DNA of 63,080 bases from the IMG/VR virus record IMGVR_UViG_3300022562_000858, positions 1-63,080 of that record. One strand, 5' to 3'. Numbering within the stretch: position 1 is the stretch's first letter; the number at the start of each line of letters is the position of its first letter. A program made the translations under genes and the position numbers. The notes beneath the pieces are model-generated. The model worked only from the letters and a program-made list of their open reading frames with translations. It was not told where the DNA came from and made no database searches. The stretch comes from a virus. Of this stretch, positions 1 to 63,080 are shown in pieces.

Positions 1-61
1 GGCCCGACGCCATGCCGCCGCCACGGCAGGTGAACGGGTTATGTACGAGTGGGCTGAACAT
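1..61 (-). CDS. Partial copy of the 5' end of the lectin-like tail gene
   Basis: This minus-strand stretch is the duplicated start of the gene annotated in full at 61720-62997. It encodes only the first 20 or so residues and runs off the window. It is not a separate gene. Confidence 0.85.
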   Translation of the reverse strand, partial: MFSPLVHNPFTCRGGGMASG

Positions 62-144
62 CACTTGTAGTACGCGAGGGTGACTTCGACGCCAGCGGGC
101 GCGATGATGCTGATCGTCGTTTCGCTGATCCCGCTCAGGCGCCA
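1..144. repeat. Exact direct terminal repeat, left copy
   Basis: These 144 bases are identical to 62937-63080. The repeat has no gene boundary of its own: it cuts through the 5' end of the tail gene (61720-62997) and the 3' end of the 111-residue gene. That is what a linearised circular or circularly permuted assembly looks like, rather than a functional packaging repeat. Genes should be read across the junction. Confidence 0.95.
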
Positions 145-396
145 CACAGACGGATTGGCCATCGAGGCCGTGCCGTCAGTGACGTCGGCGCTCGCGATTG
201 CCGCGGTCTGGATGGTGCTGGCGTAGAAGTCGCCCGTGCCCGCTTTGGAGAACACGACGTAGTTGGCGCCGGTCGGGATGGTGAAGGTCGCGGCCGCCCC
301 GTCGCCGTGGTAGACATCGACGTGCTTTGGCGGCTGGATCGAGAAGTTTTCCGCCGCGTTCGTGACGTCGGCCTGAACCAAGGATGCTGTTGCCAT
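61..396 (-). CDS. Small virion-associated protein, 111 aa, unrecognised
   Basis: Encodes 111 residues beginning MATASLVQADV, rich in Ala, Thr, Ser and Val with alternating hydrophobics, suggesting an all-beta fold without signal or membrane segment. It begins with ATG preceded by AGAGG about 9 nt upstream. On the circle its stop overlaps the start of the lectin-like tail gene as TGATG, so the two are translationally coupled. It lies just after the terminator that follows the giant gene. The position, between internal virion proteins and a tail protein, suggests a small structural, fibre or chaperone-like protein. No family was recognised. Confidence 0.85.
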   Translation of the reverse strand: MATASLVQADVTNAAENFSIQPPKHVDVYHGDGAAATFTIPTGANYVVFSKAGTGDFYASTIQTAAIASADVTDGTASMANPSVWRLSGISETTISIIAPAGVEVTLAYYK

Positions 397-420
397 GCGC
401 GTAACCTCTTGATCACATAG

Positions 421-440
421 AAAAGGCCCCTTGCGGGGCC
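421..440 (-). terminator. Rho-independent terminator after the giant gene
   Basis: Read on the minus strand, a 6-bp GGCCCC/GGGGCC-type stem with a GCAA tetraloop is followed by TTTT. It sits between the giant gene stop (606) and the next start (396), so it can terminate or attenuate the structural transcript before the tail-fibre and lysis genes. Confidence 0.8.
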
Positions 441-483
441 TCGTTGGGTTGCTCGGTGCGCGATACCGTGGTATTCACTCACC

Positions 484-612
484 ATGAAAATGCACTGGTC
501 CTGGTGGGTCTACATCGCCATCTTGATCCTGACGCTGCTAGTCAGCTACCCACCCCACCGCACTCCGTCAGTCGATGACTCCAGCGACCATGCCGGGCGC
601 TGGTCTCACTGA
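484..612 (+). CDS. Possible 42-aa single-span membrane peptide
   Basis: This short plus-strand ORF starts MKMHWSWWVY and continues with a hydrophobic run (IAILILTLLVSY), so it would be a one-helix membrane peptide with a polar tail. It lies antisense in the 210-bp gap between two minus-strand genes and overlaps the giant gene stop by 7 nt. No clear ribosome site precedes it. It could be chance; kept because the hydrophobic pattern is coherent. Confidence 0.25.
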   Translation: MKMHWSWWVYIAILILTLLVSYPPHRTPSVDDSSDHAGRWSH

Positions 613-3600
613 CCGTACTCCACCACCCGCTCGGCAATCTCGTTCTTCCGGCGCGTGAGCTCGTCCAGCCGGGTGCGCTTCGCCGCGGCATCCATCGAAT
701 CGTTGGCGTGTAGGATCGTGATTTGGTTGTTGATCTGCCGCAGTTGCCGCTGCGCCCGCGTGTAGCGCGCCTTGTTCTTGAGCAGATCCTTGTGCTTCTC
801 CCGCAGTGACTTCGCCCGCTCGGTGTCGTGCACCTTCCTCGCCGCGCGGATGTCAGCGTATGCCTGCTCAATCTCCTGGAGCTGCTCGTAGAAGGTGGTG
901 ACGTACTTGCTGTGCCGGTTCGGATTCTCCCGCACGAACCGCCCGATCACCGGGTAGTCCTGAATCTGCTTGGCGGGCCGCACCGGCGCCCCGGTCGCGG
1001 GGCGGGCCATCAGGTCCACGCCGGCCAGCGCACTGGCGCCCAGCCACCCGAAGTACCCTTCAACCAGGTAGTCGATCTGCACCGGAGAGAGCACCACCTT
1101 GCCCCACGAAATACGGTCCATCGCCAGGCTGGCCGCAATGCCGGTCTGCGTGGTCCACACCCGGCGCCGCTCGGTGGGCGAGAGCCGTTCCATGCTCATG
1201 CTCTCAATCGGCCGCTTGGTGAACGGGTCCTTGTTGGCGTAGATGTCCAGAATCGGCTGGAACATCTGCGGCACCGCGCTGAACGCGAATGTCTGGTGCA
1301 GCATGAAGCCCAGGCGCTCGGCAAACAGATCGCCGTGCGCTTCGTCGTCGACGATCTGCTCCACCACGCGCTCGGCCAGCGTACCCAGCGCGCCGACCTC
1401 GAATGGCTTGGGCAGGCGGAACTGGTAGTCGGAGCCCGGCAGCTTGAACCACCAGTAGTTGTCCCGGTCCCAATCCTCGCGCTGCTTGAAGTCGTCGTCG
1501 TCGCGGAACAGCAGGTACAGCAGCGCGCTGACCATCATCACCGCGCCGGTCACAGCCACGAACTGCTTGCGCTGCTGGTGATCACGGACTGCCCGCCCCA
1601 TCTTGTGAAGGCCCTGCAGCCGGGCATTGAGGAACGGCACCGCCTGCACCAGAAAGCGGATCGCCGGCCACGCGCCGTGCACGCTGAAATCCATCAGGTC
1701 CCGGGCCGCAAAGTTGGCCTCGAGCAGCGAGCCGCCACGGTCGAGGACCTGCTGGAACAGCGCCGCGCGGTTGACGTTCTCCACCCGGCTACCGAGCTCG
1801 GCCCACGAGTCCCACATCGTCTTGACTGCCCCGCGGAAGGTCTTGAACGCCTCGGGGTTGTTCAGGACGGTGTGCTCCTGGATGCCCTTCTGGATGCGCA
1901 GCTTCGCCGCTTCCGGGTCTGCGGCGTACAGGTGGCCGAAGTGCATCTCACCGCCGCCGGCCAACATCCGGGCCCGGATCAAGCCCTTGGGGCTGGTGCC
2001 CTTGGCGCCAGTTAGCACGTTTCCGATCAGGTTGTAGCTCAGCGGCGTGACCGCCGCGGCGTGGATCGTGTCACGGAGCAGGTTGGCGATACGGAATTCG
2101 GGGCTCGCCGTCACGCCGATAGTGAATCCGCGCTTGAACTTGCGCATCATCTGCATCGCCGGGTTGTTGAACCCTTCCCAATTGAGCGCCGTCAGGGCCT
2201 CCAGCACCAGCTCGTCGTCGACGTCGAAATACTGCTTCTGCCCAGCGACGCGGATGAACACCGATCCCTTGCCCGCCTGGTGCGCCCTGATCGGCGTAGC
2301 GATGCCCGCGCGGTTGGCCTGCGTCAGCGCCTCGGTGGCCGCCTGGTTGCGCAGGCTCGCGCTCAGCAGGTGCGACCAGTTCATCAGCACGTTCGAGAGC
2401 AGATCGTTCAGCGGGATGTCAGCGCCCTTGAGCCGTTTGTACGCCGTCTGGTTGACGAGGCTACGCAAGCTGCTCGGGCCGCGCACCTTCTGCCCTTCCT
2501 CCTGCAGCAGCCGGTAGAACGGCACGTAGAAGTCCTCATCCCAGCGCGCGCGCTCCTGCGGGTCGATGGTGCCGGTCTGCTCCGCGATGTCGAGCACGGA
2601 CTTCTGGAAGGCGTTGAGCTCGGCCAGCGCCGTGCGATAGACCTCCGCGCGGTTACGTCCATCGGCCATGGTGCCGCGGTTCAGGGTCTTGAGCGCCGCA
2701 ACCTCCTGGTCCGTGAACAGCCGCTCGCGCACGCTGGCGATGTCCTCCAGCGCCTTGGCCTCGTTGCGCAGCCGCGTCGCCTGCTTGCGCAGCGCCTTCT
2801 TCTGCTGCACCTGCTGCCGGGTCGCACCCACTTCGAGCCGCCGCGCCTGCGCTTCGAGCTGCTTCGCCTGGTTGATCCGGTCCTTGGCCATGCGCGTGGC
2901 CGTGGCGCTGCGCCGGTTCAGGCGGTCCGAGCGGTTGCCGGCAATCCACATCAGGAAGTGGTCGAGTTCCTCGCCCAGCGGGCGCAAGGCCTGCGCGAGC
3001 CCCTGGCCGTTGGTGTCGACGTCGATCGCGCCGGACCGATCCAGTTTCAGCTTGCCGTGCGTGAACGCCGCCTCCACCGCACCGGATACGCTGTGCGTCT
3101 GCCGCGCCAGCATCCAGGCCTTTTCCGAGAGGTTCTTGAGGCTTGCGTACTGGTCGAAGATGCCCTGCGACACCTTGAGCCCGAAGTCCTGCTTCATTTC
3201 CATGATGCGCTGGCGGATGGGCTTGCGCGGCGCCTGCGGAGCGTGCTTCTCCATGGCCGCCTGCTGCTCGGGCGTCAGTTGCCGTGACGGTGCGGTGCGC
3301 CGGGTCGCGCGGGCGATCACAGACTTGGCGCGATCGCTGCTCACGCTGAGCTGCTCGCCTTCGACCGAGACGTAATCCTCGCGCCGGAACCACGAGCGGG
3401 CCAGCGCCGAAAGGTCCGCCGGCGTGATGTCCTTCGGTCGGTACAGGCCCGCGCGCACCAGCGCCATACGGATGGCCGCGACCAGATCCTTGATGAGCTT
3501 GGAAATCGCCTCCGGGATGCTCGTGGTTGGCTTCTCCCACACCTGCAGCGCGTAGGCGGCAAATTCCTCGAGGTCCAGTTCCTTCGGCGTGTTCTTAGGC

Positions 3601-6600
3601 ACCAGCGCGTTGGCCACGCGGTAGAAGTCCGCAGCCTCGCTGTCCTCGCCGGCCAGCGCGCGCCGGCGCATCTCTGCCAGCTTCGCGGTGAACCGGTCCA
3701 TGTGCGCCTTGAGCCTCGGGTCCTTGGACATGGCGACGTGGAAAATCTCGTGCAGGATCACGCCGTACAGGCCGGCCCGGTCCATGACGTCGATATTGTC
3801 AGCGACCAGGTAGATGGCGCCGGTGCTCTTCTCGGCCAATCCGATGGTGCCGCTGAATCCAACCCCCCACTTGTTCGGCAGATCATCGGTCGATTGCACG
3901 ACGGTGAACCGATCCGCACGCTTGCCAAACATATCGCGCAGCGTCTCGCGCACAGCGTCGGCCGTCGCAAGAGACGTGGCGGGCTCGCGCTGCGACCGCG
4001 CGACGTCGGGCTCGCCTGGCTTCTTGTCCTCGTCCTTCTTGGTCAGCTCGGCCGTGACCTCCGCGAGCCGCTTCTTGGCCTTCTCCAGTTCCTCCTTATC
4101 CTTGAACGGCTTTTTGATTTCCTCTTTGGCGGTCGCGAGCTCGGCCTTCTCACGGGACGCGCGGTCGTCAATCTCTTCCAGTGCGTTGTCCCACTCCTTC
4201 ATGTAGCGGTCGAGGATCTTGAACGCTTCGACGTCGGCCATTTCCTTGAGGCCGTTGGTGTCCGTCCACATCACGTTCTTGTGGCCTTCCGCGGTGGCAA
4301 TATCGACGGTGATACCGTCATAGCCCTGCGACGTTTGCCCGCGGTATCCGGCCAGGACATCGAACCCACGGTAGCTGCCGATGGTCTCCCGCGTGCCGCG
4401 CTGCAGGCCCTTCGATGACAGGAACTTCGCTACCGCGGCCTTGAGCGCCTTGCCGGCCTTGGTGTGCGTGTCCAGCGTCTTGCCGTTGATCGTGGCCGTG
4501 AATACGCGCTCGCCCTTGTCATTCTTCGGCGTGTTCTGGTCGCGCGTGGCGATGTTGGCCTGGACGATCTTCTTCTTCTCTGCGGCGCGTGACGCCGGCC
4601 CGCCGTCCGCTTCCAGGCGGCTGATCGTCTGCTGCAGGCGATGCTGCGACCGGGTGTGCTGCTTCTTCCTGATTTCGAGCTGGCGTACCTTGTGGTCCAG
4701 ATCGACCTGCTCAAGTATCAGCGGGTTGCCGGTGGCCGCGGCCTTCATCTCCGCGGCGTTGGCCGCCTCGCCGCCGATGTCCTCCACCACGCGCACGCCG
4801 GCCTGCGCCTTGCGGAGCTGGCCGATGAACTTGGCCTTGCGCTCGATGGTCTGCCACATGCGCGAGTCGTAGGTGCGCTCGGTGGCGTAGCGGACAATCT
4901 CAATCTCGAACCCGTCCGGGTCGCGCTCGTAGAACTCGTTGCCCTGGCGGACAATGCGGCCCTCGCGCTGCTCCAGATCAGAGGGGCGCCACGGGGCGTC
5001 AAGGTGATGCAGGGCGATCAGCTTGTCCTGCACGTTCATGCCCGCGCCCATCTTCGACGTGGAGCCCAGCAGAATGCGCACGTTGCCGGCGCGCACCTGC
5101 TCCATCAGGTCCTCTTTCTGCTTCTCGGTCTTGGCGTCGTGGATGAAGGCAATCTCGCCCTCGTGCACGCCCTTGGCGATCAGCTTGTCCTTGAGGTCGT
5201 TGTAGACGTCGAACACCGACGACAGCGCCAGTATGTCGTCCGGGCTCACCTTCTCGAGCTCGGCCTGCGCCGTTTCGTCGCCATCGCGTGCACGCGCTAC
5301 GAGGTCCTGGATGCGCCGCTGCTCGGCTGAGCGCGCGGACTTGGGCGTGCTCAGGTCGATGAACACGAGCTGCGTGCCGCGATCCTTCTTCCAGCGCGTG
5401 TAGAGGTCGAAGATGCGATTGGCCGCGGTGCTCGTCTTGCTGTCGGGGTTGTCCTCTATGCCCGGGTCGATCAACCGCATATCGAGCGCGGCCTTGCGCG
5501 CGTCGTTGGTGATCTTGAGCATGTTGTCCTTTTGGGGATCGCGCGGGTCCAGATTCTCGGCCCGGTGCACAATCTCCATCATGTACGCGGACTGCTCGGT
5601 GCTGATCGGCACGATCAGGTTCTCGGGCTTGCCGCCCTTCACCTTCGGCACCGGCCAGCGCTTTCCGCGGGCCGCTGCCTGGCGCTCCAGGTCCTCCATG
5701 GTGATGACGTCGGCAAACTGGCCGTACATCGTCATCAGCTCGGGGACGTTGGTGAACTCCGACAGCCGCGTCTTGAGGCTCAATCCCTGACCAGTGGATG
5801 AAATCTCGAATGCCGTCGTGAAGTTGGCGAAGGTATCCGCCCATGCGTCGAAGTGCGTGATGCCCTGCTGCTGCAGCGTCGCGTAGTCCAGATAACGCTG
5901 CATCGTGAACATTTCGGAGATACTGTTGCTAATCGGCGTACCGGTCAGGAAGTACGCACCGCGACCGCTGTTCTTCTTCTGCAGCGTGCGCACCTTCACG
6001 AACAGATCGGTAGCGCGTTCGGACTCGGTGACGCTGATCCCCTGGCGTGCGCGCTTGGTCGCAAAAAACAGGTTCTTGAACAGATGTGCCTCGTCGACGA
6101 TCAGCGAGTCGACGCCCATCTCGCCCATATCCACGACATCATCCTTGCTGCCGCGGTCCTCCATCGCCTTCTTGATCTTGTTCTCCAGCGTCTCCTTCAT
6201 CTTTTCGAGCTGCTTGACCGTGCGCTTGCTCTCGCCGGCTTCTTCCATTTCCTCGATGGCCGCCACCAGGTCCTTGATCTGTTCCTCGAGAAAGGCCTGA
6301 TATTCGTCCAGCGGGGTCGGGATGAACTTGAACGACGAATGCGCAACGATGATGGCGTCGTAGTCGCCGGTGGCGATGCGCGAGAAGAACTTGCGCCGGT
6401 TCTGCTTCTGGAAGTCATTTTTGGTGGCGGCCAGCACGTTGGCACCAGGGTAGAGGCGCTGAAAGTCCGCGGCCCACTGCTCCACCAGATGATTCGGGAC
6501 CACATACATGGGCTTGTTGGCGAGCCCAAGCCGGCGCATTTCCATGCCCACAGCGATCGCGGCGAAGGTCTTGCCGGCGCCGACGACGTGATCCATGAGC

Positions 6601-9600
6601 AGCCGCCCCTCCTGGATCGCGCGCCAGATCACATCCTTCTGGTGCTGGCGCAACGTGATCGTCGCATTCATCCCCGGCAGGGTCAGGTGCGAACCGTCGT
6701 AGCGCCGCTGAATCGAGTGGTTGAAGGTGTCGTTATAGAGACGGGCCAGGCGATCGCGACGGTCCTCGTCCTTCCACACCCATTCCAAGAACTCTTGCCG
6801 GATGGCGTCAGCCTTCGCGTTGAGCTCGGCAGTGGCCTCCTGATCGACAATCGTGGAACCATTGCTGTCCCGATAGGTGACGCGCACCGGGCGGTTGTTC
6901 ACCACGTTGTCGATGATCCGGCTCGCCCCCATCTGCTCGATGCCCCACATTTCGTGGTTGCGAGTACGATCGGGACGTCCCTTGAGCTTGACGATCCATG
7001 TGCCGGTCAGCGTCGAATACTGCGCGTGCGACGGAATTTGGAGCAGGTGCGTGATGAAGTCCTGCATGTCCTCGGCAGGAATCCACGGCGCACCGAGGCG
7101 CACGGAAATGTCGACCGGCTCTACATCATCGGGCTGTACCTTCTCCAGCGCCTCGATGTTGGCCGCGAACCTCGGATCAGTCTGTTCCTTCGCCTGCGCG
7201 AGCTTGGCCTTGACGTTGCCGGACAGGTATTCGTCAGCCGTCACCCATCCCGCTACGGGGTCCAGATAGATGCGCCCGGCCAGGTCCTTGATGATGCGCT
7301 CGGGGTCTTGCCCTGAGAGCTGCGCCATGTAGTCGACGTCGACCTTGCCACGCTGGTTCAGCGAGACCTTGAGCGCAGAATCCGCGTCGTCGACGCGCGT
7401 GATCTCCCGGTAGGGGAGATTGACGCGCTTGGTGAAGATGTCGGCCTTGTCTGCGCGGGCCTTGCGCGGCTTGGTCCCTAGCTGCTTGGCACGCTTTGGC
7501 GAGACGGCGCGCTCGTAGCCGCGCTCCAGCGACAGCAGCAGCGGGTACTCGGGATCGCCCTCGAATACCAGCTTTGTGCCCTGGCTGTGCAGCAGCCCGA
7601 ACTTCTTGACGTGCGCATCGTAGAGCCGGTTGAGCTTCTTGCGCTTCGCCTCGATGTCCTTGGCGTCGCTGCGCTCGGCGGCGATCAGCTCCTTCACCGC
7701 GTTCGCCAACCCGATCAGATCGCGGACGCGCTTCTTCTCGGATTCGGAGAAGGGCCGCTGATTTCCCTTGCTGTCCTCGTACACCGCCGGGCGGGCCTGG
7801 CGCTTGTCCAGCTCGTCTGGCGTGCGCTCCATGATTTCGCCGTCCGCGCCGACGAACAGGCCCCACACCTTCGTGGTCTCTGGAATCTCTCCAGGGGCCG
7901 CCGGCTGCGGCGCCGGTTCCTCGGCAATGCGGTCGACCGGATCCATAGCGTTGGCGGGCAGCTTTGCAACCGCGGCCTCGAGCTCGGCGGCGAGGTCCTG
8001 GTCCTTCGGGGCGATCAGCGCGGCAGAGTCCTTGGCATACATCGAACCCTCGCGGCGCATTTCACCCAGCATCATGTCGGGGTGGTTGACGAAATACTCG
8101 TTGAGCGTGATCGCTTCGCCGCCGGCGGGGTCCTCCACCGTGCCTACATGGGTCCAAGCGGTTTCGATGACCGGCACGCCCTCCCCACGCTTCTGGAGGA
8201 AGATGATGTCGGTCGTGACTTCGGTGCCCGCGTTCTCTTTGAATGCCGTGTTCGGCAGCCGGATCGCGCCAAGGAAATTCACCTTGTCGCCCATGTACTC
8301 GCGCGCGCCGGCCTTGGTCGAATCGAGCATGTAGTTCGACACCACCATCGCGATCAGGCCGCCGGGGCGCGTAGCCTCAATGGACTTGGCGAAAAAGAAG
8401 TTGTGGATAGAAAACTTCGATATGTCCTTGTGGTTCGGATCGAACAGGCGTTGACTGCCGAACGGCGGATTGCCAATCACCAGGTCGAACGATCCCGACG
8501 GCACGGCCACATCCTGAAAGCCGTTGTTGATGATGTCGGCCTTCGGGTAGAGCAGTTGCGCGATCTTGGACGTGAGCGGGTCGAGCTCGATGCCGGTCCA
8601 CCGCGCCTTTGAGCGCAGCGCGCTGGGAGTCAGCCCAAGGAAGTTGCCCGTGCCCACGGACGGCTCCAGCACCTTGCCGCCAGTAAAGCCGAAGCGCGCC
8701 AGCGCGTTGTAGATCGCGCCCACGACGGTGGGGGATGTGTAGTGGGCGTCCTGCGTGGAGCGCCGGGCCGCGGCGTATTCCTCGTCGCTCAGGACCTCAC
8801 GCAGTTCCTCGGCCTGCTTCTCCCAGCCCTTCGCAACCGAGCCGTCCGGGCGCGGGAAGGCCTGGGGCATACCGCCCCAGCCGACGTACTTGGCGAGGAT
8901 CTTCTGCTGTTCGAGAGTGGCGGGCTGGCCGGATTCGACCAGTTCCTTGGCAAGACGGATGGCAGCGACGTTCTGTGCGAACTTGGTCTTGACGCCGCCG
9001 CGGCCGAGCTCGTCGGCCTCGGTGATGCGGTAGTTCCCTACGCCTCGGGTGGCTGGCTCTCCGGCGGCGGGAACAGATACCTCTCCCTCACCGCTTCCCA
9101 CGCCTCGTCGTACGTCAGCCCCGCTATCTCCTGGAGCTGACTCATATCCCGGCGCGTGTTCGTCACCGCCTTCGCGACCTCCGCGTTCAGCCGGCCCTCG
9201 GCCTGCAGGCGTGCGTACCGGCTCGGCTGAAACTCCTTCCAGTGCCGTCTCGCCTGCTCGTTCCACGCTGACATCGGGGGCCTCCTGGGGCGGCGTCGTC
9301 TCGCCCTCGGTTTCGAGTTTACCACTCTCCGGTGCGGCGGGAGCCGGTTCCGGCGTTTTCTGTGAGGGTTTCGCGGGGGCAGGTTCGGCGGGCTCTGCCT
9401 GTGCCTTGCGCTCGTCCCTTTCCGTGGCCGTCAGGAACCGCGCATCGCGGCCCTCTTTGTTGATGATGATGCCGCGGCCAGGCACGATGCCTACAGACTC
9501 CGTGATGCGAATCCCCCCATCTGTGATCGAGCGCACGCCGTTGTGGTCCTCATACAGCGGCTCTCCGGCAGAGTTGGCGCCTATGCGCTTCCAGCCTTTC

Positions 9601-11954
9601 TCCTGCTTCGGCGCTTGTGCTTCGGACTCAGCTTCGGCTCGCTCTTTTTCCTGGTCCCGTTGTAGATTCGTGCCGCCTTTCTCTTGGCGTTTTTCGGACT
9701 CATTCCCTCGTCCTCGAACTTGTCCCTCATCGCTTCGTACCGTCTCGGCATTGTCGGTGGCCTCCGTGGGCACGTCCCGTCCGTCGTCGGTGAACGGGAC
9801 CTCATCGGTAGACGTCTCGGGCTTGGGCTTGCGCGGCGGCGTGGCGGCGGGCTCTGCCACCTGCATATCGCGGTCGTCGTCGGTGTGCGGGACTTCCTCG
9901 CCCTTCTTCTTCGCGTTGCGCGCCTTCACCCGCTTGAACGTGTCGGACTGGCCGACAGGCTTCTTGGTATCGCCGTTCTTGAGCCAGTCCTTGAACTCGT
10001 CGACGGACATCGCGGTGATGCCGCGCATCCCCTTCCATCCCTTGCCGTAGTTCGACAGATACCCCTCGCGCGCAGCCTGCTCCGAATCGAAGCCCACCAT
10101 GGCCTTGTGCTCGTCGAACGCTCCCGTCTTGGGATTGCGCTGGTCGACGACGTACACCGTCTCCGACTGCGGATCGGGGCCGAGGAACACGTCGACCTGA
10201 TCGCCGTCATTGCCCTCAGTGCGGCGGATGTAGCCGTAGTCGTGGGTCAGATCGGGCCACTCGGGGCGGCGCTTCGAGCCGGCGGGGTTCTCGATGGAGA
10301 TGTCGAGGCCGTGGACCTGGACGTGCCCCTTCTTATAGTTGCCGGCCTTCTTCTGAGCCTCGGTGGGCTCGGGCAGGTCGTTGTCGGGGGACGTCGCCGC
10401 TTCGGCTGCGGCCTGGTCGATGGCATCCTCAACGCTCGCAGGCGCGGCGGCAGCGGGCTCCGTGGTCAGCTCGGCCACGTCTATCCCAGCGGTAGGCACC
10501 TGCTCGGCCGGCGCCGCGGCGGGCTGCGTCTCCTGCAGCGGGAGCTCGGCCACGTCAATCCCGGTCGTATCGACCGGCTCCACGGGCGGCTCGGCCGCGG
10601 CGACGTCCTGCGCCGACAGCTCGGTGACGTCGATCCCGGCGGTATCGGGCGGCGGCGGCGCGGCGGTCAGGTCTTGCGTCTGCAGCTCCGTGACGTCGAT
10701 GCCCTCAGTGTCCAGCGGCCGCGTGACGTCGACCTGCTCGGGGCTGAGCTCCTGCACGTCGATGCCCGGCGCGTTGGCAAGCGTGTCCTCGATGGTGATT
10801 TCTTCGGCACCGAGCGCGGTGTCGCCGGCGCCCAGCAGGTCCTCGCTCTCGCCGCCGGCCAGGTCGGTGCCGCGCTCGGGAATCTCTGGCGCGGGCGGTG
10901 CCTCTGGCTGCCCGGCCTGCCGGTGCGCGATGACGCCAGCGGGGACCCCCATCACGCCGCCCATCAGGCCGCCGGCGGCGCTGGCGTTGATGATTTCGTT
11001 CCACCCCTCGTCGGAGAAGATGTCCTTGTTGTCGTCGACGAACTTCGCCGCGGCGCGCTCCACCACCGTCTGCACGCCTTCGGTGGACCCTTCGAGCGCG
11101 GCCTGCTCGAGCACCTTCTTCGTCGCCGCGCCCCACTTCCCCTGCGTGAGATTCTTGAGGATCGCGCCTTTGACCTCGCGGCCGATGCCCCAATTGTCGA
11201 ACAGGTTGATCACCGGGATCGCGTCGAGCGCGCCGGCGAGCACACCGAACGCCGCGGCCACGCCGGGATGCGTCTGACCGTTTTCCTCTACCGTGTCCGC
11301 GAAGATGCCGCCGGCCTCGAGTCCCGATGATCCGGCGAAAGCTCCAGCCATCTGCCCGCGCCGTACGCCCTTGTCCAGCGCGCGTGTGGCCAGGCGCTTG
11401 AGCGCAGCTTCGTTGACGGTACGCCCGGCTTTCTCGCCCAGCGCCTTAGACAGATAGGATTTCACCCCCTGCTTGGCGGCCTGCTTGCCGATCGCACCGC
11501 CGATCCCACCACCGCCGATCAGCACTGCCATGGTCGGCACCAGGTTGCCCAGCGTGTACGCGGACCAGTCCAGGAAGTCGGCACCGCTGCGGATGTCGGT
11601 GACGCTCGACACACGCCCGGCGTTCTGCGCCGCTTCGTCGACGTTGCGCTGATAGCCTTCCAAACCCCAGCTTTCGAGGTCTTTGCTGCCCACGGCAGAC
11701 CCCGCCAGCCCGGCGAGCCCGTAGAGAAGGCCCTGCGTCTGGTCGATGCCGGACTTCAACCCCTTGGTGAACTGCGAATCGTCGGACGGTTGCGCCGCGG
11801 CACCGGCGAGCGCGCGCGGTTCCTCGAGGCGATACCCGTCCGGCAGCGCCGGCAGTCGGGACGTAGCCGGTCCGGGCTGCGTAGGGGTGGGCTCAACAGG
11901 CTCTACCCGGTAGCCCTCGGGGAGCTCCGGGAGGTTGTTCGCAGGGGTGCTCAA
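606..11954 (-). CDS. Giant polyvalent ejection protein: pyrophosphatase-like, adenine methyltransferase, SNF2 helicase, metallopeptidase
   Basis: At 3782 residues this gene takes 18 percent of the genome. In order: two LPxLPxGYR motifs (residues ~8-42); Gly/Ala-rich hydrophobic helices (~70-350); five repeats built on GIDVxEL (~388-497); an inorganic-pyrophosphatase-like domain (~530-660, KKGHVQVHG to FKDWL, with GDQVDVFLGP); a long charged linker; an N6-adenine methyltransferase (~1010-1270, SAM loop EPSVGTGNF, catalytic NPPF near 1160); an SNF2-type helicase (~1760-2350, GAGKT near 1790, DEAH near 1951, QREGRIVRQG near 2328); an HEIFH zinc-peptidase motif near 2733; and a C-terminal region around 3269 resembling a large-polyvalent-protein-associated domain, with a hydrophobic segment near 3466. 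Known family logic: polyvalent proteins enter recipient cells with phage or plasmid DNA and counter host defences. It overlaps the upstream gene by 4 nt, in the slot of podovirus internal virion proteins. Ejection is inferred. Confidence 0.93.
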   Translation of the reverse strand: MSTPANNLPELPEGYRVEPVEPTPTQPGPATSRLPALPDGYRLEEPRALAGAAAQPSDDSQFTKGLKSGIDQTQGLLYGLAGLAGSAVGSKDLESWGLEGYQRNVDEAAQNAGRVSSVTDIRSGADFLDWSAYTLGNLVPTMAVLIGGGGIGGAIGKQAAKQGVKSYLSKALGEKAGRTVNEAALKRLATRALDKGVRRGQMAGAFAGSSGLEAGGIFADTVEENGQTHPGVAAAFGVLAGALDAIPVINLFDNWGIGREVKGAILKNLTQGKWGAATKKVLEQAALEGSTEGVQTVVERAAAKFVDDNKDIFSDEGWNEIINASAAGGLMGGVMGVPAGVIAHRQAGQPEAPPAPEIPERGTDLAGGESEDLLGAGDTALGAEEITIEDTLANAPGIDVQELSPEQVDVTRPLDTEGIDVTELQTQDLTAAPPPPDTAGIDVTELSAQDVAAAEPPVEPVDTTGIDVAELPLQETQPAAAPAEQVPTAGIDVAELTTEPAAAAPASVEDAIDQAAAEAATSPDNDLPEPTEAQKKAGNYKKGHVQVHGLDISIENPAGSKRRPEWPDLTHDYGYIRRTEGNDGDQVDVFLGPDPQSETVYVVDQRNPKTGAFDEHKAMVGFDSEQAAREGYLSNYGKGWKGMRGITAMSVDEFKDWLKNGDTKKPVGQSDTFKRVKARNAKKKGEEVPHTDDDRDMQVAEPAATPPRKPKPETSTDEVPFTDDGRDVPTEATDNAETVRSDEGQVRGRGNESEKRQEKGGTNLQRDQEKERAEAESEAQAPKQEKGWKRIGANSAGEPLYEDHNGVRSITDGGIRITESVGIVPGRGIIINKEGRDARFLTATERDERKAQAEPAEPAPAKPSQKTPEPAPAAPESGKLETEGETTPPQEAPDVSVERAGETALEGVSAEPVRTPAGRGPAERGGREGGDEHAPGYESAPGDSGADVRRGVGSGEGEVSVPAAGEPATRGVGNYRITEADELGRGGVKTKFAQNVAAIRLAKELVESGQPATLEQQKILAKYVGWGGMPQAFPRPDGSVAKGWEKQAEELREVLSDEEYAAARRSTQDAHYTSPTVVGAIYNALARFGFTGGKVLEPSVGTGNFLGLTPSALRSKARWTGIELDPLTSKIAQLLYPKADIINNGFQDVAVPSGSFDLVIGNPPFGSQRLFDPNHKDISKFSIHNFFFAKSIEATRPGGLIAMVVSNYMLDSTKAGAREYMGDKVNFLGAIRLPNTAFKENAGTEVTTDIIFLQKRGEGVPVIETAWTHVGTVEDPAGGEAITLNEYFVNHPDMMLGEMRREGSMYAKDSAALIAPKDQDLAAELEAAVAKLPANAMDPVDRIAEEPAPQPAAPGEIPETTKVWGLFVGADGEIMERTPDELDKRQARPAVYEDSKGNQRPFSESEKKRVRDLIGLANAVKELIAAERSDAKDIEAKRKKLNRLYDAHVKKFGLLHSQGTKLVFEGDPEYPLLLSLERGYERAVSPKRAKQLGTKPRKARADKADIFTKRVNLPYREITRVDDADSALKVSLNQRGKVDVDYMAQLSGQDPERIIKDLAGRIYLDPVAGWVTADEYLSGNVKAKLAQAKEQTDPRFAANIEALEKVQPDDVEPVDISVRLGAPWIPAEDMQDFITHLLQIPSHAQYSTLTGTWIVKLKGRPDRTRNHEMWGIEQMGASRIIDNVVNNRPVRVTYRDSNGSTIVDQEATAELNAKADAIRQEFLEWVWKDEDRRDRLARLYNDTFNHSIQRRYDGSHLTLPGMNATITLRQHQKDVIWRAIQEGRLLMDHVVGAGKTFAAIAVGMEMRRLGLANKPMYVVPNHLVEQWAADFQRLYPGANVLAATKNDFQKQNRRKFFSRIATGDYDAIIVAHSSFKFIPTPLDEYQAFLEEQIKDLVAAIEEMEEAGESKRTVKQLEKMKETLENKIKKAMEDRGSKDDVVDMGEMGVDSLIVDEAHLFKNLFFATKRARQGISVTESERATDLFVKVRTLQKKNSGRGAYFLTGTPISNSISEMFTMQRYLDYATLQQQGITHFDAWADTFANFTTAFEISSTGQGLSLKTRLSEFTNVPELMTMYGQFADVITMEDLERQAAARGKRWPVPKVKGGKPENLIVPISTEQSAYMMEIVHRAENLDPRDPQKDNMLKITNDARKAALDMRLIDPGIEDNPDSKTSTAANRIFDLYTRWKKDRGTQLVFIDLSTPKSARSAEQRRIQDLVARARDGDETAQAELEKVSPDDILALSSVFDVYNDLKDKLIAKGVHEGEIAFIHDAKTEKQKEDLMEQVRAGNVRILLGSTSKMGAGMNVQDKLIALHHLDAPWRPSDLEQREGRIVRQGNEFYERDPDGFEIEIVRYATERTYDSRMWQTIERKAKFIGQLRKAQAGVRVVEDIGGEAANAAEMKAAATGNPLILEQVDLDHKVRQLEIRKKQHTRSQHRLQQTISRLEADGGPASRAAEKKKIVQANIATRDQNTPKNDKGERVFTATINGKTLDTHTKAGKALKAAVAKFLSSKGLQRGTRETIGSYRGFDVLAGYRGQTSQGYDGITVDIATAEGHKNVMWTDTNGLKEMADVEAFKILDRYMKEWDNALEEIDDRASREKAELATAKEEIKKPFKDKEELEKAKKRLAEVTAELTKKDEDKKPGEPDVARSQREPATSLATADAVRETLRDMFGKRADRFTVVQSTDDLPNKWGVGFSGTIGLAEKSTGAIYLVADNIDVMDRAGLYGVILHEIFHVAMSKDPRLKAHMDRFTAKLAEMRRRALAGEDSEAADFYRVANALVPKNTPKELDLEEFAAYALQVWEKPTTSIPEAISKLIKDLVAAIRMALVRAGLYRPKDITPADLSALARSWFRREDYVSVEGEQLSVSSDRAKSVIARATRRTAPSRQLTPEQQAAMEKHAPQAPRKPIRQRIMEMKQDFGLKVSQGIFDQYASLKNLSEKAWMLARQTHSVSGAVEAAFTHGKLKLDRSGAIDVDTNGQGLAQALRPLGEELDHFLMWIAGNRSDRLNRRSATATRMAKDRINQAKQLEAQARRLEVGATRQQVQQKKALRKQATRLRNEAKALEDIASVRERLFTDQEVAALKTLNRGTMADGRNRAEVYRTALAELNAFQKSVLDIAEQTGTIDPQERARWDEDFYVPFYRLLQEEGQKVRGPSSLRSLVNQTAYKRLKGADIPLNDLLSNVLMNWSHLLSASLRNQAATEALTQANRAGIATPIRAHQAGKGSVFIRVAGQKQYFDVDDELVLEALTALNWEGFNNPAMQMMRKFKRGFTIGVTASPEFRIANLLRDTIHAAAVTPLSYNLIGNVLTGAKGTSPKGLIRARMLAGGGEMHFGHLYAADPEAAKLRIQKGIQEHTVLNNPEAFKTFRGAVKTMWDSWAELGSRVENVNRAALFQQVLDRGGSLLEANFAARDLMDFSVHGAWPAIRFLVQAVPFLNARLQGLHKMGRAVRDHQQRKQFVAVTGAVMMVSALLYLLFRDDDDFKQREDWDRDNYWWFKLPGSDYQFRLPKPFEVGALGTLAERVVEQIVDDEAHGDLFAERLGFMLHQTFAFSAVPQMFQPILDIYANKDPFTKRPIESMSMERLSPTERRRVWTTQTGIAASLAMDRISWGKVVLSPVQIDYLVEGYFGWLGASALAGVDLMARPATGAPVRPAKQIQDYPVIGRFVRENPNRHSKYVTTFYEQLQEIEQAYADIRAARKVHDTERAKSLREKHKDLLKNKARYTRAQRQLRQINNQITILHANDSMDAAAKRTRLDELTRRKNEIAERVVEYGQ

Positions 11955-13513
11955 GCGGCCTTCTCTTTCTCTCGGCGCTTCAATTCGCGGCGCAGGTCGC
12001 GTTTGTCCTTGTTCGAGACTTCGGTGCTCTTGAGCGCTGTGCGTATCGTCTCGTCATTCAAGTCGCCCATCTTGCCTTTGCCGATGGCCTCCTTGACCTT
12101 CGCGACGCTGCGGCGCTCTGGCGCCAGTATCTTTTCTGCCCGCTCCGGGGACACGCCCTTGTAAACCAGATTCCGCACCAACCGCTCGGCAAAGTCTGGT
12201 TTAGCGTCGCTCGCTGGCTGATCGTTCTTCTTGGCCGGTTTCTCTGCCGTGCTCGGCTTCTCGGACTTCGCTGCCGGCTGCGCGGCCTCCTGACGAGCCG
12301 GCACCTTGGCCTTCGGCTTGACCTCGCTGAACAGCGGCTTGCCCGTCTTGGCGTCCGCCCACACACCGTTTTTCACGGTGGCCTCTACCGCCTTGCCGTC
12401 CGGGCCGACGATCTTGTAGGTGTTCTGCTGCTGCCCGCCACCGCTGGGACCGCCCTGATTGCGGAACCTGCGGAACGCATCTACCGCGGCCGCGGCTTCC
12501 TCGCTGCTGCCGGTCGCCGTGTAAGCCTCGGTGTACAGCTTGTCCTCGACCTCCTGCGGGTTCTTGCCACGGCTCCGTTTGTAGAACTCCGCGGCCTTGC
12601 CGGCATCGCCGCCGAACAGGTTTTTCGCGTACCACTCGATTTCCGCCACCGCCGCCGGCTTGTCGCTCGCCTGGTCCAGCGCACTCTTGACGAGCTCGTT
12701 CTGCCGGTCGAGTGCCTTCTGCTCGGCTGCCTGCGAGAGCTTGCGTTCCTCCAAGCCCTGCGTCTGCGCGGCCTGCCCCTCCTTGTCGAGCTGCTGAATC
12801 TGCCGGGTGAGGTCGCGGTGCAGCACACGGTTGCGCGCCAGATCGGTGATGCTCTGGTTGCCGCCGAGATTGACGTTGCGCAGCTCGCGCTCCAACAGCG
12901 CGCGGCGATTGAGGCGACGTTCCTCGGGGCTGGCGTCGCTCGCCAGGTGCGCATTTCCCTCTGCACGCAAGCGCTGATCGTTGCGGACCTGCGTGGAGTA
13001 GCCGGTGCCCTCCGCGTTGAGCCCCACGTCGCGCCGCGCCATGGCAAGCCGCTGATCGTTTGACAGGAACGGGTTGACGTCAGAGGGGATCGTGCTCACG
13101 GTGCCGCCTGGCCCCCCAGCGGCGCCGGTGAGCCCGGCTGCCACACGGGCGCGCTGCAGGTCCGCGTGCAGGCTATCCAGATCGTTCAGCGAATCGGGGC
13201 CGTAGCGCTCGGCCATGAGGGTCCGCGCATCTGGCACAATGCCGGTGAGGTACTCCATGCTGTCGCCCATGAATCCGCGCAGGTTGCCGCGTCGCGCCGC
13301 TTCGTCCACCGGATTGGCTTGGCCGCCACCCCCCGGCATCGACGGTCCTGAACCTGGCGCCGGCGGTCCGCCGCGCAGCGTGTCGATGTTGCGCTGGTCG
13401 CTGAACCGATTGAGCTTGCGATCCTCGCGGTCGCTGGTGGCAAAGATGTCCTCGCCAAGCTGCTGAATAGGCTGGTTCTGCGCCGATTTGCGGAAGTATT
13501 CTTGATCCGGCAT
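11951..13513 (-). CDS. Probable internal virion protein, 520 aa
   Basis: No family recognised. The N-terminal third is Gly/Pro-rich and flexible, the middle (~190-260) is strongly charged and likely coiled coil (ERKLSQAAEQKALDRQ and similar), a globular stretch with KIVGPDGKAVEATVKNG follows near 365, and the tail is Lys/Arg/Glu-rich. Its start lies 3 nt after the upstream stop and its end overlaps the giant gene by 4 nt, so the three proteins are made together. In podoviruses the genes in this slot encode ejected core proteins, so a partner or loader for the giant protein is a reasonable guess. Confidence 0.85.
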   Translation of the reverse strand: MPDQEYFRKSAQNQPIQQLGEDIFATSDREDRKLNRFSDQRNIDTLRGGPPAPGSGPSMPGGGGQANPVDEAARRGNLRGFMGDSMEYLTGIVPDARTLMAERYGPDSLNDLDSLHADLQRARVAAGLTGAAGGPGGTVSTIPSDVNPFLSNDQRLAMARRDVGLNAEGTGYSTQVRNDQRLRAEGNAHLASDASPEERRLNRRALLERELRNVNLGGNQSITDLARNRVLHRDLTRQIQQLDKEGQAAQTQGLEERKLSQAAEQKALDRQNELVKSALDQASDKPAAVAEIEWYAKNLFGGDAGKAAEFYKRSRGKNPQEVEDKLYTEAYTATGSSEEAAAAVDAFRRFRNQGGPSGGGQQQNTYKIVGPDGKAVEATVKNGVWADAKTGKPLFSEVKPKAKVPARQEAAQPAAKSEKPSTAEKPAKKNDQPASDAKPDFAERLVRNLVYKGVSPERAEKILAPERRSVAKVKEAIGKGKMGDLNDETIRTALKSTEVSNKDKRDLRRELKRREKEKAA

Positions 13514-13516
13514 AGC

Positions 13517-14497
13517 CTAAACCTCGCTCGTCGTCTCTGACACGATTGTTGCCATGGTGTTCTGCGACGCGATCGCGGACTGCGCGATGCCGCCCATCTG
13601 CTGCGCTGCCGAGATTGCCGCGTTCGTGTGGTTCTTCGCCTGGCGGTCAGCGGCGTCCAGGTTGTACAGCGTCTCGGCGCGGTTCGCCTCGAAGTCGTTG
13701 TTGGAGTAGTTGAGCAGCAGGTTCTCGAATTGGATGCGCGCCTGGTAATACTGAATCGACTGGTTGTAGAACTGGATCGTCGCATTGAGCAGCGCGTTGC
13801 TCAGATCCGCCGACGTCGTGTAGGAGCGCAGCATCAAGCTCACCCAATTAGCGGCGGCCTGGATGATCCCAAGGTGCAGGGCCACGCTCTGCTGGACGGC
13901 AAAGCGCACGTTCGACTGTTCGAGCTCGGCCTGCTTGATCGCGATGTCGCGCGACAGGCCGGAATCCCGGTTGATGTTCTCCTGCGTATTCACGCGCAGG
14001 CGCTCGGCCAGCACCCCGGACGGCAGCGCCCAGCCGCGGGCGGCCATGGCCGATACCGCGTCGTCCGTGGAGCGCTGATTCAGCGCATCCTCTCGCGTGC
14101 GCGCGCGATCCCATATCTGGCTCTCAACGGCCGGGCTCAGGCCGGTGCCGCCGTTCGTGATGGCGTTGTCGAGCCACCCGGCCACGCTCGCCAGCTTCGC
14201 CGTGAAGTCCGGGTAATAGGTGTTGAGCCAGTCCTGAAACTGCTCGTTGATGAACGCCTCGATTTCATCCTGCTTGGCGTCCTGCTCCCCCTCGAACAGA
14301 TTGCCCAAGTCGAGCGGCGGCGCGGTCAGAGCCGGTTCGGTCGGTTCGTCGATTTCCGGCCACGTCGGCGTCGGCACAGACGCATACTTCGCCGCGCGTA
14401 CCGCTTCCTCCGCGAAGTCGTTGGCGCGGTCGGCGTAGGTCTGCGCCTGGTCTATCGCGTTGTCGATGACCTGTTGTACGGTTTCTTCGGCTGCCAT
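13517..14497 (-). CDS. Probable internal virion or tail protein, 326 aa, helical
   Basis: The chain is almost entirely helical. It starts MAAEETVQQVIDNAIDQAQ with heptad-like spacing, has a Pro-rich strip at 40-65, then long amphipathic helices with repeated Gln, Ala and Asn to the end. No signal or enzyme motif is seen. It overlaps the propeller gene upstream by 1 nt and is spaced 3 nt from the next. Helical, Gln/Ala-rich proteins next to giant ejection proteins are typical of podovirus inner cores. Function inferred from position only. Confidence 0.85.
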   Translation of the reverse strand: MAAEETVQQVIDNAIDQAQTYADRANDFAEEAVRAAKYASVPTPTWPEIDEPTEPALTAPPLDLGNLFEGEQDAKQDEIEAFINEQFQDWLNTYYPDFTAKLASVAGWLDNAITNGGTGLSPAVESQIWDRARTREDALNQRSTDDAVSAMAARGWALPSGVLAERLRVNTQENINRDSGLSRDIAIKQAELEQSNVRFAVQQSVALHLGIIQAAANWVSLMLRSYTTSADLSNALLNATIQFYNQSIQYYQARIQFENLLLNYSNNDFEANRAETLYNLDAADRQAKNHTNAAISAAQQMGGIAQSAIASQNTMATIVSETTSEV

Positions 14498-15954
14498 CAG
14501 TTTGTCCGGGAGAGTTTTCTGGTCAGGACGATCGGCGTCAGGGAGATGGAGTCGAGCTCGAAGTCATCCCCATCCTTGTTGAGCAGCTCGAACTGCCAGT
14601 AGTTCGCCTGCACGCCGCGGCCCAGCTTGCAGCGGGACCGGTGGATACCGGCGTTGGTTTGCCGCATCTCGTACCACCGCTCCTTGCCTTCGTCCGTGAT
14701 CGTCTTGACGACCATCGCGCCATCGTTGCGGATGCCAAAATAGGCCTCGATCACGCGCTTGAGGTTCGATACCCCGAAATCTGTGACCCCGGTGCGCGCC
14801 CGTGCCGCGATCGCGGTGCCGGCGTCGTCGGTTCCGGTGAGCACGTAGATGCCAGAGTCATTGGCGCCCAGCGCCGCCCCATTGAGGCGCGCGTAGGAGT
14901 TGAACGCGAAATTCGTGTACTGCGTCATCGCGTAGTTGGCGGTGTTCATGACCCAGCCGGTGTAGGCGTCCGCTCCGGTGCTGAGTCCCACCGCGAACAC
15001 CACGCCTTCGGAGAGCGCCTGCTGGATGATCTGCCCGGCGCTGAGTGTGTCGTCGACCGTCAGGCCATCGGACAGGGCCGTGATCCACACGCCCGACACC
15101 ACCAGGGCATCGTCGGCCGTCAGGTCGTCAGTGATTTCCCCGTGCGCCTGGAACAGTGCGACCGCGCTTTCGTCGATTTCCACCGCTTCGACCAGCGTGC
15201 GCCCGTAGTAGCCGAGAATGGCCGAGCTCAGCGTCACCGCGTCGGATACCGCCTCGTTGTTGATGAACGGGCGGTCATTGAGTTGCGCGGTGTCGGCCGC
15301 CGGCTGCACGAATGCCCCGAGCGCATCGGTACCGTCGTCTGTCTGCAGCACGGTCTCACTGAGGTACTCGTACTTCGGCTCGCGCTCCAGGTCGTGTAGC
15401 GCCGGGTTCGGCAGCTCCATCGACTCGGACGCCGTGACGTTGTAGGTGCTGCCGGCTGCGCTGATGCTGCCCGAAGCGCCAACACCATCCTCAAGCGAGG
15501 CATCCAGATCGAGTGTGATCAGGTCGCCGGCGATGATCGTCTCGTTGTCGCCGCACGCAAGCCACGATCCCGAGCCCGCCGACACGCCCCACAGGTTTTC
15601 CGTGGTCTGCGACGGGACCGAGCCCCAGGCAATCCCGTCCTCGCTTATGAGCACAGTGCCAGCGTCACCAACGGCGACGAAGTTATCGGCGTATGCGACG
15701 TCGTGCAGGTCCTCAGCCGTGCCAGAGGCCCTGGCGGTCCACGTCGTTCCTGTCGGACTGGTCAGGATCACGCCGCTGTCGCCCACCACCACGAACAGGC
15801 CTTCTCCCCACACCACCGCCCACAGCGTCGTGCTCACGCCGCTGGTCTGCGCCGTCCAGTCCTCGCCGTTGGTGCTGGTCTGGATCAGCCCATTGAGCCC
15901 AACGCGGACATACGTGGTGCCGTTGTCCGCGACTGAATGTGTGGATTCGCTCAT
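14497..15954 (-). CDS. Tail protein with N-terminal Ycf48/BNR-like propeller blades, 485 aa
   Basis: Residues ~1-155 hold three to four blades with the recurring pattern VGDSGVILTSPTGTTWT followed by a short turn and LHDVAYADNFVAVG, typical of Ycf48/BNR-type beta-propellers. The rest is beta-rich with a repeated DDLTADDAL/DGLTVDDTL theme and probably forms the fibre or attachment end. It starts by a 4-nt overlap with the preceding 223-aa gene, whose C-terminus carries the same blade type; the two could complete one propeller. A receptor-binding or tail-appendage role is inferred. Confidence 0.85.
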   Translation of the reverse strand: MSESTHSVADNGTTYVRVGLNGLIQTSTNGEDWTAQTSGVSTTLWAVVWGEGLFVVVGDSGVILTSPTGTTWTARASGTAEDLHDVAYADNFVAVGDAGTVLISEDGIAWGSVPSQTTENLWGVSAGSGSWLACGDNETIIAGDLITLDLDASLEDGVGASGSISAAGSTYNVTASESMELPNPALHDLEREPKYEYLSETVLQTDDGTDALGAFVQPAADTAQLNDRPFINNEAVSDAVTLSSAILGYYGRTLVEAVEIDESAVALFQAHGEITDDLTADDALVVSGVWITALSDGLTVDDTLSAGQIIQQALSEGVVFAVGLSTGADAYTGWVMNTANYAMTQYTNFAFNSYARLNGAALGANDSGIYVLTGTDDAGTAIAARARTGVTDFGVSNLKRVIEAYFGIRNDGAMVVKTITDEGKERWYEMRQTNAGIHRSRCKLGRGVQANYWQFELLNKDGDDFELDSISLTPIVLTRKLSRTN

Positions 15955-16622
15955 GCGGGTGGCGTGTACGGGTCGACGACGACGGCCTTGCCCACCAGGT
16001 CACTGACATCCGTGCCGGACAGTGCATCGCCGTTGGTGCCGGTGGCGAGCAGCTTGTTGCGGCTGAACGCCAGCCCGAAGATGTCTTGGAAGGTCGATGA
16101 GGCGTTGCGCGTCCAACTGATCCCGTCCGTGCTCGTGAGCAGCACACCGTTCTGCCCGCCCACGATGTACTTCCCGCGGGCGTAGATCACGCAGTACAGG
16201 TTCTCTGTCACGCCGCTCGTGCGCTGCGTCCAAGTCTCGCCGCGGTCGGCGCTGGTGAAGATCAACCCGCCTGCGCCGACAGCCACCGCCAGCGGACCGC
16301 TCAGGCTCACCGCGGCCAGGCTCTCGGGAAGCACAGACGGCACCGTTCCCTTGTCGACCTCGAGCGCGAAGTACACCTTGAGCCGCACCGCATTGGCTCG
16401 GATCGTCGTGGCGTTGTCCGGGTTGACGCTGTACAGCACGCCGAACTCGGGACTGTTTACGTCCTGATCGGTGAAGTCTGTGCCGAACAGGGAGTTGGCG
16501 CCGCCCGCCGAGCTCACCCGCTCCACGGTCGCGTAGTCGGTGTGCGTCGACCCATCCGTGTACGTTGAGCAGGTCCACGTGTAGTCGCCGCTGATGTCGC
16601 CTTCGTTGGGTATCGTGGGCAT
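15951..16622 (-). CDS. Tail protein with C-terminal Ycf48/BNR-like blades, 223 aa
   Basis: The first ~110 residues form a beta-rich domain with no recognised family. Residues ~115-215 contain two to three propeller blades (VGAGGLIFTSADRGETWT and VGGQNGVLLTSTDGISWT). Same repeat class as the start of the next gene, which follows with an ATGA overlap. It starts with a 1-nt overlap with the upstream propeller gene. Likely part of the tail appendage. Too few blades for a closed propeller alone. Confidence 0.83.
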   Translation of the reverse strand: MPTIPNEGDISGDYTWTCSTYTDGSTHTDYATVERVSSAGGANSLFGTDFTDQDVNSPEFGVLYSVNPDNATTIRANAVRLKVYFALEVDKGTVPSVLPESLAAVSLSGPLAVAVGAGGLIFTSADRGETWTQRTSGVTENLYCVIYARGKYIVGGQNGVLLTSTDGISWTRNASSTFQDIFGLAFSRNKLLATGTNGDALSGTDVSDLVGKAVVVDPYTPPA

Positions 16623-18061
16623 CAGACGCTATGCTGCCAAATGGATGTGCCAGCGGTCACGTACATCTTCGATCCGTCCTGGCTGAATGCAAAGTTGCAC
16701 GGTCCGGCGGTATTGAGCGAACTGCCAAGCGCGTAGGACTTGGAATCGTAGGACGCTGTGCTGATGTCCCACGCCGTCGACAGCGTGAACTGGTATATCT
16801 CGAAGTCGTCCGACCCGAAGGTGTTATTGACTAGCACGAACACGTGCGATCCATTGGTATCGAACGCAATCTCGCAAGAAAAGTCATAGCCCGGGCCGAG
16901 CTCATCGCGCACGTCGAGCTGCTTACTGGCATACGACGCAGTGCTGACATCCCACGGCGTCGACAGCGTGTACTGCGACACCTTCTCCGCGGCGAGACTG
17001 AGCACGTACATCTTGCTCCCATCGTCGTTGAACGCGACGCTGGTCGGGTTCGTGCCTTGGACCACGGGGCTGTACGATTTTGATTCGTATGAAGCTGTCG
17101 ATAGGTCCCAGGGCGTGCTCAGTGCGTGCTGGTAAATCCTATCCAGGTCTGTCCCTACGACATAGAGCTTGGCGCCATCTGGCTTGAACACGAATGAAGC
17201 AAAACCACTGCTATGCGGATTGCTGTATTGAGACTGTACGCTGTGCGAGACAGAGTCGTATGTAGCCGTACTGACGTCGAGAGCTGTCCCAAGCGAATAC
17301 TGAAATACGGCGTCGTTCGTAGTGCCGAGCACATACATCTTCGAGCCGTCTGCGTTGAATTGCGCACGCACCGGAACGGTGTCTTGCGAATTCACCGAGT
17401 ATGCCTTGGAATCGTAGGAAACACCGTCAATCTCCCACGACTGTATTTCCCACCGGCAGATCGCAATGGCAAGCTGGTCGCCCGATACGTCCTGCGTGCC
17501 GAACACCGAGCGCACGACTTCTATCTCGTACCCAAGCGGAACCGCGCCGGCGGGAATGTTGGCGCGGAAGTCCTTGCACCACAGCTTCGTTCCGAAGTGA
17601 CCCCCTGACGCCGCGAGCGTCGCGACCACCTCGTTTTCCTCCTTGACCGCGTTCACACCCTGCCAATTCTTCGCGTCAGTGACATCGCGCTCTGTCACCA
17701 GGTTCGGCGTGAGCCAGCCAGTGTTGAAGGCGCGGTCAGCCCGGTTATCCGCGATGTTGATTCCGTCGGCAATCGTGCGCGAATACGCCTGCGGCGTTCC
17801 TGGTGTCGGATCAGGATTCGGCGTCGTGTTCGTCGGAGAGTTGGGGAATCCCACGGTCGGCGGCGCGTCCGCATCGACGTCCGGGGGCGGCGTGTCACTG
17901 ATTGTCGTCCCCGGATCATCCGGCTCGCCCGGATCGCCCGGATTCTCGCCACCGCCACATATCCACACCGATGAGATGTTGACCCACTGCAACCCGTCCC
18001 AACGGTAGAACACGAGCCAGCATCCGTACTGCTCGGATTTCGTTTCGCCAACGGACGGCAT
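16622..18061 (-). CDS. Tail protein with YVTN-like propeller repeats, about 479 aa
   Basis: The start chosen is the ATG that overlaps the upstream stop as TAATG; a longer reading is possible but lacks a ribosome site. The N-terminal half has a Pro/Asp/Gly-rich linker and a beta domain. The C-terminal half repeats a ~50-residue unit at least five times, centred on FNADGSKMYVLG and followed by QYxLSTxWDVSTASYxSKS. This is a YVTN/lactonase-like seven-blade propeller pattern, distinct from the BNR type of the next two genes. Local GC is lower than the flanks by eye. Probably a tail fibre or host-recognition protein. Confidence 0.85.
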   Translation of the reverse strand: MPSVGETKSEQYGCWLVFYRWDGLQWVNISSVWICGGGENPGDPGEPDDPGTTISDTPPPDVDADAPPTVGFPNSPTNTTPNPDPTPGTPQAYSRTIADGINIADNRADRAFNTGWLTPNLVTERDVTDAKNWQGVNAVKEENEVVATLAASGGHFGTKLWCKDFRANIPAGAVPLGYEIEVVRSVFGTQDVSGDQLAIAICRWEIQSWEIDGVSYDSKAYSVNSQDTVPVRAQFNADGSKMYVLGTTNDAVFQYSLGTALDVSTATYDSVSHSVQSQYSNPHSSGFASFVFKPDGAKLYVVGTDLDRIYQHALSTPWDLSTASYESKSYSPVVQGTNPTSVAFNDDGSKMYVLSLAAEKVSQYTLSTPWDVSTASYASKQLDVRDELGPGYDFSCEIAFDTNGSHVFVLVNNTFGSDDFEIYQFTLSTAWDISTASYDSKSYALGSSLNTAGPCNFAFSQDGSKMYVTAGTSIWQHSV

Positions 18062-19728
18062 TAGCGCGACACCTTGGCGAACCGCGGCAACACCCACGTG
18101 CTCGTATAGAAGCTCGGATCAACGGGAGAGCCGTTCATCGTGATCGCTCCGTCGAGCAGGTTCTTTCGTTTCGGGTTTGCGCCAGTCATGGGGTCCGCGT
18201 CGGTCAGCATGTTGAAGCTGTACTGGTTGTTCTGAAAGTACTTCTTGTAGAAGAACCCGTCTGACAGGTCATCGAACACCTTGTAGACGAGCTGCAGGCC
18301 ATCGGCCGATGACCAGCGCGCGAGCAGCGACGGGTAGTACTCCGGGCTGAAATCCCCGAGTATCCAGATGCCGTACACGGCCGTGTCCACCAGGTTGCCG
18401 TCGGCGTCGGCAGCGTAGCCGCCAGAAATGCGCCAGAAGCCCAGCACCCGGTAAGCGAAGTTGGCGCTCGGCGTTCCGTAGAACTCGATGTCGTTCATAT
18501 CGAGCTCGAGCACGAGCTGTGCATTCTCGATCCCGCCGGCGAGTACCACATTGCCGTCGGCATCGAGCACGTCGTCGCACGGCCCGGCGTAGAAGCGCGA
18601 GAGCGCCGAAGGCGTGCCACCGTTGTCCGGCAGCTCCGTGATGGTCCCGTCGACCGCTACCTCGATCGCGGCGTACCCGCAGGTCTTGCCGTCGTGGTCC
18701 AGCAGAAAGACCTCGGGGTGGTAATAGCTAGACTGCGCTTCAAGGTTGTCCCACGACAGCACCTTGGTGTTGGTGCCGGCCGCGCGGTCGTAGCGCCAGA
18801 TTTCGGCATCCATTCCCGGCGCGTCCACTCGAACCGTCTCCGCATACAGGTGCACCGTGTCCTCGTTGTACACCGGGTAGAGCTGGCTGTAGCTCGGCTC
18901 GAAGCGGCGGAACACGTGCCCCGGGGACGCCGATTGGTTCTCCCACTCTCCCACCAGGTAATCCACGCGCCAGTCCAGATCCGTGTCGGTGATGTCGCGC
19001 GACACGAGGTAGGCCCGGAAGCGGTGATAGTTGTTGACCCCGGTGTGGTTGAGGTCCTCTTGCGACCAGGCGTAGGTGTACTCGCGCGAATCCTTGCGAT
19101 AGAGCGAGTTGGCGACGTCGATGTAGAGGAACGTCGCATCGCCGCCGCCCATGCCATCCTCCCACCCCACGTCGACGTAGTACGGCGCCTGCAGGTTTTG
19201 GTCGGTAGTGTGCGCGACGTAGACCCAATTCCCATCCACGTCCTTGCGGTAGCGGATCGCCCCTGACGGATTTCCAGCGCTCCACTCATGGTCCGAGAAC
19301 GGCACGCCTACACCTACCACCGGGTACACCGTGGCGTAGTTGTCGAGATACACCAGCGCGCCCAGCCCGGCATAGAAGTCCATCGCCTGAATATCAGGGT
19401 AGTCCCCGAGATTCGTTTCCAGCAGGTAGCTGGAGCGGTTTCTGTCCGGGTTGTAGAAGTAGTACCGCTTGTGCGCGTTGAATCCGCCGTCGATGGTGTT
19501 GGCGATCGTGAACAGCACCGCCCCACCCTTCATCACGATTTCGATGAACTCCTGATCGCGGGCAATCCGTACCCGGATCGTGCCGTCAGCCACGTGCAGG
19601 GTCTTGTGCAGCCCGCTCGTGTCCGTGCGCGCCTTGAGCGCGCGGAGTTTATCGAGCTGCCGCCGGGCGAACGGCAGCCAACGCGCGCACTTCCCCTGAA
19701 CGCCGCGCAGGGAAATGTGCAGCGGCAT
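18061..19728 (-). CDS. Tail structural protein, 555 aa, unrecognised
   Basis: Starts MPLHISLRGVQGK after a 1-nt overlap with the upstream gene. A basic helical N-terminus (~1-50) is followed by a long beta-rich body full of Tyr, Asp and Trp (for example RYYFYNPDRNRSSYLLE and LDWRVDYLVGEWENQ). No repeats, signal or catalytic motif recognised. Aromatic beta-rich proteins located between the tail-stabilisation gene and propeller genes are usually tail hub or appendage components. Function inferred from place. Confidence 0.85.
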   Translation of the reverse strand: MPLHISLRGVQGKCARWLPFARRQLDKLRALKARTDTSGLHKTLHVADGTIRVRIARDQEFIEIVMKGGAVLFTIANTIDGGFNAHKRYYFYNPDRNRSSYLLETNLGDYPDIQAMDFYAGLGALVYLDNYATVYPVVGVGVPFSDHEWSAGNPSGAIRYRKDVDGNWVYVAHTTDQNLQAPYYVDVGWEDGMGGGDATFLYIDVANSLYRKDSREYTYAWSQEDLNHTGVNNYHRFRAYLVSRDITDTDLDWRVDYLVGEWENQSASPGHVFRRFEPSYSQLYPVYNEDTVHLYAETVRVDAPGMDAEIWRYDRAAGTNTKVLSWDNLEAQSSYYHPEVFLLDHDGKTCGYAAIEVAVDGTITELPDNGGTPSALSRFYAGPCDDVLDADGNVVLAGGIENAQLVLELDMNDIEFYGTPSANFAYRVLGFWRISGGYAADADGNLVDTAVYGIWILGDFSPEYYPSLLARWSSADGLQLVYKVFDDLSDGFFYKKYFQNNQYSFNMLTDADPMTGANPKRKNLLDGAITMNGSPVDPSFYTSTWVLPRFAKVSR

Positions 19729-20321
19729 CAGGCATCGGCGGCCGTGATCGTGTAGGTAATCAGCAGGCTGTCCAGCGCGATGACCGAACGCGACGCCGAG
19801 AAGCGCGACGCCGAAAACAGCGTGCCCGACGTACCGCCCTTGGTCGAGTTGCTGATCAGGAACGCGCCGTAGATCGTCTTGGTGGCGTTGATCGTGAACG
19901 TGGCCTTGTTGGCGCTGTTGGTGATCGACTGACCGGACGCGGCCGCCTCGTTGTACTCCTGGCGCGACGCCTCATCGTAGGCCGTGCTCTCGGTGGAGTT
20001 CGACGCGATGTTGGCCGCGGTGTCGGTCGCCACCGGCGTGTAGTTGCCCTCGAAGATGCCCACGTACCAGGTCGTGATCTGCGTGTCGGCGTGGAACATG
20101 ATGTCGAGCAGAGCATTCAGGCCCTCGTTGACGACGAGGTTGTGGTCGCACTGCTCGCCCAGGAATCCGACACCGGGCCGGTAGACGTCGTGGATGAAGG
20201 TGCCGCCGATGACGGCCTTCTGGCGGGGGAGGTAGATTCCCTGCTCGTTCGGCTCGAAGTGCCCGTTACGCAGGGTGCGCGGCAGCTCGCGCGCGAGAGT
20301 GTCAGGAATGTTGATCCGCAT
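19728..20321 (-). CDS. Small tail/structural protein, about 197 aa
   Basis: The chosen start MRINIPDTLAREL has GAGG 8 nt upstream; an in-frame ATG 26 codons earlier overlaps the preceding small gene much more. The protein contains NLVVNEGLNALLDIMFHADTQITTWYVGIFEGNYTP, read here as a short helix followed by beta strands, a pattern seen in many phage tail or head-fibre proteins. It ends with strands (ALDSLLITYTITAADA). Stop overlaps the next start by 1 nt. Function not known. Confidence 0.83.
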   Translation of the reverse strand: MRINIPDTLARELPRTLRNGHFEPNEQGIYLPRQKAVIGGTFIHDVYRPGVGFLGEQCDHNLVVNEGLNALLDIMFHADTQITTWYVGIFEGNYTPVATDTAANIASNSTESTAYDEASRQEYNEAAASGQSITNSANKATFTINATKTIYGAFLISNSTKGGTSGTLFSASRFSASRSVIALDSLLITYTITAADA

Positions 20322-20481
20322 CGGTATGGCCTCGATTTTCTTGCGGTGCAAGCGAGGCCCCGATGGGCGTGGCTTCTGGATGGTGGTTTCTAACCTCATC
20401 GCGGATCTTCTTCACAGCCGCGGCGGCGCCTTTCAGGTGCCGAAAGAGGTCATCGAGTGCAGAGACGAGGGGATCGCTCAT
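20302..20481 (-). CDS. Small protein, 59 aa, translationally coupled
   Basis: ATG overlaps the stop of the preceding gene as ATGA, the junction type used throughout this operon, and the ORF overlaps the next start by 20 nt. It reads MSDPLVSALDDLFRHLKG, a helical start, then a charged helix and a polar tail. No family recognised. The junction and the need to cover this otherwise empty 157-bp gap support it as real. Confidence 0.65.
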   Translation of the reverse strand: MSDPLVSALDDLFRHLKGAAAAVKKIRDEVRNHHPEATPIGASLAPQENRGHTDADQHS

Positions 20482-21749
20482 GGGATGACGACCCCATTGC
20501 GGATCACCGTGGCCTCTGCACGGTCAGACGTGTACACGTTTCCGTCGCTGTCGGTGCGGCGAACGGACGTAATGAACTGAGACATCCCGCGCTGGTCGCG
20601 CACGACGGATGCCCCCGACACCGCTTCGGGGTAGGCGACGCGGGTGTTGGTCAGGTTCTTGAACGCACCGCCCGGCCCGCCGTAGCACGGGCCTTTCTCG
20701 GTCATGAATAGGACGTGCGACTCTACCGTGCCGTCGCCAACGTCATCCCCTCCAATCTGCACGTCGGTGCCGGGAATGGCCTTGTAGTCGGCCAGCCACC
20801 CGAGCGGCGCATCCTCACTGCCCACGGGCAGCCAGTACAGGCGATCGGCGCTGATGTAGAGCCCGTCGCGCACCGGCGCGGCCATCGTGATCGGCGCCGG
20901 GAACTGGAAGAACCACTTGCGCAGGTTGAACAGGTGATAGGACAACGCTTCGGACAGATACACCGCGTTGCCACTGACCACCGCCACACGCCCGGCGACG
21001 TAGCGCACGATGGTCCCTACGGGCGGTTCGGAGAGGAACTGCGTCGCCAGGGGGATGGTCCAGTAGCCCACCCCGATGCGCACGCTGCTGGTGCCGTCCG
21101 GCACTTCCGCGACGCGGTAGAACATATCGCCGTCGACCGGCGTGCAGTACACACGCACGGTCGTGATCGTGGCCTCTCCCGATGAGGGGATGCCCGAGCA
21201 CTGTATTGCGCGATTGGTGGTGAGCTCGATGAACGCGCCCATGCGCGCCCCGCTCTCGCGCCCCAGGTCGTCGACGTAGGTGATCGCGACCTGGTAGCGG
21301 CCCGGCGGCAGCGCGCCGGCAGCGGCGCTCAGGGTCGGCTGCGCGGCCGGCGTTTTCACGCCCCACGGCCGGCTCACCCCGTCGCGGATCATCCCCGTGT
21401 CGTACCCGTTCGAGTAGTACACGTCGCCGGCGGCGTCAGCGTAGGACATCGCCACCGCGGCGACACCGGAGCGGAGCTCAGACACCGTGTAGTTGCCGGC
21501 GTCGTCCACGGACAGGCGTTTCAGATCCGTGCCCTCCACGAACAGCGCGATGTCCTCCACCCGGTTCGACCACAGGCTGTGCACGGTCCCGCTGTGCACC
21601 TGCGTGAATCCCGGACGCCGCTTGAGCCGCCCGCGGTCGGAAATATCGACGTTCTCCGCGGCAACCAGTTCCTCGGGGCCGAGCTCGGTCGGGTCCGCGA
21701 CGTTGTTCAGCCCGGTGAACTTGCCGTAGGTGAAGATCTTTCCCGGCAT
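20478..21749 (-). CDS. Tail stabilisation-like protein (P22 gp10 class), 423 aa
   Basis: Begins MPGKIFTYGKFTGLNNVADP and soon reads AAENVDISDRGRLKRRPGF, the signature opening of podovirus tail-accessory proteins that list loading conditions for a beta-propeller-like body. The remainder is all beta, with Gly/Tyr turns. It starts with 1-nt overlap with the adaptor gene and follows portal, coat and adaptor in order, as gp10 follows gp4 in P22-like phages. Expected role: close the portal-adaptor channel after DNA packaging and connect the tail needle or fibres. Family assignment is by pattern, not alignment. Confidence 0.75.
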   Translation of the reverse strand: MPGKIFTYGKFTGLNNVADPTELGPEELVAAENVDISDRGRLKRRPGFTQVHSGTVHSLWSNRVEDIALFVEGTDLKRLSVDDAGNYTVSELRSGVAAVAMSYADAAGDVYYSNGYDTGMIRDGVSRPWGVKTPAAQPTLSAAAGALPPGRYQVAITYVDDLGRESGARMGAFIELTTNRAIQCSGIPSSGEATITTVRVYCTPVDGDMFYRVAEVPDGTSSVRIGVGYWTIPLATQFLSEPPVGTIVRYVAGRVAVVSGNAVYLSEALSYHLFNLRKWFFQFPAPITMAAPVRDGLYISADRLYWLPVGSEDAPLGWLADYKAIPGTDVQIGGDDVGDGTVESHVLFMTEKGPCYGGPGGAFKNLTNTRVAYPEAVSGASVVRDQRGMSQFITSVRRTDSDGNVYTSDRAEATVIRNGVVIP

Positions 21750-22666
21750 CAGTAGTGCCTGATGAACTGCGGTCGGCTCACCGCCTGGCGCTTGACGGTC
21801 AGCTCTTGCAGCGAGACCGGCGGCCCGAACACATCAGCGAACATCTTGCCGAAGCGCTCGGCCTGTGCTGGGTCATACGTCTCAGAGTCCTTCTTGAGGT
21901 AGGCGTACATCAGCATCCCGTACACCAGCGAGTAGTGGAAGTGGAACGGGATTTCGGGCTCGTCGTCGGCCGCGCTCATATCGGCCAGCGGATAGCGCGT
22001 GACCTCCAGGTTGAGCGTGTCGTTGGCCTCGATCTTGCGGTTGAGCACGATGTAGTGCAGCCGTCGCGCCCAGGACCAGCGCGAGGGGGTGCCCGCCGGC
22101 AGGTTGGCGAGGTTCTCGTTCTGCAGCCCGAATCGCTTGTCCTTCGTCATCGGATAGTTCAGCGAGGCGAGCTGTACGTGCCGGATCGTGATGACCTTGG
22201 GCGAGATTTCGTAGACCGGCGTGGTGGGATCGGCGGTGAGCGAGATTCGGCAGATCGGCTTGTCGTCAGCGTCCTGCGTGGTGGTGTCGTCAATGATGCA
22301 CAGAGAGCGCATCGCCGCCTCGCGCTCGGCCAGGTTGGCGAAGCGCGTCAGCTCGGCCTCGGACCACAGCGAATCCTCGTCCGTGCCGCTGATCGTGCCG
22401 ACGGCGCCGCCTGAGACGGTGACGTTGACCGGGATGCTCAGCGTGTCGGCGTCGATGACGGTAACGACGTGATCGCCGTTGATGTCCGGCGTGTCGCCCG
22501 TGCGCCCGGCGATCGTCGCCGTCTGCCCGGTGACAAGCCCGTGGCGCTCGGCCGTGACTACCGCGGGGTTGGCAACGCTCACCCCGTCAATGCTGATCGG
22601 AGTGCCCGGCTGCAGCGGATCATCCAGAAGCCGCCGGGCCTCCGCTTTCAGCTCGCTCAGGTCCAC
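21749..22666 (-). CDS. Head-to-tail adaptor, with inserted FCCH-like beta module, 305 aa
   Basis: The helical opening MDLSELKAEARRLLDD and the later SEAELTRFANLAEREAAMRS are typical of podovirus adaptors that ring the portal. Residues ~25-95 interrupt this with a beta module (AERHGLVTGQTATIAG to VTVIDADTLSIP), resembling the FCCH-type domain often inserted in phage structural proteins. The C-terminal part (FHFHYSLVYGMLMYAYLKKDSETYDPAQAERF) is the helical ring segment. Located between the 164-aa gene and the stabilisation protein. Function inferred from layout and pattern. Confidence 0.78.
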   Translation of the reverse strand: MDLSELKAEARRLLDDPLQPGTPISIDGVSVANPAVVTAERHGLVTGQTATIAGRTGDTPDINGDHVVTVIDADTLSIPVNVTVSGGAVGTISGTDEDSLWSEAELTRFANLAEREAAMRSLCIIDDTTTQDADDKPICRISLTADPTTPVYEISPKVITIRHVQLASLNYPMTKDKRFGLQNENLANLPAGTPSRWSWARRLHYIVLNRKIEANDTLNLEVTRYPLADMSAADDEPEIPFHFHYSLVYGMLMYAYLKKDSETYDPAQAERFGKMFADVFGPPVSLQELTVKRQAVSRPQFIRHY

Positions 22667-23161
22667 TTACGCAGCCTGCTCGCGGTAGGCCGCCCACGCC
22701 GCATCACGCAGCTCAGGCGTCATGTTCGCCACGCCGGCCTCGAGCGCCAGGGACTCGGCCCACGGCTTGCCCTTGTCGTCGTGGTTCGGGCGGGTCCAGA
22801 GACGGGCGCCCTCTTTCAGCTTCGTGGCCTTGCCGTCGACCATGCGCGCGATCGCTGCCACGCAGCGCTTCACGTCCTCGGGACGCACTTCCTCGTCACC
22901 GCGCGGCGCTCCCTTCGCCTGCGGCTGTGCGCTCGGCGTCACCGTCTCCGGCACGGACGGCGGTACAGGCGGTTCCTGGCCGACGGTTGGCGGCGGTGAG
23001 TCCTCGGTGTAGTCGACCACGGCCGGCATGACCGGCGGCATGACCTCGGGGGCGATGCGATGGCCGTGTGCGTCGCAGGGCACCATCTCGTCGAGCTTCG
23101 CCAGCAGCTCGGTGTGATCCAGCACGACGCCAGTCTTGGTGTTCAGCAGGTACTTGCTCAT
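22667..23161 (-). CDS. Hypothetical structural-region protein, 164 aa
   Basis: Starts MSKYLLNTKTGVVLDHTE with GGAGG 4 nt before the ATG. Pro-rich centre (~40-85), then a helical acidic/basic domain (RPEDVKRCVAAIARM) and a C-terminal helix ending AAWAAYREQAA. Proteins with this short beta opening and Pro linker are common beside coat genes, but no function is known. Its stop abuts the adaptor start. Confidence 0.8.
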   Translation of the reverse strand: MSKYLLNTKTGVVLDHTELLAKLDEMVPCDAHGHRIAPEVMPPVMPAVVDYTEDSPPPTVGQEPPVPPSVPETVTPSAQPQAKGAPRGDEEVRPEDVKRCVAAIARMVDGKATKLKEGARLWTRPNHDDKGKPWAESLALEAGVANMTPELRDAAWAAYREQAA

Positions 23162-23177
23162 GTGTCCTCCGTGGGAT

Positions 23178-23195
23178 CACCGGGGCTTGCGCCCC
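23178..23195 (-). other. Strong stem-loop without T-tract
   Basis: A 7-bp perfect GC stem (CCGGGGC/GCCCCGG) with a 4-nt loop lies between the first decoration-type gene and the 164-aa gene, just before the GGAGG site. No run of T follows, so it is more likely an mRNA processing or stability element than a terminator. Confidence 0.55.
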
Positions 23196-23211
23196 GGGTC
23201 CCGTTGGGTTG

Positions 23212-23883
23212 TTACGCGGCCAAGTCGATACCCCAGGCCAGAAGCTCGATCTTCGCTGCATCGACGGCGTGAGCCGACAACTGCATGTCGATCGTGTCCT
23301 CTGCGGAGTAGAACTTGCCGCCCAACGCACCGTAGGCGTTGGTGGCCGCGCTCGGGGTCGTGTACGTGACGAGCAACTGATCACTCGACGTGTCCGTACC
23401 ACCGACGTTGTTGATGGTGTCAGCCGCGCTGATGGTGAACTCACCAGTGAGGTCCGCCAGCGTACCGGCCGTGTTGTGGATCACGCTGACCAGCGTGTCG
23501 GTCGTGGCAATGCCAGTGACGGTGTGGTCGCCCGCACTGCCGCCGGCAATGAGGGCCTGCGTTACTGACAGATCCGCCGCCGCCTGCGTTGCAGCAAGCA
23601 AAGTGCCCGCCGTGGCGTTGTTGTTGACCGATGCGATCCAGCCGTCGGGGTCGGTGCCGTCACCGATGGTGCCGGTAGACGTGCCGCCTTCGGCGGTGAG
23701 AACGCGGTGGGAGACGCCCAGCACAAGGAAGTTCGCCGGGATGCGGAGCATCTGGATCAGATCGCTTGACCCGGCATTGAACTTCGAGAAGTCCACCACG
23801 TTGCTCAGTGTCTTGAGCCGCGTGCCGGGAAACTTCTCGTACGGGATGACGCCCGTTCCACCGCTCATATTGATGGTAGTCAT
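23212..23883 (-). CDS. Putative capsid decoration protein A, 223 aa
   Basis: All-beta, Thr/Gly/Ala-rich. Shares with the next upstream gene the blocks VLTAEGGTSTGTIGDGTDPDGWIAS and GGKFYSAEDTIDMQLSAHA. Relative to that 146-aa paralogue it carries an extra ~75-residue stretch (ALIAGGSAGDHTVTGIATTD and onwards). It has AGAGG about 10 nt upstream of the ATG. Position directly downstream of the coat gene fits a decoration or head-fibre protein. Function inferred. Confidence 0.82.
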   Translation of the reverse strand: MTTINMSGGTGVIPYEKFPGTRLKTLSNVVDFSKFNAGSSDLIQMLRIPANFLVLGVSHRVLTAEGGTSTGTIGDGTDPDGWIASVNNNATAGTLLAATQAAADLSVTQALIAGGSAGDHTVTGIATTDTLVSVIHNTAGTLADLTGEFTISAADTINNVGGTDTSSDQLLVTYTTPSAATNAYGALGGKFYSAEDTIDMQLSAHAVDAAKIELLAWGIDLAA

Positions 23884-23909
23884 GCTGATTACCTCTCAGA
23901 GTCGGTGGA

Positions 23910-24350
23910 TTACGACAGCGCCGCGGAGCCGGCCAGGTCGACGCACAGTGCCGAGACCACGAACACGGCCGTGTCGCCAGCATTGGCACTCATGGTCAGG
24001 TCGATGGTGTCGGCGGCCGCATAAAACTTGCCGGATGTCGCGTAGGCGTCGGTGCCGCTGGCGCCGTGGGTGACGGTGCCGGCTGTGGCGTTGAGGTTGG
24101 TCGACGCATCCCATGAGTCCGCGCCGGCGCCATCGCCAACGGTGGCGGTCAGGGTGCCACCCTCGGGCGTGATCACCCGCACGAACACATCGAACACGAA
24201 CGTGCCAGCCGGGACGTTGAGACACTCCAGTACATCGGAAGAACCGGAGTTGTTCGCTGACAGGTCGATCTTCTTCTCGAGGACGAAGAACCGATCCAGT
24301 CCGCGGTGCGGGATGCCCGTATTGCCGTCGGTCAGGTTGAGCGTAGTCAT
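23910..24350 (-). CDS. Putative capsid decoration protein B, 146 aa, paralogue
   Basis: Starts MTTLNLTDGNTGIPHRGLD and shows the same central block as the 223-aa neighbour (VITPEGGTLTATVGDGAG, SGKFYAAADTIDLTMSANAG). Its leader GAGGTAATGCAGCATG is also nearly the same as its paralogue's, so the pair arose by tandem duplication including the ribosome site. Located just past the terminator after the coat gene. Likely a minor or decoration capsid protein. Confidence 0.82.
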   Translation of the reverse strand: MTTLNLTDGNTGIPHRGLDRFFVLEKKIDLSANNSGSSDVLECLNVPAGTFVFDVFVRVITPEGGTLTATVGDGAGADSWDASTNLNATAGTVTHGASGTDAYATSGKFYAAADTIDLTMSANAGDTAVFVVSALCVDLAGSAALS

Positions 24351-24404
24351 GCTGCATTACCTCGGTGGGACAATGGAGAGAGCCAGCCAACGGCTGACCC
24401 ATAG

Positions 24405-24440
24405 AAAAAGGCGGGACGGCCCCGAAGGACCGCCCCGCCC
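24405..24440 (-). terminator. Rho-independent terminator after the coat gene
   Basis: On the minus strand a long GC stem of about 12 bp closes on a short loop around TTCG and is followed by TTTTT. It lies 40 nt after the coat stop. Terminators here often let the coat message accumulate above the downstream genes. Confidence 0.88.
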
Positions 24441-24481
24441 GCCACCCGGAACACCGGGCTTACTTCTCTACGTCAGGGCGT

Positions 24482-25393
24482 TTAGCCCTTCACCACGGAC
24501 GACGTACCCAGCGCCTCGGGCTTCATGGTGTTGAAGCCGTAGACGTTGAGGCCACGAATGGCCTGTCCGAAGGTGTTTTCGAGCTGCGGAAAGTGATTCA
24601 GCTCGGTGATCTGCGAAGCGAAGGAAATCGCGGAGCGGTGACCGAAGATGAGCTTGGTCGTGCCCGAGACCTTCGTCAGCAGGTTGCTGGAGTACAGCGT
24701 GAACCGGTCGATCATGCCGAGCCGGCCGTTGCGCAGCAGGCTCGAACCGTCGCCGGACAGAGACGCATCCTTGAGCTCGGACTTCTTGATCATGCCCGCC
24801 ATCCACGGCGGAATGACCAGCCAGCGGTCCGTCTCCGGGACGTTCTGCTCGTCCAGCACCGTGCCGTAGTCCACCAGTACGTCGAGGACGTTGGCCTTGG
24901 TGATGGTGAGCGGCGCGGCCGTGGTTCCGAGAACGATGTCGGAGTTGATCGCGCCAGCGGTCAAGCCCTGGTTACTGGCATGGGCCTGACCGTAGACCGT
25001 ACCCAGCACGTCCGTGTCGATCGTGATCTTCATCCGCTGTGCGGCCTCGTCGGCCCAATCGGACATCAGATCCAGATCGCTCTGGTACTTGTCGACGTCG
25101 TCGATCTTGAAGAAGAAGTACTTGCCGCGGTCGATCGTCAGATCCACCACGTCGGCGTCGAGGTCCTCCATCACCGTGGTGCCACCCTTCACGTAGTCGC
25201 GAATGGTGACGTCAGGGGTCTGGCGGACGTGGATGATGTCGCCGTGCTTCTTGATTTCGGGCTCGTAGTCCGTATTCGCGATGTCGTACAGGACGCACGC
25301 CGCGTAGAACTTGACGAGGATGTTGAGCGACCACAGTTCGGGAATGAACGTGCCGCTGTAAGCCGGATGACCCGGCGCGTTTTCGAGTGCCAT
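24482..25393 (-). CDS. Major capsid protein, 303 aa
   Basis: Coat protein of HK97/P22-like fold by pattern: GTFIPELWSLNILVKFYAAC opening, long spine helix region (DWADEAAQRMKITIDTDVL), and the IPPWMAGMIKKSELKDAS / GMIDRFTLYSSNLL segments common to P22-like coats. Order scaffold, coat, terminator, decoration genes supports it. AGAGG lies 10 nt before ATG but within a small hairpin. Forms the icosahedral shell on the scaffold. High confidence in role, moderate for the exact family. Confidence 0.9.
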   Translation of the reverse strand: MALENAPGHPAYSGTFIPELWSLNILVKFYAACVLYDIANTDYEPEIKKHGDIIHVRQTPDVTIRDYVKGGTTVMEDLDADVVDLTIDRGKYFFFKIDDVDKYQSDLDLMSDWADEAAQRMKITIDTDVLGTVYGQAHASNQGLTAGAINSDIVLGTTAAPLTITKANVLDVLVDYGTVLDEQNVPETDRWLVIPPWMAGMIKKSELKDASLSGDGSSLLRNGRLGMIDRFTLYSSNLLTKVSGTTKLIFGHRSAISFASQITELNHFPQLENTFGQAIRGLNVYGFNTMKPEALGTSSVVKG

Positions 25394-25403
25394 GACTGGC
25401 GTA

Positions 25404-25418
25404 CCTCTGGCTCAGAGG
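25404..25418 (-). promoter_or_regulatory. Hairpin covering the coat gene ribosome site
   Basis: Minus-strand reading CCTCTG-AGC-CAGAGG forms a 6-bp stem with a 3-nt loop. The 3' arm contains the AGAGG Shine-Dalgarno of the coat gene, so the site would be closed unless unfolded, for example by ribosomes finishing the scaffold gene only 13 nt upstream. Confidence 0.5.
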
Positions 25419-25430
25419 CACGTCGGGGGA

Positions 25431-26444
25431 CTACTGGCTGCGTTGCGTCAGCTCGCGCTGAATCTCCGCAGCGATCTTGGCGACCTGCGCGGCGCCATCC
25501 GGGCCCGTGTACTTGCCCCGTCTAACATCACGCTTGAACGCCTCGATCTTCTCAGGTGTCCACTTCCGTACCTCTCCGGTGGGTTGATCCCCACCACCCC
25601 TGGCGCTCTTGGGGACGATCTGCTCGTCCAGGCTGCCTGGCGTGGCGGGCTCGAAACCCACGGACTTGAGGAACTCGTTGAACACGCGAACGATGGGAGT
25701 GACGTTGAACCGATCGAAAGCTCGATTGATGGTCTCGTTGTACGACATCCCGCTATCTGAAAGCGGGTTTGTCTCGCGCGACCAATCCACGAACTCGCGA
25801 CTGTTGTAGATCGTTTTCCACTGCGGCACCGCGGCGTCCAAGTTCGCGAAGAACTTTTCTTGCGCGGTCTGCGCCTCGATTGCTTCTCGGCGCCCGATGG
25901 ACTCATTCACCTGATTGAGCGTTTCCTGCAGGCTCGCCATCGACTGCTCGATGCTGTCGATCCTGCTGTCATCGCCCGAACCTGCGCCCAGCACACCTTC
26001 CAGCTCGTCCGCGATTTCATCGCCAAGCTCGCCACGGACGTGGCTGAGGCGCTTACCACCGCTGGGGTCGCTGGCCGGCTGGCCGGCTTTCAGGTTCTTG
26101 ATGTCGTCCTCCAGGGCTTCGAGTCGCCTCTTGAGAAACTCGTTCTCGGCCATGAGCTGCGGCACTTCCTTGTTGTACTTGCCCTTGAGCACTTCGTACT
26201 GCGGGCGAAAATCCATCCCCCGGTCCTCGCCCGTGGGCGCGGTGTCTACCGGGGTCAGTAGGTCTTTCAGGTCAGGCTTGGCCTTCTGCGGATCACCGCC
26301 GTCGGGCGGGTCGGTCGGATTCGCCTGTTGTGCAGGTGCGGCCGGCTCGGCGGGTTGCGCCGGCGTCGGCTCACCGTCCTGCGCCTGAGTGTGTAGTTCC
26401 CTAATACGATCTTCTGCCTTCTTCACTCTCGTTGCGGTTTGCAC
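25431..26444 (-). CDS. Scaffold protein, 337 aa
   Basis: Begins at GTG with GGAGG six nt upstream. Acidic, Ala/Pro-rich N-terminus (15-75), a coiled coil (PQYEVLKGKYNKEVPQLMAE to LEALEDDIKNL, ~80-120), another helical stretch (SIEQSMASLQETLNQ), and a basic C-terminal tail (KIEAFKRDVRRGKYTG) that would bind coat subunits. Composition and position directly upstream of the coat gene fit a head scaffold. No protease motif seen. Confidence 0.85.
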   Translation of the reverse strand: MQTATRVKKAEDRIRELHTQAQDGEPTPAQPAEPAAPAQQANPTDPPDGGDPQKAKPDLKDLLTPVDTAPTGEDRGMDFRPQYEVLKGKYNKEVPQLMAENEFLKRRLEALEDDIKNLKAGQPASDPSGGKRLSHVRGELGDEIADELEGVLGAGSGDDSRIDSIEQSMASLQETLNQVNESIGRREAIEAQTAQEKFFANLDAAVPQWKTIYNSREFVDWSRETNPLSDSGMSYNETINRAFDRFNVTPIVRVFNEFLKSVGFEPATPGSLDEQIVPKSARGGGDQPTGEVRKWTPEKIEAFKRDVRRGKYTGPDGAAQVAKIAAEIQRELTQRSQ

Positions 26445-26622
26445 GTGTTACCTCCGGAGCCTCGTCAGGTATTCCCAACGCGGGAGCCTTTCTCGGTGTT
26501 CCGTTTTCTGCCGTGGTTGGGTCGGGAGCCGGCTGCGGGTGTTCCACGTGGAGCCCGGTGCGGTATTCCCACGAAAAAGGGGCCTTGCGGCCCCTGTCAG
26601 GTACTACGGTTGGCGTAGCGGA
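26445..26622. other. Intergenic region with terminator
   Basis: This 178-bp gap between the 43-aa gene and the scaffold gene contains the terminator at 26574-26595 and two GGGAATACC-type short direct repeats on the minus strand. No convincing ORF or consensus promoter is seen, although the scaffold-coat unit might need a start signal here. Confidence 0.5.
26574..26595 (-). terminator. Rho-independent terminator before the scaffold gene
   Basis: GGGGCC/GGCCCC stem with a GCAA loop followed by TTTTT on the minus strand, almost the same as the 421-440 terminator. It separates the terminase-portal unit from the scaffold-coat unit. Confidence 0.85.
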
Positions 26623-26754
26623 CTAGCCGCCGACGCCGGTCTTGGTCTTGGCGACCGTTTTCTCGCCGGACTTGCCCTTACCGGACGCCGGCATCGGATT
26701 GCGGATGTGGCTGACCAGTCGCTCGGACTTGCCGCCGTTCATGGGCTTCTTCAT
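26623..26754 (-). CDS. Small basic protein, 43 aa
   Basis: Reads MKKPMNGGKSERLVSHIRNP and is Lys/Gly/Ser-rich to the end. GAGGG lies about 8 nt before ATG. Located between the 86-aa gene and the terminator at the end of the portal unit. Similar small Lys/Gly-rich proteins occur after portal genes. Function unknown; perhaps nucleic-acid or head associated. Confidence 0.65.
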   Translation of the reverse strand: MKKPMNGGKSERLVSHIRNPMPASGKGKSGEKTVAKTKTGVGG

Positions 26755-26810
26755 CTGGATGCCCTCTTGGTAGTGACCAGATCTTGACCTCGGCGTCTGG
26801 TCGTCGCCTT

Positions 26811-27071
26811 TCAGAATCGGAGGCTCGGGTTGGGCCGGTTCCTTTGGCCATCGGCGCGTACCACCTGGTCGCGCGCGTTGTCGAACATCGCGATCAGTTC
26901 GGCCAGCTCGAGCGCGCGGCCTTGCGTGCGTGCGACGTTCGCGCCGTCCGTGGACCGGTTCTGCCTGTCGTACTCGGCTAGGCGCTCTTCCAGCATCGGG
27001 CGCACCACCCGGCGCCACCAGTCCGTGCTCGCGAGCTGCGCCAGGCCGCGCTGTTGGTCGTAGCTCATCAT
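26811..27071 (-). CDS. Small helical protein, 86 aa
   Basis: Start overlaps the portal stop (ATGATGA context). Sequence MSYDQQRGLAQLASTDWWRRVVRPMLEERLAEY is amphipathic, followed by a second helix RALELAELIAMFDNARDQVV. Likely a head-assembly accessory protein. No family recognised. Confidence 0.82.
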   Translation of the reverse strand: MMSYDQQRGLAQLASTDWWRRVVRPMLEERLAEYDRQNRSTDGANVARTQGRALELAELIAMFDNARDQVVRADGQRNRPNPSLRF

Positions 27072-29128
27072 TGCGCGATCGAGGCGTCTTGACCGGCCAC
27101 CGGGTTACCGGCCGCGTCGAGGGTCTGCGGTGCGCCGCCCTGCCCCGGTGCGCCGCCGGGCGCCGGCATCTGCTCAGGCCGCTCGGGGAATATCTTGTCG
27201 ACGTCCATATCCTGCGCCTCGGCCACGCCGCGCAGCAGCTCGCGCCGCCCGTCCATGCCCATGATCGCGTTGTCGACCGGGTTGTTGGTCTTTTCGGCAA
27301 ACTCCATGCGCCGAATCGCCATCTGCTCCTTGATCATCAGCGCCGTGGAGCCGCGCACCGTCGCGCGCAGATCGCCCTTCACGGAGCGGTCGGGGTGGAA
27401 CAGCATGTTGTGCAGGTACGTCTGCTCCACCACACCCTTGACCACCCCGACGTCCAGGTGCCGGATCGCACCCTTGATGCTGCGCGCTGAGGCGTTCATC
27501 AGCATCGACAGGCCGGTGGCCGTCTTGCCGGCGCCGCCCACGTTGTCGGTATTGCCCTGCTGGTAGGCCGGCACGCCTGAGTGCTCATCGGCCAGCAGGC
27601 TGAACTTGTCGTAGACCTGCAGCAGCGCCGGCGTGGTGTTCGGTACGTTGTGGAAGCGCACCGCCGGACTGGTCTCCATCATCCGGCTGGTCGATTCAAA
27701 CCGCTTCCAGGGGTAAATCTCCCCGTCGTCGTTCTCGCACCGGCTGACGTCGACCTCGTACAGCGGGCCGGACGAGAATCCCATGTTGTTGATCATCGCC
27801 CGCGCCGCGGCGTTGCACTGGTCCTGATCGTCCGCGATGGTGTCGGGCAGCGCGCGCCCCCAATAGGCGCCAGGCACGGCAAAGAAGCACGCCTTCCAGT
27901 ACGGCCGGCGACCCAGCGGGTCGGGGTTGAGCACGCAGCGGAACACGATGGAGCCGGTCATCCACACGTTGACCTCGTACTCCTTGTGCGGGTCGGGAAT
28001 CTTCTTCGGGTCCATGCCCCACTCGATCAGCCACCGCCCCTGCACCGAGCCCCACATTTCGATGGCGTCGATCTTGTCGCTCTGGAACCCCGGCGACCAC
28101 TGACGCTGCTCGGCCTGCGCCTTCTCACTGTCGGTGGTGAGCCACTCGTGCAGCCCGCCACGGTCGTAGAGCTCAAGAATCTGGCGGATCGCCTCGTCCT
28201 TGTAGCCCTTGAGCCCAAGCATGTCCGAGAAGTCCTTGCGGTACAGCCGGTGCAGCTCGATGAAGTTGCCGTCGTTCGGCGTCGTGGCGTCGGGGTCCGG
28301 GAATGCGTAGTACGGCGACAGGCGCTCGTAGCGCTTCTTCGGCACCGTCTTGACCACCGGCACCGGACCGCCGGGGCCTTCCGCCCACTTCAATTCCTTC
28401 TCCATGCGGATGACCGGCCCTTTCATGTGGGCCGCGGGGAAGGTCACGAAGTCGTCGATGACCTCGACGTATGCCTCGTAGAACCCGCCCTCGACAAACT
28501 GATCCTCGATCAGCTTCTCCATCCGCTCGGCGCGCTCCTTGGCCTCGTCGTAGAGCGTGTCCTTGATCGCCTGCGCCATGCGCTTGCGGGCAAGCTCCAT
28601 GATGCCCTTCACCTGCATCACGTCGACCGGCTGCCCGGTGCGCTGCTCGACCATCAGCGCTTCCTGGATCGCCATCTGGCGCAACTTCTGCTCGGCCTGC
28701 TGCTGCACTTCCGGGTCCAGCTCGGGCAGCGGCGTCGGCTCAAGCCCCCACGGCTTGTCGCCGGCAGGCATCGTGATGTCCAGAATCCAGGCCGCCGCGT
28801 CGTGGCACTTCTTCTGCGTGAGCCCGATGAACGCCTCGGAACCGCCCTGATCCTTGATCGCCGCCAGCTTCTCGGGCTCGTAGATCATGCTCCGCTGGCG
28901 GTGGTTGCGCGCCAGGGTCCGCTCGATGGTGAGCTTCGCCTGCTTGTTGCGCTCCCACACCTTGCGCACGTGGGCGGCCAGGTTGTCCACCACCGGCTGC
29001 GAGAGGGCGGCTGCGTCCTCGTCGTCGCGGCGCTTCTGCTCGTCCAGGTCCGAATTGGTGAGTACGCGCATCAGGCCGCGTGTCTCGCCCAGCGGCGCGC
29101 GTGCAGTCGTGGCGGGTTGTGGGCTCAA
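27068..29128 (-). CDS. Portal protein, 686 aa
   Basis: Large portal of the P22-like podovirus type. It contains TIERTLARNHRQRSMIYEP and GGSEAFIGLTQKKCHDAAAWILD near the start, the central DDFVTFPAAHMKGPVIRMEKE, and a long helical C-terminus (ALMIKEQMAIRRMEFAE) that would form the crown or barrel. It forms the dodecameric ring at one vertex, through which terminase pumps DNA. It overlaps the 128-aa gene upstream by 4 nt and precedes small genes, scaffold and coat. Confidence 0.92.
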   Translation of the reverse strand: MSPQPATTARAPLGETRGLMRVLTNSDLDEQKRRDDEDAAALSQPVVDNLAAHVRKVWERNKQAKLTIERTLARNHRQRSMIYEPEKLAAIKDQGGSEAFIGLTQKKCHDAAAWILDITMPAGDKPWGLEPTPLPELDPEVQQQAEQKLRQMAIQEALMVEQRTGQPVDVMQVKGIMELARKRMAQAIKDTLYDEAKERAERMEKLIEDQFVEGGFYEAYVEVIDDFVTFPAAHMKGPVIRMEKELKWAEGPGGPVPVVKTVPKKRYERLSPYYAFPDPDATTPNDGNFIELHRLYRKDFSDMLGLKGYKDEAIRQILELYDRGGLHEWLTTDSEKAQAEQRQWSPGFQSDKIDAIEMWGSVQGRWLIEWGMDPKKIPDPHKEYEVNVWMTGSIVFRCVLNPDPLGRRPYWKACFFAVPGAYWGRALPDTIADDQDQCNAAARAMINNMGFSSGPLYEVDVSRCENDDGEIYPWKRFESTSRMMETSPAVRFHNVPNTTPALLQVYDKFSLLADEHSGVPAYQQGNTDNVGGAGKTATGLSMLMNASARSIKGAIRHLDVGVVKGVVEQTYLHNMLFHPDRSVKGDLRATVRGSTALMIKEQMAIRRMEFAEKTNNPVDNAIMGMDGRRELLRGVAEAQDMDVDKIFPERPEQMPAPGGAPGQGGAPQTLDAAGNPVAGQDASIAQ

Positions 29129-29511
29129 TGCAGAGTCCTCCGAACGCTATCGGCCACGCCGCTGCGGGCCGGGAAAATGATGTTGGTCTCGTGGGATCGC
29201 TGGATGCGCTGCCCGGCCAGCCCGCTCAAGGTCTGCTCCATGAGCGTCTGCAGGTACTTGCGCCCGTCGTTCGCGGCGACCTTGTGAGAGTCGATGTTCC
29301 ACTCGATCATGATGTCGTCGCGGGTCACGAACCGCAGCTTGATCTTCGCGTGGTCGGTCCGGTCCATGATGACCTCGACCCCGTAGCGCGCGTCCTCGTT
29401 GGGCAGCTTGCCCTTGGCGATCAGCCCCGCGCTGTCCAGCTCGCGCGCGATGGTGCGCAGGATTTCGCTCATGGACACGCGGCCCTGGCGGATGGTGGGC
29501 GTCTCAGCCAT
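29125..29511 (-). CDS. Hypothetical protein, 128 aa
   Basis: The start MAETPTIRQGRVSMSEIL overlaps the preceding gene by 8 nt and is preferred over an in-frame ATG six codons upstream. Mixed alpha/beta (YGVEVIMDRTDHAKIKLRFVTRDDIMIEW) with a basic C-terminus. It lies immediately before the portal gene. No family recognised. Confidence 0.82.
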   Translation of the reverse strand: MAETPTIRQGRVSMSEILRTIARELDSAGLIAKGKLPNEDARYGVEVIMDRTDHAKIKLRFVTRDDIMIEWNIDSHKVAANDGRKYLQTLMEQTLSGLAGQRIQRSHETNIIFPARSGVADSVRRTLH

Positions 29512-29914
29512 ACAGCACGTCTCCCTCACCGGTTCCGCTTCCGATACCGGTCGGCTCGATCAGGACGTTGCCTATCAGGTCCACGACCCAATCGGCACTG
29601 CACCGATCGCACACACAGCGCCCCTTGTTGGTGACAGAAAGCCACTCCCGAACCTCATGGCACTCGTCGCACGCGCGGCGAACTTGGACATCGGATACCC
29701 CGCCCTCCATGGTGATCCCCTCGGCCGGCATCCGCTCCAGCAGACGCACGGTTATCGCCCGCTGCGCCTGCAAATCCTCGTACAGATACCAGACCATCGC
29801 CATCAGCGCGTCATCCCACTTCACGCCATGGCCGCGCTGCGCCTCGATGCAGGCGCGCACGGTCGGATTCTCCAGCGACAGGCGCTCGATGTCGGCTCTC
29901 GTGACTCGTTTCAT
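29504..29914 (-). CDS. Small zinc-ribbon protein, 136 aa
   Basis: Starts MKRVTRADIERLSLENP with GGAGG 5 nt upstream; that site begins 3 nt after the tRNA-Met CCA end. The C-terminal half carries CDECHEV and CVCDRCSADW, two Cys pairs of a zinc ribbon. The longer in-frame reading would pass through the tRNA genes and is rejected. Role unknown; possibly nucleic-acid binding. Confidence 0.82.
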   Translation of the reverse strand: MKRVTRADIERLSLENPTVRACIEAQRGHGVKWDDALMAMVWYLYEDLQAQRAITVRLLERMPAEGITMEGGVSDVQVRRACDECHEVREWLSVTNKGRCVCDRCSADWVVDLIGNVLIEPTGIGSGTGEGDVLYG

Positions 29915-29926
29915 GGTGCCTCCAAT

Positions 29927-30000
29927 TGGTAGCGGGAACGGGAATCGAACCCGTGTCTCCAGGTTATGAGTCTGGCGTGGTGCCTCTCCACCATCCCGCG
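29927..30000 (-). tRNA. tRNA with CAT anticodon (Met-type), CCA encoded
   Basis: A full 74-nt cloverleaf reads on the minus strand: acceptor CGCGGGA/TCCCGCT, D-arm GTGG-AGAGGCA-CCAC, anticodon loop CTCATAA, T-arm ACGGG-TTCGATT-CCCGT, discriminator A and an encoded CCA. The first acceptor pair is C:T, unpaired as in initiator tRNAs, but the three G:C pairs of an initiator anticodon stem are missing and 31:39 is A:C. Could serve Met, or Ile after lysidine modification. Confidence 0.88.
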
Positions 30001-30014
30001 ATTGGTGGCGGACG

Positions 30015-30094
30015 TGGTGCGCTGCGGGCGGAATCGAACCGCCGTCACCTGGTTCCGATGGTGTCAGGGGCTTGCGCCACTCAGCTACGCCCGC
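30015..30094 (-). tRNA. Degenerate tRNA-like gene, anticodon uncertain (CGG possible)
   Basis: The minus strand shows a tRNA-like start GCGGGCGTA, a D-arm GCTG-AGTGGCGC-AAGC, a clean T-arm GGCGG-TTCGATT-CCGCC and a CCA end. The anticodon arm is abnormal: a CCTG/CAGG stem encloses 13 nt instead of 7, containing ATCGGAA. Only about three of seven acceptor pairs form. Either a decayed tRNA or a tRNA mimic. Tandem with the CAT tRNA. Confidence 0.55.
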
Positions 30095-30118
30095 TGCCAC
30101 GCTACCCGCCGTAGTTGC

Positions 30119-31849
30119 TCATGTGTGGGCCGCCCAGCCCTTGCGCCCCTTCGCCGGATGCGCGCCAGGCGGCGGCGGGGCCTTGTCGCTCGCCCGGTTC
30201 ACGCGCACCCGCGGCAGCGGCAACACGCGGCGCACGTAGCCGGCAATCGCCCGGCTCATCACGCGGTCGTCCCACTGCCCTTCATCGGCCCCAAGCGATC
30301 CGTCCTCGTGCTGCTTGAAGCCCTGCATTTCGATGAAGGTCTCCTTGCAGGCGATCCCGTGCGTGTCCTCGTTCAACTCGCCCACCAGCTCGTCGATGAT
30401 CAGCGGCTTGGTCTTGTGCGAGCTGACGAACCCGAAGCGCTTGCGCGGTCGCGCCGGCGGGTGTTCCGGCACCAGTTCCACGTACAGCCGCGCGTAGTCG
30501 AGCTGCTCCAGGCGCGTGATCGTGGTCAGGCCGTGGTTGTTGCGCTCCGGGGCGACGTGCGCGTGGTTGTAGCGCTGCCCGAGCGCGGCCAGCAGATCGC
30601 CGAATTGCTCGGGATGCACGTGGCCATGCCACTGCGCGACCTGCTCCCCGGTCAGGTGGTCCAAGACATCGGCGCAGGAGTAATCCCCGTGCACCAGCCC
30701 CTCGGCCACGTCCGCCCCGATCACGTAGGCGCGCATCGGGTCGGGCTCCTTCCAGACCTTCAACCGACCATCGGCCTGCGCGGTCCACTGGCTCGAATAC
30801 GTGGGCAGGTCGTAGCGCGACACCGGAGGGGCCGCCTGCTCGGCCAGGTCCATGAGCTTCTGCACGTCGAACACGTGCCGGCCCGTGCTCACGAAGGCCT
30901 CGCGCTCCGTGGCCGGGTACTCCTGCTGGAACCATTGCAGCTTGGTCAGTCCGAGCTTCGGCTGCGCGGTGGCAACCTTGTTGCGCCGCCACGCGATGTG
31001 CTCCAGGTCCAGCGGATACCCCTCTGAATCCTTGCGCGAGAGCAACCAGCGCTCGTAGTCGTCCAGCGTCCCCTCTACCCGGTTGGCCTCCGCATCGGTC
31101 AGCGGCATCCGGTAGCCGGGGTGGAAGTACCACGGAATGAAGATCGGCAGGTACTCGTTCTCGCCGGCCTTCGCCGCCTGCCACAGCGGATAGAAAACCG
31201 GGTCCAGGCCGTTGGCCGTCGTCTCGAGCACGACTTCCGTCCCGAGAATGGCCGGGTACTCAGAGGGCACCGACTCGTAGGCGCCGCCGAAGATCGCCGC
31301 GCCCGTCTGCCCCCAATGCGCGACCTCCGATGCGTGCAGGAAGTGAATCGTGAACGAACGGCCGCCCGCCCGCGACGAGCCCGCCGTCTGCACGATGTAC
31401 TGCGACTTGAGCCCGGTCCCGTGGTCGTTGTCGAAGATCAGCTCCTTCGCGTTGCTGGCCTTCGTATCCGGGCGCAGCGGCCCCGGCGCCTTGTCGTGGT
31501 ACAGCTTGGCCATGGCGAACAGGTTGCCCGTCGCCTTGTCCTCGTGCGCCATGATCATCGCGGTCTTGCCGGTGCTCGTGGTCGTGCGCCAGTAGAAGCG
31601 CCCCTCAACGTAGGTCGAGTACCCCTGCTGGCGGGCCTTGAGCCCGAGCACGCGCACATATCCCCGCTCTTCGCGCTGCTTCTCGATTGCCCGGTGGATC
31701 ACCTTCTGCACCGGGTTGAGCTGGAACGGGATGATGCCGCCGGCCTTGGGCTTGATGTGCAGCGGCACCGGATCGAGCGCCAGGTACTTCTCGAAGTCGC
31801 CCTTCACGCCCTGATACCACTCCTGCGCGGTTTCCCGCGACACGCTCAT
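30119..31849 (-). CDS. terL: Terminase large subunit, 576 aa from chosen start
   Basis: ATPase-nuclease motor. A divergent Walker A lies at ~66-78 (GLKARQQGYSTY), Walker B/catalytic Glu near 170 (FLHASEVAHW), and the RNase H-like nuclease begins near 376 (VIGADVAEGL). It moves DNA into the head through the portal and cuts it. The ATG chosen begins MSVSRETAQEW and has no strong ribosome site; TTG at 31888 or GTG at 31882, close to the stop of the 93-aa gene, are real alternatives. The C-terminus is basic and Pro-rich. Confidence 0.92.
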   Translation of the reverse strand: MSVSRETAQEWYQGVKGDFEKYLALDPVPLHIKPKAGGIIPFQLNPVQKVIHRAIEKQREERGYVRVLGLKARQQGYSTYVEGRFYWRTTTSTGKTAMIMAHEDKATGNLFAMAKLYHDKAPGPLRPDTKASNAKELIFDNDHGTGLKSQYIVQTAGSSRAGGRSFTIHFLHASEVAHWGQTGAAIFGGAYESVPSEYPAILGTEVVLETTANGLDPVFYPLWQAAKAGENEYLPIFIPWYFHPGYRMPLTDAEANRVEGTLDDYERWLLSRKDSEGYPLDLEHIAWRRNKVATAQPKLGLTKLQWFQQEYPATEREAFVSTGRHVFDVQKLMDLAEQAAPPVSRYDLPTYSSQWTAQADGRLKVWKEPDPMRAYVIGADVAEGLVHGDYSCADVLDHLTGEQVAQWHGHVHPEQFGDLLAALGQRYNHAHVAPERNNHGLTTITRLEQLDYARLYVELVPEHPPARPRKRFGFVSSHKTKPLIIDELVGELNEDTHGIACKETFIEMQGFKQHEDGSLGADEGQWDDRVMSRAIAGYVRRVLPLPRVRVNRASDKAPPPPGAHPAKGRKGWAAHT

Positions 31850-31889
31850 GCGGTGGGCGACGGACTCTTGCGCTGCGCTCACGGGCAAC

Positions 31890-32171
31890 TCAGTGCGGCT
31901 TGCCTTGCTTGGCCAGCGCCTCGTCGAGATAGACCATCGCCGGCGGTTCCTGCGTCGGCTCGGCCAGTTCCTTGCGCACGAGGGCGAGCAATTCATCCTC
32001 CGGCACGTTGAAGGCGATCGCCAGCACGCGCACGCAGTCGGCCAGGATGATGGCGAATGGCACGTGATCCGTGGTCTCTTCCGGCCCGCACACAATCGTC
32101 TGCGTCACGCCGTCACCCTTGGGCTCGTGGACGATGAGCCAGGGATTCACCACGCCGGCAACGGTCGTCAT
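31890..32171 (-). CDS. Hypothetical protein, 93 aa
   Basis: Starts MTTVAGVVNPWLIVHEPKG with a 4-nt overlap with the upstream gene. Contains a beta opening and helices (FAIILADCVRVLAIAFN, DELLALVRKELAEP). Lies directly before terL. No family recognised; probably a packaging-region accessory. Confidence 0.8.
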   Translation of the reverse strand: MTTVAGVVNPWLIVHEPKGDGVTQTIVCGPEETTDHVPFAIILADCVRVLAIAFNVPEDELLALVRKELAEPTQEPPAMVYLDEALAKQGKPH

Positions 32172-32491
32172 GCCTGCGCCCTCGCGGCCATGTGGTCCTT
32201 CTTGCGCCCGTAGGGAAGTTGGCGAACCGTCTGACCCTCAAGCTGCGCGTACAGCCGCCGCGCCTCGTAGTAGTCCCGCCGCCGCCCGGTCTTGTGCTTG
32301 GCGATCCTGCGCAGGAGTTTCGAGCCCGCCGGGTTGCGCGGTCCGGGTCCAGCTCGCCCGCCCGGCCGACCGACGAACATCCCGCGCATCGGGAGCGCGC
32401 TCACCTTCTGAGTGCTCTGCGCCGCCAGGTCCGCAAGCGCTGCCATCAGCGTCCCGGCGATACCCCCTCGCTGCACGCCGCCGCCCTTCAT
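32168..32491 (-). CDS. Basic hypothetical protein, 107 aa
   Basis: The start MKGGGVQRGG overlaps the upstream stop as ATGA; longer readings are not supported. Gly-rich opening, a helix (LMAALADLAAQSTQ), then a strongly basic tail with RRIAKHKTGRRRDYYEARR and KKDHMAARAQA. Composition suggests DNA or RNA binding. Function unknown. Confidence 0.78.
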   Translation of the reverse strand: MKGGGVQRGGIAGTLMAALADLAAQSTQKVSALPMRGMFVGRPGGRAGPGPRNPAGSKLLRRIAKHKTGRRRDYYEARRLYAQLEGQTVRQLPYGRKKDHMAARAQA

Positions 32492-32970
32492 GCCGCACCG
32501 CCTGGCAGCAGATTGAGCGTCATGTGTGATGTGAACTCCCTCTCGTCGAAAGCCGTCACGGGCCGATCCTTCTGCGGCACCACATCGCGCCAACTCACAC
32601 CGCGACGGCGTAGTTGACGCTCCAATTCCTCAGCGGCGTCCTTCATGCCTTCCGTCAGGGCGTAGGCGATCGCTTCGGCCAAGTCGGCCCTGTCTGTGTG
32701 GCAACCGATAAACCACACAGTGCCGTCCTGTAGACACGCCTCGTACCTGATGAGACGCCACCCACAGTCGTCTCCGAAGTCCTCTTCCATGTTTCGCCCG
32801 ATGCCGACGCGCACAGGCACTTCCACCAGTTCTGGCGCACGAGGTTCGGCGCCGAGGCCAGCCCACGGCCTCGCGTCCGTGGCGTCTACCGATTCCGATG
32901 ATCTGCCCATGCCAGGCACCGCCAGCGCGATCAGGGGCGCGCTCCCCTTCAAGAACGTGCGTCGTTTCAT
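32488..32970 (-). CDS. Exported protein with Tat-like signal, 160 aa
   Basis: The N-terminus MKRRTFLKGSAPLIALAVPG has the twin-arginine motif RRTFLKG plus a hydrophobic run, the layout of a Tat signal peptide. The mature part is a mixed domain with Trp and two Cys (DDCGWRLIRYEACLQDG, WFIGCHTDRADL) and a helical tail. GGAG precedes ATG by about 8 nt. It lies between terS and terL, an odd place for an exported protein. Role unknown; possibly acts on the periplasm or envelope late in infection. Confidence 0.8.
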   Translation of the reverse strand: MKRRTFLKGSAPLIALAVPGMGRSSESVDATDARPWAGLGAEPRAPELVEVPVRVGIGRNMEEDFGDDCGWRLIRYEACLQDGTVWFIGCHTDRADLAEAIAYALTEGMKDAAEELERQLRRRGVSWRDVVPQKDRPVTAFDEREFTSHMTLNLLPGGAA

Positions 32971-33003
32971 CTGTCTCTCCGTCTCTCTGGTTGATGGGGG
33001 TAC

Positions 33004-33114
33004 TCAGGTCACTCGCAGGAGGCCGCACGGGAATCCGTAGTCGCGGACCGGCTCAGGTGCCGACGCGTCCGGGTGCGTATGGGCGAGCCCCTTCGCCGGT
33101 GTTATTGGCGCCAC
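33004..33114 (-). CDS. Possible 36-aa protein, GTG start
   Basis: Reads VAPITPAKGLAHTHPDASAP to a Cys-containing end, in the 155-bp gap downstream of terS and 11 nt after its stop. No clear ribosome site. Listed because the spacing fits operon coupling and codon use looks normal. Confidence 0.35.
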   Translation of the reverse strand: MAPITPAKGLAHTHPDASAPEPVRDYGFPCGLLRVT

Positions 33115-33125
33115 CGCCGGCCGGG

Positions 33126-33800
33126 CTATTCGGTCCGGCTCGCCGCTCCTTCAATGGCGGGCCGCGGCGACGACGGCAGCGTTCCCTCGTGCCGCCGGCG
33201 CATGAATTCCTCCACCGGCAGCCCGTACTGCTCTGCCAGTACCATGTCCTCCAGGCGGATCGTCGTCAGATCCACCGAGAGCTTGTTGGGCCACATGCCG
33301 ATGTGCTTGCCGTACAGCTCGGCCGCCTTGTTGGGGTCGTGCAGCTTGATCTTGTTGTTGGTGCGCACGCGAACCACGCGCCCCTCAGCGTCCAGCGTCT
33401 CTACCCGCGTGGTGCTGACCTCGGCCACCGCATCGAGCGCGTGGTCGGGAACCTCGCTCATATCCTTCAGCTCGACCCCGCCCGGTCCCCACTTCACGAC
33501 GTCCGACATACGCGAGAAAGCGACGTTCGCCAGCTTGCGCGCCACGTCGTCCTGCGTCTTGTCCATCCGGCCTTCGAGCGCCTTGTGCTGCTTCTCCAGG
33601 TATGCACGCAACTGCACATTCTCACGGAACAGCCGGGCCGAAGCTCCGACCGCCGCGTTGCCCTTCGCTGCATAGCCAGCCGCCTTGTAGGACTTAATCT
33701 GACTACCGGCACAGTCCACGTGCTCTTTGACCCGGCCAAGGAAAATGTCGGCGCAGAGCTGCTGCTTGTCGGTGAGACCGTTGCTGTTCTTGCGTGCCAT
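33126..33800 (-). CDS. terS: Terminase small subunit, 224 aa
   Basis: Opens with GLTDKQQLCADIFLG and continues SYKAAGYAAKGNAAVGASARLFRE, the N-terminal helix-turn-helix pattern of the Terminase_2 small-subunit family, then a helical oligomerisation region and a C-terminal tail after RLEDMVLAEQYGLPVEEFM. It recognises the packaging site and recruits the large subunit. It is the first gene of the late block; no strong promoter is evident just upstream on its strand, so transcription may arrive from further right. Confidence 0.85.
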   Translation of the reverse strand: MARKNSNGLTDKQQLCADIFLGRVKEHVDCAGSQIKSYKAAGYAAKGNAAVGASARLFRENVQLRAYLEKQHKALEGRMDKTQDDVARKLANVAFSRMSDVVKWGPGGVELKDMSEVPDHALDAVAEVSTTRVETLDAEGRVVRVRTNNKIKLHDPNKAAELYGKHIGMWPNKLSVDLTTIRLEDMVLAEQYGLPVEEFMRRRHEGTLPSSPRPAIEGAASRTE

Positions 33801-33810
33801 GTTTGCTATC

Positions 33811-33840
33811 TTGACAAGACGAACATTGTTCGCCTATCCT
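33811..33840 (+). promoter_or_regulatory. Consensus promoter with embedded palindrome
   Basis: TTGACA, an 18-nt spacer and TATCCT read on the plus strand 46 nt before the first island gene. The spacer holds the palindrome CGAACA-T-TGTTCG (33820-33832), ideally placed for a repressor. It drives the plus-strand gene island 33886-36976. Confidence 0.7.
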
Positions 33841-33885
33841 GTTTGTGCAGTTTCCCGAAACCTCTGATGACTGGAGCCCAATACC

Positions 33886-34071
33886 ATGCTCACAACCAGA
33901 ATCGACGCCGGCGACTACATCCAGACGCAGGACGGATGGTGCCAGGTGTTTGTAGTGCTCGGACGCGGCACACAGCCGCAGCCCACCTACCTGACCCGCG
34001 ATGGGCGCGAGTACCTCCACAGCGAGGTAACTGACATCCGCCTGCCCGGTGAAGTCTCGGGCCTCAACTGA
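33886..34071 (+). CDS. Small protein, 61 aa, first gene of the plus-strand island
   Basis: Reads MLTTRIDAGDYIQTQDGWCQ and is beta-rich with one Cys. GGAG lies ~8 nt upstream, and the promoter with palindrome is 46 nt upstream. No family recognised. Probably expressed early or in lysogeny, depending on which regulator binds the palindrome. Confidence 0.7.
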   Translation: MLTTRIDAGDYIQTQDGWCQVFVVLGRGTQPQPTYLTRDGREYLHSEVTDIRLPGEVSGLN

Positions 34072-34084
34072 CAGGAGACTGAAA

Positions 34085-34306
34085 ATGCCCGAATGCAACG
34101 CACAGCGATTAGAAGAATTGACGGCCAGCGTAGACCGATCAATCTCTGCGGTTATCACCGCGCTTTACGATCTTCGCTACCACTCGTCGCCTAGTGAGCT
34201 TCGGACCGTGCTGCGCGCTGAGAATGCCGTGCTTGCGGCAATGGGTTACTCACGCGAAGCCTATGACGAGGGCTACCCGGATTGGATATACGACAGCCAG
34301 TGCTAG
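34085..34306 (+). CDS. Small protein, 73 aa
   Basis: Chosen start MPECNAQRLEELTASVDRS has AGGAG about 7 nt upstream. Helical throughout (ISAVITALYDLRYH, LRTVLRAENAVLAAMGY), acidic C-terminus. No family recognised. Confidence 0.72.
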   Translation: MPECNAQRLEELTASVDRSISAVITALYDLRYHSSPSELRTVLRAENAVLAAMGYSREAYDEGYPDWIYDSQC

Positions 34307-34378
34307 TGACTCAGCCCGAGCCTTCGCCACGGACGGCGAGGGCTGGCGCGGACTCACCCACCACGACAGGAGACAGCA

Positions 34379-34696
34379 ATGGAAACTGAGTACAAATGCC
34401 CCGAATGCGGCAACACCCTGCTAACCGCCGACGCCATCACGCGCGTGGACGTGGTGTGGGGCGCCGAAGGGCAAGCGATCCCCACGATCACGGACTTGGA
34501 GGACTGCGCGATCACAGACAAGTCCTGGATGCTCTGCCACGAGTGCGACCACGAGGACTGGTCGCCCGCGTTCATTAACAAGGCGTGGAGCCAGTACGAG
34601 CCGCCCGTGCACATTTCCGTGCGCTCGCAGGTGCGTGCCGCGATCCGCACGGCTCATGAGCACGGCGCCGAATTGAACCCCTACCTCGTCTACTGA
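34379..34696 (+). CDS. Zinc-ribbon protein, 105 aa
   Basis: Begins METEYKCPECGNTLL and later has LCHECDHEDW, two CxxC knuckles of a zinc ribbon. AGGAG precedes the ATG. C-terminal helix SVRSQVRAAIRTAHEHG. Nucleic-acid or protein binding is possible; specific role unknown. Confidence 0.78.
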   Translation: METEYKCPECGNTLLTADAITRVDVVWGAEGQAIPTITDLEDCAITDKSWMLCHECDHEDWSPAFINKAWSQYEPPVHISVRSQVRAAIRTAHEHGAELNPYLVY

Positions 34697-34708
34697 CAGG
34701 AGAGCACC

Positions 34709-34933
34709 ATGCAGCCCTACACCGTCCTACTGCTCTACCCGGACACGCTCGCTGAGACCTACGGCCAAGAGACCTACTTGGCTCACGTCGAAGCGGACGA
34801 CAGTCTCAAGGCGTCGCAGACCGCGCAGGAGCTTGCGCGCCTCGACACCAATGAGGCCGTGGACGACCCCGACGACTTCTACCCGCTGATCGTCATTGCT
34901 GGCCACCACGACGATCTGCTCTACCGGAGATAG
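34709..34933 (+). CDS. Small acidic protein, 74 aa
   Basis: Reads MQPYTVLLLYPDTLAETYGQ, with further beta-alpha-beta pattern (AHVEADDSLKASQTAQELA, PLIVIAGHHDDLLY). AGGAG precedes ATG. Strongly acidic. Small acidic early proteins can be inhibitors, but no family is recognised. Confidence 0.74.
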   Translation: MQPYTVLLLYPDTLAETYGQETYLAHVEADDSLKASQTAQELARLDTNEAVDDPDDFYPLIVIAGHHDDLLYRR

Positions 34934-34935
34934 CC

Positions 34936-35220
34936 ATGAACCCGAAACCGATCCTCGATACCGCCACGCTCTACATAGGCGACAACGGCCGCATCGTGTG
35001 CGGCAAACAGGCTTGCGCCGGCTGCCACGCCTTCTACACGGGCCGCGATCTGTCCGGCCAACCTCTGCTCATCATTGGCGACGTCGAAGCTGAGGCGCTG
35101 CGCGGCGCAGGGTGCAGCGCGGAGTGCGAAGTGTGCGGACACCAGCACGGGAGCGACACGGAATCCGCCCCGCGCCCCGAGCCGGAGCCCGCCGAGGTTT
35201 TCACCTTCACGCTGTACTGA
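34936..35220 (+). CDS. Cys-rich protein, 94 aa
   Basis: Contains CGKQACAGCHAFY and CSAECEVCGHQHG, a likely zinc-binding pair, then an acidic Pro-rich tail (PRPEPEPAEVFTFTLY). Two nt after the previous stop. No family recognised. Confidence 0.74.
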   Translation: MNPKPILDTATLYIGDNGRIVCGKQACAGCHAFYTGRDLSGQPLLIIGDVEAEALRGAGCSAECEVCGHQHGSDTESAPRPEPEPAEVFTFTLY

Positions 35221-35292
35221 GTTGCCCGGCCTCTGTCCTCTGGCGCGTGTCAGAGGGCAGACGCGGATCAACCCACAACAGGAGACACCATC

Positions 35293-35847
35293 ATGGGATG
35301 GGACTACTACCCGAAGCCCGACAACGTACGGCAGGACTTGGACGACAACCGCACATGGACCAGCGAGCGCGGCACCTACCGCGTGCTCAAATCCGCAATC
35401 GTGAGGATGCGTGAGTATTACGCAGCCGTCGAATTCATCGACAAGGCGGGAAGCCGCACCGTGTTCTGCTCCGTCGCCATGCTCGATTTCCGTCCGCGCG
35501 ACCCCGAGGGCTACACCTTCGGCAAGAAGGACATGGACGAGACGATGGGGCCGAACATCGACAACTGCCCCGCCGCGATCCTCGACCTGCTCACCGAGCC
35601 CGAAAACGATTGGGCGCGCGATTGGCGCATCCGGTGCCGGGCAAAGATCACCGCTCGCCAGAATCGCCCTCGGCTCGTCGACGGCGCACGCATCAAGCTG
35701 GCAGAGGCCGTGCACTTCCGCAACGGCACGAAGCGCGACACCTTCACGGTCGAAAAGCAGTTTCGCACCGTTCGCTTCCGCGGCGAGGACGGCGGCTACT
35801 ACCGCTTCCCTCGTCACTACCTCGACGGCGCTACCCGCGTCGACTGA
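35293..35847 (+). CDS. Hypothetical protein of MGW-type family, 184 aa
   Basis: Opens MGWDYYPKP and contains VLKSAIVRMREYYAAVEFID, KKDMDETMGPNIDNCPAAILDLL and a C-terminal beta domain with basic residues. Small proteins beginning MGW.Y with this catalytic-looking DETMGP block occur widely in phages and plasmids of Proteobacteria. Activity not known. AGGAG upstream. Confidence 0.78.
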   Translation: MGWDYYPKPDNVRQDLDDNRTWTSERGTYRVLKSAIVRMREYYAAVEFIDKAGSRTVFCSVAMLDFRPRDPEGYTFGKKDMDETMGPNIDNCPAAILDLLTEPENDWARDWRIRCRAKITARQNRPRLVDGARIKLAEAVHFRNGTKRDTFTVEKQFRTVRFRGEDGGYYRFPRHYLDGATRVD

Positions 35848-35880
35848 CCACCACCACCACCACGATCCAGGAGCTACCCA

Positions 35881-36308
35881 TGACGCAGGCAATCCCCAAA
35901 GAGCTACACGACGCCATCCACTCCCTGCCGCAGTTCATCGGCCCCGAGCAATTCTCTGTGCTGCGCGGCGCGCTGCAGGGCGAGGAACAGCAATGGTTCG
36001 CCCGCACGCTGGCCGACTTGGCGGCGCGCATCGGCTCGATGCCCAAGGTCTACGAGCAGGACGGCAAGGGCGACGAGGCCATCGCCTACCTGCACTACTT
36101 CAAGGGCGCGGCCGACTTCTACATCACCGAGAAAGACAGCGACCCGGACGGCGAGGGCCAGATCCAGGCCTTCGGGTTGGCCGACTACGGCTACGGCGCG
36201 GAGCTTGGCTACATCAGCATCAAGGAGCTGCTCGCCGCCGGCGTGGAGATTGATCTGCACTTCGATCCCGCCACGCTGCGCCAGATCAAGGAAAGCCGCT
36301 ACCGGTGA
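35881..36308 (+). CDS. DUF2958-like protein, 142 aa
   Basis: Start MTQAIPKELHDAIHSLPQ has AGGAG 7 nt upstream. The C-terminal half has AYLHYFKGAADFYITEKDS, QAFGLADYGYGAELGYISI and ELLAAGVEIDLHFDP, in the order typical of the DUF2958 family found on plasmids and phages. Function unknown. Confidence 0.75.
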
Positions 36309-36370
36309 GCCGGTCCCTGCCCGGTCAGAGCGGGCAGTGGCAGTCTCACCACCAACCACAGGAGGCAACC

Positions 36371-36616
36371 ATGCGCCCCGATCAGTTCAATCGAATCGTG
36401 CAGTACGTCATCAACACCCGTGACCTTTGCGGTAACGAGCGCGAGGCCATGATAGACGCGGCGGCAGACGAAGGGCTCAAGCTCACCGCCGAGGACCGCG
36501 GCAGAATCATGGGGCAGGTCAACAAGGTATGGGCCGACTGGCAGTGCGCGGCCCGCGTGACCAACCCCATCAGCTCCGACGAGCGTGCGCAGATCAATCG
36601 CGCGCTGGAGGATTGA
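36371..36616 (+). CDS. Small helical protein, 81 aa
   Basis: Start MRPDQFNRIVQYVINTRD has GGAGG upstream. Helical, with DEGLKLTAEDRGRIMGQVNKVW. A longer in-frame start is less likely because the chosen one has the ribosome site. No family recognised. Confidence 0.72.
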   Translation: MRPDQFNRIVQYVINTRDLCGNEREAMIDAAADEGLKLTAEDRGRIMGQVNKVWADWQCAARVTNPISSDERAQINRALED

Positions 36617-36618
36617 CC

Positions 36619-36804
36619 ATGAACCGTTGCGATGATTGCGGGCACCAATGCTCAGACGACGAACTCAAAGTAACCCTTTACCAAATCCCGCACCTGCTTG
36701 AGCGCATAGAGCCTGGTGGTATAGTGCCGGCTGGAGAGTGCCCTAATTGCGGGGCACTCACGTACCCCGATTACAGCCTGCAGACCAATGGACAACAGGA
36801 CTAG
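36619..36804 (+). CDS. Zinc-ribbon protein, 61 aa
   Basis: Two CxxC pairs: MNRCDDCGHQCSD and GECPNCGAL, separated by about 36 residues with YQIPHLLERIEPG between. Two nt after the previous stop. Overlaps the next gene by 17 nt. Likely small zinc-binding regulator or adaptor. Confidence 0.74.
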   Translation: MNRCDDCGHQCSDDELKVTLYQIPHLLERIEPGGIVPAGECPNCGALTYPDYSLQTNGQQD

Positions 36805-36976
36805 ACTTCGCAAGTTGGTAGAGCGCCACGAGCTCACGCAGCAGGAGGTTGTCGACATCATTGCTGACGAGACCGGGGACCAAGTGACAAAGCGTGCCGT
36901 TCAGCACTGGCTCGGCGGCACGCGCCCCTGCCCCGGATGGGTACTGCGAATCCTCAAGCTGCACCTAGAGGGCTAG
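36788..36976 (+). CDS. XRE-type helix-turn-helix regulator, 62 aa
   Basis: MDNRTRLRKLVERHELTQQEVVDII begins an XRE-like HTH, continuing through VTKRAVQHWLGGTRPCPGW. Last gene of the plus-strand island and convergent with the minus-strand genes (4-nt overlap of ends). It may act on the palindromic promoter at 33811 or elsewhere. DNA binding is confident; target unknown. Confidence 0.8.
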   Translation: MDNRTRLRKLVERHELTQQEVVDIIADETGDQVTKRAVQHWLGGTRPCPGWVLRILKLHLEG

Positions 36977-37227
36977 TCGCCGTCCCGCCCCTGGTCCACC
37001 ATCGGCTGTAGTAGCTTCATCGCGCCGGCCTGCAGCGCACACACCACGCTAGGCCCCTCGCTGTCCGGTCCGGCGCCGAATACCTCCAGCGTCGTCCCGA
37101 GTAGCACCACCCCGACGCAGCCCACGCGGCCGTAGGCGCCGTCCTCAATCTCCTGCGCAATCTCACGCAGCGCCGATACCGGATCGCGGTAGTTCGATGC
37201 GTACAGCGTGGTGACTTCGGCAACCAT
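36973..37227 (-). CDS. Small protein, 84 aa
   Basis: Start MVAEVTTLYASNYRDP overlaps the preceding stop as TGATG. Contains SALREIAQEIEDGAYG and a hydrophobic beta segment RVGCVGVVLLGTTLEVFGAG. Last of four coupled minus-strand genes. Function unknown. Confidence 0.78.
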   Translation of the reverse strand: MVAEVTTLYASNYRDPVSALREIAQEIEDGAYGRVGCVGVVLLGTTLEVFGAGPDSEGPSVVCALQAGAMKLLQPMVDQGRDGD

Positions 37228-37442
37228 CAGAAGCGCCGCGCCTTGACCCCGAAGGCCAGCAGCGCGAATCCGATCACCAGCAGCACGGCGCCAACTCGGC
37301 CCCACGCCGGCGCAGCGCCTATCCACTCAGCGCATACCAGCCCCGCCCCGCAGCATTCAATCAGCACGGACGTGCGCCACGTGCGCGCAGTCGGCGGGGT
37401 GTAGGCCGGTCCGCCGTCAGGCCACAGCACAATCTTCGTCAT
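37227..37442 (-). CDS. Small membrane protein, 71 aa
   Basis: Start MTKIVLWPDGGPAYTPP overlaps the preceding stop as TAATG. Two hydrophobic parts: SVLIECCGAGLVCAEWIG and AVLLVIGFALLAFGVKARRF, the last being a good membrane helix with positive end inside. Might be a holin-like or accessory lysis protein, although the main lysis genes are elsewhere. Confidence 0.78.
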   Translation of the reverse strand: MTKIVLWPDGGPAYTPPTARTWRTSVLIECCGAGLVCAEWIGAAPAWGRVGAVLLVIGFALLAFGVKARRF

Positions 37443-37717
37443 TAGTGCCAGTACCCGAACGGCTTGCGACACGAGGGCACGCCGCCAGGCCACATATCCC
37501 AGCGACCGACCTGCAGGGTTGGGGCATCGCCCGTCTTGGTCTGCCTGACCATCAGCCACTCGTGATAGCGCAGGTACTCCGACGGTGGCATGTAGACCGT
37601 CGCGCCCGTCTCACGGCCGCCGCGGTCGTCCATGATGCCGACGATCACCTGCGCCTGGTCGGCCGCGTGCGCAGCGCCGGCGATAGCCAGCAGGCACGCG
37701 GAGACAATGCTACGCAC
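37442..37717 (-). CDS. Small secreted protein, 91 aa
   Basis: Reads from GTG: VRSIVSACLLAIAGAAHA, a Sec signal peptide ending in AHA, followed by DQAQVIVGIMDDRGGRE. It overlaps the upstream gene by 8 nt. Two Cys, one in the signal peptide and one at the C-terminus (VPSCRKPFGYWH). Periplasmic location expected; role unknown. Confidence 0.72.
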   Translation of the reverse strand: MRSIVSACLLAIAGAAHAADQAQVIVGIMDDRGGRETGATVYMPPSEYLRYHEWLMVRQTKTGDAPTLQVGRWDMWPGGVPSCRKPFGYWH

Positions 37718-37904
37718 GGCGCGTGCCGTTCCTGCGTCCACCGGCCGATGCCACGCGCCTCGAGCTGCCACGCCGCGAACTCTGGTCCTTCTTGGGCGGC
37801 TTGCCGCCGCCGGTCATCTGTTCCTCGACCTCTTTGCGGACCGTGCCGCGGACCGCCTCAGCGGCGTTTTTGGGCTTGCGGGGGATCGTGCTGCCTGATG
37901 CCAT
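37710..37904 (-). CDS. Small basic protein, 64 aa
   Basis: Start MASGSTIPRKPKNAAEAVRG has GGAGG 5 nt upstream. Helical middle (RGTVRKEVEEQMTGGG) and an Arg/Ser/Gly-rich tail (SSRRGSSRRVASAGGRRNG) typical of a nucleic-acid-binding tail. First gene after a terminator. Function unknown. Confidence 0.75.
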   Translation of the reverse strand: MASGSTIPRKPKNAAEAVRGTVRKEVEEQMTGGGKPPKKDQSSRRGSSRRVASAGGRRNGTRRA

Positions 37905-37918
37905 GGTGGCCTCCACGT

Positions 37919-37949
37919 AAAAAGGCCGGCCCCGAAACGGGAACCGGCC
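37919..37949 (-). terminator. Rho-independent terminator
   Basis: Stem GGCCGG/CCGGCC continued by CCCG/CGGG with a TTT loop, and TTTTT following on the minus strand. Ends the early-left transcript from 45907, or serves as an attenuator downstream of a promoter near 38010. Confidence 0.85.
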
Positions 37950-38004
37950 TTGTGTGATGTGATACCTCTGGTGACAGTAGAACTTTGTGGGAAAAGTGTC
38001 AGGT

Positions 38005-38010
38005 TGTCAA
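38005..38010 (-). promoter_or_regulatory. Possible promoter -35 element upstream of the terminator
   Basis: TTGACA on the minus strand overlaps the stop of the 101-aa gene. The -10 region is weak (CAAAGT about 17 nt later). Because the terminator follows within 60 nt, the arrangement resembles a late promoter that needs antitermination. Confidence 0.3.
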
Positions 38011-38312
38011 GCAACTGGCGGGGCATCAGGGGGCCAGGATTGTGCATCGCCGCACATAGGGCAATACGGGAACCCGCGGTCACTGAGGCGAAACAGATCG
38101 TTTCCGCATGAGCAGGTCCAGTGCATTCCAGAATACGCGACGTGTCCCGCCATGCGGCCATACTCCAGCCCGCACAGCGGACAATCCAACCAGGTTGTCC
38201 CAACAGGCGCCACCGCGACCCACTCGTGATCGCACAGCAGGCAGCGCGCCTCACCTGATAGGTGCGGCGTGCGCTCCTGTCGCTCCCGATCCAAGTCGAT
38301 GATGTCAGCCAC
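38007..38312 (-). CDS. Multi-zinc-ribbon protein, 101 aa, GTG start
   Basis: The chosen GTG start overlaps the preceding gene by 8 nt (VADIIDLDRERQERTP). Four Cys pairs: CLLC, CPLC, CSCG and CPMC, so two zinc ribbons in tandem. Last gene of the early-left unit. Nucleic-acid or protein binding likely; no family named. Confidence 0.72.
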   Translation of the reverse strand: MADIIDLDRERQERTPHLSGEARCLLCDHEWVAVAPVGTTWLDCPLCGLEYGRMAGHVAYSGMHWTCSCGNDLFRLSDRGFPYCPMCGDAQSWPPDAPPVA

Positions 38313-38568
38313 GGCGTAGCGTGTCGATGCTGCGCACGGCGCGGCGCGGTATGCGAATGATCCCACTCGCCTGCAACGACCCGCCCTCTGCTTCCCCGAT
38401 GTTAGGGGCAAGTAGGAACCGCCGAGGGTTTTCGTCGACCAGCCATCCCACCGACTTGCAGAGGACTGTTCCCCACTCTCGGAAATCTTCGCTATCTACC
38501 CACACCCAGCGCGGTACCGGCTGCGCGCTGTCCTCCCACTCGATCATCACCAAACGCGGATTGCTCAT
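38305..38568 (-). CDS. Small protein, 87 aa
   Basis: Start MSNPRLVMIEWEDSAQPVP overlaps the preceding stop as ATGA. Beta-rich with WVWVDSEDFREWG and FLLAPNIGEAEGG. No family recognised. Confidence 0.78.
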   Translation of the reverse strand: MSNPRLVMIEWEDSAQPVPRWVWVDSEDFREWGTVLCKSVGWLVDENPRRFLLAPNIGEAEGGSLQASGIIRIPRRAVRSIDTLRRG

Positions 38569-39086
38569 TCCAGCACCCCAATGCCCCGGAAGGGCTCGTA
38601 GAGCCGGCCGACGACACGCAGCCGCCAAGCCTCGATTTCGTTGCGAATCTGGCGCCCCCACTCGGCCGTGGTCTCGTGCGACACCCCGTAGCGCTCGGCC
38701 CATGCCCGGCTCGATTTGTGCCGGCGGCCGATCACCGCGCGAATCTGGTCCTCGATGAACCAGCGGTCACGTTTGATCTTGCGTCGCAGGCCTTCGCGCA
38801 GATCCTTCATGGGCTCCAGGTCGTAGCCGTAGAACACCCGGAGCAGCGCCCACTCAGAATCCACCGTGCAGCGGCGTGCGAGCCCGAGAATCAGCGCCGC
38901 CTGCGCGTGGCACCCCCATAGGCCCAGCTCGCTCACCACGTCCGGCGCGTCCCTGAGCTTGCCGGGCTGGTGGATCAGCTTGTGCCAGGAGGGAGACGTG
39001 AATACCTCGCGCGCAGCGACGTTGAATGCCCAGGACAGCGCTTCCTCTACGCTGCCGAATCGCTCGTTGACGGCGGGCTCGCTCAT
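38565..39086 (-). CDS. Putative late regulator (antiterminator-like position), 173 aa
   Basis: Helical protein with GRRHKSSRAWAERYGVSHETTAEWGRQIRNEI, a convincing helix-turn-helix near the C-terminus (~120-150). Position at the far end of the replication unit is where lambdoid phages encode Q-like antiterminators, but no Q motif was recognised. It is 7 nt downstream of the ParB-like gene. DNA binding likely; role inferred. Confidence 0.75.
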   Translation of the reverse strand: MSEPAVNERFGSVEEALSWAFNVAAREVFTSPSWHKLIHQPGKLRDAPDVVSELGLWGCHAQAALILGLARRCTVDSEWALLRVFYGYDLEPMKDLREGLRRKIKRDRWFIEDQIRAVIGRRHKSSRAWAERYGVSHETTAEWGRQIRNEIEAWRLRVVGRLYEPFRGIGVLE

Positions 39087-39093
39087 GCCGCTA

Positions 39094-40620
39094 TCAGGCT
39101 GCCTTCTTCTTTGCCTTGCGCGATGCCTTCGCCTTCTTGGCCTTCTTCTTCGCCCGTTCCTTGCGCGCCTTCTCCTTCTCGCGCCAAGCGGCGATTTCCT
39201 CCTGCTCGATAGCTTTTAGATCGACGCCGACCGACTCCAGCGCTTTGCGGAACCGGCCCGTGTCACCGTAGATGCCACCGCCGTAGTAGGCCCCGCGCAG
39301 CATGACCTCGAACGTCACGCCGCGGAGCTGCTCGAACGGGAGCGCGTCGATGCCGTTGTTCGCAGCCGCCCGGTAGTCGAGCTGGTTGTACTGCCCCTTG
39401 ATCGGCTCCCACCCCCTGCTCTTACACAGCGCCTTGCATCCCTCGTGCCACAGCTCCGAGACCATCGCCTTGACAACCTCGCGCCCGTCCAGCGTCTCAA
39501 GATCGAGCGCGCCAGCCTGTCTGATCGCTCGCTCTCGCGCCTTGGCCTTGGCCTTTTGCTCGGCCTCCTTGCGCCGTATCTTCTCGTCGACACGAGCGCT
39601 CCCGGTGAGCGATCCGCCGCGGTGCGTCTTGCACTTCGGTTCGACGCACACGTTGACCACCTTCCCGATCTGCGCCCCGTTGACGAAGATCCCGGCGCGC
39701 ACGTGCTCGCAAGAATCCTTCTTCACCTGCTGCCAGCGGTCGCGCGTGATCGCTTTGCTCTTTTCACCGAACGAGGACCACCGCTCAGAGAGCTCTACCG
39801 GGTTGCGGCCTTCGGCTTTCAGCTCGTCGCGCCGGCGTGCCAGGTGCGCCGCCACCTTGCCCTTGAAGCATTTGCGATCCAGGCAAACATCCTTCTTTGC
39901 CAAGTCCGGGAACAGCGCCGGCGTGAAGCCTGAGCGCTTCGAGCACGAGGTACACGTCCCCGCCGCCGGCACCAGGTCGGCGTCGTCCTTCTTGAACGCG
40001 GCACCGTGCAGGTCGCAGTGAATCTCGCTCTCGATCTGACTCGCAAGCTCCGCAACGCTCAGGGCTCGCCACCGACCGACGCACCACCCGACTGCCTCAT
40101 TCTGGTCGGCGGGCTGCAGGCGCGCGATCAGCTCTGCGTGGCCGGCGTTGATCTTGTCGGCCTCGAAGGCCTTGCGCGCCTTCGGCGTCAGGTGTGCGAG
40201 CTGCAGGCGGCGGTAGACATAGCTCTCAGACTTGCCCACCTTCGCCGCGATCGCCGGGACGTCCATGCCGTGCTCATCCTTGAGCGACTTGTAGCCGTTC
40301 GCCTCGTCAAGCGGATGGACGTCGGAGCGCTGCAGGTTCTCGATGATCGCCAGCTCGAGCGCCTGTTCGTCGGTGAGCTCGCGCACCATCGCGGGAATCT
40401 CTACCAACTCAGCCGCCTTCGCCGCGCGGTACCGGCGCGCTCCCGCCACAATCTCAAACTGGCCATCCTTCCCGTTCGGCCGCACCAGAATCGGCTCCAG
40501 TACGCCGACCTCGCGCACGCTGTCGGTCAGTTCCTTGTGCGCCTGCGGATCGTGCACGCGGCGCGGGTTGCGCTCGGATTCCGAAATCGCGGTAAGGGGT
40601 ATTACATGAAACTCATTCAT
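39094..40620 (-). CDS. ParB/Spo0J-like protein with Cys-rich insert, 508 aa
   Basis: The start MNEFHVIPLTAISESERNPR overlaps rusA by 8 nt. The N-terminal ParB domain has GQFEIVAGARRYRAAK (arginine patch) and LAIIENLQRSDVHPLDEANGY, followed by the KorB-type helix-turn-helix (VAAKVGKSESYVYRRLQL). A Cys-rich middle (CTSCSKRSGF, CLDRKCF, CVEPKCK) likely binds zinc. The tail is Lys/Ala-rich. No ParA partner is visible. In phages, such proteins act as transcription factors, nucleases or replication accessories rather than partition proteins. Confidence 0.85.
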   Translation of the reverse strand: MNEFHVIPLTAISESERNPRRVHDPQAHKELTDSVREVGVLEPILVRPNGKDGQFEIVAGARRYRAAKAAELVEIPAMVRELTDEQALELAIIENLQRSDVHPLDEANGYKSLKDEHGMDVPAIAAKVGKSESYVYRRLQLAHLTPKARKAFEADKINAGHAELIARLQPADQNEAVGWCVGRWRALSVAELASQIESEIHCDLHGAAFKKDDADLVPAAGTCTSCSKRSGFTPALFPDLAKKDVCLDRKCFKGKVAAHLARRRDELKAEGRNPVELSERWSSFGEKSKAITRDRWQQVKKDSCEHVRAGIFVNGAQIGKVVNVCVEPKCKTHRGGSLTGSARVDEKIRRKEAEQKAKAKARERAIRQAGALDLETLDGREVVKAMVSELWHEGCKALCKSRGWEPIKGQYNQLDYRAAANNGIDALPFEQLRGVTFEVMLRGAYYGGGIYGDTGRFRKALESVGVDLKAIEQEEIAAWREKEKARKERAKKKAKKAKASRKAKKKAA

Positions 40621-40990
40621 GGGGTATCTCCTGAATGTGTACGACGGCTTCCCCGCCCTGCTTGACCTCTCCCCGCTTGATACGCAGGTCGTCGATCTGA
40701 CCGTCGTCGATGAACACACGAGCCTTCTGCAGTGCATCCAGCAGCGGCTTGAGACGGTTGTCGACGTCGTAGGCTCTGCGTGTGGGCGCGTAGACCTCGA
40801 TTTGAACGGATAGACGACCCTCCAGCGGCCGCCCGTCGAATTGATGCCCTACGTAGCCCTGTACGTCCTCTGCATACTCCCGGCCCTTGCGACTAATCAG
40901 CACGCGCGGGTGTTTGCCCATCATCACCGCGCGGTAGTACGTGTTGGCGCTCGGCGGCCAGGGTAAACAGAGGACGATGGGCTCGCTCAT
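40613..40990 (-). CDS. rusA: RusA-family Holliday junction resolvase, 125 aa
   Basis: Matches the RusA fold by sequence order: PWPPSANTYYRAVMMGK, RVLISRKGREYAEDV, YDVDNRLKPLLDALQKAR, and DDGQIDDLRIKRGE. The conserved Asp residues of VDN and DDGQIDD bind metal. Cuts Holliday junctions made during phage recombination and replication, resolving branches before packaging. Overlaps genes on both sides by 4-8 nt. Confidence 0.92.
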   Translation of the reverse strand: MSEPIVLCLPWPPSANTYYRAVMMGKHPRVLISRKGREYAEDVQGYVGHQFDGRPLEGRLSVQIEVYAPTRRAYDVDNRLKPLLDALQKARVFIDDGQIDDLRIKRGEVKQGGEAVVHIQEIPHE

Positions 40991-41211
40991 GCCGGCGTGT
41001 CGCCTCCGCTCGGCACGCTCGCATCCGGTTCCTCCAAAGGCACCGGATCGTCCGGCAGCTCGTGGATGATGTCGTAGATGTCGGGGCCGCCGCGCTCCAT
41101 GATCGCCTGCCGGTAGGCAGCGCCGACCTCCGCGATCTGCGGGACAGGCAGATTGACCTCGCCGCCCTCGATGTTGCGCGCGATGTAGGTGTTCATATCG
41201 GTAACTCGCAT
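40987..41211 (-). CDS. Small protein, 74 aa
   Basis: Start MRVTDMNTYIARNIEGGEV is chosen 2 nt after the upstream stop. Acidic C-terminus rich in Pro and Asp. Overlaps rusA by 4 nt. No family recognised. Confidence 0.74.
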   Translation of the reverse strand: MRVTDMNTYIARNIEGGEVNLPVPQIAEVGAAYRQAIMERGGPDIYDIIHELPDDPVPLEEPDASVPSGGDTPA

Positions 41212-41213
41212 GG

Positions 41214-41426
41214 TCACTTCTCCTTCGGCACGTAGCCGGTCGATACCTGTTGGCACCACGGAAACCGTAGGCCGTTGTCGCAGGCCCACCGTCCCAGCAC
41301 TTTCACACCGCGCCGGCACGAGTGGCAGCCCTTGATCTGTTGCGCCTCCCTGCGCATAAGCTTGCGCAGGATCGGGTTCTGGTACGGATCGCCGGTGACG
41401 GGATCAGGCCGCACTCGTTTCGTCAC
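41214..41426 (-). CDS. Small Cys-containing protein, 70 aa, GTG start
   Basis: Reads VTKRVRPDPVTGDPYQNPIL from GTG, then KGCHSCRRGVKVLG and ACDNGLRFPWCQ, four Cys that may bind zinc. Overlaps the 243-aa gene by 23 nt in a different frame. Function unknown. Confidence 0.68.
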   Translation of the reverse strand: MTKRVRPDPVTGDPYQNPILRKLMRREAQQIKGCHSCRRGVKVLGRWACDNGLRFPWCQQVSTGYVPKEK

Positions 41427-42135
41427 CCAGCATCCTCTCGAGCTCGTTGACCACACCAGCCAGGTCGCGCTCGACGGCCGCCGCAATCTCGTAGTTCTCC
41501 CGCGCGGTTTCCAACTGCTTGCGCAGCTCGGCGCGTACCTTCTCCAGCTTTTCCTTCGCCGTGCGCGCGGCAAAGATCGGGACAAGGTTCCGTTTCTGCT
41601 CAGGCTCGGGCATCACGTCTGTTGCCGTCTTTGTAGCGGCCAGTTTGGTTTGCGTCGGTTGCGGCATTTCCGGTTCCTCGATCTTCTGTGCGGATGTTTC
41701 CGCTTTGTTCTTCTCTGATTTGCCTACGAAGGCATCCACTTCTCGCTTCACTCGTGCACGATCTAGGTAGCACTGTCGGCAATAGCGCCCTGCCCCTTCG
41801 TTTCGAGGCCCTCCGCACGCTTCGCACTTTGGTTTAGCGCGGGCGCGTTTTCGTTCTCTGTCGCGGCGCAATTCTTCTGGCTTGCGCCACTTGGCCGCCT
41901 CCCGATATGCCCGCCTTCCCTCATCACTGAGCGTGTAGCGTCGTTGTCCACAATCGAGGCCTGCAACCTCGACGTACCCTCTGCTCTCCAATGCGCGCAC
42001 CACCGATCCAATCTGGTCGATGTCCAATGCGTCCTTCCGGCAGAAGCCGTATATCTCACGCACCAGCAACGCGCGCCCGTGCAGTGCCGTGATCACACGA
42101 TCCGCCAGCGTCGGGATGGGGCGTCGTTCGGGCAC
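41404..42135 (-). CDS. Winged-helix plus zinc protein, 243 aa, GTG start
   Basis: Starts VPERRPIPTLADRVITALHG with AGGA upstream of GTG. Residues ~1-70 form a winged helix (LVREIYGFCRKDALDIDQIGSVVRALESRGYVEV), then KCEACGGPRNEG and YCRQCYLDRARV (zinc), then charged helices to the end, probably coiled coil. It sits between dnaB and rusA, so a replication accessory or regulator is likely. Confidence 0.77.
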   Translation of the reverse strand: MPERRPIPTLADRVITALHGRALLVREIYGFCRKDALDIDQIGSVVRALESRGYVEVAGLDCGQRRYTLSDEGRRAYREAAKWRKPEELRRDRERKRARAKPKCEACGGPRNEGAGRYCRQCYLDRARVKREVDAFVGKSEKNKAETSAQKIEEPEMPQPTQTKLAATKTATDVMPEPEQKRNLVPIFAARTAKEKLEKVRAELRKQLETARENYEIAAAVERDLAGVVNELERMLGDETSAA

Positions 42136-42146
42136 GCAACAGTCCT

Positions 42147-43430
42147 CTACGCCACCCGGTTCATGCTGATCTGTTCCGTGAAACGCTGCTCGCGCCCGTT
42201 GAACAGGTACTTCGCCGGCAGCCATCCCTTCTTGCCGCCGCGGTTCTTCAACAGACCAAGCTCGACAGGAACCTCCTGCTCCAATTCGTCGTCCTCATGC
42301 GCGTGGATGAACAGCGCCACGTCGGCGTCCTGCTCGATGTTGCCGCTGTCGCGCAGGTCCGACAGTTCGGGCCGGCGCTTGTTCTTCGTCACGTCACGGT
42401 TGAGCTGCGACACGGCAATGATCGGAATTCCCAGCCGCTTGGTCAGCTTCTTCAACTCGCGCGTGACCGCGCCAAGCTGATCGTTGCGCGACGTGTACCC
42501 GGTCGTCTCGACCAGGCCTATGTGGTCCACCACCGCGAAGTTGATGTCGTGCTTGCGCTTCCATTCCGTGATGCGCGAGACGATGCCACCGAGCGAATAC
42601 GTCTGATCATCACCCCACACCGGCAGCTCCGCGTCCATCGACGGGATCTTCGATTTCACGAACTCGACGACGCCGGGATCAGCGAACGCGAGTGCAGTGC
42701 CGTTGATCTGCAGCAGGTTTGCAAAGGCCCGTGTACCGAGCTCGTGGTACGGCATTTCGAGCGAGCAGATACCGGACCGAAAGCCGCGCTTCGCACCGTG
42801 CAGACACCACTGCAGCGCCAGCGCGGACTTACCGAGAGACGGCCGCGCCGCCACCACCCACAACCTTTCCCCGTGCAGGCCTCCGGTACGCTTGTCGACC
42901 TCCGGTAGCCCGGTGGGCGAACCGATGACGCCGTGATGCCGGCGCTTCCCCGCATCCTCCACCGCCAGCAGCGCCGCACGCAGGATCGACGGAAACCCCT
43001 GCTCCGAGCCCATGCCGTCGTGCGATACGCTTTCGAGCTGCGACTGCGCCGCGGCCACGACTTCATCGACAGGCGCCGTCATCGCCTTCTCACGCGCCTC
43101 ATCGAGCACCGACAGCACGCGCCGCCGCCGCGCCTTGTCGACCACGATCTTGGCGTGCGGGGCGATACGCGCGCTCGGCGCACCCTGCGCCATGCGGCCC
43201 AACCGCTCCAGAGTGCCATCCCCCTTCATGCGATCGGCTACCGTCACGACGTCGGCCACGTCGCCGGCGCCAACCATGGCGCTGATCGTCGCAAACGCCC
43301 TGGCATGGAACGGCGACGCGAAGTGCTCTGCACGCAGCGCCTCGATGTCGTACAGCGCGCGGTTATCCAGGAGCAGGCCGCCGATCACCGCGTTCTCGGC
43401 TTCGGGCGAATGGTCAGTAGGGGCTGGCAT
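42147..43430 (-). CDS. dnaB: DnaB-like replicative helicase, 427 aa
   Basis: N-terminal domain opens HSPEAENAVIGGLLLDN as in DnaB. The RecA-like domain has Walker A ARPSLGKSALALQW near residue 195, Walker B FAVVDHIGLVET, and the SQLNRDVTKNKRRPELSDLRDSGNIEQDADVALF motif of DnaB hexamers. It unwinds phage DNA at forks, 5' to 3'. The initiator upstream overlaps it by 17 nt and presumably loads it. Confidence 0.93.
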   Translation of the reverse strand: MPAPTDHSPEAENAVIGGLLLDNRALYDIEALRAEHFASPFHARAFATISAMVGAGDVADVVTVADRMKGDGTLERLGRMAQGAPSARIAPHAKIVVDKARRRRVLSVLDEAREKAMTAPVDEVVAAAQSQLESVSHDGMGSEQGFPSILRAALLAVEDAGKRRHHGVIGSPTGLPEVDKRTGGLHGERLWVVAARPSLGKSALALQWCLHGAKRGFRSGICSLEMPYHELGTRAFANLLQINGTALAFADPGVVEFVKSKIPSMDAELPVWGDDQTYSLGGIVSRITEWKRKHDINFAVVDHIGLVETTGYTSRNDQLGAVTRELKKLTKRLGIPIIAVSQLNRDVTKNKRRPELSDLRDSGNIEQDADVALFIHAHEDDELEQEVPVELGLLKNRGGKKGWLPAKYLFNGREQRFTEQISMNRVA

Positions 43431-44070
43431 CAGCGTACCGTTTCGGTTTTGTGTCTACGGGCAGGTTCGCCCAATTGTTGCGAATGGCCTCCATGAAAGC
43501 GCTGTCCCAATCGACGTACTTGTAGCCCTTCGCCTTTGCCTTCGCCTTGAACGCTTCCAGGTGTTCGCCAAGCCGGGCGTGTCCTTTCTCGGTAGCCCAC
43601 TTGCGCACGCGATCAGAAATCTGGAAGTCAGCCGGGAGGGGGGTTTTCTTTTTCTTTTGGTCTGGTCTGGTCTGGTCTGGTCTGGTCTTGCATGACTGAG
43701 TCATGACCCCATCATGCTTATCTCTGATTTGAGCCAGAAGGCGCCTCATTTCAGGGCTTGAAGTCATTGACTGATCGAGTCTTTTTGCGATCTTGAGGCA
43801 GGTGATAATGCCCCCACTGTTCTCGAACAAACCAAGGTCCACCATGAAGGTCATCATTTCCTGCACCCGCTCCTGGTGGATGCCCGTATCGTCCGAAATC
43901 AGCTCTGCATCGTGTTCCAACTCGAAGGTCAGATTCTCGGTCGACAGGTTAGATACGATCAGCTCGATGCAGTGCCAGTACAGGCCATAGCCCTCCATCC
44001 CGTACTTGCGCACGACCTTGCGCAGCTTCGCGTCCCGGTGCGCGTCGGAGTCGTGCTTAAACCACCGCAT
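43414..44070 (-). CDS. Replication initiator/loader (Lin1244-like), 218 aa
   Basis: Begins MRWFKHDSDAHRDAKLRKVVRKYGMEGYGLY, the N-terminal pattern of Lin1244/Lin1753-type phage replication proteins, with winged-helix-like ISDDTGIHQERVQEMM. C-terminal part (DFQISDRVRKWATEKG) would contact the helicase. AGGGGG lies 6 nt before the chosen ATG. A pentanucleotide repeat encoding TRPDQTRPDQ precedes a Lys run. Overlaps dnaB. Occupies the O/P slot of lambdoid phages, and an origin may lie nearby. Confidence 0.82.
   Translation of the reverse strand: MRWFKHDSDAHRDAKLRKVVRKYGMEGYGLYWHCIELIVSNLSTENLTFELEHDAELISDDTGIHQERVQEMMTFMVDLGLFENSGGIITCLKIAKRLDQSMTSSPEMRRLLAQIRDKHDGVMTQSCKTRPDQTRPDQKKKKTPLPADFQISDRVRKWATEKGHARLGEHLEAFKAKAKAKGYKYVDWDSAFMEAIRNNWANLPVDTKPKRYADASPY
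43658..43687. repeat. Six perfect pentanucleotide repeats (TGGTC) in coding sequence
   Basis: Six contiguous TGGTC units lie inside the initiator gene, encoding TRPDQ twice on the minus strand, next to a poly-pyrimidine stretch. Gain or loss of one unit shifts the frame. Confidence 0.95.
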
Positions 44071-44458
44071 CACCTGCCCCCTTCTTCACGTTGCACTTCC
44101 GGCACGCCACGCGCAGGTTCTCAAGATCATCAGATCCGCCACGCGACACTGGAACAACATGGTCGATTGTCGCTTCCGATGGCATGAGGTTCGCTTTGCA
44201 GTATTGGCAAACCAAACCATCCCGGGCAATTACGCGATCACGCAGTTCTCGTGATACTGAGTCTCGACGTCGACGATCGCCACGCGGCGGGCCGGTTAGG
44301 CCGCGAGCGGTGAAAGCCTCATCGAGAAGCTTCAACACAAAACCGCCGTAACCGTCGCCCATGTGCCACAGAGGTTCTGCTGCCTCAGCGAACTTAACCG
44401 CCAATCGCTGCACCTTCGCGGTTGCGCGCCGCTCGAATTGTTCTTCCTCGCGGCTCAC
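44057..44458 (-). CDS. HNH endonuclease-like protein, 133 aa
   Basis: C-terminal HNH module: ELRDRVIARDGLVCQYCKANL, ATIDHVVPVSRGGSDDLENLRV and CRKCN, with zinc Cys pairs and the His of DHVVP. The N-terminal helical half (RRATAKVQRLAVKFAEAAEP) may bind DNA. Located in the replication unit with overlaps on both sides. It may be an integral nuclease or a domesticated homing enzyme. Confidence 0.87.
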   Translation of the reverse strand: MSREEEQFERRATAKVQRLAVKFAEAAEPLWHMGDGYGGFVLKLLDEAFTARGLTGPPRGDRRRRDSVSRELRDRVIARDGLVCQYCKANLMPSEATIDHVVPVSRGGSDDLENLRVACRKCNVKKGAGDAVV

Positions 44459-44640
44459 GCCAGGCCAAGCTCCCGTTCCATCTGTGCGACCTGCTCAGGC
44501 GATCTGGCGTAGACCTCCGCGGTGATGAGGTCGCAGACCTTATGCGCTGCAGGCTTCGGTAGGTCTTGCCCACAGAAGCGCAGCTCGTTCGAGAGCACGC
44601 GAATGCGATCTTCGCGGGCTATGTCGTCGTCGCATACCAT
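44455..44640 (-). CDS. Small protein, 61 aa
   Basis: Start MVCDDDIAREDRIRVLSNE has GGGAG upstream. Helical, ends QVAQMERELGLA. Overlaps the HNH gene by 4 nt. No family recognised. Confidence 0.73.
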   Translation of the reverse strand: MVCDDDIAREDRIRVLSNELRFCGQDLPKPAAHKVCDLITAEVYARSPEQVAQMERELGLA

Positions 44641-44651
44641 GAGTCTCTCCC

Positions 44652-44741
44652 TCACCAGAGAAAGTGAATTGCCAACCACGCCTCTGCGATCAGCACCATG
44701 GCGAGCGCAATCGTGCCGGCCCAGCGCTTGAGGCGGTCCAT
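44652..44741 (-). CDS. Micro membrane protein, 29 aa
   Basis: Start overlaps the upstream stop as TGATG. MDRLKRWAGTIALAMVLIAE plus a short hydrophobic end is a single membrane helix with a positive N-terminus. Too short for standard ORF calling. Tiny membrane proteins of this type are common early phage products; role unknown. Confidence 0.6.
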   Translation of the reverse strand: MDRLKRWAGTIALAMVLIAEAWLAIHFLW

Positions 44742-44971
44742 CACATCTGCCCACCGAGCTCGCGGTCGGCGTCGGGGTCATCCGCCCGTCGATCCCACGC
44801 CTGTTCGGCGGCCTCCACCATCGCGTCTTGGTCTTTGAAATCGGCTCGCCACATCGTTGGCCCCTCGGCCTCACAGTCCGCGTTGGCGCACGACACCACT
44901 GCCGACGAAAACCAGTTCTTCGTGATCGTCTTGGTGTCGCCGCACCACGGACATGGTTTGCGGGCCGCCAT
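44741..44971 (-). CDS. lar: Lar-like restriction alleviation protein, 76 aa
   Basis: Pattern CPWCGDTKTI, VSCANADCEAEGP, and a C-terminal EAAEQAWDRRADDP follows the Lar family (CPxCG, VxCxxCxAxGP, AxxxWNRR). Lar of Rac prophage eases type I restriction by modulating host modification. It sits among early genes, where anti-restriction is needed. Overlaps its neighbours by 1 nt on both sides. Confidence 0.75.
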   Translation of the reverse strand: MAARKPCPWCGDTKTITKNWFSSAVVSCANADCEAEGPTMWRADFKDQDAMVEAAEQAWDRRADDPDADRELGGQM

Positions 44972-45189
44972 CAGCTTGGATCGTGTCCGGTTTTGGTGGT
45001 GTGCAGCGTGGACCCACACGCATCATCTTGTTCGGTCACAAACTTTTCATGCCGCAAAGATTCAGCGGTGTGATGGACGTGCAGCACAGCTTCGGCCGCC
45101 AGAACCATGTCCCTCCAACAGCGCGCCTCGCGCATGAGCACGCGCAGCGCACCAAAGACCATCCGCGCTTCTCGTGGATAATCACTCAC
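44971..45189 (-). CDS. Small helical protein, 72 aa
   Basis: Reads MSDYPREARMVFGALRVLMRE, then two His (VLHVHHTAESLRHEKF) and a polar end. Overlaps the CII-like gene by 4 nt. Function unknown. Confidence 0.75.
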   Translation of the reverse strand: MSDYPREARMVFGALRVLMREARCWRDMVLAAEAVLHVHHTAESLRHEKFVTEQDDACGSTLHTTKTGHDPS

Positions 45190-45539
45190 TCTTTGATCCT
45201 CGAAAGCAGGCTGGCAACCTCGGGAAGCAACTGCTCGAGCCGGCGCACGACATCGGTGCGGCGCTGGTCCTCGTTGGGCAGAAACTTCTCGATCAGCCAG
45301 TAGATCGGGCGGTGATCGCCCGTGGCCTGGATAAACTCGGGGAGCATTTCGCCGGGGAAGTGGCGGCCGTCGGCGCTCGATAGCATCTGCGACAGAGCGC
45401 CAGGGCTAAGGCCCATGTCCGCGGCGACGTGCTTGAAGGGGTGGCGTCCCGGATTGTTGTATGCAGCCGCATGGAGCACGTCGGCCCAGCTCGGGAATTG
45501 CTCGGTAAGCCCCCCCTCGAAGTCCAGAGATAGCTGCAC
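45186..45539 (-). CDS. CII-like phage regulator, 117 aa
   Basis: Chosen GTG start (VQLSLDFEGG) follows AGGAGGT 4 nt upstream, a stronger site than the alternative GTG at 45575. Central pattern VLHAAAYNNPGRHPFKHVAADMGLSPGALSQMLSS with HTH, then FPGEMLPEFIQATGDHRPIYWLIEKF, resembles the CII/CP76-type phage regulatory proteins. It lies behind the Cro-like gene and a terminator, as cII follows cro and tR1 in lambda. Probably helps choose lysogeny or control replication. Confidence 0.75.
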   Translation of the reverse strand: MQLSLDFEGGLTEQFPSWADVLHAAAYNNPGRHPFKHVAADMGLSPGALSQMLSSADGRHFPGEMLPEFIQATGDHRPIYWLIEKFLPNEDQRRTDVVRRLEQLLPEVASLLSRIKE

Positions 45540-45575
45540 TGCACCTCCTGTGATCACACAGTCACAGTTGTTCAC

Positions 45576-45718
45576 ACCCCCCTGCGATAAAAAGGCCGGA
45601 CCCTGCGAATGCAGAGCCCGGCCAATACCTCACTTCGGATGACAGCAGGGAGGAACAAAGATGCCCGCACCGAAAGGCTTGATGTACCTATCGTTGAAAG
45701 GGAGTGGTGCGGGCGAAA
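45576..45718. other. Non-coding gap between Cro-like and CII-like genes
   Basis: Apart from the terminator at 45589-45623 no convincing ORF is seen in these 143 bases. This leader may contain antitermination signals, but none is recognised. Confidence 0.5.
45589..45623 (-). terminator. Rho-independent terminator, tR1-like position
   Basis: Stem GGCCGG/CCGGCC with an inner CTGC/GCAG and a loop around ATTC, followed by TTTTT on the minus strand. It separates the Cro-like gene from the CII-like gene, so early-left replication genes may depend on read-through. Confidence 0.85.
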
Positions 45719-45907
45719 TCATGCGGCGTTCTCAACGATGCCGCGTTTACGAGCGAGGGCCTGGATGCGGTTGCCGTTCTCGAAGCTGGTCCCGGCCCCA
45801 TGCTTGATCCGGTGGATCGTGGGCTGGGAGACGCCGACTTCCTCGGCTATGGCCGCCTCGCTCATGCCGTCAGCGATCAGGCGGACGATGACCTCGCTCA
45901 ATTCCAT
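45719..45907 (-). CDS. Cro-like DNA-binding regulator, 62 aa
   Basis: MELSEVIVRLIADGMSEAAIAEEVGVSQPTIHRIKHG is a compact helix-turn-helix protein. Its recognition helix SQPTIHRI is almost the same as PQPTIHRI of the divergent repressor, so both should read the same operators. The ATG lies only a few bases after the promoter -10 on the minus strand, so the message may be leaderless. Role inferred: opposes the repressor at lytic entry. Confidence 0.85.
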   Translation of the reverse strand: MELSEVIVRLIADGMSEAAIAEEVGVSQPTIHRIKHGAGTSFENGNRIQALARKRGIVENAA

Positions 45908-45918
45908 AGGGCGAGACT

Positions 45919-45934
45919 AATGCGCTGGCGTATT
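45919..45934. promoter_or_regulatory. Operator 1 (Cro-repressor intergenic)
   Basis: AATGCGCTGGCGTATT, a near-palindrome matching the consensus AATACGCTAGCGTATT. It covers the spacer of the minus-strand Cro promoter. Confidence 0.8.
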
Positions 45935-45937
45935 GGC

Positions 45938-45943
45938 TGTCAA
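45938..45943 (-). promoter_or_regulatory. -35 element of the Cro promoter
   Basis: TTGACA on the minus strand, followed after 16-17 nt by ATTAGTC as a weak -10. Operators 1 and 2 overlap the promoter on both sides, so bound repressor would shut it. Confidence 0.6.
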
Positions 45944-45957
45944 TACCCTCGCGTATG
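45942..45957. promoter_or_regulatory. Operator 2 (Cro-repressor intergenic)
   Basis: AATACCCTCGCGTATG, the most degenerate of four copies, 23 bp from operator 1. Near the likely repressor promoter. Confidence 0.7.
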
Positions 45958-45999
45958 CCTAATCGCGCGAGCATTCAGGCTGGCCACGAGGACATTTGT

Positions 46000-46683
46000 A
46001 TGACCACGACCCGCGCAGGCAAGGTGCTGCGGACGCTCATGGAGCGTGATCAGATCAAGACCGAAGGCGAGTTGTCGCGCCGTACCGGAGTACCACAGCC
46101 CACTATTCACAGAATCCTATCGGGGGAAAGCCGTGCGCCCGAACTCGGGACGATGCAGCCCCTCGCCCGCTTCTTCCGCGTAACGATCGACCAGATCTAC
46201 GGGATCACCCCAATATCGACAACCGTCAAGAATCCGTCTAAGCTGAATCCACAACAGGGGAGAGACAAACAAGAAGGGGACACAATTCGCTTTTCGCTCG
46301 TCCCCCTGATTTCATGGATACAGGCCGGAAACTGGACGAATCTGGTGGATAACCTCGGACCAGGTGACGCGGAGGAATGGCTACCGTGCCCGGTGCTGAT
46401 CGGGCCGCATGGGTTCGCCCTGACCGTGCGCGGCGTGTCGATGGAGCCTACCTTCCGCGAGGGTGACATCATCTTCGTGGACCCCGACAAGCCGGCCGAC
46501 AACGGCTCCCTCGTCGTTGTGCGCCTCACCGACCAGGACGAAGGCACGTTCAAGAAGCTCATCATCGAGGGCGACCGGAAGTACCTGCACGCCCTCAATC
46601 CCAACTGGCCCGACCAGTACCTTCCCCTGCCCGCCAGCGCGGTGGTCTCCGGCGTCGTCGTTTTCCACGGCCGCCGCACCTGA
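46000..46683 (+). CDS. S24-type prophage repressor, 227 aa
   Basis: Chosen start MTTTRAGKVLRTLMER has GAGG 9 nt upstream; an earlier in-frame ATG at 45955 lies over operator 2 and is unlikely. N-terminal HTH ELSRRTGVPQPTIHRILSG; C-terminal LexA-like peptidase with catalytic Ser in GVSMEPTF (~147) and Lys near 185 (GTFKKL), plus an Ala-Gly self-cleavage candidate in WIQAGNW. It should hold the prophage silent and cleave itself under RecA activation. Confidence 0.92.
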   Translation: MTTTRAGKVLRTLMERDQIKTEGELSRRTGVPQPTIHRILSGESRAPELGTMQPLARFFRVTIDQIYGITPISTTVKNPSKLNPQQGRDKQEGDTIRFSLVPLISWIQAGNWTNLVDNLGPGDAEEWLPCPVLIGPHGFALTVRGVSMEPTFREGDIIFVDPDKPADNGSLVVVRLTDQDEGTFKKLIIEGDRKYLHALNPNWPDQYLPLPASAVVSGVVVFHGRRT

Positions 46684-46701
46684 CCCTTTTTTCCCTATCG
46701 T

Positions 46702-46717
46702 AATACGCTGGGGTATT
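46702..46717. promoter_or_regulatory. Operator 3 (early-right)
   Basis: AATACGCTGGGGTATT, one of four related operators. It overlaps the -35 of the early-right promoter (TTGACT at 46716). Confidence 0.82.
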
Positions 46718-46745
46718 GACTCCGGCTAATACGCTAGCGTATCGT
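46716..46745 (+). promoter_or_regulatory. Early-right promoter
   Basis: TTGACT, 18-nt spacer, TATCGT, covered on both sides by operators 3 and 4. Drives the recombination-integration arm starting with the lipoprotein gene. Confidence 0.65.
46728..46743. promoter_or_regulatory. Operator 4 (early-right)
   Basis: AATACGCTAGCGTATC contains the perfect 14-bp palindrome ATACGCTAGCGTAT and is the best copy of the operator. Lies in the promoter spacer and over the -10. Confidence 0.85.
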
Positions 46746-46801
46746 CGGCAGCATGACTCGGGCCAATCCAGGTCCGCCACCTTGCCGCTAGGAGATACGC
46801 C

Positions 46802-47356
46802 ATGGACCGCCGCCGCTTTCTTCGCCGCGCCATCCTCCTTTGCCTCGTGGTCGTCGCCGTGTGCGCGGCCATCCTGCTCGGCGGGTGTGCGTCCACCGAC
46901 ACCGGTCGCAAGGCCGAGCTCGGCGGCACCGCGGACCTCGGCTCGACCGGCCTGGCGCTCGCCAATGGCGCCAATGAAGCCAACCCGCTCGGCTGGGGTG
47001 CATTGGCGGTCAAGCAACTCTTGGTCAAGCACGGCGACGCCCTTCCCTGCCCCGAGCGCCGCGAATGGCACCGTGCCGGTGCGGCCGTCAATTGGGGCTT
47101 TGCCGGTTGGAACGCAGGCCAGCTCGTTGCCGTGACGGTGGGCGCGGGCGGTATAGGCGTTGTCGCCGCCGGCATGGTTAGCGCGGTAGGCCTCTCGCAG
47201 TGGGCCGCGCGCGACTTCGATGATCTTCCGCCCTGCGCGTTACCGGATCGTGCGTGGGACGAGGACCCAAGCTGCAACATCGCTGACTGCTGGAGCCTCG
47301 ACCTCTGGCCTTCCGAAATCGCCCAGCTTGAGCAGTACGAGTGGGAGCACTACTGA
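46802..47356 (+). CDS. Phage lipoprotein with basic, Tat-like leader, 184 aa
   Basis: MDRRRFLRRAILLCLVVVAV leads to a lipobox LLGGC with Cys near residue 29, so the mature protein is lipid-anchored. The very basic start with RRRFLRR resembles a Tat signal. The mature part is Gly/Ala-rich with a hydrophobic stretch LVAVTVGAGGIGVVAAGMV and Cys pairs near the end. First gene after the operator-controlled promoter. Early phage lipoproteins can block superinfection or injection; this is the inferred role. Confidence 0.85.
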   Translation: MDRRRFLRRAILLCLVVVAVCAAILLGGCASTDTGRKAELGGTADLGSTGLALANGANEANPLGWGALAVKQLLVKHGDALPCPERREWHRAGAAVNWGFAGWNAGQLVAVTVGAGGIGVVAAGMVSAVGLSQWAARDFDDLPPCALPDRAWDEDPSCNIADCWSLDLWPSEIAQLEQYEWEHY

Positions 47357-47381
47357 TCCATCCACCACACGAGGCAGACCC

Positions 47382-47876
47382 ATGAAAGAACTCCGCATCA
47401 AGAAGCACCAAGGCAACCTCGCCGCCATTGCCGGCAACCGCGAAAAGGCTGGCGAGGACCTCGGTGCACTGTACGCCGCCCTCAAGTTCGTCGTCACCGC
47501 CACGCCCGACCTGTTGCGCGCGGTGCTGGGCGATACCGAGTCGGTGAGCGCACTGGTCAAGTCCCTGTGGGACAAGGACGGCCACTTGCTCCTGCCCGAC
47601 ATCGGGGTGATGGACCTCAATTGCGAGTTCGACACGCACGAGCTCGCGATCTGGTGCGGCGACGAGAAGCTGGAGTTCCTGCGCACGCGGTACAAGAAGT
47701 TCATCTGCCAGCCGGGGATTTCCAACTCGCTCGAACTGACCTTCACCGCGCTGATCTACCCGAAGAACGGGCCGCAGCTCGGCATCCTGTACGACTACCT
47801 GCACACCGACGTCGAGTTCGCGATCAAGCCGCAGCAGCGCAGCACGGTCGAGGACGACGAGACTGAGGCGGCGTAG
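47382..47876 (+). CDS. Hypothetical protein, 164 aa
   Basis: Start MKELRIKKHQGNLAAIAGN with GAGG upstream. Contains LGALYAALKFVVTATPDLLRAVL and later mixed beta strands, acidic end (RSTVEDDETEAA). Looks like a single-domain soluble protein. No family recognised. Next gene begins with its stop. Confidence 0.8.
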   Translation: MKELRIKKHQGNLAAIAGNREKAGEDLGALYAALKFVVTATPDLLRAVLGDTESVSALVKSLWDKDGHLLLPDIGVMDLNCEFDTHELAIWCGDEKLEFLRTRYKKFICQPGISNSLELTFTALIYPKNGPQLGILYDYLHTDVEFAIKPQQRSTVEDDETEAA

Positions 47877-48040
47877 TGGACGCCGCGCTCAACATCCCCG
47901 TTCCGTTATGGGTGGTGCTGGTGGGCATCGCAGGCGGCGTAGTGATCGCGACGCTGTTCGTGCGCCACACCGCGCCACCCGAGGACGACGAGCCGGCGAT
48001 TGGCGCCGAAGCCGCGTGGCCGCAGGACAGGGGCGAATGA
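47876..48040 (+). CDS. Micro membrane protein, 54 aa, GTG start
   Basis: GTG overlaps the previous stop (TAGTG). Reads VDAALNIPVPLWVVLVGIAG, continuing hydrophobic to LFVRH, then a soluble acidic tail. One membrane helix. Linked by 4-nt overlap to the next gene. Confidence 0.65.
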   Translation: MDAALNIPVPLWVVLVGIAGGVVIATLFVRHTAPPEDDEPAIGAEAAWPQDRGE

Positions 48041-48177
48041 CCATGCTCGCCGGCTACGCCACGACGGACCTCTACCCGCCCACGTCGATGGGACCGGACT
48101 GGATGCCGGTGCTCGAGGCCGTTGCTGCGCGCGCTTTTGTGATAGCCGACGCCATGCTCGAGGCGCGAAACAAATGA
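48037..48177 (+). CDS. Small protein, 46 aa
   Basis: ATGA overlap with the previous gene. MTMLAGYATTDLYPPTSMGP then a helix (DWMPVLEAVAARAFVIADAM). Too short for family calls. Part of a chain of micro-genes. Confidence 0.62.
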   Translation: MTMLAGYATTDLYPPTSMGPDWMPVLEAVAARAFVIADAMLEARNK

Positions 48178-48290
48178 CCACCGCCCTGACCATCCTCGGG
48201 CTGATCCTGCTGCCGATGGTCTGCAGCGCGATCTGCGCGGGGGAAAAGTTCTGTCAGGGTGACGAGAACGAAGGGAGTCCGTTGCTGTGA
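48174..48290 (+). CDS. Micro membrane protein, 38 aa
   Basis: ATGA overlap. MTTALTILGLILLPMVCSAI is a hydrophobic helix or signal-like stretch, followed by CAGEKFCQGDENEGSPLL with two Cys. Could be an exported peptide. Linked to the next gene by 4-nt overlap. Confidence 0.62.
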   Translation: MTTALTILGLILLPMVCSAICAGEKFCQGDENEGSPLL

Positions 48291-48580
48291 GCAAGCGCCC
48301 AACCTCTGCGGAGTCTGAGTACATGGGCGAGGTCAGGCAGCTCGGGTGCCTGCTGTGCGGTGATCCCGCAAGCCTGCATCACCCGCGCTCAGATCAAGGC
48401 ATGGGCGGGCGCGAGTCTCACTGGCTCGTGATCCCGCTTTGCTACGAGTGTCACCAGGGACCGAACGGCATCCACGGCAACCGATCGCTGATGCGGATTC
48501 ACAAGATGTCCGAGTGGGACATGCTGGCCGAGGTCAACAAGCGGCTGGCGCTCAATCGGAGGACGGGGAATGGACGCTAG
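48287..48580 (+). CDS. HNH-like nuclease, Ref-type pattern, 97 aa
   Basis: GTG start. Contains RQLGCLLCGDPASLHHPRSD and VIPLCYECHQGPNGIHGNRS, the CxxC/HH/CxxCH.G..G.H order of Ref-type RecA-dependent nucleases and small HNH proteins of lambdoid nin regions. Probably acts in recombination. Overlaps the next gene by 11 nt. Confidence 0.77.
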   Translation: MSKRPTSAESEYMGEVRQLGCLLCGDPASLHHPRSDQGMGGRESHWLVIPLCYECHQGPNGIHGNRSLMRIHKMSEWDMLAEVNKRLALNRRTGNGR

Positions 48581-49178
48581 AAGTGTGGTTGGAAGAAAAG
48601 TCGGGCGTCTCATGGCTGTCCGCCTCCTAAATGCTCGGACCTTGATCTGTGTATGCAGTTGCGGCAACACGCGCACCTGTCAGCCGAGCCATTTTCGAGC
48701 AGGTTATCTAAAGTCCTGCGGTTGTCATGTCGTTCGTCACGGGCACGGCAAAACAGGAGACAAAAGCCGAGAGTACATCTGCTACTACAACATGCTTGCG
48801 CGCTGCCACAACCCAAATAACAAGCGCTATGCCGACTACGGAGGAAAAGGCATTGTCGTATGCGCTGAGTGGCGCAACTCTTTCATGGCTTTTTTGGCGG
48901 ACATGGGTCCGTGTCCAGAGGGATACACGATAGACCGAATCGACAATAGCAATGGCTACTCTCCGGACAACTGCCGCTGGGTTTCTCGACAGACTAACCA
49001 ACGGAATCGCGAGATTTCAATGGTGTGGATTGTTTATGGGGTGCGCTATCCAACTGCTGCAGATGCCGCCAAGGCGCATCGGGTATCCACAGCAACAATC
49101 GCAGCATGGTGCAAAGGCCGGCTGACAGTTCATGGCTACTACCCACCCAAACCCAACTGCCGTATTGAACAATCCTGA
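48570..49178 (+). CDS. HNH homing-type endonuclease, 202 aa
   Basis: Contains a zinc ribbon (CVCSCGNTRTCQ, KSCGC), then YYNMLARCHNPNNKRYADYGGKG, GYTIDRIDNSNGYSPDNCRWVSRQTNQRNR, the AP2-associated HNH pattern of free-standing phage homing endonucleases. C-terminal HTH-like tail (TAADAAKAHRVSTATIAAW). Its base composition is more AT-rich than its neighbours. Likely mobile and inserted between the Ref-like and the 81-aa gene. Confidence 0.86.
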   Translation: MDARSVVGRKVGRLMAVRLLNARTLICVCSCGNTRTCQPSHFRAGYLKSCGCHVVRHGHGKTGDKSREYICYYNMLARCHNPNNKRYADYGGKGIVVCAEWRNSFMAFLADMGPCPEGYTIDRIDNSNGYSPDNCRWVSRQTNQRNREISMVWIVYGVRYPTAADAAKAHRVSTATIAAWCKGRLTVHGYYPPKPNCRIEQS

Positions 49179-49194
49179 TCCGCTGGAGCTGACC

Positions 49195-49440
49195 ATGAAC
49201 GATCCTGCCTTTATGACCGACGCCGAGCTGCAAGATAGGAAGTCTCACAAGCGAATGTTGCACGGCCGATGCCAATCCCCGGGCTTTGTCATCGACCTGC
49301 TGCAAAACGCCGACGCAAAGCTGGCTGAGGCGGTCGCGAGCCTGGTCTGTGCGCAGTACCGGCGCGACAGCATCCGTGCCGCGTGCGCCGACAAGGTGGT
49401 GCGTGAACTGGAACGCCTGGCGGAAACGGTATGGCAGTGA
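49195..49440 (+). CDS. Small helical protein, 81 aa
   Basis: Start MNDPAFMTDAELQDRKSHKR 16 nt after the homing gene. Helical, with LLQNADAKLAEAVASLVCAQYRRD. Overlaps the next gene by 10 nt. No family recognised. Confidence 0.74.
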   Translation: MNDPAFMTDAELQDRKSHKRMLHGRCQSPGFVIDLLQNADAKLAEAVASLVCAQYRRDSIRAACADKVVRELERLAETVWQ

Positions 49441-50174
49441 ATCCAATCCTTTTCTCCGGCCCGATGGTCCGTGCGCTTTTGGACGGTCGCAAGACGCAGA
49501 CGCGGCGAGTGGTTAAGGGGTTGCCTGACGACATAACGGAGGGGCCGCGATATTGGTGTCCACCGGGCGGCCACTCACGCGATGGGTGGGCCAATCCCGG
49601 CATTAACTACTGGACGCCACAAGGGAACCACCTTGATCCTTGCCCCTACGGCCAACCCGGCGATCTTCTGTGGGTGAGGGAAACGTGGGGACTTATCACC
49701 TTGCGTTGCCTGACCCATCCAATCCCCGACCAACGGCAAGTCGTGTACCGCGCTGGTCGATTGGCGCTTTCAGGTAAGGATGCCCCACCCGACTACAACA
49801 TGGACAACTGGCCGGTGTCGTGGAGCCAAGACGGGCCTCCTAGCGATGGTCGCTGGCGCTCCCCCATCTACATGCCCCGCTGGGCGTCCCGCCTCACCCT
49901 GCGCCTGACCGATGTGCGGGTGGAGAGGGTGCAAGAGATTAGCGAGGACGACGCTAGAGCGGAAGGAGTGAGTCTGTCTTGGGTGACCAAACCTCGCGAC
50001 GGAACATTGCCGCCAGGGTCCTTCCGTGGCGGGACTTGGCGCTGTGGGCTTCAAAAGACTTGGGACTCCATCAACGGCAAGAAACACCCGTGGGACAGCA
50101 ACCCGTGGGTGTGGGTGCTGTGCTTCGAGACGATTCTGCGCAACGTCGACGAAGTGCTCAAGGAGGCCGCCTGA
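49431..50174 (+). CDS. ASCH/PUA-like phage protein, 247 aa
   Basis: Begins NPILFSGPMVRALLDGRKTQTRRVVK, the opening of ASCH-like phage proteins, and continues GQPGDLLWVRETWG, RWASRLTLRLTDVRVERVQEISEDDARAEGV and WDSINGKK, all in the usual order. Probably binds RNA or modified nucleotides; activity in phages is not established. Overlaps the NinB-like gene by 1 nt. Confidence 0.82.
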   Translation: MAVNPILFSGPMVRALLDGRKTQTRRVVKGLPDDITEGPRYWCPPGGHSRDGWANPGINYWTPQGNHLDPCPYGQPGDLLWVRETWGLITLRCLTHPIPDQRQVVYRAGRLALSGKDAPPDYNMDNWPVSWSQDGPPSDGRWRSPIYMPRWASRLTLRLTDVRVERVQEISEDDARAEGVSLSWVTKPRDGTLPPGSFRGGTWRCGLQKTWDSINGKKHPWDSNPWVWVLCFETILRNVDEVLKEAA

Positions 50175-50629
50175 TGGAAAGCGTTGATCGCAAGTTCAAG
50201 CTCGTCAGCGAAGAACACTGTCACGAGGCTATGCGCTGGATGCTCAAGGCCGTGGAGTCGGGAAAGCTGCACGAGGTTGAACTGCGCCCGGCCCGCGAGC
50301 TGCGCACGCTTGGAGCGAACGCACGGTATTGGGCCACGCTGACCGAGTACCTGAACCAGATCCGGGCGGCCATCATGGCGCTCTGTGATCACACCGGACA
50401 TACGCCGATGGAGATTCGGCGCAGCATCGCCCAAACGATGCCGATTGAATACGGCGTGCTCCTGTTCGTTGACGATCCCGAACCAGCGCACGGCGTTCTC
50501 AAGAAGATATACGGAGTTCCAACCAGCACCAGGATGACGAAGAAGAACTTTCAGACCTTTCACGACAGGATGGAAGCCACGATGAGCGAAGTCCTGGGAA
50601 CCGTCAACGCATACGGAGCAAAGCTATGA
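50174..50629 (+). CDS. NinB-like recombination protein, 151 aa
   Basis: Start MESVDRKFKLVSEEHCHEAM overlaps the previous stop. Contains ELRTLGANARYWATLTEYLN, as in lambda NinB/Orf family proteins that bind single-stranded DNA and mediate RecF-like loading. Position directly before the ERF gene fits. Family assignment moderate. Confidence 0.72.
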   Translation: MESVDRKFKLVSEEHCHEAMRWMLKAVESGKLHEVELRPARELRTLGANARYWATLTEYLNQIRAAIMALCDHTGHTPMEIRRSIAQTMPIEYGVLLFVDDPEPAHGVLKKIYGVPTSTRMTKKNFQTFHDRMEATMSEVLGTVNAYGAKL

Positions 50630-51408
50630 CCACAAAGACCGCTACCGCAGAGCAGCAGGAGCGCGAAGTCCTGCCTGCCACACAAGAACAGCCCGCATCC
50701 ACCTTGCCCGCCACGAAGGGACACATCGACGCGATGACCCTTGTCGGGCAGGCGGTCTCCAACGGCGCCAGTGTCGAGAACATCGACAAGCTGATCGAGC
50801 TGGTGAAGTTCAACGACGCGCGCGAGGCGCTGCGTGCCTATAACGCTGCATTCACAGAGGCACAGTCCAAGTTCCCTGAGATACCGAAAACCAAGAAGGG
50901 CCACCACGACAATTGGTTTGCGCCCTACGAGGAAATCGTGCCACGGATTCGCCCTGTGCTGATGCAACACGGATTTTCGTTTCGGCATGAAATCACCGAG
51001 AGCGGTGACGCCAAGATGGTTACGGTGACGTGCATCCTGGCGCACCGCGAAGGGCACAGCGAGTCCTCAACGCTGTCCGGCCCGGCTGACAACAGCGGCA
51101 GCAAAAACGCGATCCAAGCCATCGCCTCGACGGTGAAGTATCTCAAGCGATACACGCTGGAAGCTGTCACCGGCATCGTGACCGAAGATGGAGACGACGA
51201 CGGCAACGCCGCCGGCGCTGCAGAGACCATCACCGAAAGCCAGATCGCTGACCTGGAGGCGAAGATCGAGGAAGTGGGCGCCGACCGCGCGAAGTTCCTC
51301 AAGTATTGCCGGGTCAGAGAGCCGGGCGAAATCCTCGCCAAGAACTTCAAGGCCGTGTGCGCCAAGCTCGATGAGAAGGCGCGGCACGACCGGAGTGCGC
51401 GCCGATGA
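50626..51408 (+). CDS. erf: ERF-family single-strand annealing protein, 260 aa
   Basis: Matches ERF by FNDAREALRAYNAAFTEAQSKFPEIPK, then WFAPYEEIVPRIRPVLMQHGFSFRHE and ASTVKYLKRYTLEAVTGIVTEDGDDDG. It anneals complementary strands to circularise or recombine phage DNA. Followed by exonuclease and SSB with 4-nt overlaps, forming a recombination unit. Confidence 0.92.
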   Translation: MTTKTATAEQQEREVLPATQEQPASTLPATKGHIDAMTLVGQAVSNGASVENIDKLIELVKFNDAREALRAYNAAFTEAQSKFPEIPKTKKGHHDNWFAPYEEIVPRIRPVLMQHGFSFRHEITESGDAKMVTVTCILAHREGHSESSTLSGPADNSGSKNAIQAIASTVKYLKRYTLEAVTGIVTEDGDDDGNAAGAAETITESQIADLEAKIEEVGADRAKFLKYCRVREPGEILAKNFKAVCAKLDEKARHDRSARR

Positions 51409-52007
51409 TCCAGGTCTACGACTGCGAGCAGGGCTCGGAAGAATGGTTCCGGGCTCGCATGGGCATCCCTACCGCCAGCGAGTTCGCCACCGTCATGGCA
51501 AAGGGCAAAGGTTCGTCGCCATCCAAGACGCGCCGCACCTACATGCTCAAGTTGCTAGGCGAACGGCTGACCGAAGAACCGATGGACACCTACAGCAATC
51601 ACCACATGGAGCGCGGCAAGATCATGGAGGCCGAGGCGGCGGATGCGTACCAGCTTATCGCAGACACGGACTGCAGCAAGGTAGGGTTCATCCGCAACGG
51701 CGACAAGGGCGCGTCTCCTGATCTGATGGCCGGTAGCAACGGCGTCGTGGAGATAAAGAGCAAGCTCCCACACATTTTACTCGACATCCTGTTTTCAGAG
51801 CAGATGCCGCCCGAGCACATGGCGCAGGTCCAGGGCCAGATATGGGTCGCCGAACGCGAGTGGTGCGACTTCGTTTGCTACTGGCCGAAGCTGCGCACGT
51901 TCGTCAAGCGGGTCTACCGCGACGAGAAGTACATCAACCAACTGGCCGGCGAGGTCGCCCGGTTTAACGATGAGCTCCGCGAGCTCGAATTGAGGTATGC
52001 AGCATGA
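51405..52007 (+). CDS. YqaJ-type recombination exonuclease, 200 aa
   Basis: Opening QGSEEWFRARMGIPTASEF, then MERGKIMEAEAADAYQLI and the catalytic ASPDLMAGSNGVVEIKS (D...ExK) followed by ILFSEQMPPEHMAQVQGQIWV. Lambda exonuclease-like fold. Degrades one strand of double-stranded ends to expose DNA for ERF. Confidence 0.93.
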   Translation: MIQVYDCEQGSEEWFRARMGIPTASEFATVMAKGKGSSPSKTRRTYMLKLLGERLTEEPMDTYSNHHMERGKIMEAEAADAYQLIADTDCSKVGFIRNGDKGASPDLMAGSNGVVEIKSKLPHILLDILFSEQMPPEHMAQVQGQIWVAEREWCDFVCYWPKLRTFVKRVYRDEKYINQLAGEVARFNDELRELELRYAA

Positions 52008-52363
52008 GCAACGTATTCGCCTTTCAAGGCCGCCTTGGTGCCGACGCCACCAAGCATGAAAAGAACGGCAAGACCTTCGCCCGCTTTCGGGTCGCCAATG
52101 ACGTGGGCTACGGCAAGCGCAAGAGCACGCAGTGGGTCACATGCTGGATATTCGGCAAGCGCGCCGGGTCCGCGCTGATCGACCACTTGACGAAGGGACA
52201 GAGCGTGTTCGTAACGGGTGAGCTGCGCGTTGAGGCAAAGGACGGCAAGGCCGAAATGAACCTCAACGTGAACGCCCTCGACCTGACCGGGAGCGCACCC
52301 CGCTCCCAGGATGGAGGGTCCGGCGGCAACAGTGACGACTTTGACGACGACATACCGTTCTAG
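52004..52363 (+). CDS. ssb: Single-stranded DNA-binding protein, 119 aa
   Basis: OB-fold SSB pattern: FQGRLGADATKHEKNGKTFARFRVA, TQWVTCWIFGKRA, GQSVFVTGELRVEAKDG, and the acidic tip DDFDDDIPF that contacts partner proteins. Coats DNA exposed by the exonuclease and in replication. Confidence 0.94.
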   Translation: MSNVFAFQGRLGADATKHEKNGKTFARFRVANDVGYGKRKSTQWVTCWIFGKRAGSALIDHLTKGQSVFVTGELRVEAKDGKAEMNLNVNALDLTGSAPRSQDGGSGGNSDDFDDDIPF

Positions 52364-52368
52364 CGAAC

Positions 52369-52584
52369 ATGGACCTCCTTGACGAGTTTCACGAGTACAT
52401 GCAACGGTTGCACCCCGGCTGGACGATGACGGTGCAACCGTTCGGTTGCACGCCCGCCGTATACGGCTGCGAAATCACCATTCCATCCTACGAGTTTCGC
52501 GCGGACGGCACGACGGTGCGTGAAGCCGTGGGCCTGGCGTTCGACAAGCTGCGCACGTTCGATAGGCGCTGGGGCGCGGCATGA
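52369..52584 (+). CDS. Small protein, 71 aa
   Basis: Reads MDLLDEFHEYMQRLHPGWTM then a beta region (AVYGCEITIPSYEFRADG) and a helix (VREAVGLAFDKLRTF). Begins 5 nt after ssb. Function unknown. Confidence 0.78.
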   Translation: MDLLDEFHEYMQRLHPGWTMTVQPFGCTPAVYGCEITIPSYEFRADGTTVREAVGLAFDKLRTFDRRWGAA

Positions 52585-52940
52585 GCGGCAAGATTCTTGG
52601 CCACGGCACATGCAAGAAGTGCGGCGAGCCGATCCGCTGGACCAAGACGGCCAAGGGCAACTTCATGCCCATTCAGGCCAACGACAACGAGCCGCACTTC
52701 CCGCACTGCGGCAAGGGCTCGTGGTCCCTGGACGATTGGGCCGACTACCTGATCGAGACCGGGAAGAAGATCAAGGAGAAGAACAAGCGCCCGGCGATCA
52801 CAGGACGCACCCGCAAATCCTTTTACGACGGCGAGCGCCCGCCGTGGGACTACCCCGGTGAGTTCATCGACTGTTGCGACACCAAGGCGATCGCCAGGCA
52901 GGTCCGCGCCCGCATGGCCGCCGATCACCAACCCAACTGA
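52581..52940 (+). CDS. Zinc-finger protein, 119 aa
   Basis: Starts with HGTCKKCGEPIRWTKTAKGNFMP and later FPHCGKGSW, a probable zinc site (CxxC plus HxxxxC). Charged C-terminal half. Overlaps the previous gene by 4 nt. Seen in many phage recombination units; function unknown. Confidence 0.77.
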   Translation: MSGKILGHGTCKKCGEPIRWTKTAKGNFMPIQANDNEPHFPHCGKGSWSLDDWADYLIETGKKIKEKNKRPAITGRTRKSFYDGERPPWDYPGEFIDCCDTKAIARQVRARMAADHQPN

Positions 52941-52950
52941 GGACCGAACC

Positions 52951-53859
52951 ATGAGCGCTGTACTGCAGGAAAAGACCAAGCCCATCGCCGCCTACGACGA
53001 GTTTCGCGCCGAGCTCACCAAGCTGCGCGAGCTGAACAAGTCGCTGGTGTTCGACTACGAGGACCCGAAGGGCAACAAGGATGCGCGCAGCCACGTCTAC
53101 AAGCTGCGGCAAACCAGGGCTGCGGTCGACAAAGCACGCAAGGACGAGAAGGAAGAAAGCCTCGCCTACGGCCGGCGCGTCGACGCCGAGGCGAAGGAAA
53201 TCATGGAGGAAATCGAGGGCATGATCGAAGTCCACGCCAAGCCTCTCGCGGAAATCGAGGAACGCGAGAAGGCGCGCGTGAAGGCCCACGAGGACGCCTT
53301 GGCTGAAATCACCGACGATGGCGATCAGATCAAGGCGGGGTGGATGGACTACTCAGCCGGGACAATCCGCGACCACATCGAAATTGTGGAGCAGATCCCG
53401 GTCACGTCTGAGAGGTGGGAGGAATATGCCGAGCGCGCCGCCACCGTGAAGGAGAACGCCCTGACCAAGATGCGCAAGGCGCTGGGCGAGCGCGAGCGCT
53501 ACGACGCCGAGCAGGCCGAGCTGCAGCGGCTACGCGAGGAAGCGGCCGAGCGGGAAGCGAAGGAGAAGGCCGAGCGCGAGGCAGCCGAGAAGGAGCGGCG
53601 CGAGAAGGAAGCGCAGGAGCGCGAAGCCCGCATTGCGGAAGAAGCTGCGGAACGCGCGCGCCAGGAGGCCGCGGCTGAAAAGCGCCGGGAGGAAGAAGCC
53701 GCCGCCAAGCGGGCCGCCGACGAGCAGCACCGCAAGGACGTGCACGCGCGCCTCATCGACCAGTTTCAGGCGCGTGCCGGCCTTTGCATGGATGACGCCA
53801 TGCGCGTTGTTCAGGCGCTATCCGAGGGCAAGATCGAGGGCGTGAGCATCACGTACTAG
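52951..53859 (+). CDS. Coiled-coil protein, DUF1351-like, 302 aa
   Basis: Start MSAVLQEKTKPIAAYDEFRA. N-terminal helices with LNKSLVFDYEDPKGNKDARSH and RRVDAEAKEIMEEIEGMI, a middle domain (IRDHIEIVEQIPVTSERWEE), then a long Glu/Ala/Arg coiled coil (~190-270), and a final HTH-like QFQARAGLCMDDAMRVV. Resembles DUF1351-type phage proteins found next to recombinases. May organise recombination complexes. Confidence 0.8.
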   Translation: MSAVLQEKTKPIAAYDEFRAELTKLRELNKSLVFDYEDPKGNKDARSHVYKLRQTRAAVDKARKDEKEESLAYGRRVDAEAKEIMEEIEGMIEVHAKPLAEIEEREKARVKAHEDALAEITDDGDQIKAGWMDYSAGTIRDHIEIVEQIPVTSERWEEYAERAATVKENALTKMRKALGERERYDAEQAELQRLREEAAEREAKEKAEREAAEKERREKEAQEREARIAEEAAERARQEAAAEKRREEEAAAKRAADEQHRKDVHARLIDQFQARAGLCMDDAMRVVQALSEGKIEGVSITY

Positions 53860-53863
53860 CGTC

Positions 53864-54187
53864 ATGCCTACCTCACGACAATGCACCTGTCCTGCCTACC
53901 GCTTCCTGCACCGGGAGTACAGCGGGCGCTGCGAGGGTGCGACCGGCACCTATTGCTCGGAGTGCCGGCACCCGTGCCGCGGGGAGGTCAAAGACTTCGG
54001 CATCGGGCCATACGAATATTGGGGCGCTACGGGCGTAGACAAGCAGGAGCGCCTGGTCAGCGAGTGTTGTGAGGCGTCGGTATTGAAAGGTGATGGCACG
54101 GAGTACAGCGCTGGTGAGTTCAGGTACGACGCCGAGTGCGACCGTGCCGACTACGAGAACGATCTGCGAAAGGATGAAGGCTATTGA
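53864..54187 (+). CDS. Cys-rich protein, 107 aa
   Basis: Contains RQCTCPAYRFLH, RCEGATGTYCSECRHPC and SECCEASV, nine Cys in total, probably zinc-binding. Begins 4 nt after the coiled-coil gene. Role unknown. Confidence 0.74.
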   Translation: MPTSRQCTCPAYRFLHREYSGRCEGATGTYCSECRHPCRGEVKDFGIGPYEYWGATGVDKQERLVSECCEASVLKGDGTEYSAGEFRYDAECDRADYENDLRKDEGY

Positions 54188-54264
54188 TCAATGTCCGGCC
54201 CTGCTGCGCTGAGCGTGTAGAGCCACGGTGAACATAGGAAACCATCGAAGCAGGCCAACAGGGT

Positions 54265-54486
54265 GTCCGGGCACCAACCAGAGGGTAACAAAATGAGCGA
54301 AACAGACTATCCGGTACTTGTTTTCGTGGGGCGTGAAAGTGATGGCGACGACGCATACCTTGTGGCGTGTTCAGAGCCAAGCGAACTATCTGTATCCGAC
54401 GGTGAGCGGACGGTTGCTGTTTATCGTTTCGAGAAAGTCGTGACCATCAGGAACAGCACAGAGATTATCGAATAGTCCGGGCACCA
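54265..54486. repeat. Direct repeat GTCCGGGCACCA at two junctions
   Basis: The 12-bp sequence at 54265-54276 recurs at 54475-54486, 210 bp away, each just before a small gene with its ribosome site. It marks the edges of a one-gene cassette. Confidence 0.85.
54293..54475 (+). CDS. Small beta protein, 60 aa
   Basis: Start MSETDYPVLVFVGRESDGDD has GGG 6-7 nt upstream. Alternating hydrophobics, ends VVTIRNSTEIIE. Bounded by the two GTCCGGGCACCA repeats. No family recognised. Confidence 0.7.
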   Translation: MSETDYPVLVFVGRESDGDDAYLVACSEPSELSVSDGERTVAVYRFEKVVTIRNSTEIIE

Positions 54487-54498
54487 TAGGAGAGAGTG

Positions 54499-54609
54499 AT
54501 GGGATGGGATACTGATGTTCCAGACGAAATCAGGAAGGCTGGTGAAGCCTTTCTGGACGAAAGGGAGCAAATCGTAGAAGAAGCAATGAAGTCCGCGAGG
54601 GATAGATAA
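54499..54609 (+). CDS. Small acidic peptide, 36 aa, followed by in-frame continuation
   Basis: GGAGAG precedes ATG. MGWDTDVPDEIRKAGEAFLD then helical charged residues to a TAA at 54607. The frame stays open beyond the stop for another 80 codons of coiled coil, so this may be the 5' part of a broken or read-through gene. Confidence 0.6.
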   Translation: MGWDTDVPDEIRKAGEAFLDEREQIVEEAMKSARDR

Positions 54610-54852
54610 ATCAAATCCCTCCGCGCCCAACTGGCCGACGCGCAGGCCAAGCTGGAAGCTAGTGTAGGCGAAAACGTGAAGCTGAAGAGTAGACTGGAGT
54701 CGGCTACAACTGAGGCGTTACAGCAACGAGCTAAGCTGGAGCGGGCGCGGGATGCGTGGCGGCGATATACCGAGTCGGAGTTTCAGAGCACGGCCAAGTT
54801 GAAGGCACGCATCGAACTGAACAGCGTCCTTAGCGACGAGGGAGGCGAGTGA
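54610..54852 (+). pseudogene. Coiled-coil C-terminal part (80 codons) with no start codon, in frame after TAA
   Basis: Directly after the TAA of the 36-aa ORF and in the same frame the sequence encodes IKSLRAQLADAQAKLEAS and further heptads to LSDEGGE before TGA. Codon choice looks coding. No ATG is present early; an internal GTG at 54676 has a weak site. Either stop read-through, a nonsense mutation, or an assembly error explains it. Confidence 0.6.
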
Positions 54853-55066
54853 TGAAACAAACAACCTCAGCACAGAACGAACAATGTAAAAACTGCGGGG
54901 GTATACACATAGGCTCGCACTACTGCCCCTTTGCTGTGCCATATAGTGTTGACGATCCTATCGGTATCGCGAGAGGGCTAGAGGGGACCTGTTCTACTAT
55001 GGACAAGCAATCAGGTGTACGAAGGATGGAGATACAAAACATGAGCGACAAGGGAGGCGAGTGATG
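54832..55066. repeat. Two copies of a 23-bp stop-start cassette junction
   Basis: AGCGACRAGGGAGGCGAGTG plus ATG occurs at 54832-54854 and 55044-55066 with one mismatch. It carries the Shine-Dalgarno GGAGG, stop TGA and next ATG, so every copy is a complete translational coupling module. It may favour exchange of small genes by homologous recombination. Confidence 0.85.
54852..55064 (+). CDS. Small Cys protein, 70 aa
   Basis: ATG overlaps the previous stop (TGATG). MKQTTSAQNEQCKNCGGIHI with CxxC and HYCPF, then a tail that ends MSDKGGE, the same ending as the gene before it. Likely zinc-binding. Function unknown. Confidence 0.7.
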   Translation: MKQTTSAQNEQCKNCGGIHIGSHYCPFAVPYSVDDPIGIARGLEGTCSTMDKQSGVRRMEIQNMSDKGGE

Positions 55067-55294
55067 GAGCCGGTTCGCTGGCTCGTCGCGGAAGCCGCCG
55101 CCCTCGGTGGCGGGAACTTGTGCGCGAGCGGCCATGATTGGTTCGCAGAAGGCGGGCGGGCGTGCCCCGTGAGCGGTCATCCCTCTTGTTCGCAGCCCGT
55201 GTTTCGGTGCGCTCGGTGCGGGGAATACGACTATGGTTATGACGGCGGACCGGGCGCAGCGCATTGTACAAAGCATTGCAAGGGATGCGAGTGA
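55064..55294 (+). CDS. Small Cys-rich protein, 76 aa
   Basis: TGATG start. MEPVRWLVAEAAALGGGNLC, then CPVSGHPSC, CARCGEY and HCTKHCKGCE, about nine Cys, likely zinc binding. Function unknown. Confidence 0.7.
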   Translation: MEPVRWLVAEAAALGGGNLCASGHDWFAEGGRACPVSGHPSCSQPVFRCARCGEYDYGYDGGPGAAHCTKHCKGCE

Positions 55295-55473
55295 TGACTC
55301 CTGATAATGCCAAGAAAAATGTTGCTGCCTATAACGACGGCTACAAAGAGGGCTACCGCGCCGCAATCGATGACGTGAAAGCACAGTTTCTCAAAAACGC
55401 TGAAACCAGCCACGGTCCTTACTCCTGGCAAGCTGCAGTGATGGCGATTGATGCGATGAGTAAGGAGGGGTGA
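55294..55473 (+). CDS. Small helical protein, 59 aa
   Basis: TGATG start. MTPDNAKKNVAAYNDGYKEG then helices ending AIDAMSKEG. The final KEG plus stop and next ATG is the second junction type (AAGGAGGGGTGATGA). Function unknown. Confidence 0.7.
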   Translation: MTPDNAKKNVAAYNDGYKEGYRAAIDDVKAQFLKNAETSHGPYSWQAAVMAIDAMSKEG

Positions 55474-55691
55474 TGACGTTTGAAGAATGCTGGAAAGAGT
55501 TTGGGCAATACGCACCCAACGACAACAAAGAGCTTTGTCGCAGGTTCTACCGCGCCGCGCTGGAGGAAGCTGCTGACGCAGCAGAAGAAAAGGCCCAAGA
55601 CTATGCCGCACTAGATGGTGCAGAACAGGAGTACGCGATGTGGGCTTTCCATGCTCGATGGCTCCGCGAGCGGGCGAAGGAGGGGTGATGA
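55462..55691. repeat. Two copies of AAGGAGGGGTGATGA junction
   Basis: Identical 15-bp copies at 55462-55476 and 55677-55691, 215 bp apart. Each holds the ribosome site, stop and next start. Same design as the 54832/55044 pair. Confidence 0.85.
55473..55688 (+). CDS. Small helical protein, 71 aa
   Basis: MTFEECWKEFGQYAPNDNKE then RRFYRAALEEAADAAEEKAQDYA, ending ERAKEG. Helical acidic. Related small proteins are common in phage early regions; no function is established. Confidence 0.72.
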   Translation: MTFEECWKEFGQYAPNDNKELCRRFYRAALEEAADAAEEKAQDYAALDGAEQEYAMWAFHARWLRERAKEG

Positions 55692-55900
55692 ACGAAAGGC
55701 AGGCTAATCAATTTAACAACATGCTGCGCGTGCTTCGTCGTATTGCGAGGGACTATCAAACCGCTGATCTCCTGCTCAAATACGGCGAACGCGATTACGG
55801 TATTTCAGGCTGTGAGGCGCTAGAAATGGCCTATGACAACATACAGCAAGAAGCGCGCAATGCAGTTTTCCGGGTCAGGCCAATAGAATGCGACTCCTGA
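55688..55900 (+). CDS. Small helical protein, 70 aa
   Basis: MNERQANQFNNMLRVLRRIA then LLLKYGERDYGISGCEALEMAYDNIQQEAR. Start overlaps the previous stop with GGAGGGG upstream. Function unknown. Confidence 0.72.
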   Translation: MNERQANQFNNMLRVLRRIARDYQTADLLLKYGERDYGISGCEALEMAYDNIQQEARNAVFRVRPIECDS

Positions 55901-55932
55901 CCATCACTGAGGCGGCCGAGAGGTTCACATGA
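55888..55932 (+). CDS. Possible 14-aa leader peptide
   Basis: MRLLTITEAAERFT, overlapping the previous gene and the next start by 4 nt. Reads like the first helix of a MerR/AlpA excisionase-type HTH that stops abruptly. Could be a coupling peptide or a remnant; could be chance. Confidence 0.25.
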   Translation: MRLLTITEAAERFT

Positions 55933-56528
55933 CCGAAGCCTACCCACTCCAATGGCCCGAGGGCTGGAAGCGCACACCGCCGCACCGCCGGCAAACGTCA
56001 CGCTATCAGGTCAACTTCGCCAAGGCCCGCGACGACCTCATTGCCGAGCTGGTGCGCCTGGAGTACCGCAACAAGGGCCGCGTGGTGATTTCTACAAACG
56101 TCGCGCTGCGTCGAGACAACATCCCCTACGCGAACCAGCGCGAGCCGGACGACCCCGGCGTGGCGGTGTACTTCCTGCGCGAGAACAAGCAGCACGTCAT
56201 CGCCTGCGACGCTTGGCGCAAGGTCAAGGACAACGTGCGCGCCTGCGGCCTGACCATCCAAGCGCTGCGGATGCTGGACCGCACCGGGGCGTCGGGGATT
56301 CTGGATCGTGCGTTCAGCGGATTCCAGCAGTTGCCGGGGCCGGATGCCGTGCAGTCGTGGTCAGTTGTGCTCGGTGTGCACCCCACAGACTCGCACGCCC
56401 ACATCCGCTACGAGTACCAGAGACTCCGTAAAATTCACCATCCCGACCACGGCGGCGACGCTGAAAGGTTCCGGCGCGTGCAGGATGCGTGGATTCAGTA
56501 CAACAAGCAACTGAACAGGACGGCTTGA
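55929..56528 (+). CDS. J-domain-like protein, 199 aa
   Basis: Start MTEAYPLQWPEGWKRTPPHR. The N-terminal ~120 residues have a conserved phage domain (RDDLIAELVRLEYRNKGRVVISTN, DDPGVAVYFLRENKQHVIACDAW). The C-terminus has SHAHIRYEYQRLRKIHHPDHGGDAERF with the HPD motif of DnaJ, which stimulates Hsp70/DnaK. It may recruit the host chaperone for replication or assembly. GAGAGG upstream. Confidence 0.85.
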   Translation: MTEAYPLQWPEGWKRTPPHRRQTSRYQVNFAKARDDLIAELVRLEYRNKGRVVISTNVALRRDNIPYANQREPDDPGVAVYFLRENKQHVIACDAWRKVKDNVRACGLTIQALRMLDRTGASGILDRAFSGFQQLPGPDAVQSWSVVLGVHPTDSHAHIRYEYQRLRKIHHPDHGGDAERFRRVQDAWIQYNKQLNRTA

Positions 56529-56740
56529 TGGATAAGTGGCGACGTAGGCGCAAGCGCCATCTGCGGCCTATCGCGAGGCTGCCATTTTGCGACGCGCTCG
56601 ACAGAATCGACACGATGACGCGCCGGCAACGTAGGGCCTTGCTGGAAGCGATGGATAGCTGTTCGTCATCAAATTGCTGGTGGGTTGAGTACCAGGCCGC
56701 ACGGCTACTGCGTCCCTATGTCCTGGAGCGGCCGCATTGA
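56528..56740 (+). CDS. Small basic protein, 70 aa
   Basis: TGATG start. MDKWRRRRKRHLRPIARLPF begins strongly basic, then helices with three Cys/Trp (CSSSNCWWVEYQAARLL). Overlaps the next gene by 4 nt. Possibly nucleic-acid binding. Confidence 0.72.
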   Translation: MDKWRRRRKRHLRPIARLPFCDALDRIDTMTRRQRRALLEAMDSCSSSNCWWVEYQAARLLRPYVLERPH

Positions 56741-57003
56741 CCGTCTACGTCGATACGATGCGAGCCATCAACGGGCGCATGGTCATGTGCCACATGGCCG
56801 CCGACACGACTTCTGAGCTCGTAGCGATGGCCGACCGGATCGGGGTGGCCCAGCGGTGGATTCAGCATCCGGGCACCTACCGCGAGCACTTCGACATCTG
56901 CCTGAGCAAGCGACGGGACGCGCTGGCGGCCGGTGCCGTGGAAGTGTCCATGATGGACCTGGTTCGCCTCATGCAGAGAAAACGTCGCACACATCATGAC
57001 TGA
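56737..57003 (+). CDS. DUF4031-like protein, 88 aa, TTG start
   Basis: Reads TVYVDTMRAINGRMVMCHMAADTTSEL and later MADRIGVAQRWIQHPGTYREHFDICLSKRRDAL, in the order of DUF4031 family proteins. TTG overlaps the previous stop (TTGA). Molecular role not established. Confidence 0.83.
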   Translation: MTVYVDTMRAINGRMVMCHMAADTTSELVAMADRIGVAQRWIQHPGTYREHFDICLSKRRDALAAGAVEVSMMDLVRLMQRKRRTHHD

Positions 57004-57048
57004 CCCACTTCTCACCGTCGCTGAGGCCTCCGAGCTGCCATGCTGATC
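56996..57048 (+). CDS. Possible 16-aa peptide preceding xis
   Basis: MTDPLLTVAEASELPC, overlapping the previous gene and the start of xis by 9 nt. Like the 55888 peptide it reads as the first helix of an excisionase-like HTH. May be a leader that couples translation, or chance. Confidence 0.25.
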
Positions 57049-57231
57049 AGGCTGTCGGAGTGGATAAAGCGGGAGTATGACCCCGCGTCCCGCCCGGATC
57101 TGCGGACCGAACGCCGCAGGATAGCCCGCGGCGAGTTCCCCTACTACGTTGAACAGCGTGGGCGTATTCTCTATGTCGATCCCGAGCGCCCAGCCTCGAG
57201 CGACCTGGTCCAAAAGGTGTTGAACGCATGA
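57040..57231 (+). CDS. xis: Excisionase, 63 aa
   Basis: MLIRLSEWIKREYDPASRPDLRTERRRIARGEFPYYVEQRGRILYVD follows the pattern of small phage Xis proteins with winged helix. Overlaps the integrase gene by 4 nt. Directs the integrase to excise the prophage. Typical length for the family. Confidence 0.82.
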   Translation: MLIRLSEWIKREYDPASRPDLRTERRRIARGEFPYYVEQRGRILYVDPERPASSDLVQKVLNA

Positions 57232-58325
57232 GCCCACGCAGCCGCTCGCCCCGCAACCGTGACCTGCCACCACACTTGTACGTTGACGAGCACGGATACC
57301 GCTATCGGCGTCCGGACGGCAAGGAGGTTCGTGTCGGGCAGGATCGCCAGGCTGCGGTAAGCGCCGCGCTGGAGCTCAATCGCCACTTCTACGGCTCGCT
57401 GGCTGATCGCGTGACACGCGACGCCGGGCGCACTGTGAGCGCATTCCTTGATAAACACCTTGACGTGATCATGCGTGAGCGCGAACTAGCGCCTGCTACG
57501 AAGCGGGATTGGCGCGACAAAGAGAAGAAGATTCGGGAGGCTTTCGGAGACCGTGTGCCGGCCACCATCACGCTGGGAGAGTGCTCGGCGTTCCTGAGTG
57601 CAATGACGCCCTACCAATCGAACCACTACCGCACTCAATGCAATGTGCTGTGGCGGTACATGATCGTTCATGGCTGGCTCGGCGAACGGCCCTATAACCC
57701 CTGGCCTGACACTCTCACGCGCCGTACGAAGGTCTCACGAGAACGTCTGACGCTCGACGCCTACCGTGCGATCTGGACGGCAGCGAGCGAGCTGCCCAAG
57801 GTCGGTACGTCGATCCAGAATGGGATGGATCTGGCGCTCCACACTCTCGCGCGCAGAGCGGATATCTCCAAGTGGCGCCGGACTGACTACGAGCGGGAGG
57901 CACAGACGCTGCAGGTGATCCAATCCAAGACCGGTGCCGCAATACGCTTCCACGTCGGACCGCCGCTGCGTGCAGTCTTGGAGCGGTGCTTGAATGATGG
58001 CGTGGCCTCGCAATGGATCATTCATCAGCCCGTGAGGGCGGGCAAGGGACGCATGGCGCACCGGCTCTCACCGGAGAGCCTGACGCGCGGGTTCAAAGAG
58101 GCGCGGGATCGGACCGGACTGTACGATACACTACCAGAGGGGAGAACGCCGCCGAGCTTCCACGAGATTCGTGCGCTCGGGGCAGAACTATATCGAAAGG
58201 CGGGGCTCGATGAGAGGGAGATTCAACAACTACTCGGGCATGAGGATGTGCGTCAGACAAAGGTCTATCTCAGCCGCCACGAGCGCGAGTACACAGACGT
58301 GTTCGGTGGCCTGATTCTCACATGA
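57228..58325 (+). CDS. int: Tyrosine integrase, 365 aa
   Basis: N-terminal arm-binding domain (DEHGYRYRRPDGKEVRVG) and SAM-like core-binding domain, then the catalytic domain: Arg near 209 (ARRADISKWRR), His-x-x-Arg at 312-315 (FHEIR), His near 338 (LLGHEDVRQTK) and nucleophile Tyr 347. It recombines attP just downstream with a tRNA attB in the host chromosome. Full-length. Confidence 0.94.
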   Translation: MSPRSRSPRNRDLPPHLYVDEHGYRYRRPDGKEVRVGQDRQAAVSAALELNRHFYGSLADRVTRDAGRTVSAFLDKHLDVIMRERELAPATKRDWRDKEKKIREAFGDRVPATITLGECSAFLSAMTPYQSNHYRTQCNVLWRYMIVHGWLGERPYNPWPDTLTRRTKVSRERLTLDAYRAIWTAASELPKVGTSIQNGMDLALHTLARRADISKWRRTDYEREAQTLQVIQSKTGAAIRFHVGPPLRAVLERCLNDGVASQWIIHQPVRAGKGRMAHRLSPESLTRGFKEARDRTGLYDTLPEGRTPPSFHEIRALGAELYRKAGLDEREIQQLLGHEDVRQTKVYLSRHEREYTDVFGGLILT

Positions 58326-58366
58326 AGTGACATATAGTGACGGCAGGAAATTGACGCGCCGTAAGC

Positions 58367-58448
<82 letters not shown>

Positions 58449-58465
58449 ACTTGAGTGCGCGAGCG

Positions 58466-58486
58466 GGTGCATTTCGCACCTATATA
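58466..58486 (+). promoter_or_regulatory. Palindrome next to a TATATA -10
   Basis: GGTGC-ATTTC-GCACC (58466-58480) is followed at once by TATATATAT, 29 nt upstream of the ATG of the 161-aa gene. An AT island in a GC-rich genome, consistent with a private promoter with operator. The -35 is unclear. Confidence 0.45.
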
Positions 58487-58514
58487 TATCAATACGTTGC
58501 AGAGGATAGTGACA

Positions 58515-59000
58515 ATGGCTGCAGCCCTTCCAGTGAAACTCACCATGTCCCAAGTCGTTGCGCAGATGCTCAAGATGGAGGACGGGCGCGTGCAGACGGA
58601 TCGCTTCGTACAGGCGCTCAGACAAGCGATCGGTGAGGATTGGTACAAGGAACGCCCGCACGATCGGATCGTGCCTGACGCCTTCCTGGTGGACGAGAAG
58701 GCCAAAGAAGTGGTGGTCTACGAAATCGAGGACACGCACCGCCTGACGCCAGAAAAGCTCGACCTCATCATCGACTACCTGTACTCGGTCGATGAGTTCG
58801 GCTGGTCGTTACGCTGCGTGGTGATGGATCGCTACGGCGGGCACCGGCAGGAGCTTGACCTAGATGCTTTCGCTCAGGTGCTCGGTGTGTTGGCTGGCAG
58901 GGTGCATGGAGAGGCCGGGGTCATGTTTGGCCCACCGGGAGGGCCTACGAAGGATCTTGTGGAGTGGACGATCAGCAGTGCTGGTACACGTACCCCCTGA
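58515..59000 (+). CDS. Candidate conversion gene, PD-(D/E)xK-like, 161 aa
   Basis: Start MAAALPVKLTMSQVVAQMLK has AGAGG 9 nt upstream. Pattern IVPDAFLVDEKAKEVVVYEIED with following HRLTPEKL suggests a PD-(D/E)xK nuclease core (PD ... EIE), although the Lys is replaced or displaced. C-terminal part is mixed. It lies between attP and the lysis block, on the plus strand facing the late genes, the typical place of a lysogenic-conversion or defence gene. Function inferred. Confidence 0.75.
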   Translation: MAAALPVKLTMSQVVAQMLKMEDGRVQTDRFVQALRQAIGEDWYKERPHDRIVPDAFLVDEKAKEVVVYEIEDTHRLTPEKLDLIIDYLYSVDEFGWSLRCVVMDRYGGHRQELDLDAFAQVLGVLAGRVHGEAGVMFGPPGGPTKDLVEWTISSAGTRTP

Positions 59001-59247
59001 CGTACTCCGGGAGGTTCCCGGTCCGCCACCAGGCGTTGTAGTCGGCCTCGAGTACTGCTGGATGGTCCGGGAGGCCGGCAAACCGGGCAGCCATGCCAAA
59101 GACCTCCAGCTCTGAGCAGTCGTGCAGGTTCGCCAGCTCCCGTACCCACTCGTCGGGCGTGGCCGGGCCGCGCGTCGCCGGCGGGCAGATCATCAGCGCC
59201 CACACCCACAAGCCGATTCGATCAGCGAGCTCCCGCCACCGGCTCAC
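58972..59247 (-). CDS. Small protein, 91 aa, end of late operon
   Basis: Starts MSRWRELADRIGLWVWALMI with an amphipathic or membrane-like helix, then a region (CPPATRGPATPDEWVRELANLHD) and a polar end (NAWWRTGNLPEYVRGYVYQHC). Ends overlap the plus-strand gene by 29 nt. Last gene of the lysis cassette. Role unknown. Confidence 0.77.
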   Translation of the reverse strand: MSRWRELADRIGLWVWALMICPPATRGPATPDEWVRELANLHDCSELEVFGMAARFAGLPDHPAVLEADYNAWWRTGNLPEYVRGYVYQHC

Positions 59248-59591
59248 TCACCGGCACGCTCAAGGAGCTTGGTCTGCCGCTGATAGAGCACGCCGAGCTG
59301 CTGCACCAGAAGCTCCCGGCGGCGGACGTCGTAGGGCGGGAGGTTCTGCCCCTGGCTGTTCAGCCGTTCCTCGGTCAGCGCGAGGCGCTCCAACTGGTCC
59401 GTGATCCGCTCGATTTCGATGTTCGTGATCACGAGCGCGGTAGATGCCTGGTCCTGCTCGCGCAGCTCAGCGGCAACCGCTTGGCGCAGGTAGGTGTGGT
59501 CGACCGCCAGCGTCGCGCCGACGATCGCTACCACCGCGGCCACCACGGCCGAGATGGTCTTGGCCCCGGCCTCGACCCCGAGCAGCTTCAC
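59244..59591 (-). CDS. Membrane-anchored coiled-coil protein, 115 aa
   Basis: Membrane helix AKTISAVVAAVVAIVGATLAVDHTYL (~10-35) followed by a long coiled coil (EREIERITDQLERLALTEERL-type). Type II orientation likely. Lies downstream of the spanin pair with ATGA junctions. It may be an accessory spanin or holin regulator. Confidence 0.8.
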   Translation of the reverse strand: MKLLGVEAGAKTISAVVAAVVAIVGATLAVDHTYLRQAVAAELREQDQASTALVITNIEIERITDQLERLALTEERLNSQGQNLPPYDVRRRELLVQQLGVLYQRQTKLLERAGE

Positions 59592-59857
59592 TTCGCCTCC
59601 AACTCGCTGTGAATGCTATCGAGCTGGTCCTTGCGGTCATCCCCCCAGCGTAGCCGTTCCTCGATGATGCGCACGGCCTCGAGCATGTTGTCGTCGGGCG
59701 ACCCCTTTGGCGGCGGTGCGATGGACGGCGCCGGCGGCGAGTCCGCGACTACCGCCGGTAACTCAATGACCTGGTGCACCTTCGGCGTCGGCGCCGTCGC
59801 GCAGCTCCATGTAGCGGCGCAGGCAAGGGTCAATAGGACGAGTCGAGCAGTTTTCAT
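59588..59857 (-). CDS. Rz1: Outer-membrane spanin lipoprotein (Rz1-like), 89 aa
   Basis: Signal MKTARLVLLTLACAATWSCA with a lipobox-like LACAATWSC; the mature protein is Pro-rich (SPPAPSIAPPPKGSP), as in Rz1. It starts inside the Rz-like gene in a different frame and overlaps it by 95 nt. Together they would span the periplasm and fuse membranes in the last step of lysis. Confidence 0.83.
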   Translation of the reverse strand: MKTARLVLLTLACAATWSCATAPTPKVHQVIELPAVVADSPPAPSIAPPPKGSPDDNMLEAVRIIEERLRWGDDRKDQLDSIHSELEAK

Positions 59858-60104
59858 CGGTCTGTTCCTCGGTCTGCCGAATGACGCGCAAGGAGCGTTT
59901 CAGGCGCGCAATCTCGCGCTGGGCGCGTGCGCGCTCAGAGGCGATACCACGATCCCGGCGGTCCTTTAGCATCGTAGCGGCCTGTTCATTCCAAACCGAC
60001 GCCATTTCCGCTTGGCCGACCTGCTTCCCAGCGATGTGACCGGTCCAGTAGCCGCCCACGCCGCCGAGCACCATCCCGACGGCGAGGGCGAGGTACTTGA
60101 TCAC
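59763..60104 (-). CDS. Rz: Inner-membrane spanin (Rz-like), 113 aa
   Basis: N-terminal membrane helix MIKYLALAVGMVLGGVGGYW then a periplasmic helical coiled coil (ASERARAQREIARLKRSLRVIRQ) and Cys near the end (ENCSTRPIDPCLRRY). It overlaps the Rz1-like ORF and follows a lipoprotein gene by 4-nt overlap. Standard two-component spanin. Confidence 0.85.
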   Translation of the reverse strand: MIKYLALAVGMVLGGVGGYWTGHIAGKQVGQAEMASVWNEQAATMLKDRRDRGIASERARAQREIARLKRSLRVIRQTEEQTDENCSTRPIDPCLRRYMELRDGADAEGAPGH

Positions 60105-60604
60105 TGCGCGGGCGCCGGATCGGTCGTACCACCGGAACCACCGCTGGACCCGGTAGAAGCGGGCGGCGGGTTCGTGGTGGTGTCGTTGCCAGCGCTACCG
60201 TCATTGCCGGTGAAATTGATATTGCCCCCGGCACTGAACTGCTGGCCCGCCGCTCCGAACGCAGCCTTCAAGATGTCAGCGTTGTATTGCGATTGCACCT
60301 GCGTGGTCTTGTTGTTTTGCTGGATGCCGTAATACTGCACGCCGGCATTCAGGAAACCGACCGCCAGCGTCGTCCCAGCCTGGACCAGCACGCCCGTCGG
60401 ATCTGTCGGTGCGGTCAGTGTGCAGCCGTCGTTGACGCGCAACGGTTGGCTCGCACCGGGCACCGGTACCTCGAGACTTTTCTGGTTCCCGGGGTCTTGG
60501 CAGCCCTGCACATAGAGCCGATAGTTCTTGCTGTAGCCGGCGCAGCCGCCGAGCAGTACAGCGCTAACCAACGCGATCGTCAGGGCTCTCAGGATCACTT
60601 TCAT
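60101..60604 (-). CDS. Lipoprotein, 167 aa, lysis region
   Basis: Signal MKVILRALTIALVSAVLLGG followed by the lipobox Cys (LLGGC near 21). Mature part with beta-rich middle and Gly/Ser/Thr/Pro-rich tail (NNTTQVQ, SGGSGGTTDPAP). Overlaps the holin candidate by 41 nt. Lipoproteins in lysis cassettes can aid outer-membrane disruption or act in superinfection exclusion. Confidence 0.84.
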   Translation of the reverse strand: MKVILRALTIALVSAVLLGGCAGYSKNYRLYVQGCQDPGNQKSLEVPVPGASQPLRVNDGCTLTAPTDPTGVLVQAGTTLAVGFLNAGVQYYGIQQNNKTTQVQSQYNADILKAAFGAAGQQFSAGGNINFTGNDGSAGNDTTTNPPPASTGSSGGSGGTTDPAPAQ

Positions 60605-60848
60605 GGTCTCTACCTCTGCGCCAGAAGCGGCGCGTTTCGTGGAAGGTGCGCCCGGCCGTGTACAGGCCGAAGATCACACCGGCGACACTGAAAACGATTT
60701 CAACCAGGTCCACGACCTCGGGCGTCAGGTTCGATCGCCGCATAGCCCAAATCAGGACGATGGTCGAAATCACTACCCACCACAGCAAGATCAGCCGCCG
60801 GACGATGCGGCGCTCGTCCAGCAGCTTTAGAAACTCGTCAATGCTCAT
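60564..60848 (-). CDS. Candidate holin, two membrane helices, 94 aa
   Basis: Helices ILLWWVVISTIVLIWAMRRS (~20-40) and LVEIVFSVAGVIFGLYTAG (~47-67), with positive and acidic tail (WRRGRDHESDPESPDD). Size and topology fit class II holins. Starts with ATGA overlap with the endolysin stop. Would release or activate the endolysin. Confidence 0.8.
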   Translation of the reverse strand: MSIDEFLKLLDERRIVRRLILLWWVVISTIVLIWAMRRSNLTPEVVDLVEIVFSVAGVIFGLYTAGRTFHETRRFWRRGRDHESDPESPDDRVG

Positions 60849-61345
60849 GGAATGGTGAAGGCCTGGTGACGGTTGCCTTCGGACCGGTAGCTCACGTGCA
60901 CCCAGCCGGACCGCGGATCACCAGCCTTCGGAAACTCGCGAATGCACTGGTCGAACTCGCGGATATTCTGCAGGCACCATTCCCACAGATCGTCGTTGGC
61001 AACGCCAGGCACTTCGATGTCAGCCGCCTCGCCCTTGGGGTGCGACTTGAGCGCGAAGTAGATGGGCCATGATCGTTCGTTGTAGAGGTGGCCCGTCTTG
61101 CGACACCAGGACTCGAAGCCGTTTTCGTAGGTCAGTCTCCGCTCGACATCCTCGCAACGGAACCAGCTCGACGGCGAGAACGGCACATTGAAGTGATCGC
61201 GTATGTCGTCCAGCACCATTTCGGCCAGCATCTTGGCCGCTTCGAGCTGCACCGGCCCCGGCGTGTTGTCGATTCCGTGGCGTGCGGCTATCTGAGAGCG
61301 GGATACTTCGTGCTCCCAAAAATGACGCGATATACGCTGGCTCAT
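60845..61345 (-). CDS. Endolysin, M15-type peptidase, 166 aa
   Basis: Contains SHPKGEAADIEVPG (zinc His and Asp, near 99-108) and WVHVSY (near 147-152), the two metal motifs of the VanY/M15A-type D-Ala-D-Ala carboxypeptidase or L-Ala-D-Glu endopeptidase. Single domain, no signal. It cuts cross-links of the cell wall. It overlaps the upstream membrane protein by 4 nt. Confidence 0.88.
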   Translation of the reverse strand: MSQRISRHFWEHEVSRSQIAARHGIDNTPGPVQLEAAKMLAEMVLDDIRDHFNVPFSPSSWFRCEDVERRLTYENGFESWCRKTGHLYNERSWPIYFALKSHPKGEAADIEVPGVANDDLWEWCLQNIREFDQCIREFPKAGDPRSGWVHVSYRSEGNRHQAFTIP

Positions 61346-61683
61346 CGTGCATCCTTGAGCCTGTCTTTCCGCTCGGACCGCATTTCACGTAGCTCCCGGT
61401 CAAGGTGCCCCATCATCTCGTCGATCCGCTTGGCGTATTCGATCTGACGGTTCACCGTCCACACCTTTTCCGCGCTTTCCTCCACCTTGTCGACACGTTT
61501 GGTCAGTGCTGCCAGACGTTCCTCCATCACTTGTCCGGTGACGTACCCGCTGGCCAGAGCCGTAAACGCCGCAATCACGAAGGCTTCGATAAGCCGGGTA
61601 GTGTTCAGTTGCGGGCCGTGTCCGCCCGGTGGCCTGGTCGTCGCCAGCGGCGCGAGGAATGGGATCAGGTCATGGACGTTCAT
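61342..61683 (-). CDS. Membrane-anchored protein with coiled coil (second holin-like), 113 aa
   Basis: One membrane helix RLIEAFVIAAFTALASGYVT (~30-50), then a charged coiled coil (RLAALTKRVDKVEESAEKV, LDRELREMRSERKDRLKDAR). The layout resembles type II or III holin-like or antiholin proteins. Starts the lysis cassette, 36 nt after the tail gene. Function inferred. Confidence 0.8.
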   Translation of the reverse strand: MNVHDLIPFLAPLATTRPPGGHGPQLNTTRLIEAFVIAAFTALASGYVTGQVMEERLAALTKRVDKVEESAEKVWTVNRQIEYAKRIDEMMGHLDRELREMRSERKDRLKDAR

Positions 61684-61719
61684 CGCTCCCCCGTTTCAAC
61701 AGAATTTCCCCCAGGATCA

Positions 61720-62997
61720 TTACAACGACACCACTGCTGCGTCGGACAGGTCGCCCTTGATGATGCGGAGGTTCTTGATGGAGCCGGATTGGAAGTTGGC
61801 GCTGTTCCCGTCATTCCCCACGCCAAACGTAGCCGCTACTGTCGCATCTGTGGCTGTGGCGTCTCCGGTGCCCTTCACATCATCGACCCATATATCTGTT
61901 CCGTTGGGACCAAGGCGCATCTTGATATCGTAGGTCGTCCCCACGACGTAGTTCAGCGCCTTGGTAGCGTCGTTGTTGACACCGGCGATCCGCTTTCTGC
62001 CGATGATGTTGGTGCCGTCGTGGAGTATTCCTACAGCGTTACTGGCATCGGTATAGTTCCCGGGAAGCCAGATCGTCCCCTGGTCGTCTACGCTCGGCGT
62101 CCAGTCGAATGCGATAACGAAATCGTTGGCTAGACCAGACGGCCATGTGTAACTCAGGTCGTCGGCGTTGCGGGTGACTGATGCGGTAGTCGTGGGAATG
62201 AATGTCGTCGGGTATGTGACATTTGACTCCAATTGACACGCATCAACCACAATGCTACCGGTCAGGGTGGCATCGAGATTTGCCCCAAGAGTCGTGTGTC
62301 CTGCGGCGGGCTTAATACGCAAATTAAGCGAAGTATTACCGCTGGTGTTGTTCGTAATCGTTATCGACACGCGCCACCAATCACCATCGTCGGTAACGAC
62401 ATGCGACCCATTAGAGGTCAGGCGTACTCCCGTATCTCCGGTCTTAGTATTAAGTTGAACACGCTCGGCCAGAGTCGTTCCGCCTGATATGTAATACTCT
62501 AGCTCGGGGAACCGCGTCTCGTCGTTGTCCTTGAGAACGAAAATCTGAACGGTGTGCGAATTATTGTCGTTAGCGACCGTCCAAGAGTGGGTGATGAACG
62601 CAGCACTCGCAGCATCGCTGTCAGTCAACGTGTGCGCTGTATTAGCAGCGCCATCTATTCCGGTCTGATTCGCTGTGGCAGTGATCGTGCCAGACTTAAC
62701 CCAATACCCGTCATCGAAATCCCTCGACCGCAACGCCAGATTCGTTCTCTGCGGCTCCCCAAACCATCCGTTGGCGGAGAACCGCGCCGTGCCGGACGAC
62801 ACGGATGCGTAGTCGTCGGGATCGAGGGCAGTGGTGGCGCGGACGAAGGTCTGTCCCGATCCAATCGTCGGTGTAATTGCCGTCAGCAGCGGCGCAAAGA
62901 ACACGACATCCAGCCCGAGCTGCTTCGCGGTAAACAGGCCCGACGCCATGCCGCCGCCACGGCAGGTGAACGGGTTATGTACGAGTGGGCTGAACAT
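61720..62997 (-). CDS. Lectin-like tail fibre or receptor-binding protein, 425 aa
   Basis: ATG overlaps the 111-aa gene stop on the circle (TGATG). The N-terminus (~17-100) has FRATTALDPDDYASVSSGTARF-type attachment domain with EPQRTNLALRSRDFDDGYW, the opening of carbohydrate-binding/ConA-like fibre modules. The rest is beta sandwich-like with NTSGNTSLNLRIKPAAG. GC is clearly lower than in neighbours by eye, consistent with a horizontally exchanged host-range module. Enzyme motifs not seen. Confidence 0.83.
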   Translation of the reverse strand: MFSPLVHNPFTCRGGGMASGLFTAKQLGLDVVFFAPLLTAITPTIGSGQTFVRATTALDPDDYASVSSGTARFSANGWFGEPQRTNLALRSRDFDDGYWVKSGTITATANQTGIDGAANTAHTLTDSDAASAAFITHSWTVANDNNSHTVQIFVLKDNDETRFPELEYYISGGTTLAERVQLNTKTGDTGVRLTSNGSHVVTDDGDWWRVSITITNNTSGNTSLNLRIKPAAGHTTLGANLDATLTGSIVVDACQLESNVTYPTTFIPTTTASVTRNADDLSYTWPSGLANDFVIAFDWTPSVDDQGTIWLPGNYTDASNAVGILHDGTNIIGRKRIAGVNNDATKALNYVVGTTYDIKMRLGPNGTDIWVDDVKGTGDATATDATVAATFGVGNDGNSANFQSGSIKNLRIIKGDLSDAAVVSL

Positions 62998-63080
62998 CAC
63001 TTGTAGTACGCGAGGGTGACTTCGACGCCAGCGGGCGCGATGATGCTGATCGTCGTTTCGCTGATCCCGCTCAGGCGCCA
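62937..63080. repeat. Exact direct terminal repeat, right copy
   Basis: Identical to 1-144 over 144 bases. See the left copy: circular assembly overlap. Confidence 0.95.
62997..63080 (-). CDS. Partial copy of 3' end of the 111-aa gene
   Basis: Duplicated end of the gene at 61-396, truncated by the window end. Not a separate gene. Confidence 0.85.
   Translation of the reverse strand, partial: WRLSGISETTISIIAPAGVEVTLAYYK

What the first reader, a model, noticed from the sequence alone, without database searches (positions are those of the whole stretch)
606..11954. 3782-residue polyvalent ejection protein with methyltransferase, helicase, peptidase and pyrophosphatase-like parts
Seen: NPPF with a SAM loop, GAGKT, DEAH and QREGRIVRQG helicase motifs, HEIFH, and KKGHVQVHG...GDQVDVF in a single open frame. 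Known: polyvalent proteins (the class described by Iyer, Aravind and colleagues) enter the recipient cell with the DNA and join counter-defence domains. Inference: this one sits in the slot of internal virion proteins, so it may be injected and then methylate, remodel and protect phage DNA before transcription starts. At this size it must be ejected unfolded or cut into pieces, and the HEIFH peptidase might do the cutting.
Basis: partly seen in the sequence, partly recalled or inferred. Interest (0 to 1): 0.88.

Follow-up and report, generated by a model that had tools for sequence, protein, structure and literature searches.

The report
DarB-like polyvalent protein, podovirus carrier tail
This phage gene encodes one 417-kDa protein that strings together a phosphatase, a DNA methylase, a DNA motor and a peptidase in front of a tail section shared by many short-tailed phages; relatives travel inside the virus particle, so it is most likely a toolkit injected with the DNA to blunt bacterial defences, a known kind of protein with a previously unmapped shared tail part.

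Summary
In detail: one uninterrupted frame on the minus strand (606-11954, 3782 aa, TTG start coupled to the upstream gene) holds every motif named, in order, and profiles back the pyrophosphatase, methylase and helicase parts. It is a phage-type polyvalent protein of the DarB kind: the methylase-helicase pair matches P1 DarB colinearly (6e-46) and PHROG 'DarB-like antirestriction' (E=0). HEIFH belongs to a zincin family found in most relatives. The relative JC1 gp69, with the same methylase-helicase-peptidase-LPD38 layout, was detected in purified virions (PMC9144972), so packaging and injection is the best reading, though nothing here shows it for this phage. A relative with this module but no methylase-helicase (PTXU04 gp25) is essential. 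I propose it as packaging/ejection carrier and the rest as swappable cargo. Self-cleavage is possible but unproven; N4's virion polymerase shows cutting is not required. New member of a known kind.

The parts
606..11954 (-). giant polyvalent protein gene, 3782 aa
   Evidence: single open frame; TTG start with SD-like AGAGAAGG overlapping the upstream stop
10395..11954 (-). aa 1-520: N-terminal region, mostly without recognised domain; partly shared at the N-terminus of dyad giants L094 and L103 (query aa 43-323 and 59-142)
   Evidence: BLASTP 1e-14 and 3e-10
10467..10766 (-). aa 397-496: Ala/Pro-rich linker with five GIDVxEL repeats
   Evidence: sequence
9978..10361 (-). aa 532-659: type I inorganic-pyrophosphatase-like domain, acidic DGDxxD signature intact
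   Evidence: Pfam PF18823 1.1e-50; conserved in relatives; related domain in phage portal 9b41 5e-27
8160..8807 (-). aa 1050-1265: gamma-class adenine-N6 DNA methylase core (TSP cap, EPSVGTGNF, NPPF)
   Evidence: Pfam Eco57I/N6_Mtase, TaqI structures, invariant catalytic motifs in 9-way alignment
6825..8159 (-). aa 1266-1710: conserved segment between methylase and motor, candidate target-recognition/coupling region
   Evidence: alignment A4; function inferred from position
4632..6815 (-). aa 1714-2441: SWI2/SNF2-type SF2 motor, all motifs intact
   Evidence: Pfam SNF2/ResIII/Helicase_C; colinear with P1 DarB; alignment
3414..3824 (-). aa 2711-2847: zincin metallopeptidase-like domain (HEIFH plus the LEE Glu)
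   Evidence: iterated profile found in most relatives
618..3284 (-). aa 2891-3779: conserved C-terminal module (proposed virion/ejection carrier)
   Evidence: 77 distinct IMG/VR copies; model pLDDT 84.7, pTM 0.82; 67 viral fold matches at E<=0.001, no solved match
1500..1568 (-). aa 3463-3485: conserved single membrane-helix-like segment of the carrier
   Evidence: Kyte-Doolittle >=1.6 in 25 of 28 distinct copies, nowhere else in the carrier
945..1499 (-). aa 3486-3670: LPD38 with hallmark REDWDRDNYWWFK
   Evidence: Pfam PF18857 3e-33; 16 of 16 relatives
11951..13513 (-). 520-aa protein of unknown family, overlapping the start of the giant; same place as virion protein gp68 (510 aa) of JC1
   Evidence: position and size only; no sequence match
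14497..15954 (-). 485-aa virion structural protein in the same operon
   Evidence: phrog_26502 virion structural protein 8e-36

Best explanation
The gene encodes a DarB-like polyvalent internal virion protein of a temperate podovirus. Proposed working: made late with the head and tail proteins, it is packaged in the capsid in few copies through its C-terminal ~890-aa carrier (aa 2891-3779), perhaps helped by its N-terminus as in P1 DarB; at infection it leaves through the short tail ahead of or with the DNA, the carrier's single hydrophobic helix touching or entering the inner membrane; inside, the methylase-SWI2/SNF2 pair tracks along the incoming DNA and modifies adenines or blocks type I restriction in cis, the InPase removes pyrophosphate or a defence nucleotide, and the zincin may free the parts from one another. 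Shown here: frame, domain identities, intact catalytic motifs, homology to P1 DarB, the C-terminal position of the carrier and its exchange of cargo. Shown elsewhere for relatives: presence in virions (JC1 gp69), antirestriction in cis (P1 DarB), essentiality (PTXU04 gp25). Inferred: packaging, injection, catalysis and cleavage for this protein, and the carrier's role.
For: Domain hits and intact motifs. P1 DarB colinear match 6e-46, profile 6e-73. JC1 gp69 (methylase-helicase, LPD3, LPD38) gave 51 unique peptides from CsCl-purified virions; the iterated carrier profile covers JC1 aa 3622-4505 at 1e-191. P1 DarB is a head protein whose first 30 residues suffice for capsid targeting. The gene is last in a minus-strand structural run: terminase, portal, major head protein, head closure, fibre-like and virion proteins. 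Carrier in 77 distinct viral loci; in 58 complete ORFs of 804-3939 aa it ends a median 6 residues before the C-terminus while the part before it ranges from 1 to 3107 aa, with the methylase-helicase in 1, InPase in 5, zincin in 21; other cargo includes ADP-ribosyltransferase, RadC, ddrB-ParB, MuF-C, GNAT. Carrier fold confident and shared by viral proteins annotated with RelA/SpoT, methylase or transglycosylase. PTXU04 gp25 has the carrier, lacks the pair by profile, and is essential (PMC11879866); its relative HelliStehle is very restriction-sensitive (PMC11990801).
Against: No virion proteomics exist for this virus. The carrier has no sequence match to T7 gp14-16, N4 gp50 or P1 DdrB and no solved fold match, so its ejection role is by analogy of place. 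PTXU04 gp25 was not among the four virion bands identified in that phage, although only some gel bands were sampled. P1 DarB itself lacks this carrier, so packaging signals differ between phages. I found no demonstration of methylation by a DarB-like protein in the papers read.
Confidence: 0.72

Rival explanations
1. Virion-structural first: the protein is a large internal core or ejection-channel protein in the manner of T7 gp16, essential for DNA delivery, and the enzyme parts are passengers that are often inactive or dispensable.
For: The carrier is the only part kept in all relatives and stands nearly alone in some; a relative with carrier but no methylase-helicase is essential; conserved single hydrophobic helix.
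Against: All catalytic residues of four enzyme-like parts are intact here, and the helicase and methylase are 44-54% identical to isolates of unrelated hosts, which argues for selection on activity. Not exclusive of the best explanation.
Confidence: 0.15
2. The methylase-motor pair modifies progeny DNA in the producing cell during assembly, so protection is written before packaging and injection of the enzyme is not needed.
For: Late-operon place means the enzyme is made when progeny DNA is available.
Against: Relative JC1 gp69 is in the virion; P1 DarB is a virion head protein that protects in cis.
Confidence: 0.06
3. A restriction-like or superinfection-exclusion system of the prophage rather than an injected counter-defence tool: the methylase-helicase resembles single-chain restriction enzymes.
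For: PADLOC lists weak matches to restriction methylases and to the DISARM helicase DrmD.
Against: No nuclease domain found by Pfam; weak scores are expected for shared superfamilies; the gene sits in the structural operon.
Confidence: 0.03

Closest known systems
JC1 gp69 / Bcep22 gp75 of Lessievirus (DarB-like antirestriction, 4515 aa in JC1)
   Same: Methylase-helicase, zincin and LPD38 carrier in the same order; end of the virion operon behind a ~510-aa gene; JC1 gp69 found in virions.
   Different: 34% identity in the pair; JC1 has an N-terminal transglycosylase-like domain and LPD3 and no InPase match. Portal here is not Lessievirus-like: best match Rhizobium phage RHph_TM3_14A, 32%.
Phage P1 DarB (2255 aa)
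   Same: Colinear adenine methylase plus SWI2/SNF2 motor.
   Different: P1 DarB shows no match to the InPase, zincin or carrier parts; it needs partner Dar proteins.
Escherichia phage PTXU04 gp25 and Achromobacter phage CF418P1 2684-aa protein
   Same: Same C-terminal carrier and zincin family; CF418P1 also has the InPase and the closest carrier of an isolate, 41%.
   Different: No methylase-helicase pair by profile.
IMG/VR giant L060 (6102 aa)
   Same: InPase, methylase-helicase and carrier in one protein.
   Different: Carrier 28% identical; zincin profile not found; otherwise unexamined.
T7 gp16 and N4 virion RNA polymerase (ejected internal proteins)
   Same: Gene place and size class; N4's contains a zincin and is packaged whole.
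   Different: No sequence match to the carrier and no fold match to solved ejection proteins.

Membership tests
Phage-type polyvalent proteins (Iyer et al. 2017) | several domains of disparate biochemical activity in one polypeptide | tested here: met
   InPase, adenine methylase, SNF2 motor, zincin-like, LPD38 in one frame
Phage-type polyvalent proteins (Iyer et al. 2017) | phage-restricted domains (InPase, LPD38) and late-gene neighbourhood | tested here: met
   Pfam hits; structural operon; list of phage-only domains
Phage-type polyvalent proteins (Iyer et al. 2017) | transmitted into the host with the DNA | not testable with these tools
   only indirect: JC1 relative in virions
DarB-like methylase-helicase proteins | EcoKI/TaqI-type adenine methylase with TP-type cap and NPP(Y/F), followed by SWI2/SNF2 ATPase | tested here: met
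   HYTSP, EPSVGTGNF, NPPF, GAGKT, DEAH, QREGRIVRQG in order; TaqI hits; P1 DarB 6e-46
DarB-like methylase-helicase proteins | N-terminal LPD36 with GXG(G/A/S) motif | tested here: inconclusive
   GRGG lies upstream of the methylase core in the aligned block but there is no Pfam LPD36 hit
DarB-like methylase-helicase proteins | protects injected DNA from type I restriction in cis | not testable with these tools
   needs an infection assay
Polyvalent-protein zincin peptidases | HExxH or HExxxH plus downstream Glu ligand | tested here: met
   HEIFH 2735, LEEFAAY 2795; same columns in relatives' giants
Polyvalent-protein zincin peptidases | cleaves the polypeptide that carries it | not testable with these tools
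   no cleavage data; N4 vRNAP packaged whole, P1 DdrB cleaved
T7/N4-type internal virion ejection proteins | large protein encoded at the end of the internal virion genes | tested here: met
   gene order in window compared with T7, N4, JC1
T7/N4-type internal virion ejection proteins | homology or shared fold with a characterised ejection protein | tested here: not met
   no profile match to T7 gp14-16 or N4 gp50; no PDB fold match at E<=0.001
Lessievirus (Bcep22-like phages) | Bcep22-type virion proteins (portal) | tested here: not met
   portal nearest to Rhizobium phage RHph_TM3_14A at 32%; no Lessievirus among the rows shown

The most novel reading that the evidence does not exclude
LPD38 is only the visible part of a ~890-aa ejection carrier, without detectable kinship to the T7 or N4 ejection proteins, used by many podoviruses to package and inject interchangeable enzyme cargo; counter-defence content is swapped by exchanging the N-terminal part while the essential delivery part stays.
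Probability: 0.5. Interest if true: 0.62.

Novelty: new member of a known kind. Interest (0 to 1): 0.4.

Why it matters
The protein itself is one more DarB-like polyvalent protein. What could matter is the C-terminal module: if it is the delivery part, it separates an essential injection function from exchangeable counter-defence cargo, gives LPD38 a role, and offers a tag for predicting which podovirus proteins are injected. It also makes a testable contrast with isolates in hand: JC1 and VvAW1 carry the methylase-helicase, PTXU04 and CF418P1 do not.

Tried and rejected
(1) A first model of aa 2661-3782 from 14 sequences (pLDDT 63) gave a cyanophage A4 pre-ejectosome as top PDB match (E=0.31). 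Not significant, and it vanished with the better model, so it is rejected as noise. (2) Carrier profile against PDB sequences: only one meaningless hit, E=1.3. (3) Carrier profile against T7 gp14-16, N4 gp50, P1 DarB and DdrB: nothing after five rounds. (4) The neighbouring 520- and 326-aa proteins against the neighbours of JC1, CF418P1, PTXU04, T7, N4: no match. (5) I first thought that methylase-helicase plus InPase plus carrier was unique to the window (carrier set only); L060 has all three, so the claim of a unique combination is dropped. (6) Prophage relatives in 84,980 genomes: one InPase-only fragment; the pattern scan needs close relatives, so this says little. (7) A search seeded with the deep carrier alignment failed for lack of conserved stretches and was redone with the closer set. 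(8) The Bcep22/BcepIL02 paper is not held.

Full report
Observation. The start is a TTG that overlaps the stop of the 520-aa gene before it and follows an SD-like AGAGAAGG. Every motif cited is there in the stated order, with additional residues each enzyme needs: the methylase cap HYTSP, helicase motif TGTPISN, and the zincin's third ligand in LEEFAAY. Pfam and PHROG profiles confirm InPase, adenine methylase, SNF2-type motor and LPD38, and place the central 2,000 residues in the family named DarB-like antirestriction with E=0. The record is a 63,080-base IMG/VR virus; integrase, CI-like repressor, Erf, DnaB and ParB-like genes make it a temperate phage, and its portal, head and head-closure genes together with its podovirus relatives suggest a podovirus.

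Methylase and motor. Against P1 DarB the match is colinear and strong (6e-46, four blocks), and a nine-sequence alignment with isolates from Vibrio, Erwinia, Ochrobactrum, Agrobacterium and Burkholderia keeps the catalytic motifs. The pair is common: 409 candidate relatives in one scan of viral contigs. Whether the enzyme methylates DNA, and at what site, cannot be read from sequence.

Peptidase. HEIFH has no Pfam match, so by itself it could be chance. An iterated profile from this region recovers the same domain in most of the relatives' giants, as HExxH or HExxxH with a conserved Glu about 60 residues on, the two forms Iyer and colleagues described. The peptidase reading is therefore well supported; self-cutting is not. 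Precedents go both ways: P1 DdrB is cleaved, N4 virion RNA polymerase is not.

Pyrophosphatase. The domain carries the type I signature DGDxxD and is about 50-60% identical to copies in other phage giants. A related domain ends a phage portal protein with a solved structure (9b41), which fits virion association.

Residues 2891-3779 behave as a unit of their own. A profile of this stretch finds 77 distinct copies in viral contigs; among 58 complete ORFs it sits at the C-terminus (median 6 residues from the end, at most 108) while what precedes it runs from 1 to 3107 residues. LPD38 is found in 16 of 16 giants scanned, whose other domains differ: ADP-ribosyltransferase in 4, InPase in 3, methylase-helicase in 3, RadC in 2, and single cases of ddrB-ParB, MuF-C, GNAT and several LPDs. 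After iteration the profile also includes VvAW1 and, at 1e-191, JC1 gp69. With 30 sequences AlphaFold2 gives one confident, mostly helical model (pLDDT 84.7, pTM 0.82). No solved structure matches it, while 67 predicted viral proteins do at E<=0.001, among them PTXU04 gp25 and proteins annotated as RelA/SpoT, type I methylase or lytic transglycosylase. It has one segment hydrophobic enough to span a membrane, just before the hallmark REDWDRDNYWWFK, in 25 of 28 distinct copies, and none elsewhere.

How it probably works. Three results from others bear on relatives of this protein. JC1 gp69 is in purified virions with 51 unique peptides (PMC9144972). PTXU04 gp25, which has the carrier and the zincin-family domain but not the methylase-helicase, is essential, and its expression was among those reported as toxic or interfering (PMC11879866). 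Its relative HelliStehle is very sensitive to restriction (PMC11990801); I did not have that genome to check its giant protein, so this is suggestive only. Together with the position at the end of the structural operon, the simplest model is an essential C-terminal part for packaging and ejection, with optional counter-defence enzymes in front. The carrier's role is inference: it has no detectable kinship with T7 gp14-16 or N4 gp50, and PTXU04 gp25 was not among four identified virion bands.

Placement. It is a polyvalent protein and a DarB-like methylase-helicase by every feature that could be tested conclusively here. It is not a Lessievirus protein: its portal is nearest to a Rhizobium phage at 32%. 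L060 shows that InPase, methylase-helicase and carrier also occur together elsewhere, so even the combination is not unique. Hence new member of a known kind, with the carrier module as the part worth pursuing.

Limits. The viral collection is fragmentary and the searches start from this protein, so the counts describe its kin and not all phages. The numbers 77 and 58 come from hits ranked by similarity to the window's carrier, which favours close copies. The models are predictions; no experiment was done on this phage.

Noticed in passing
window 29927-30000 (-): A tRNA-Met gene lies in the gap between the portal (27068-29128) and large terminase (30119-32095) genes of the structural operon.
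   Followed up: no
window 10467-10766 (-), aa 397-496: Five GIDVxEL repeats spaced 21-25 residues apart in an Ala/Pro-rich linker before the InPase; function unknown.
   Followed up: no
L122 7264-12493, L150 1976-10311, L133 2687-9777, L021 3-3895: A short carrier ORF overlaps the end of a long upstream ORF in another frame: either cargo and carrier are two genes there, or a frameshift (natural or sequencing) splits one giant.
   Followed up: partly
L003 13730-13732: A single in-frame TGA interrupts an otherwise open 15-kb giant reading frame inside the helicase; error, recoding or a broken gene.
   Followed up: partly
L031 aa 2631-2759 and 2982-3109: Two copies of the zincin-family domain in one giant.
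   Followed up: no
L002 (IMGVR_UViG_3300015263_000282): A 20.8-kb contig from another metagenome is 100% identical over the first 1332 residues, so the same virus occurs in another data set.
   Followed up: no
window 39094-40737 (-): 547-aa ParB-like protein with many PHROG ParB matches and a weaker match to a DNA methyltransferase family.
   Followed up: no
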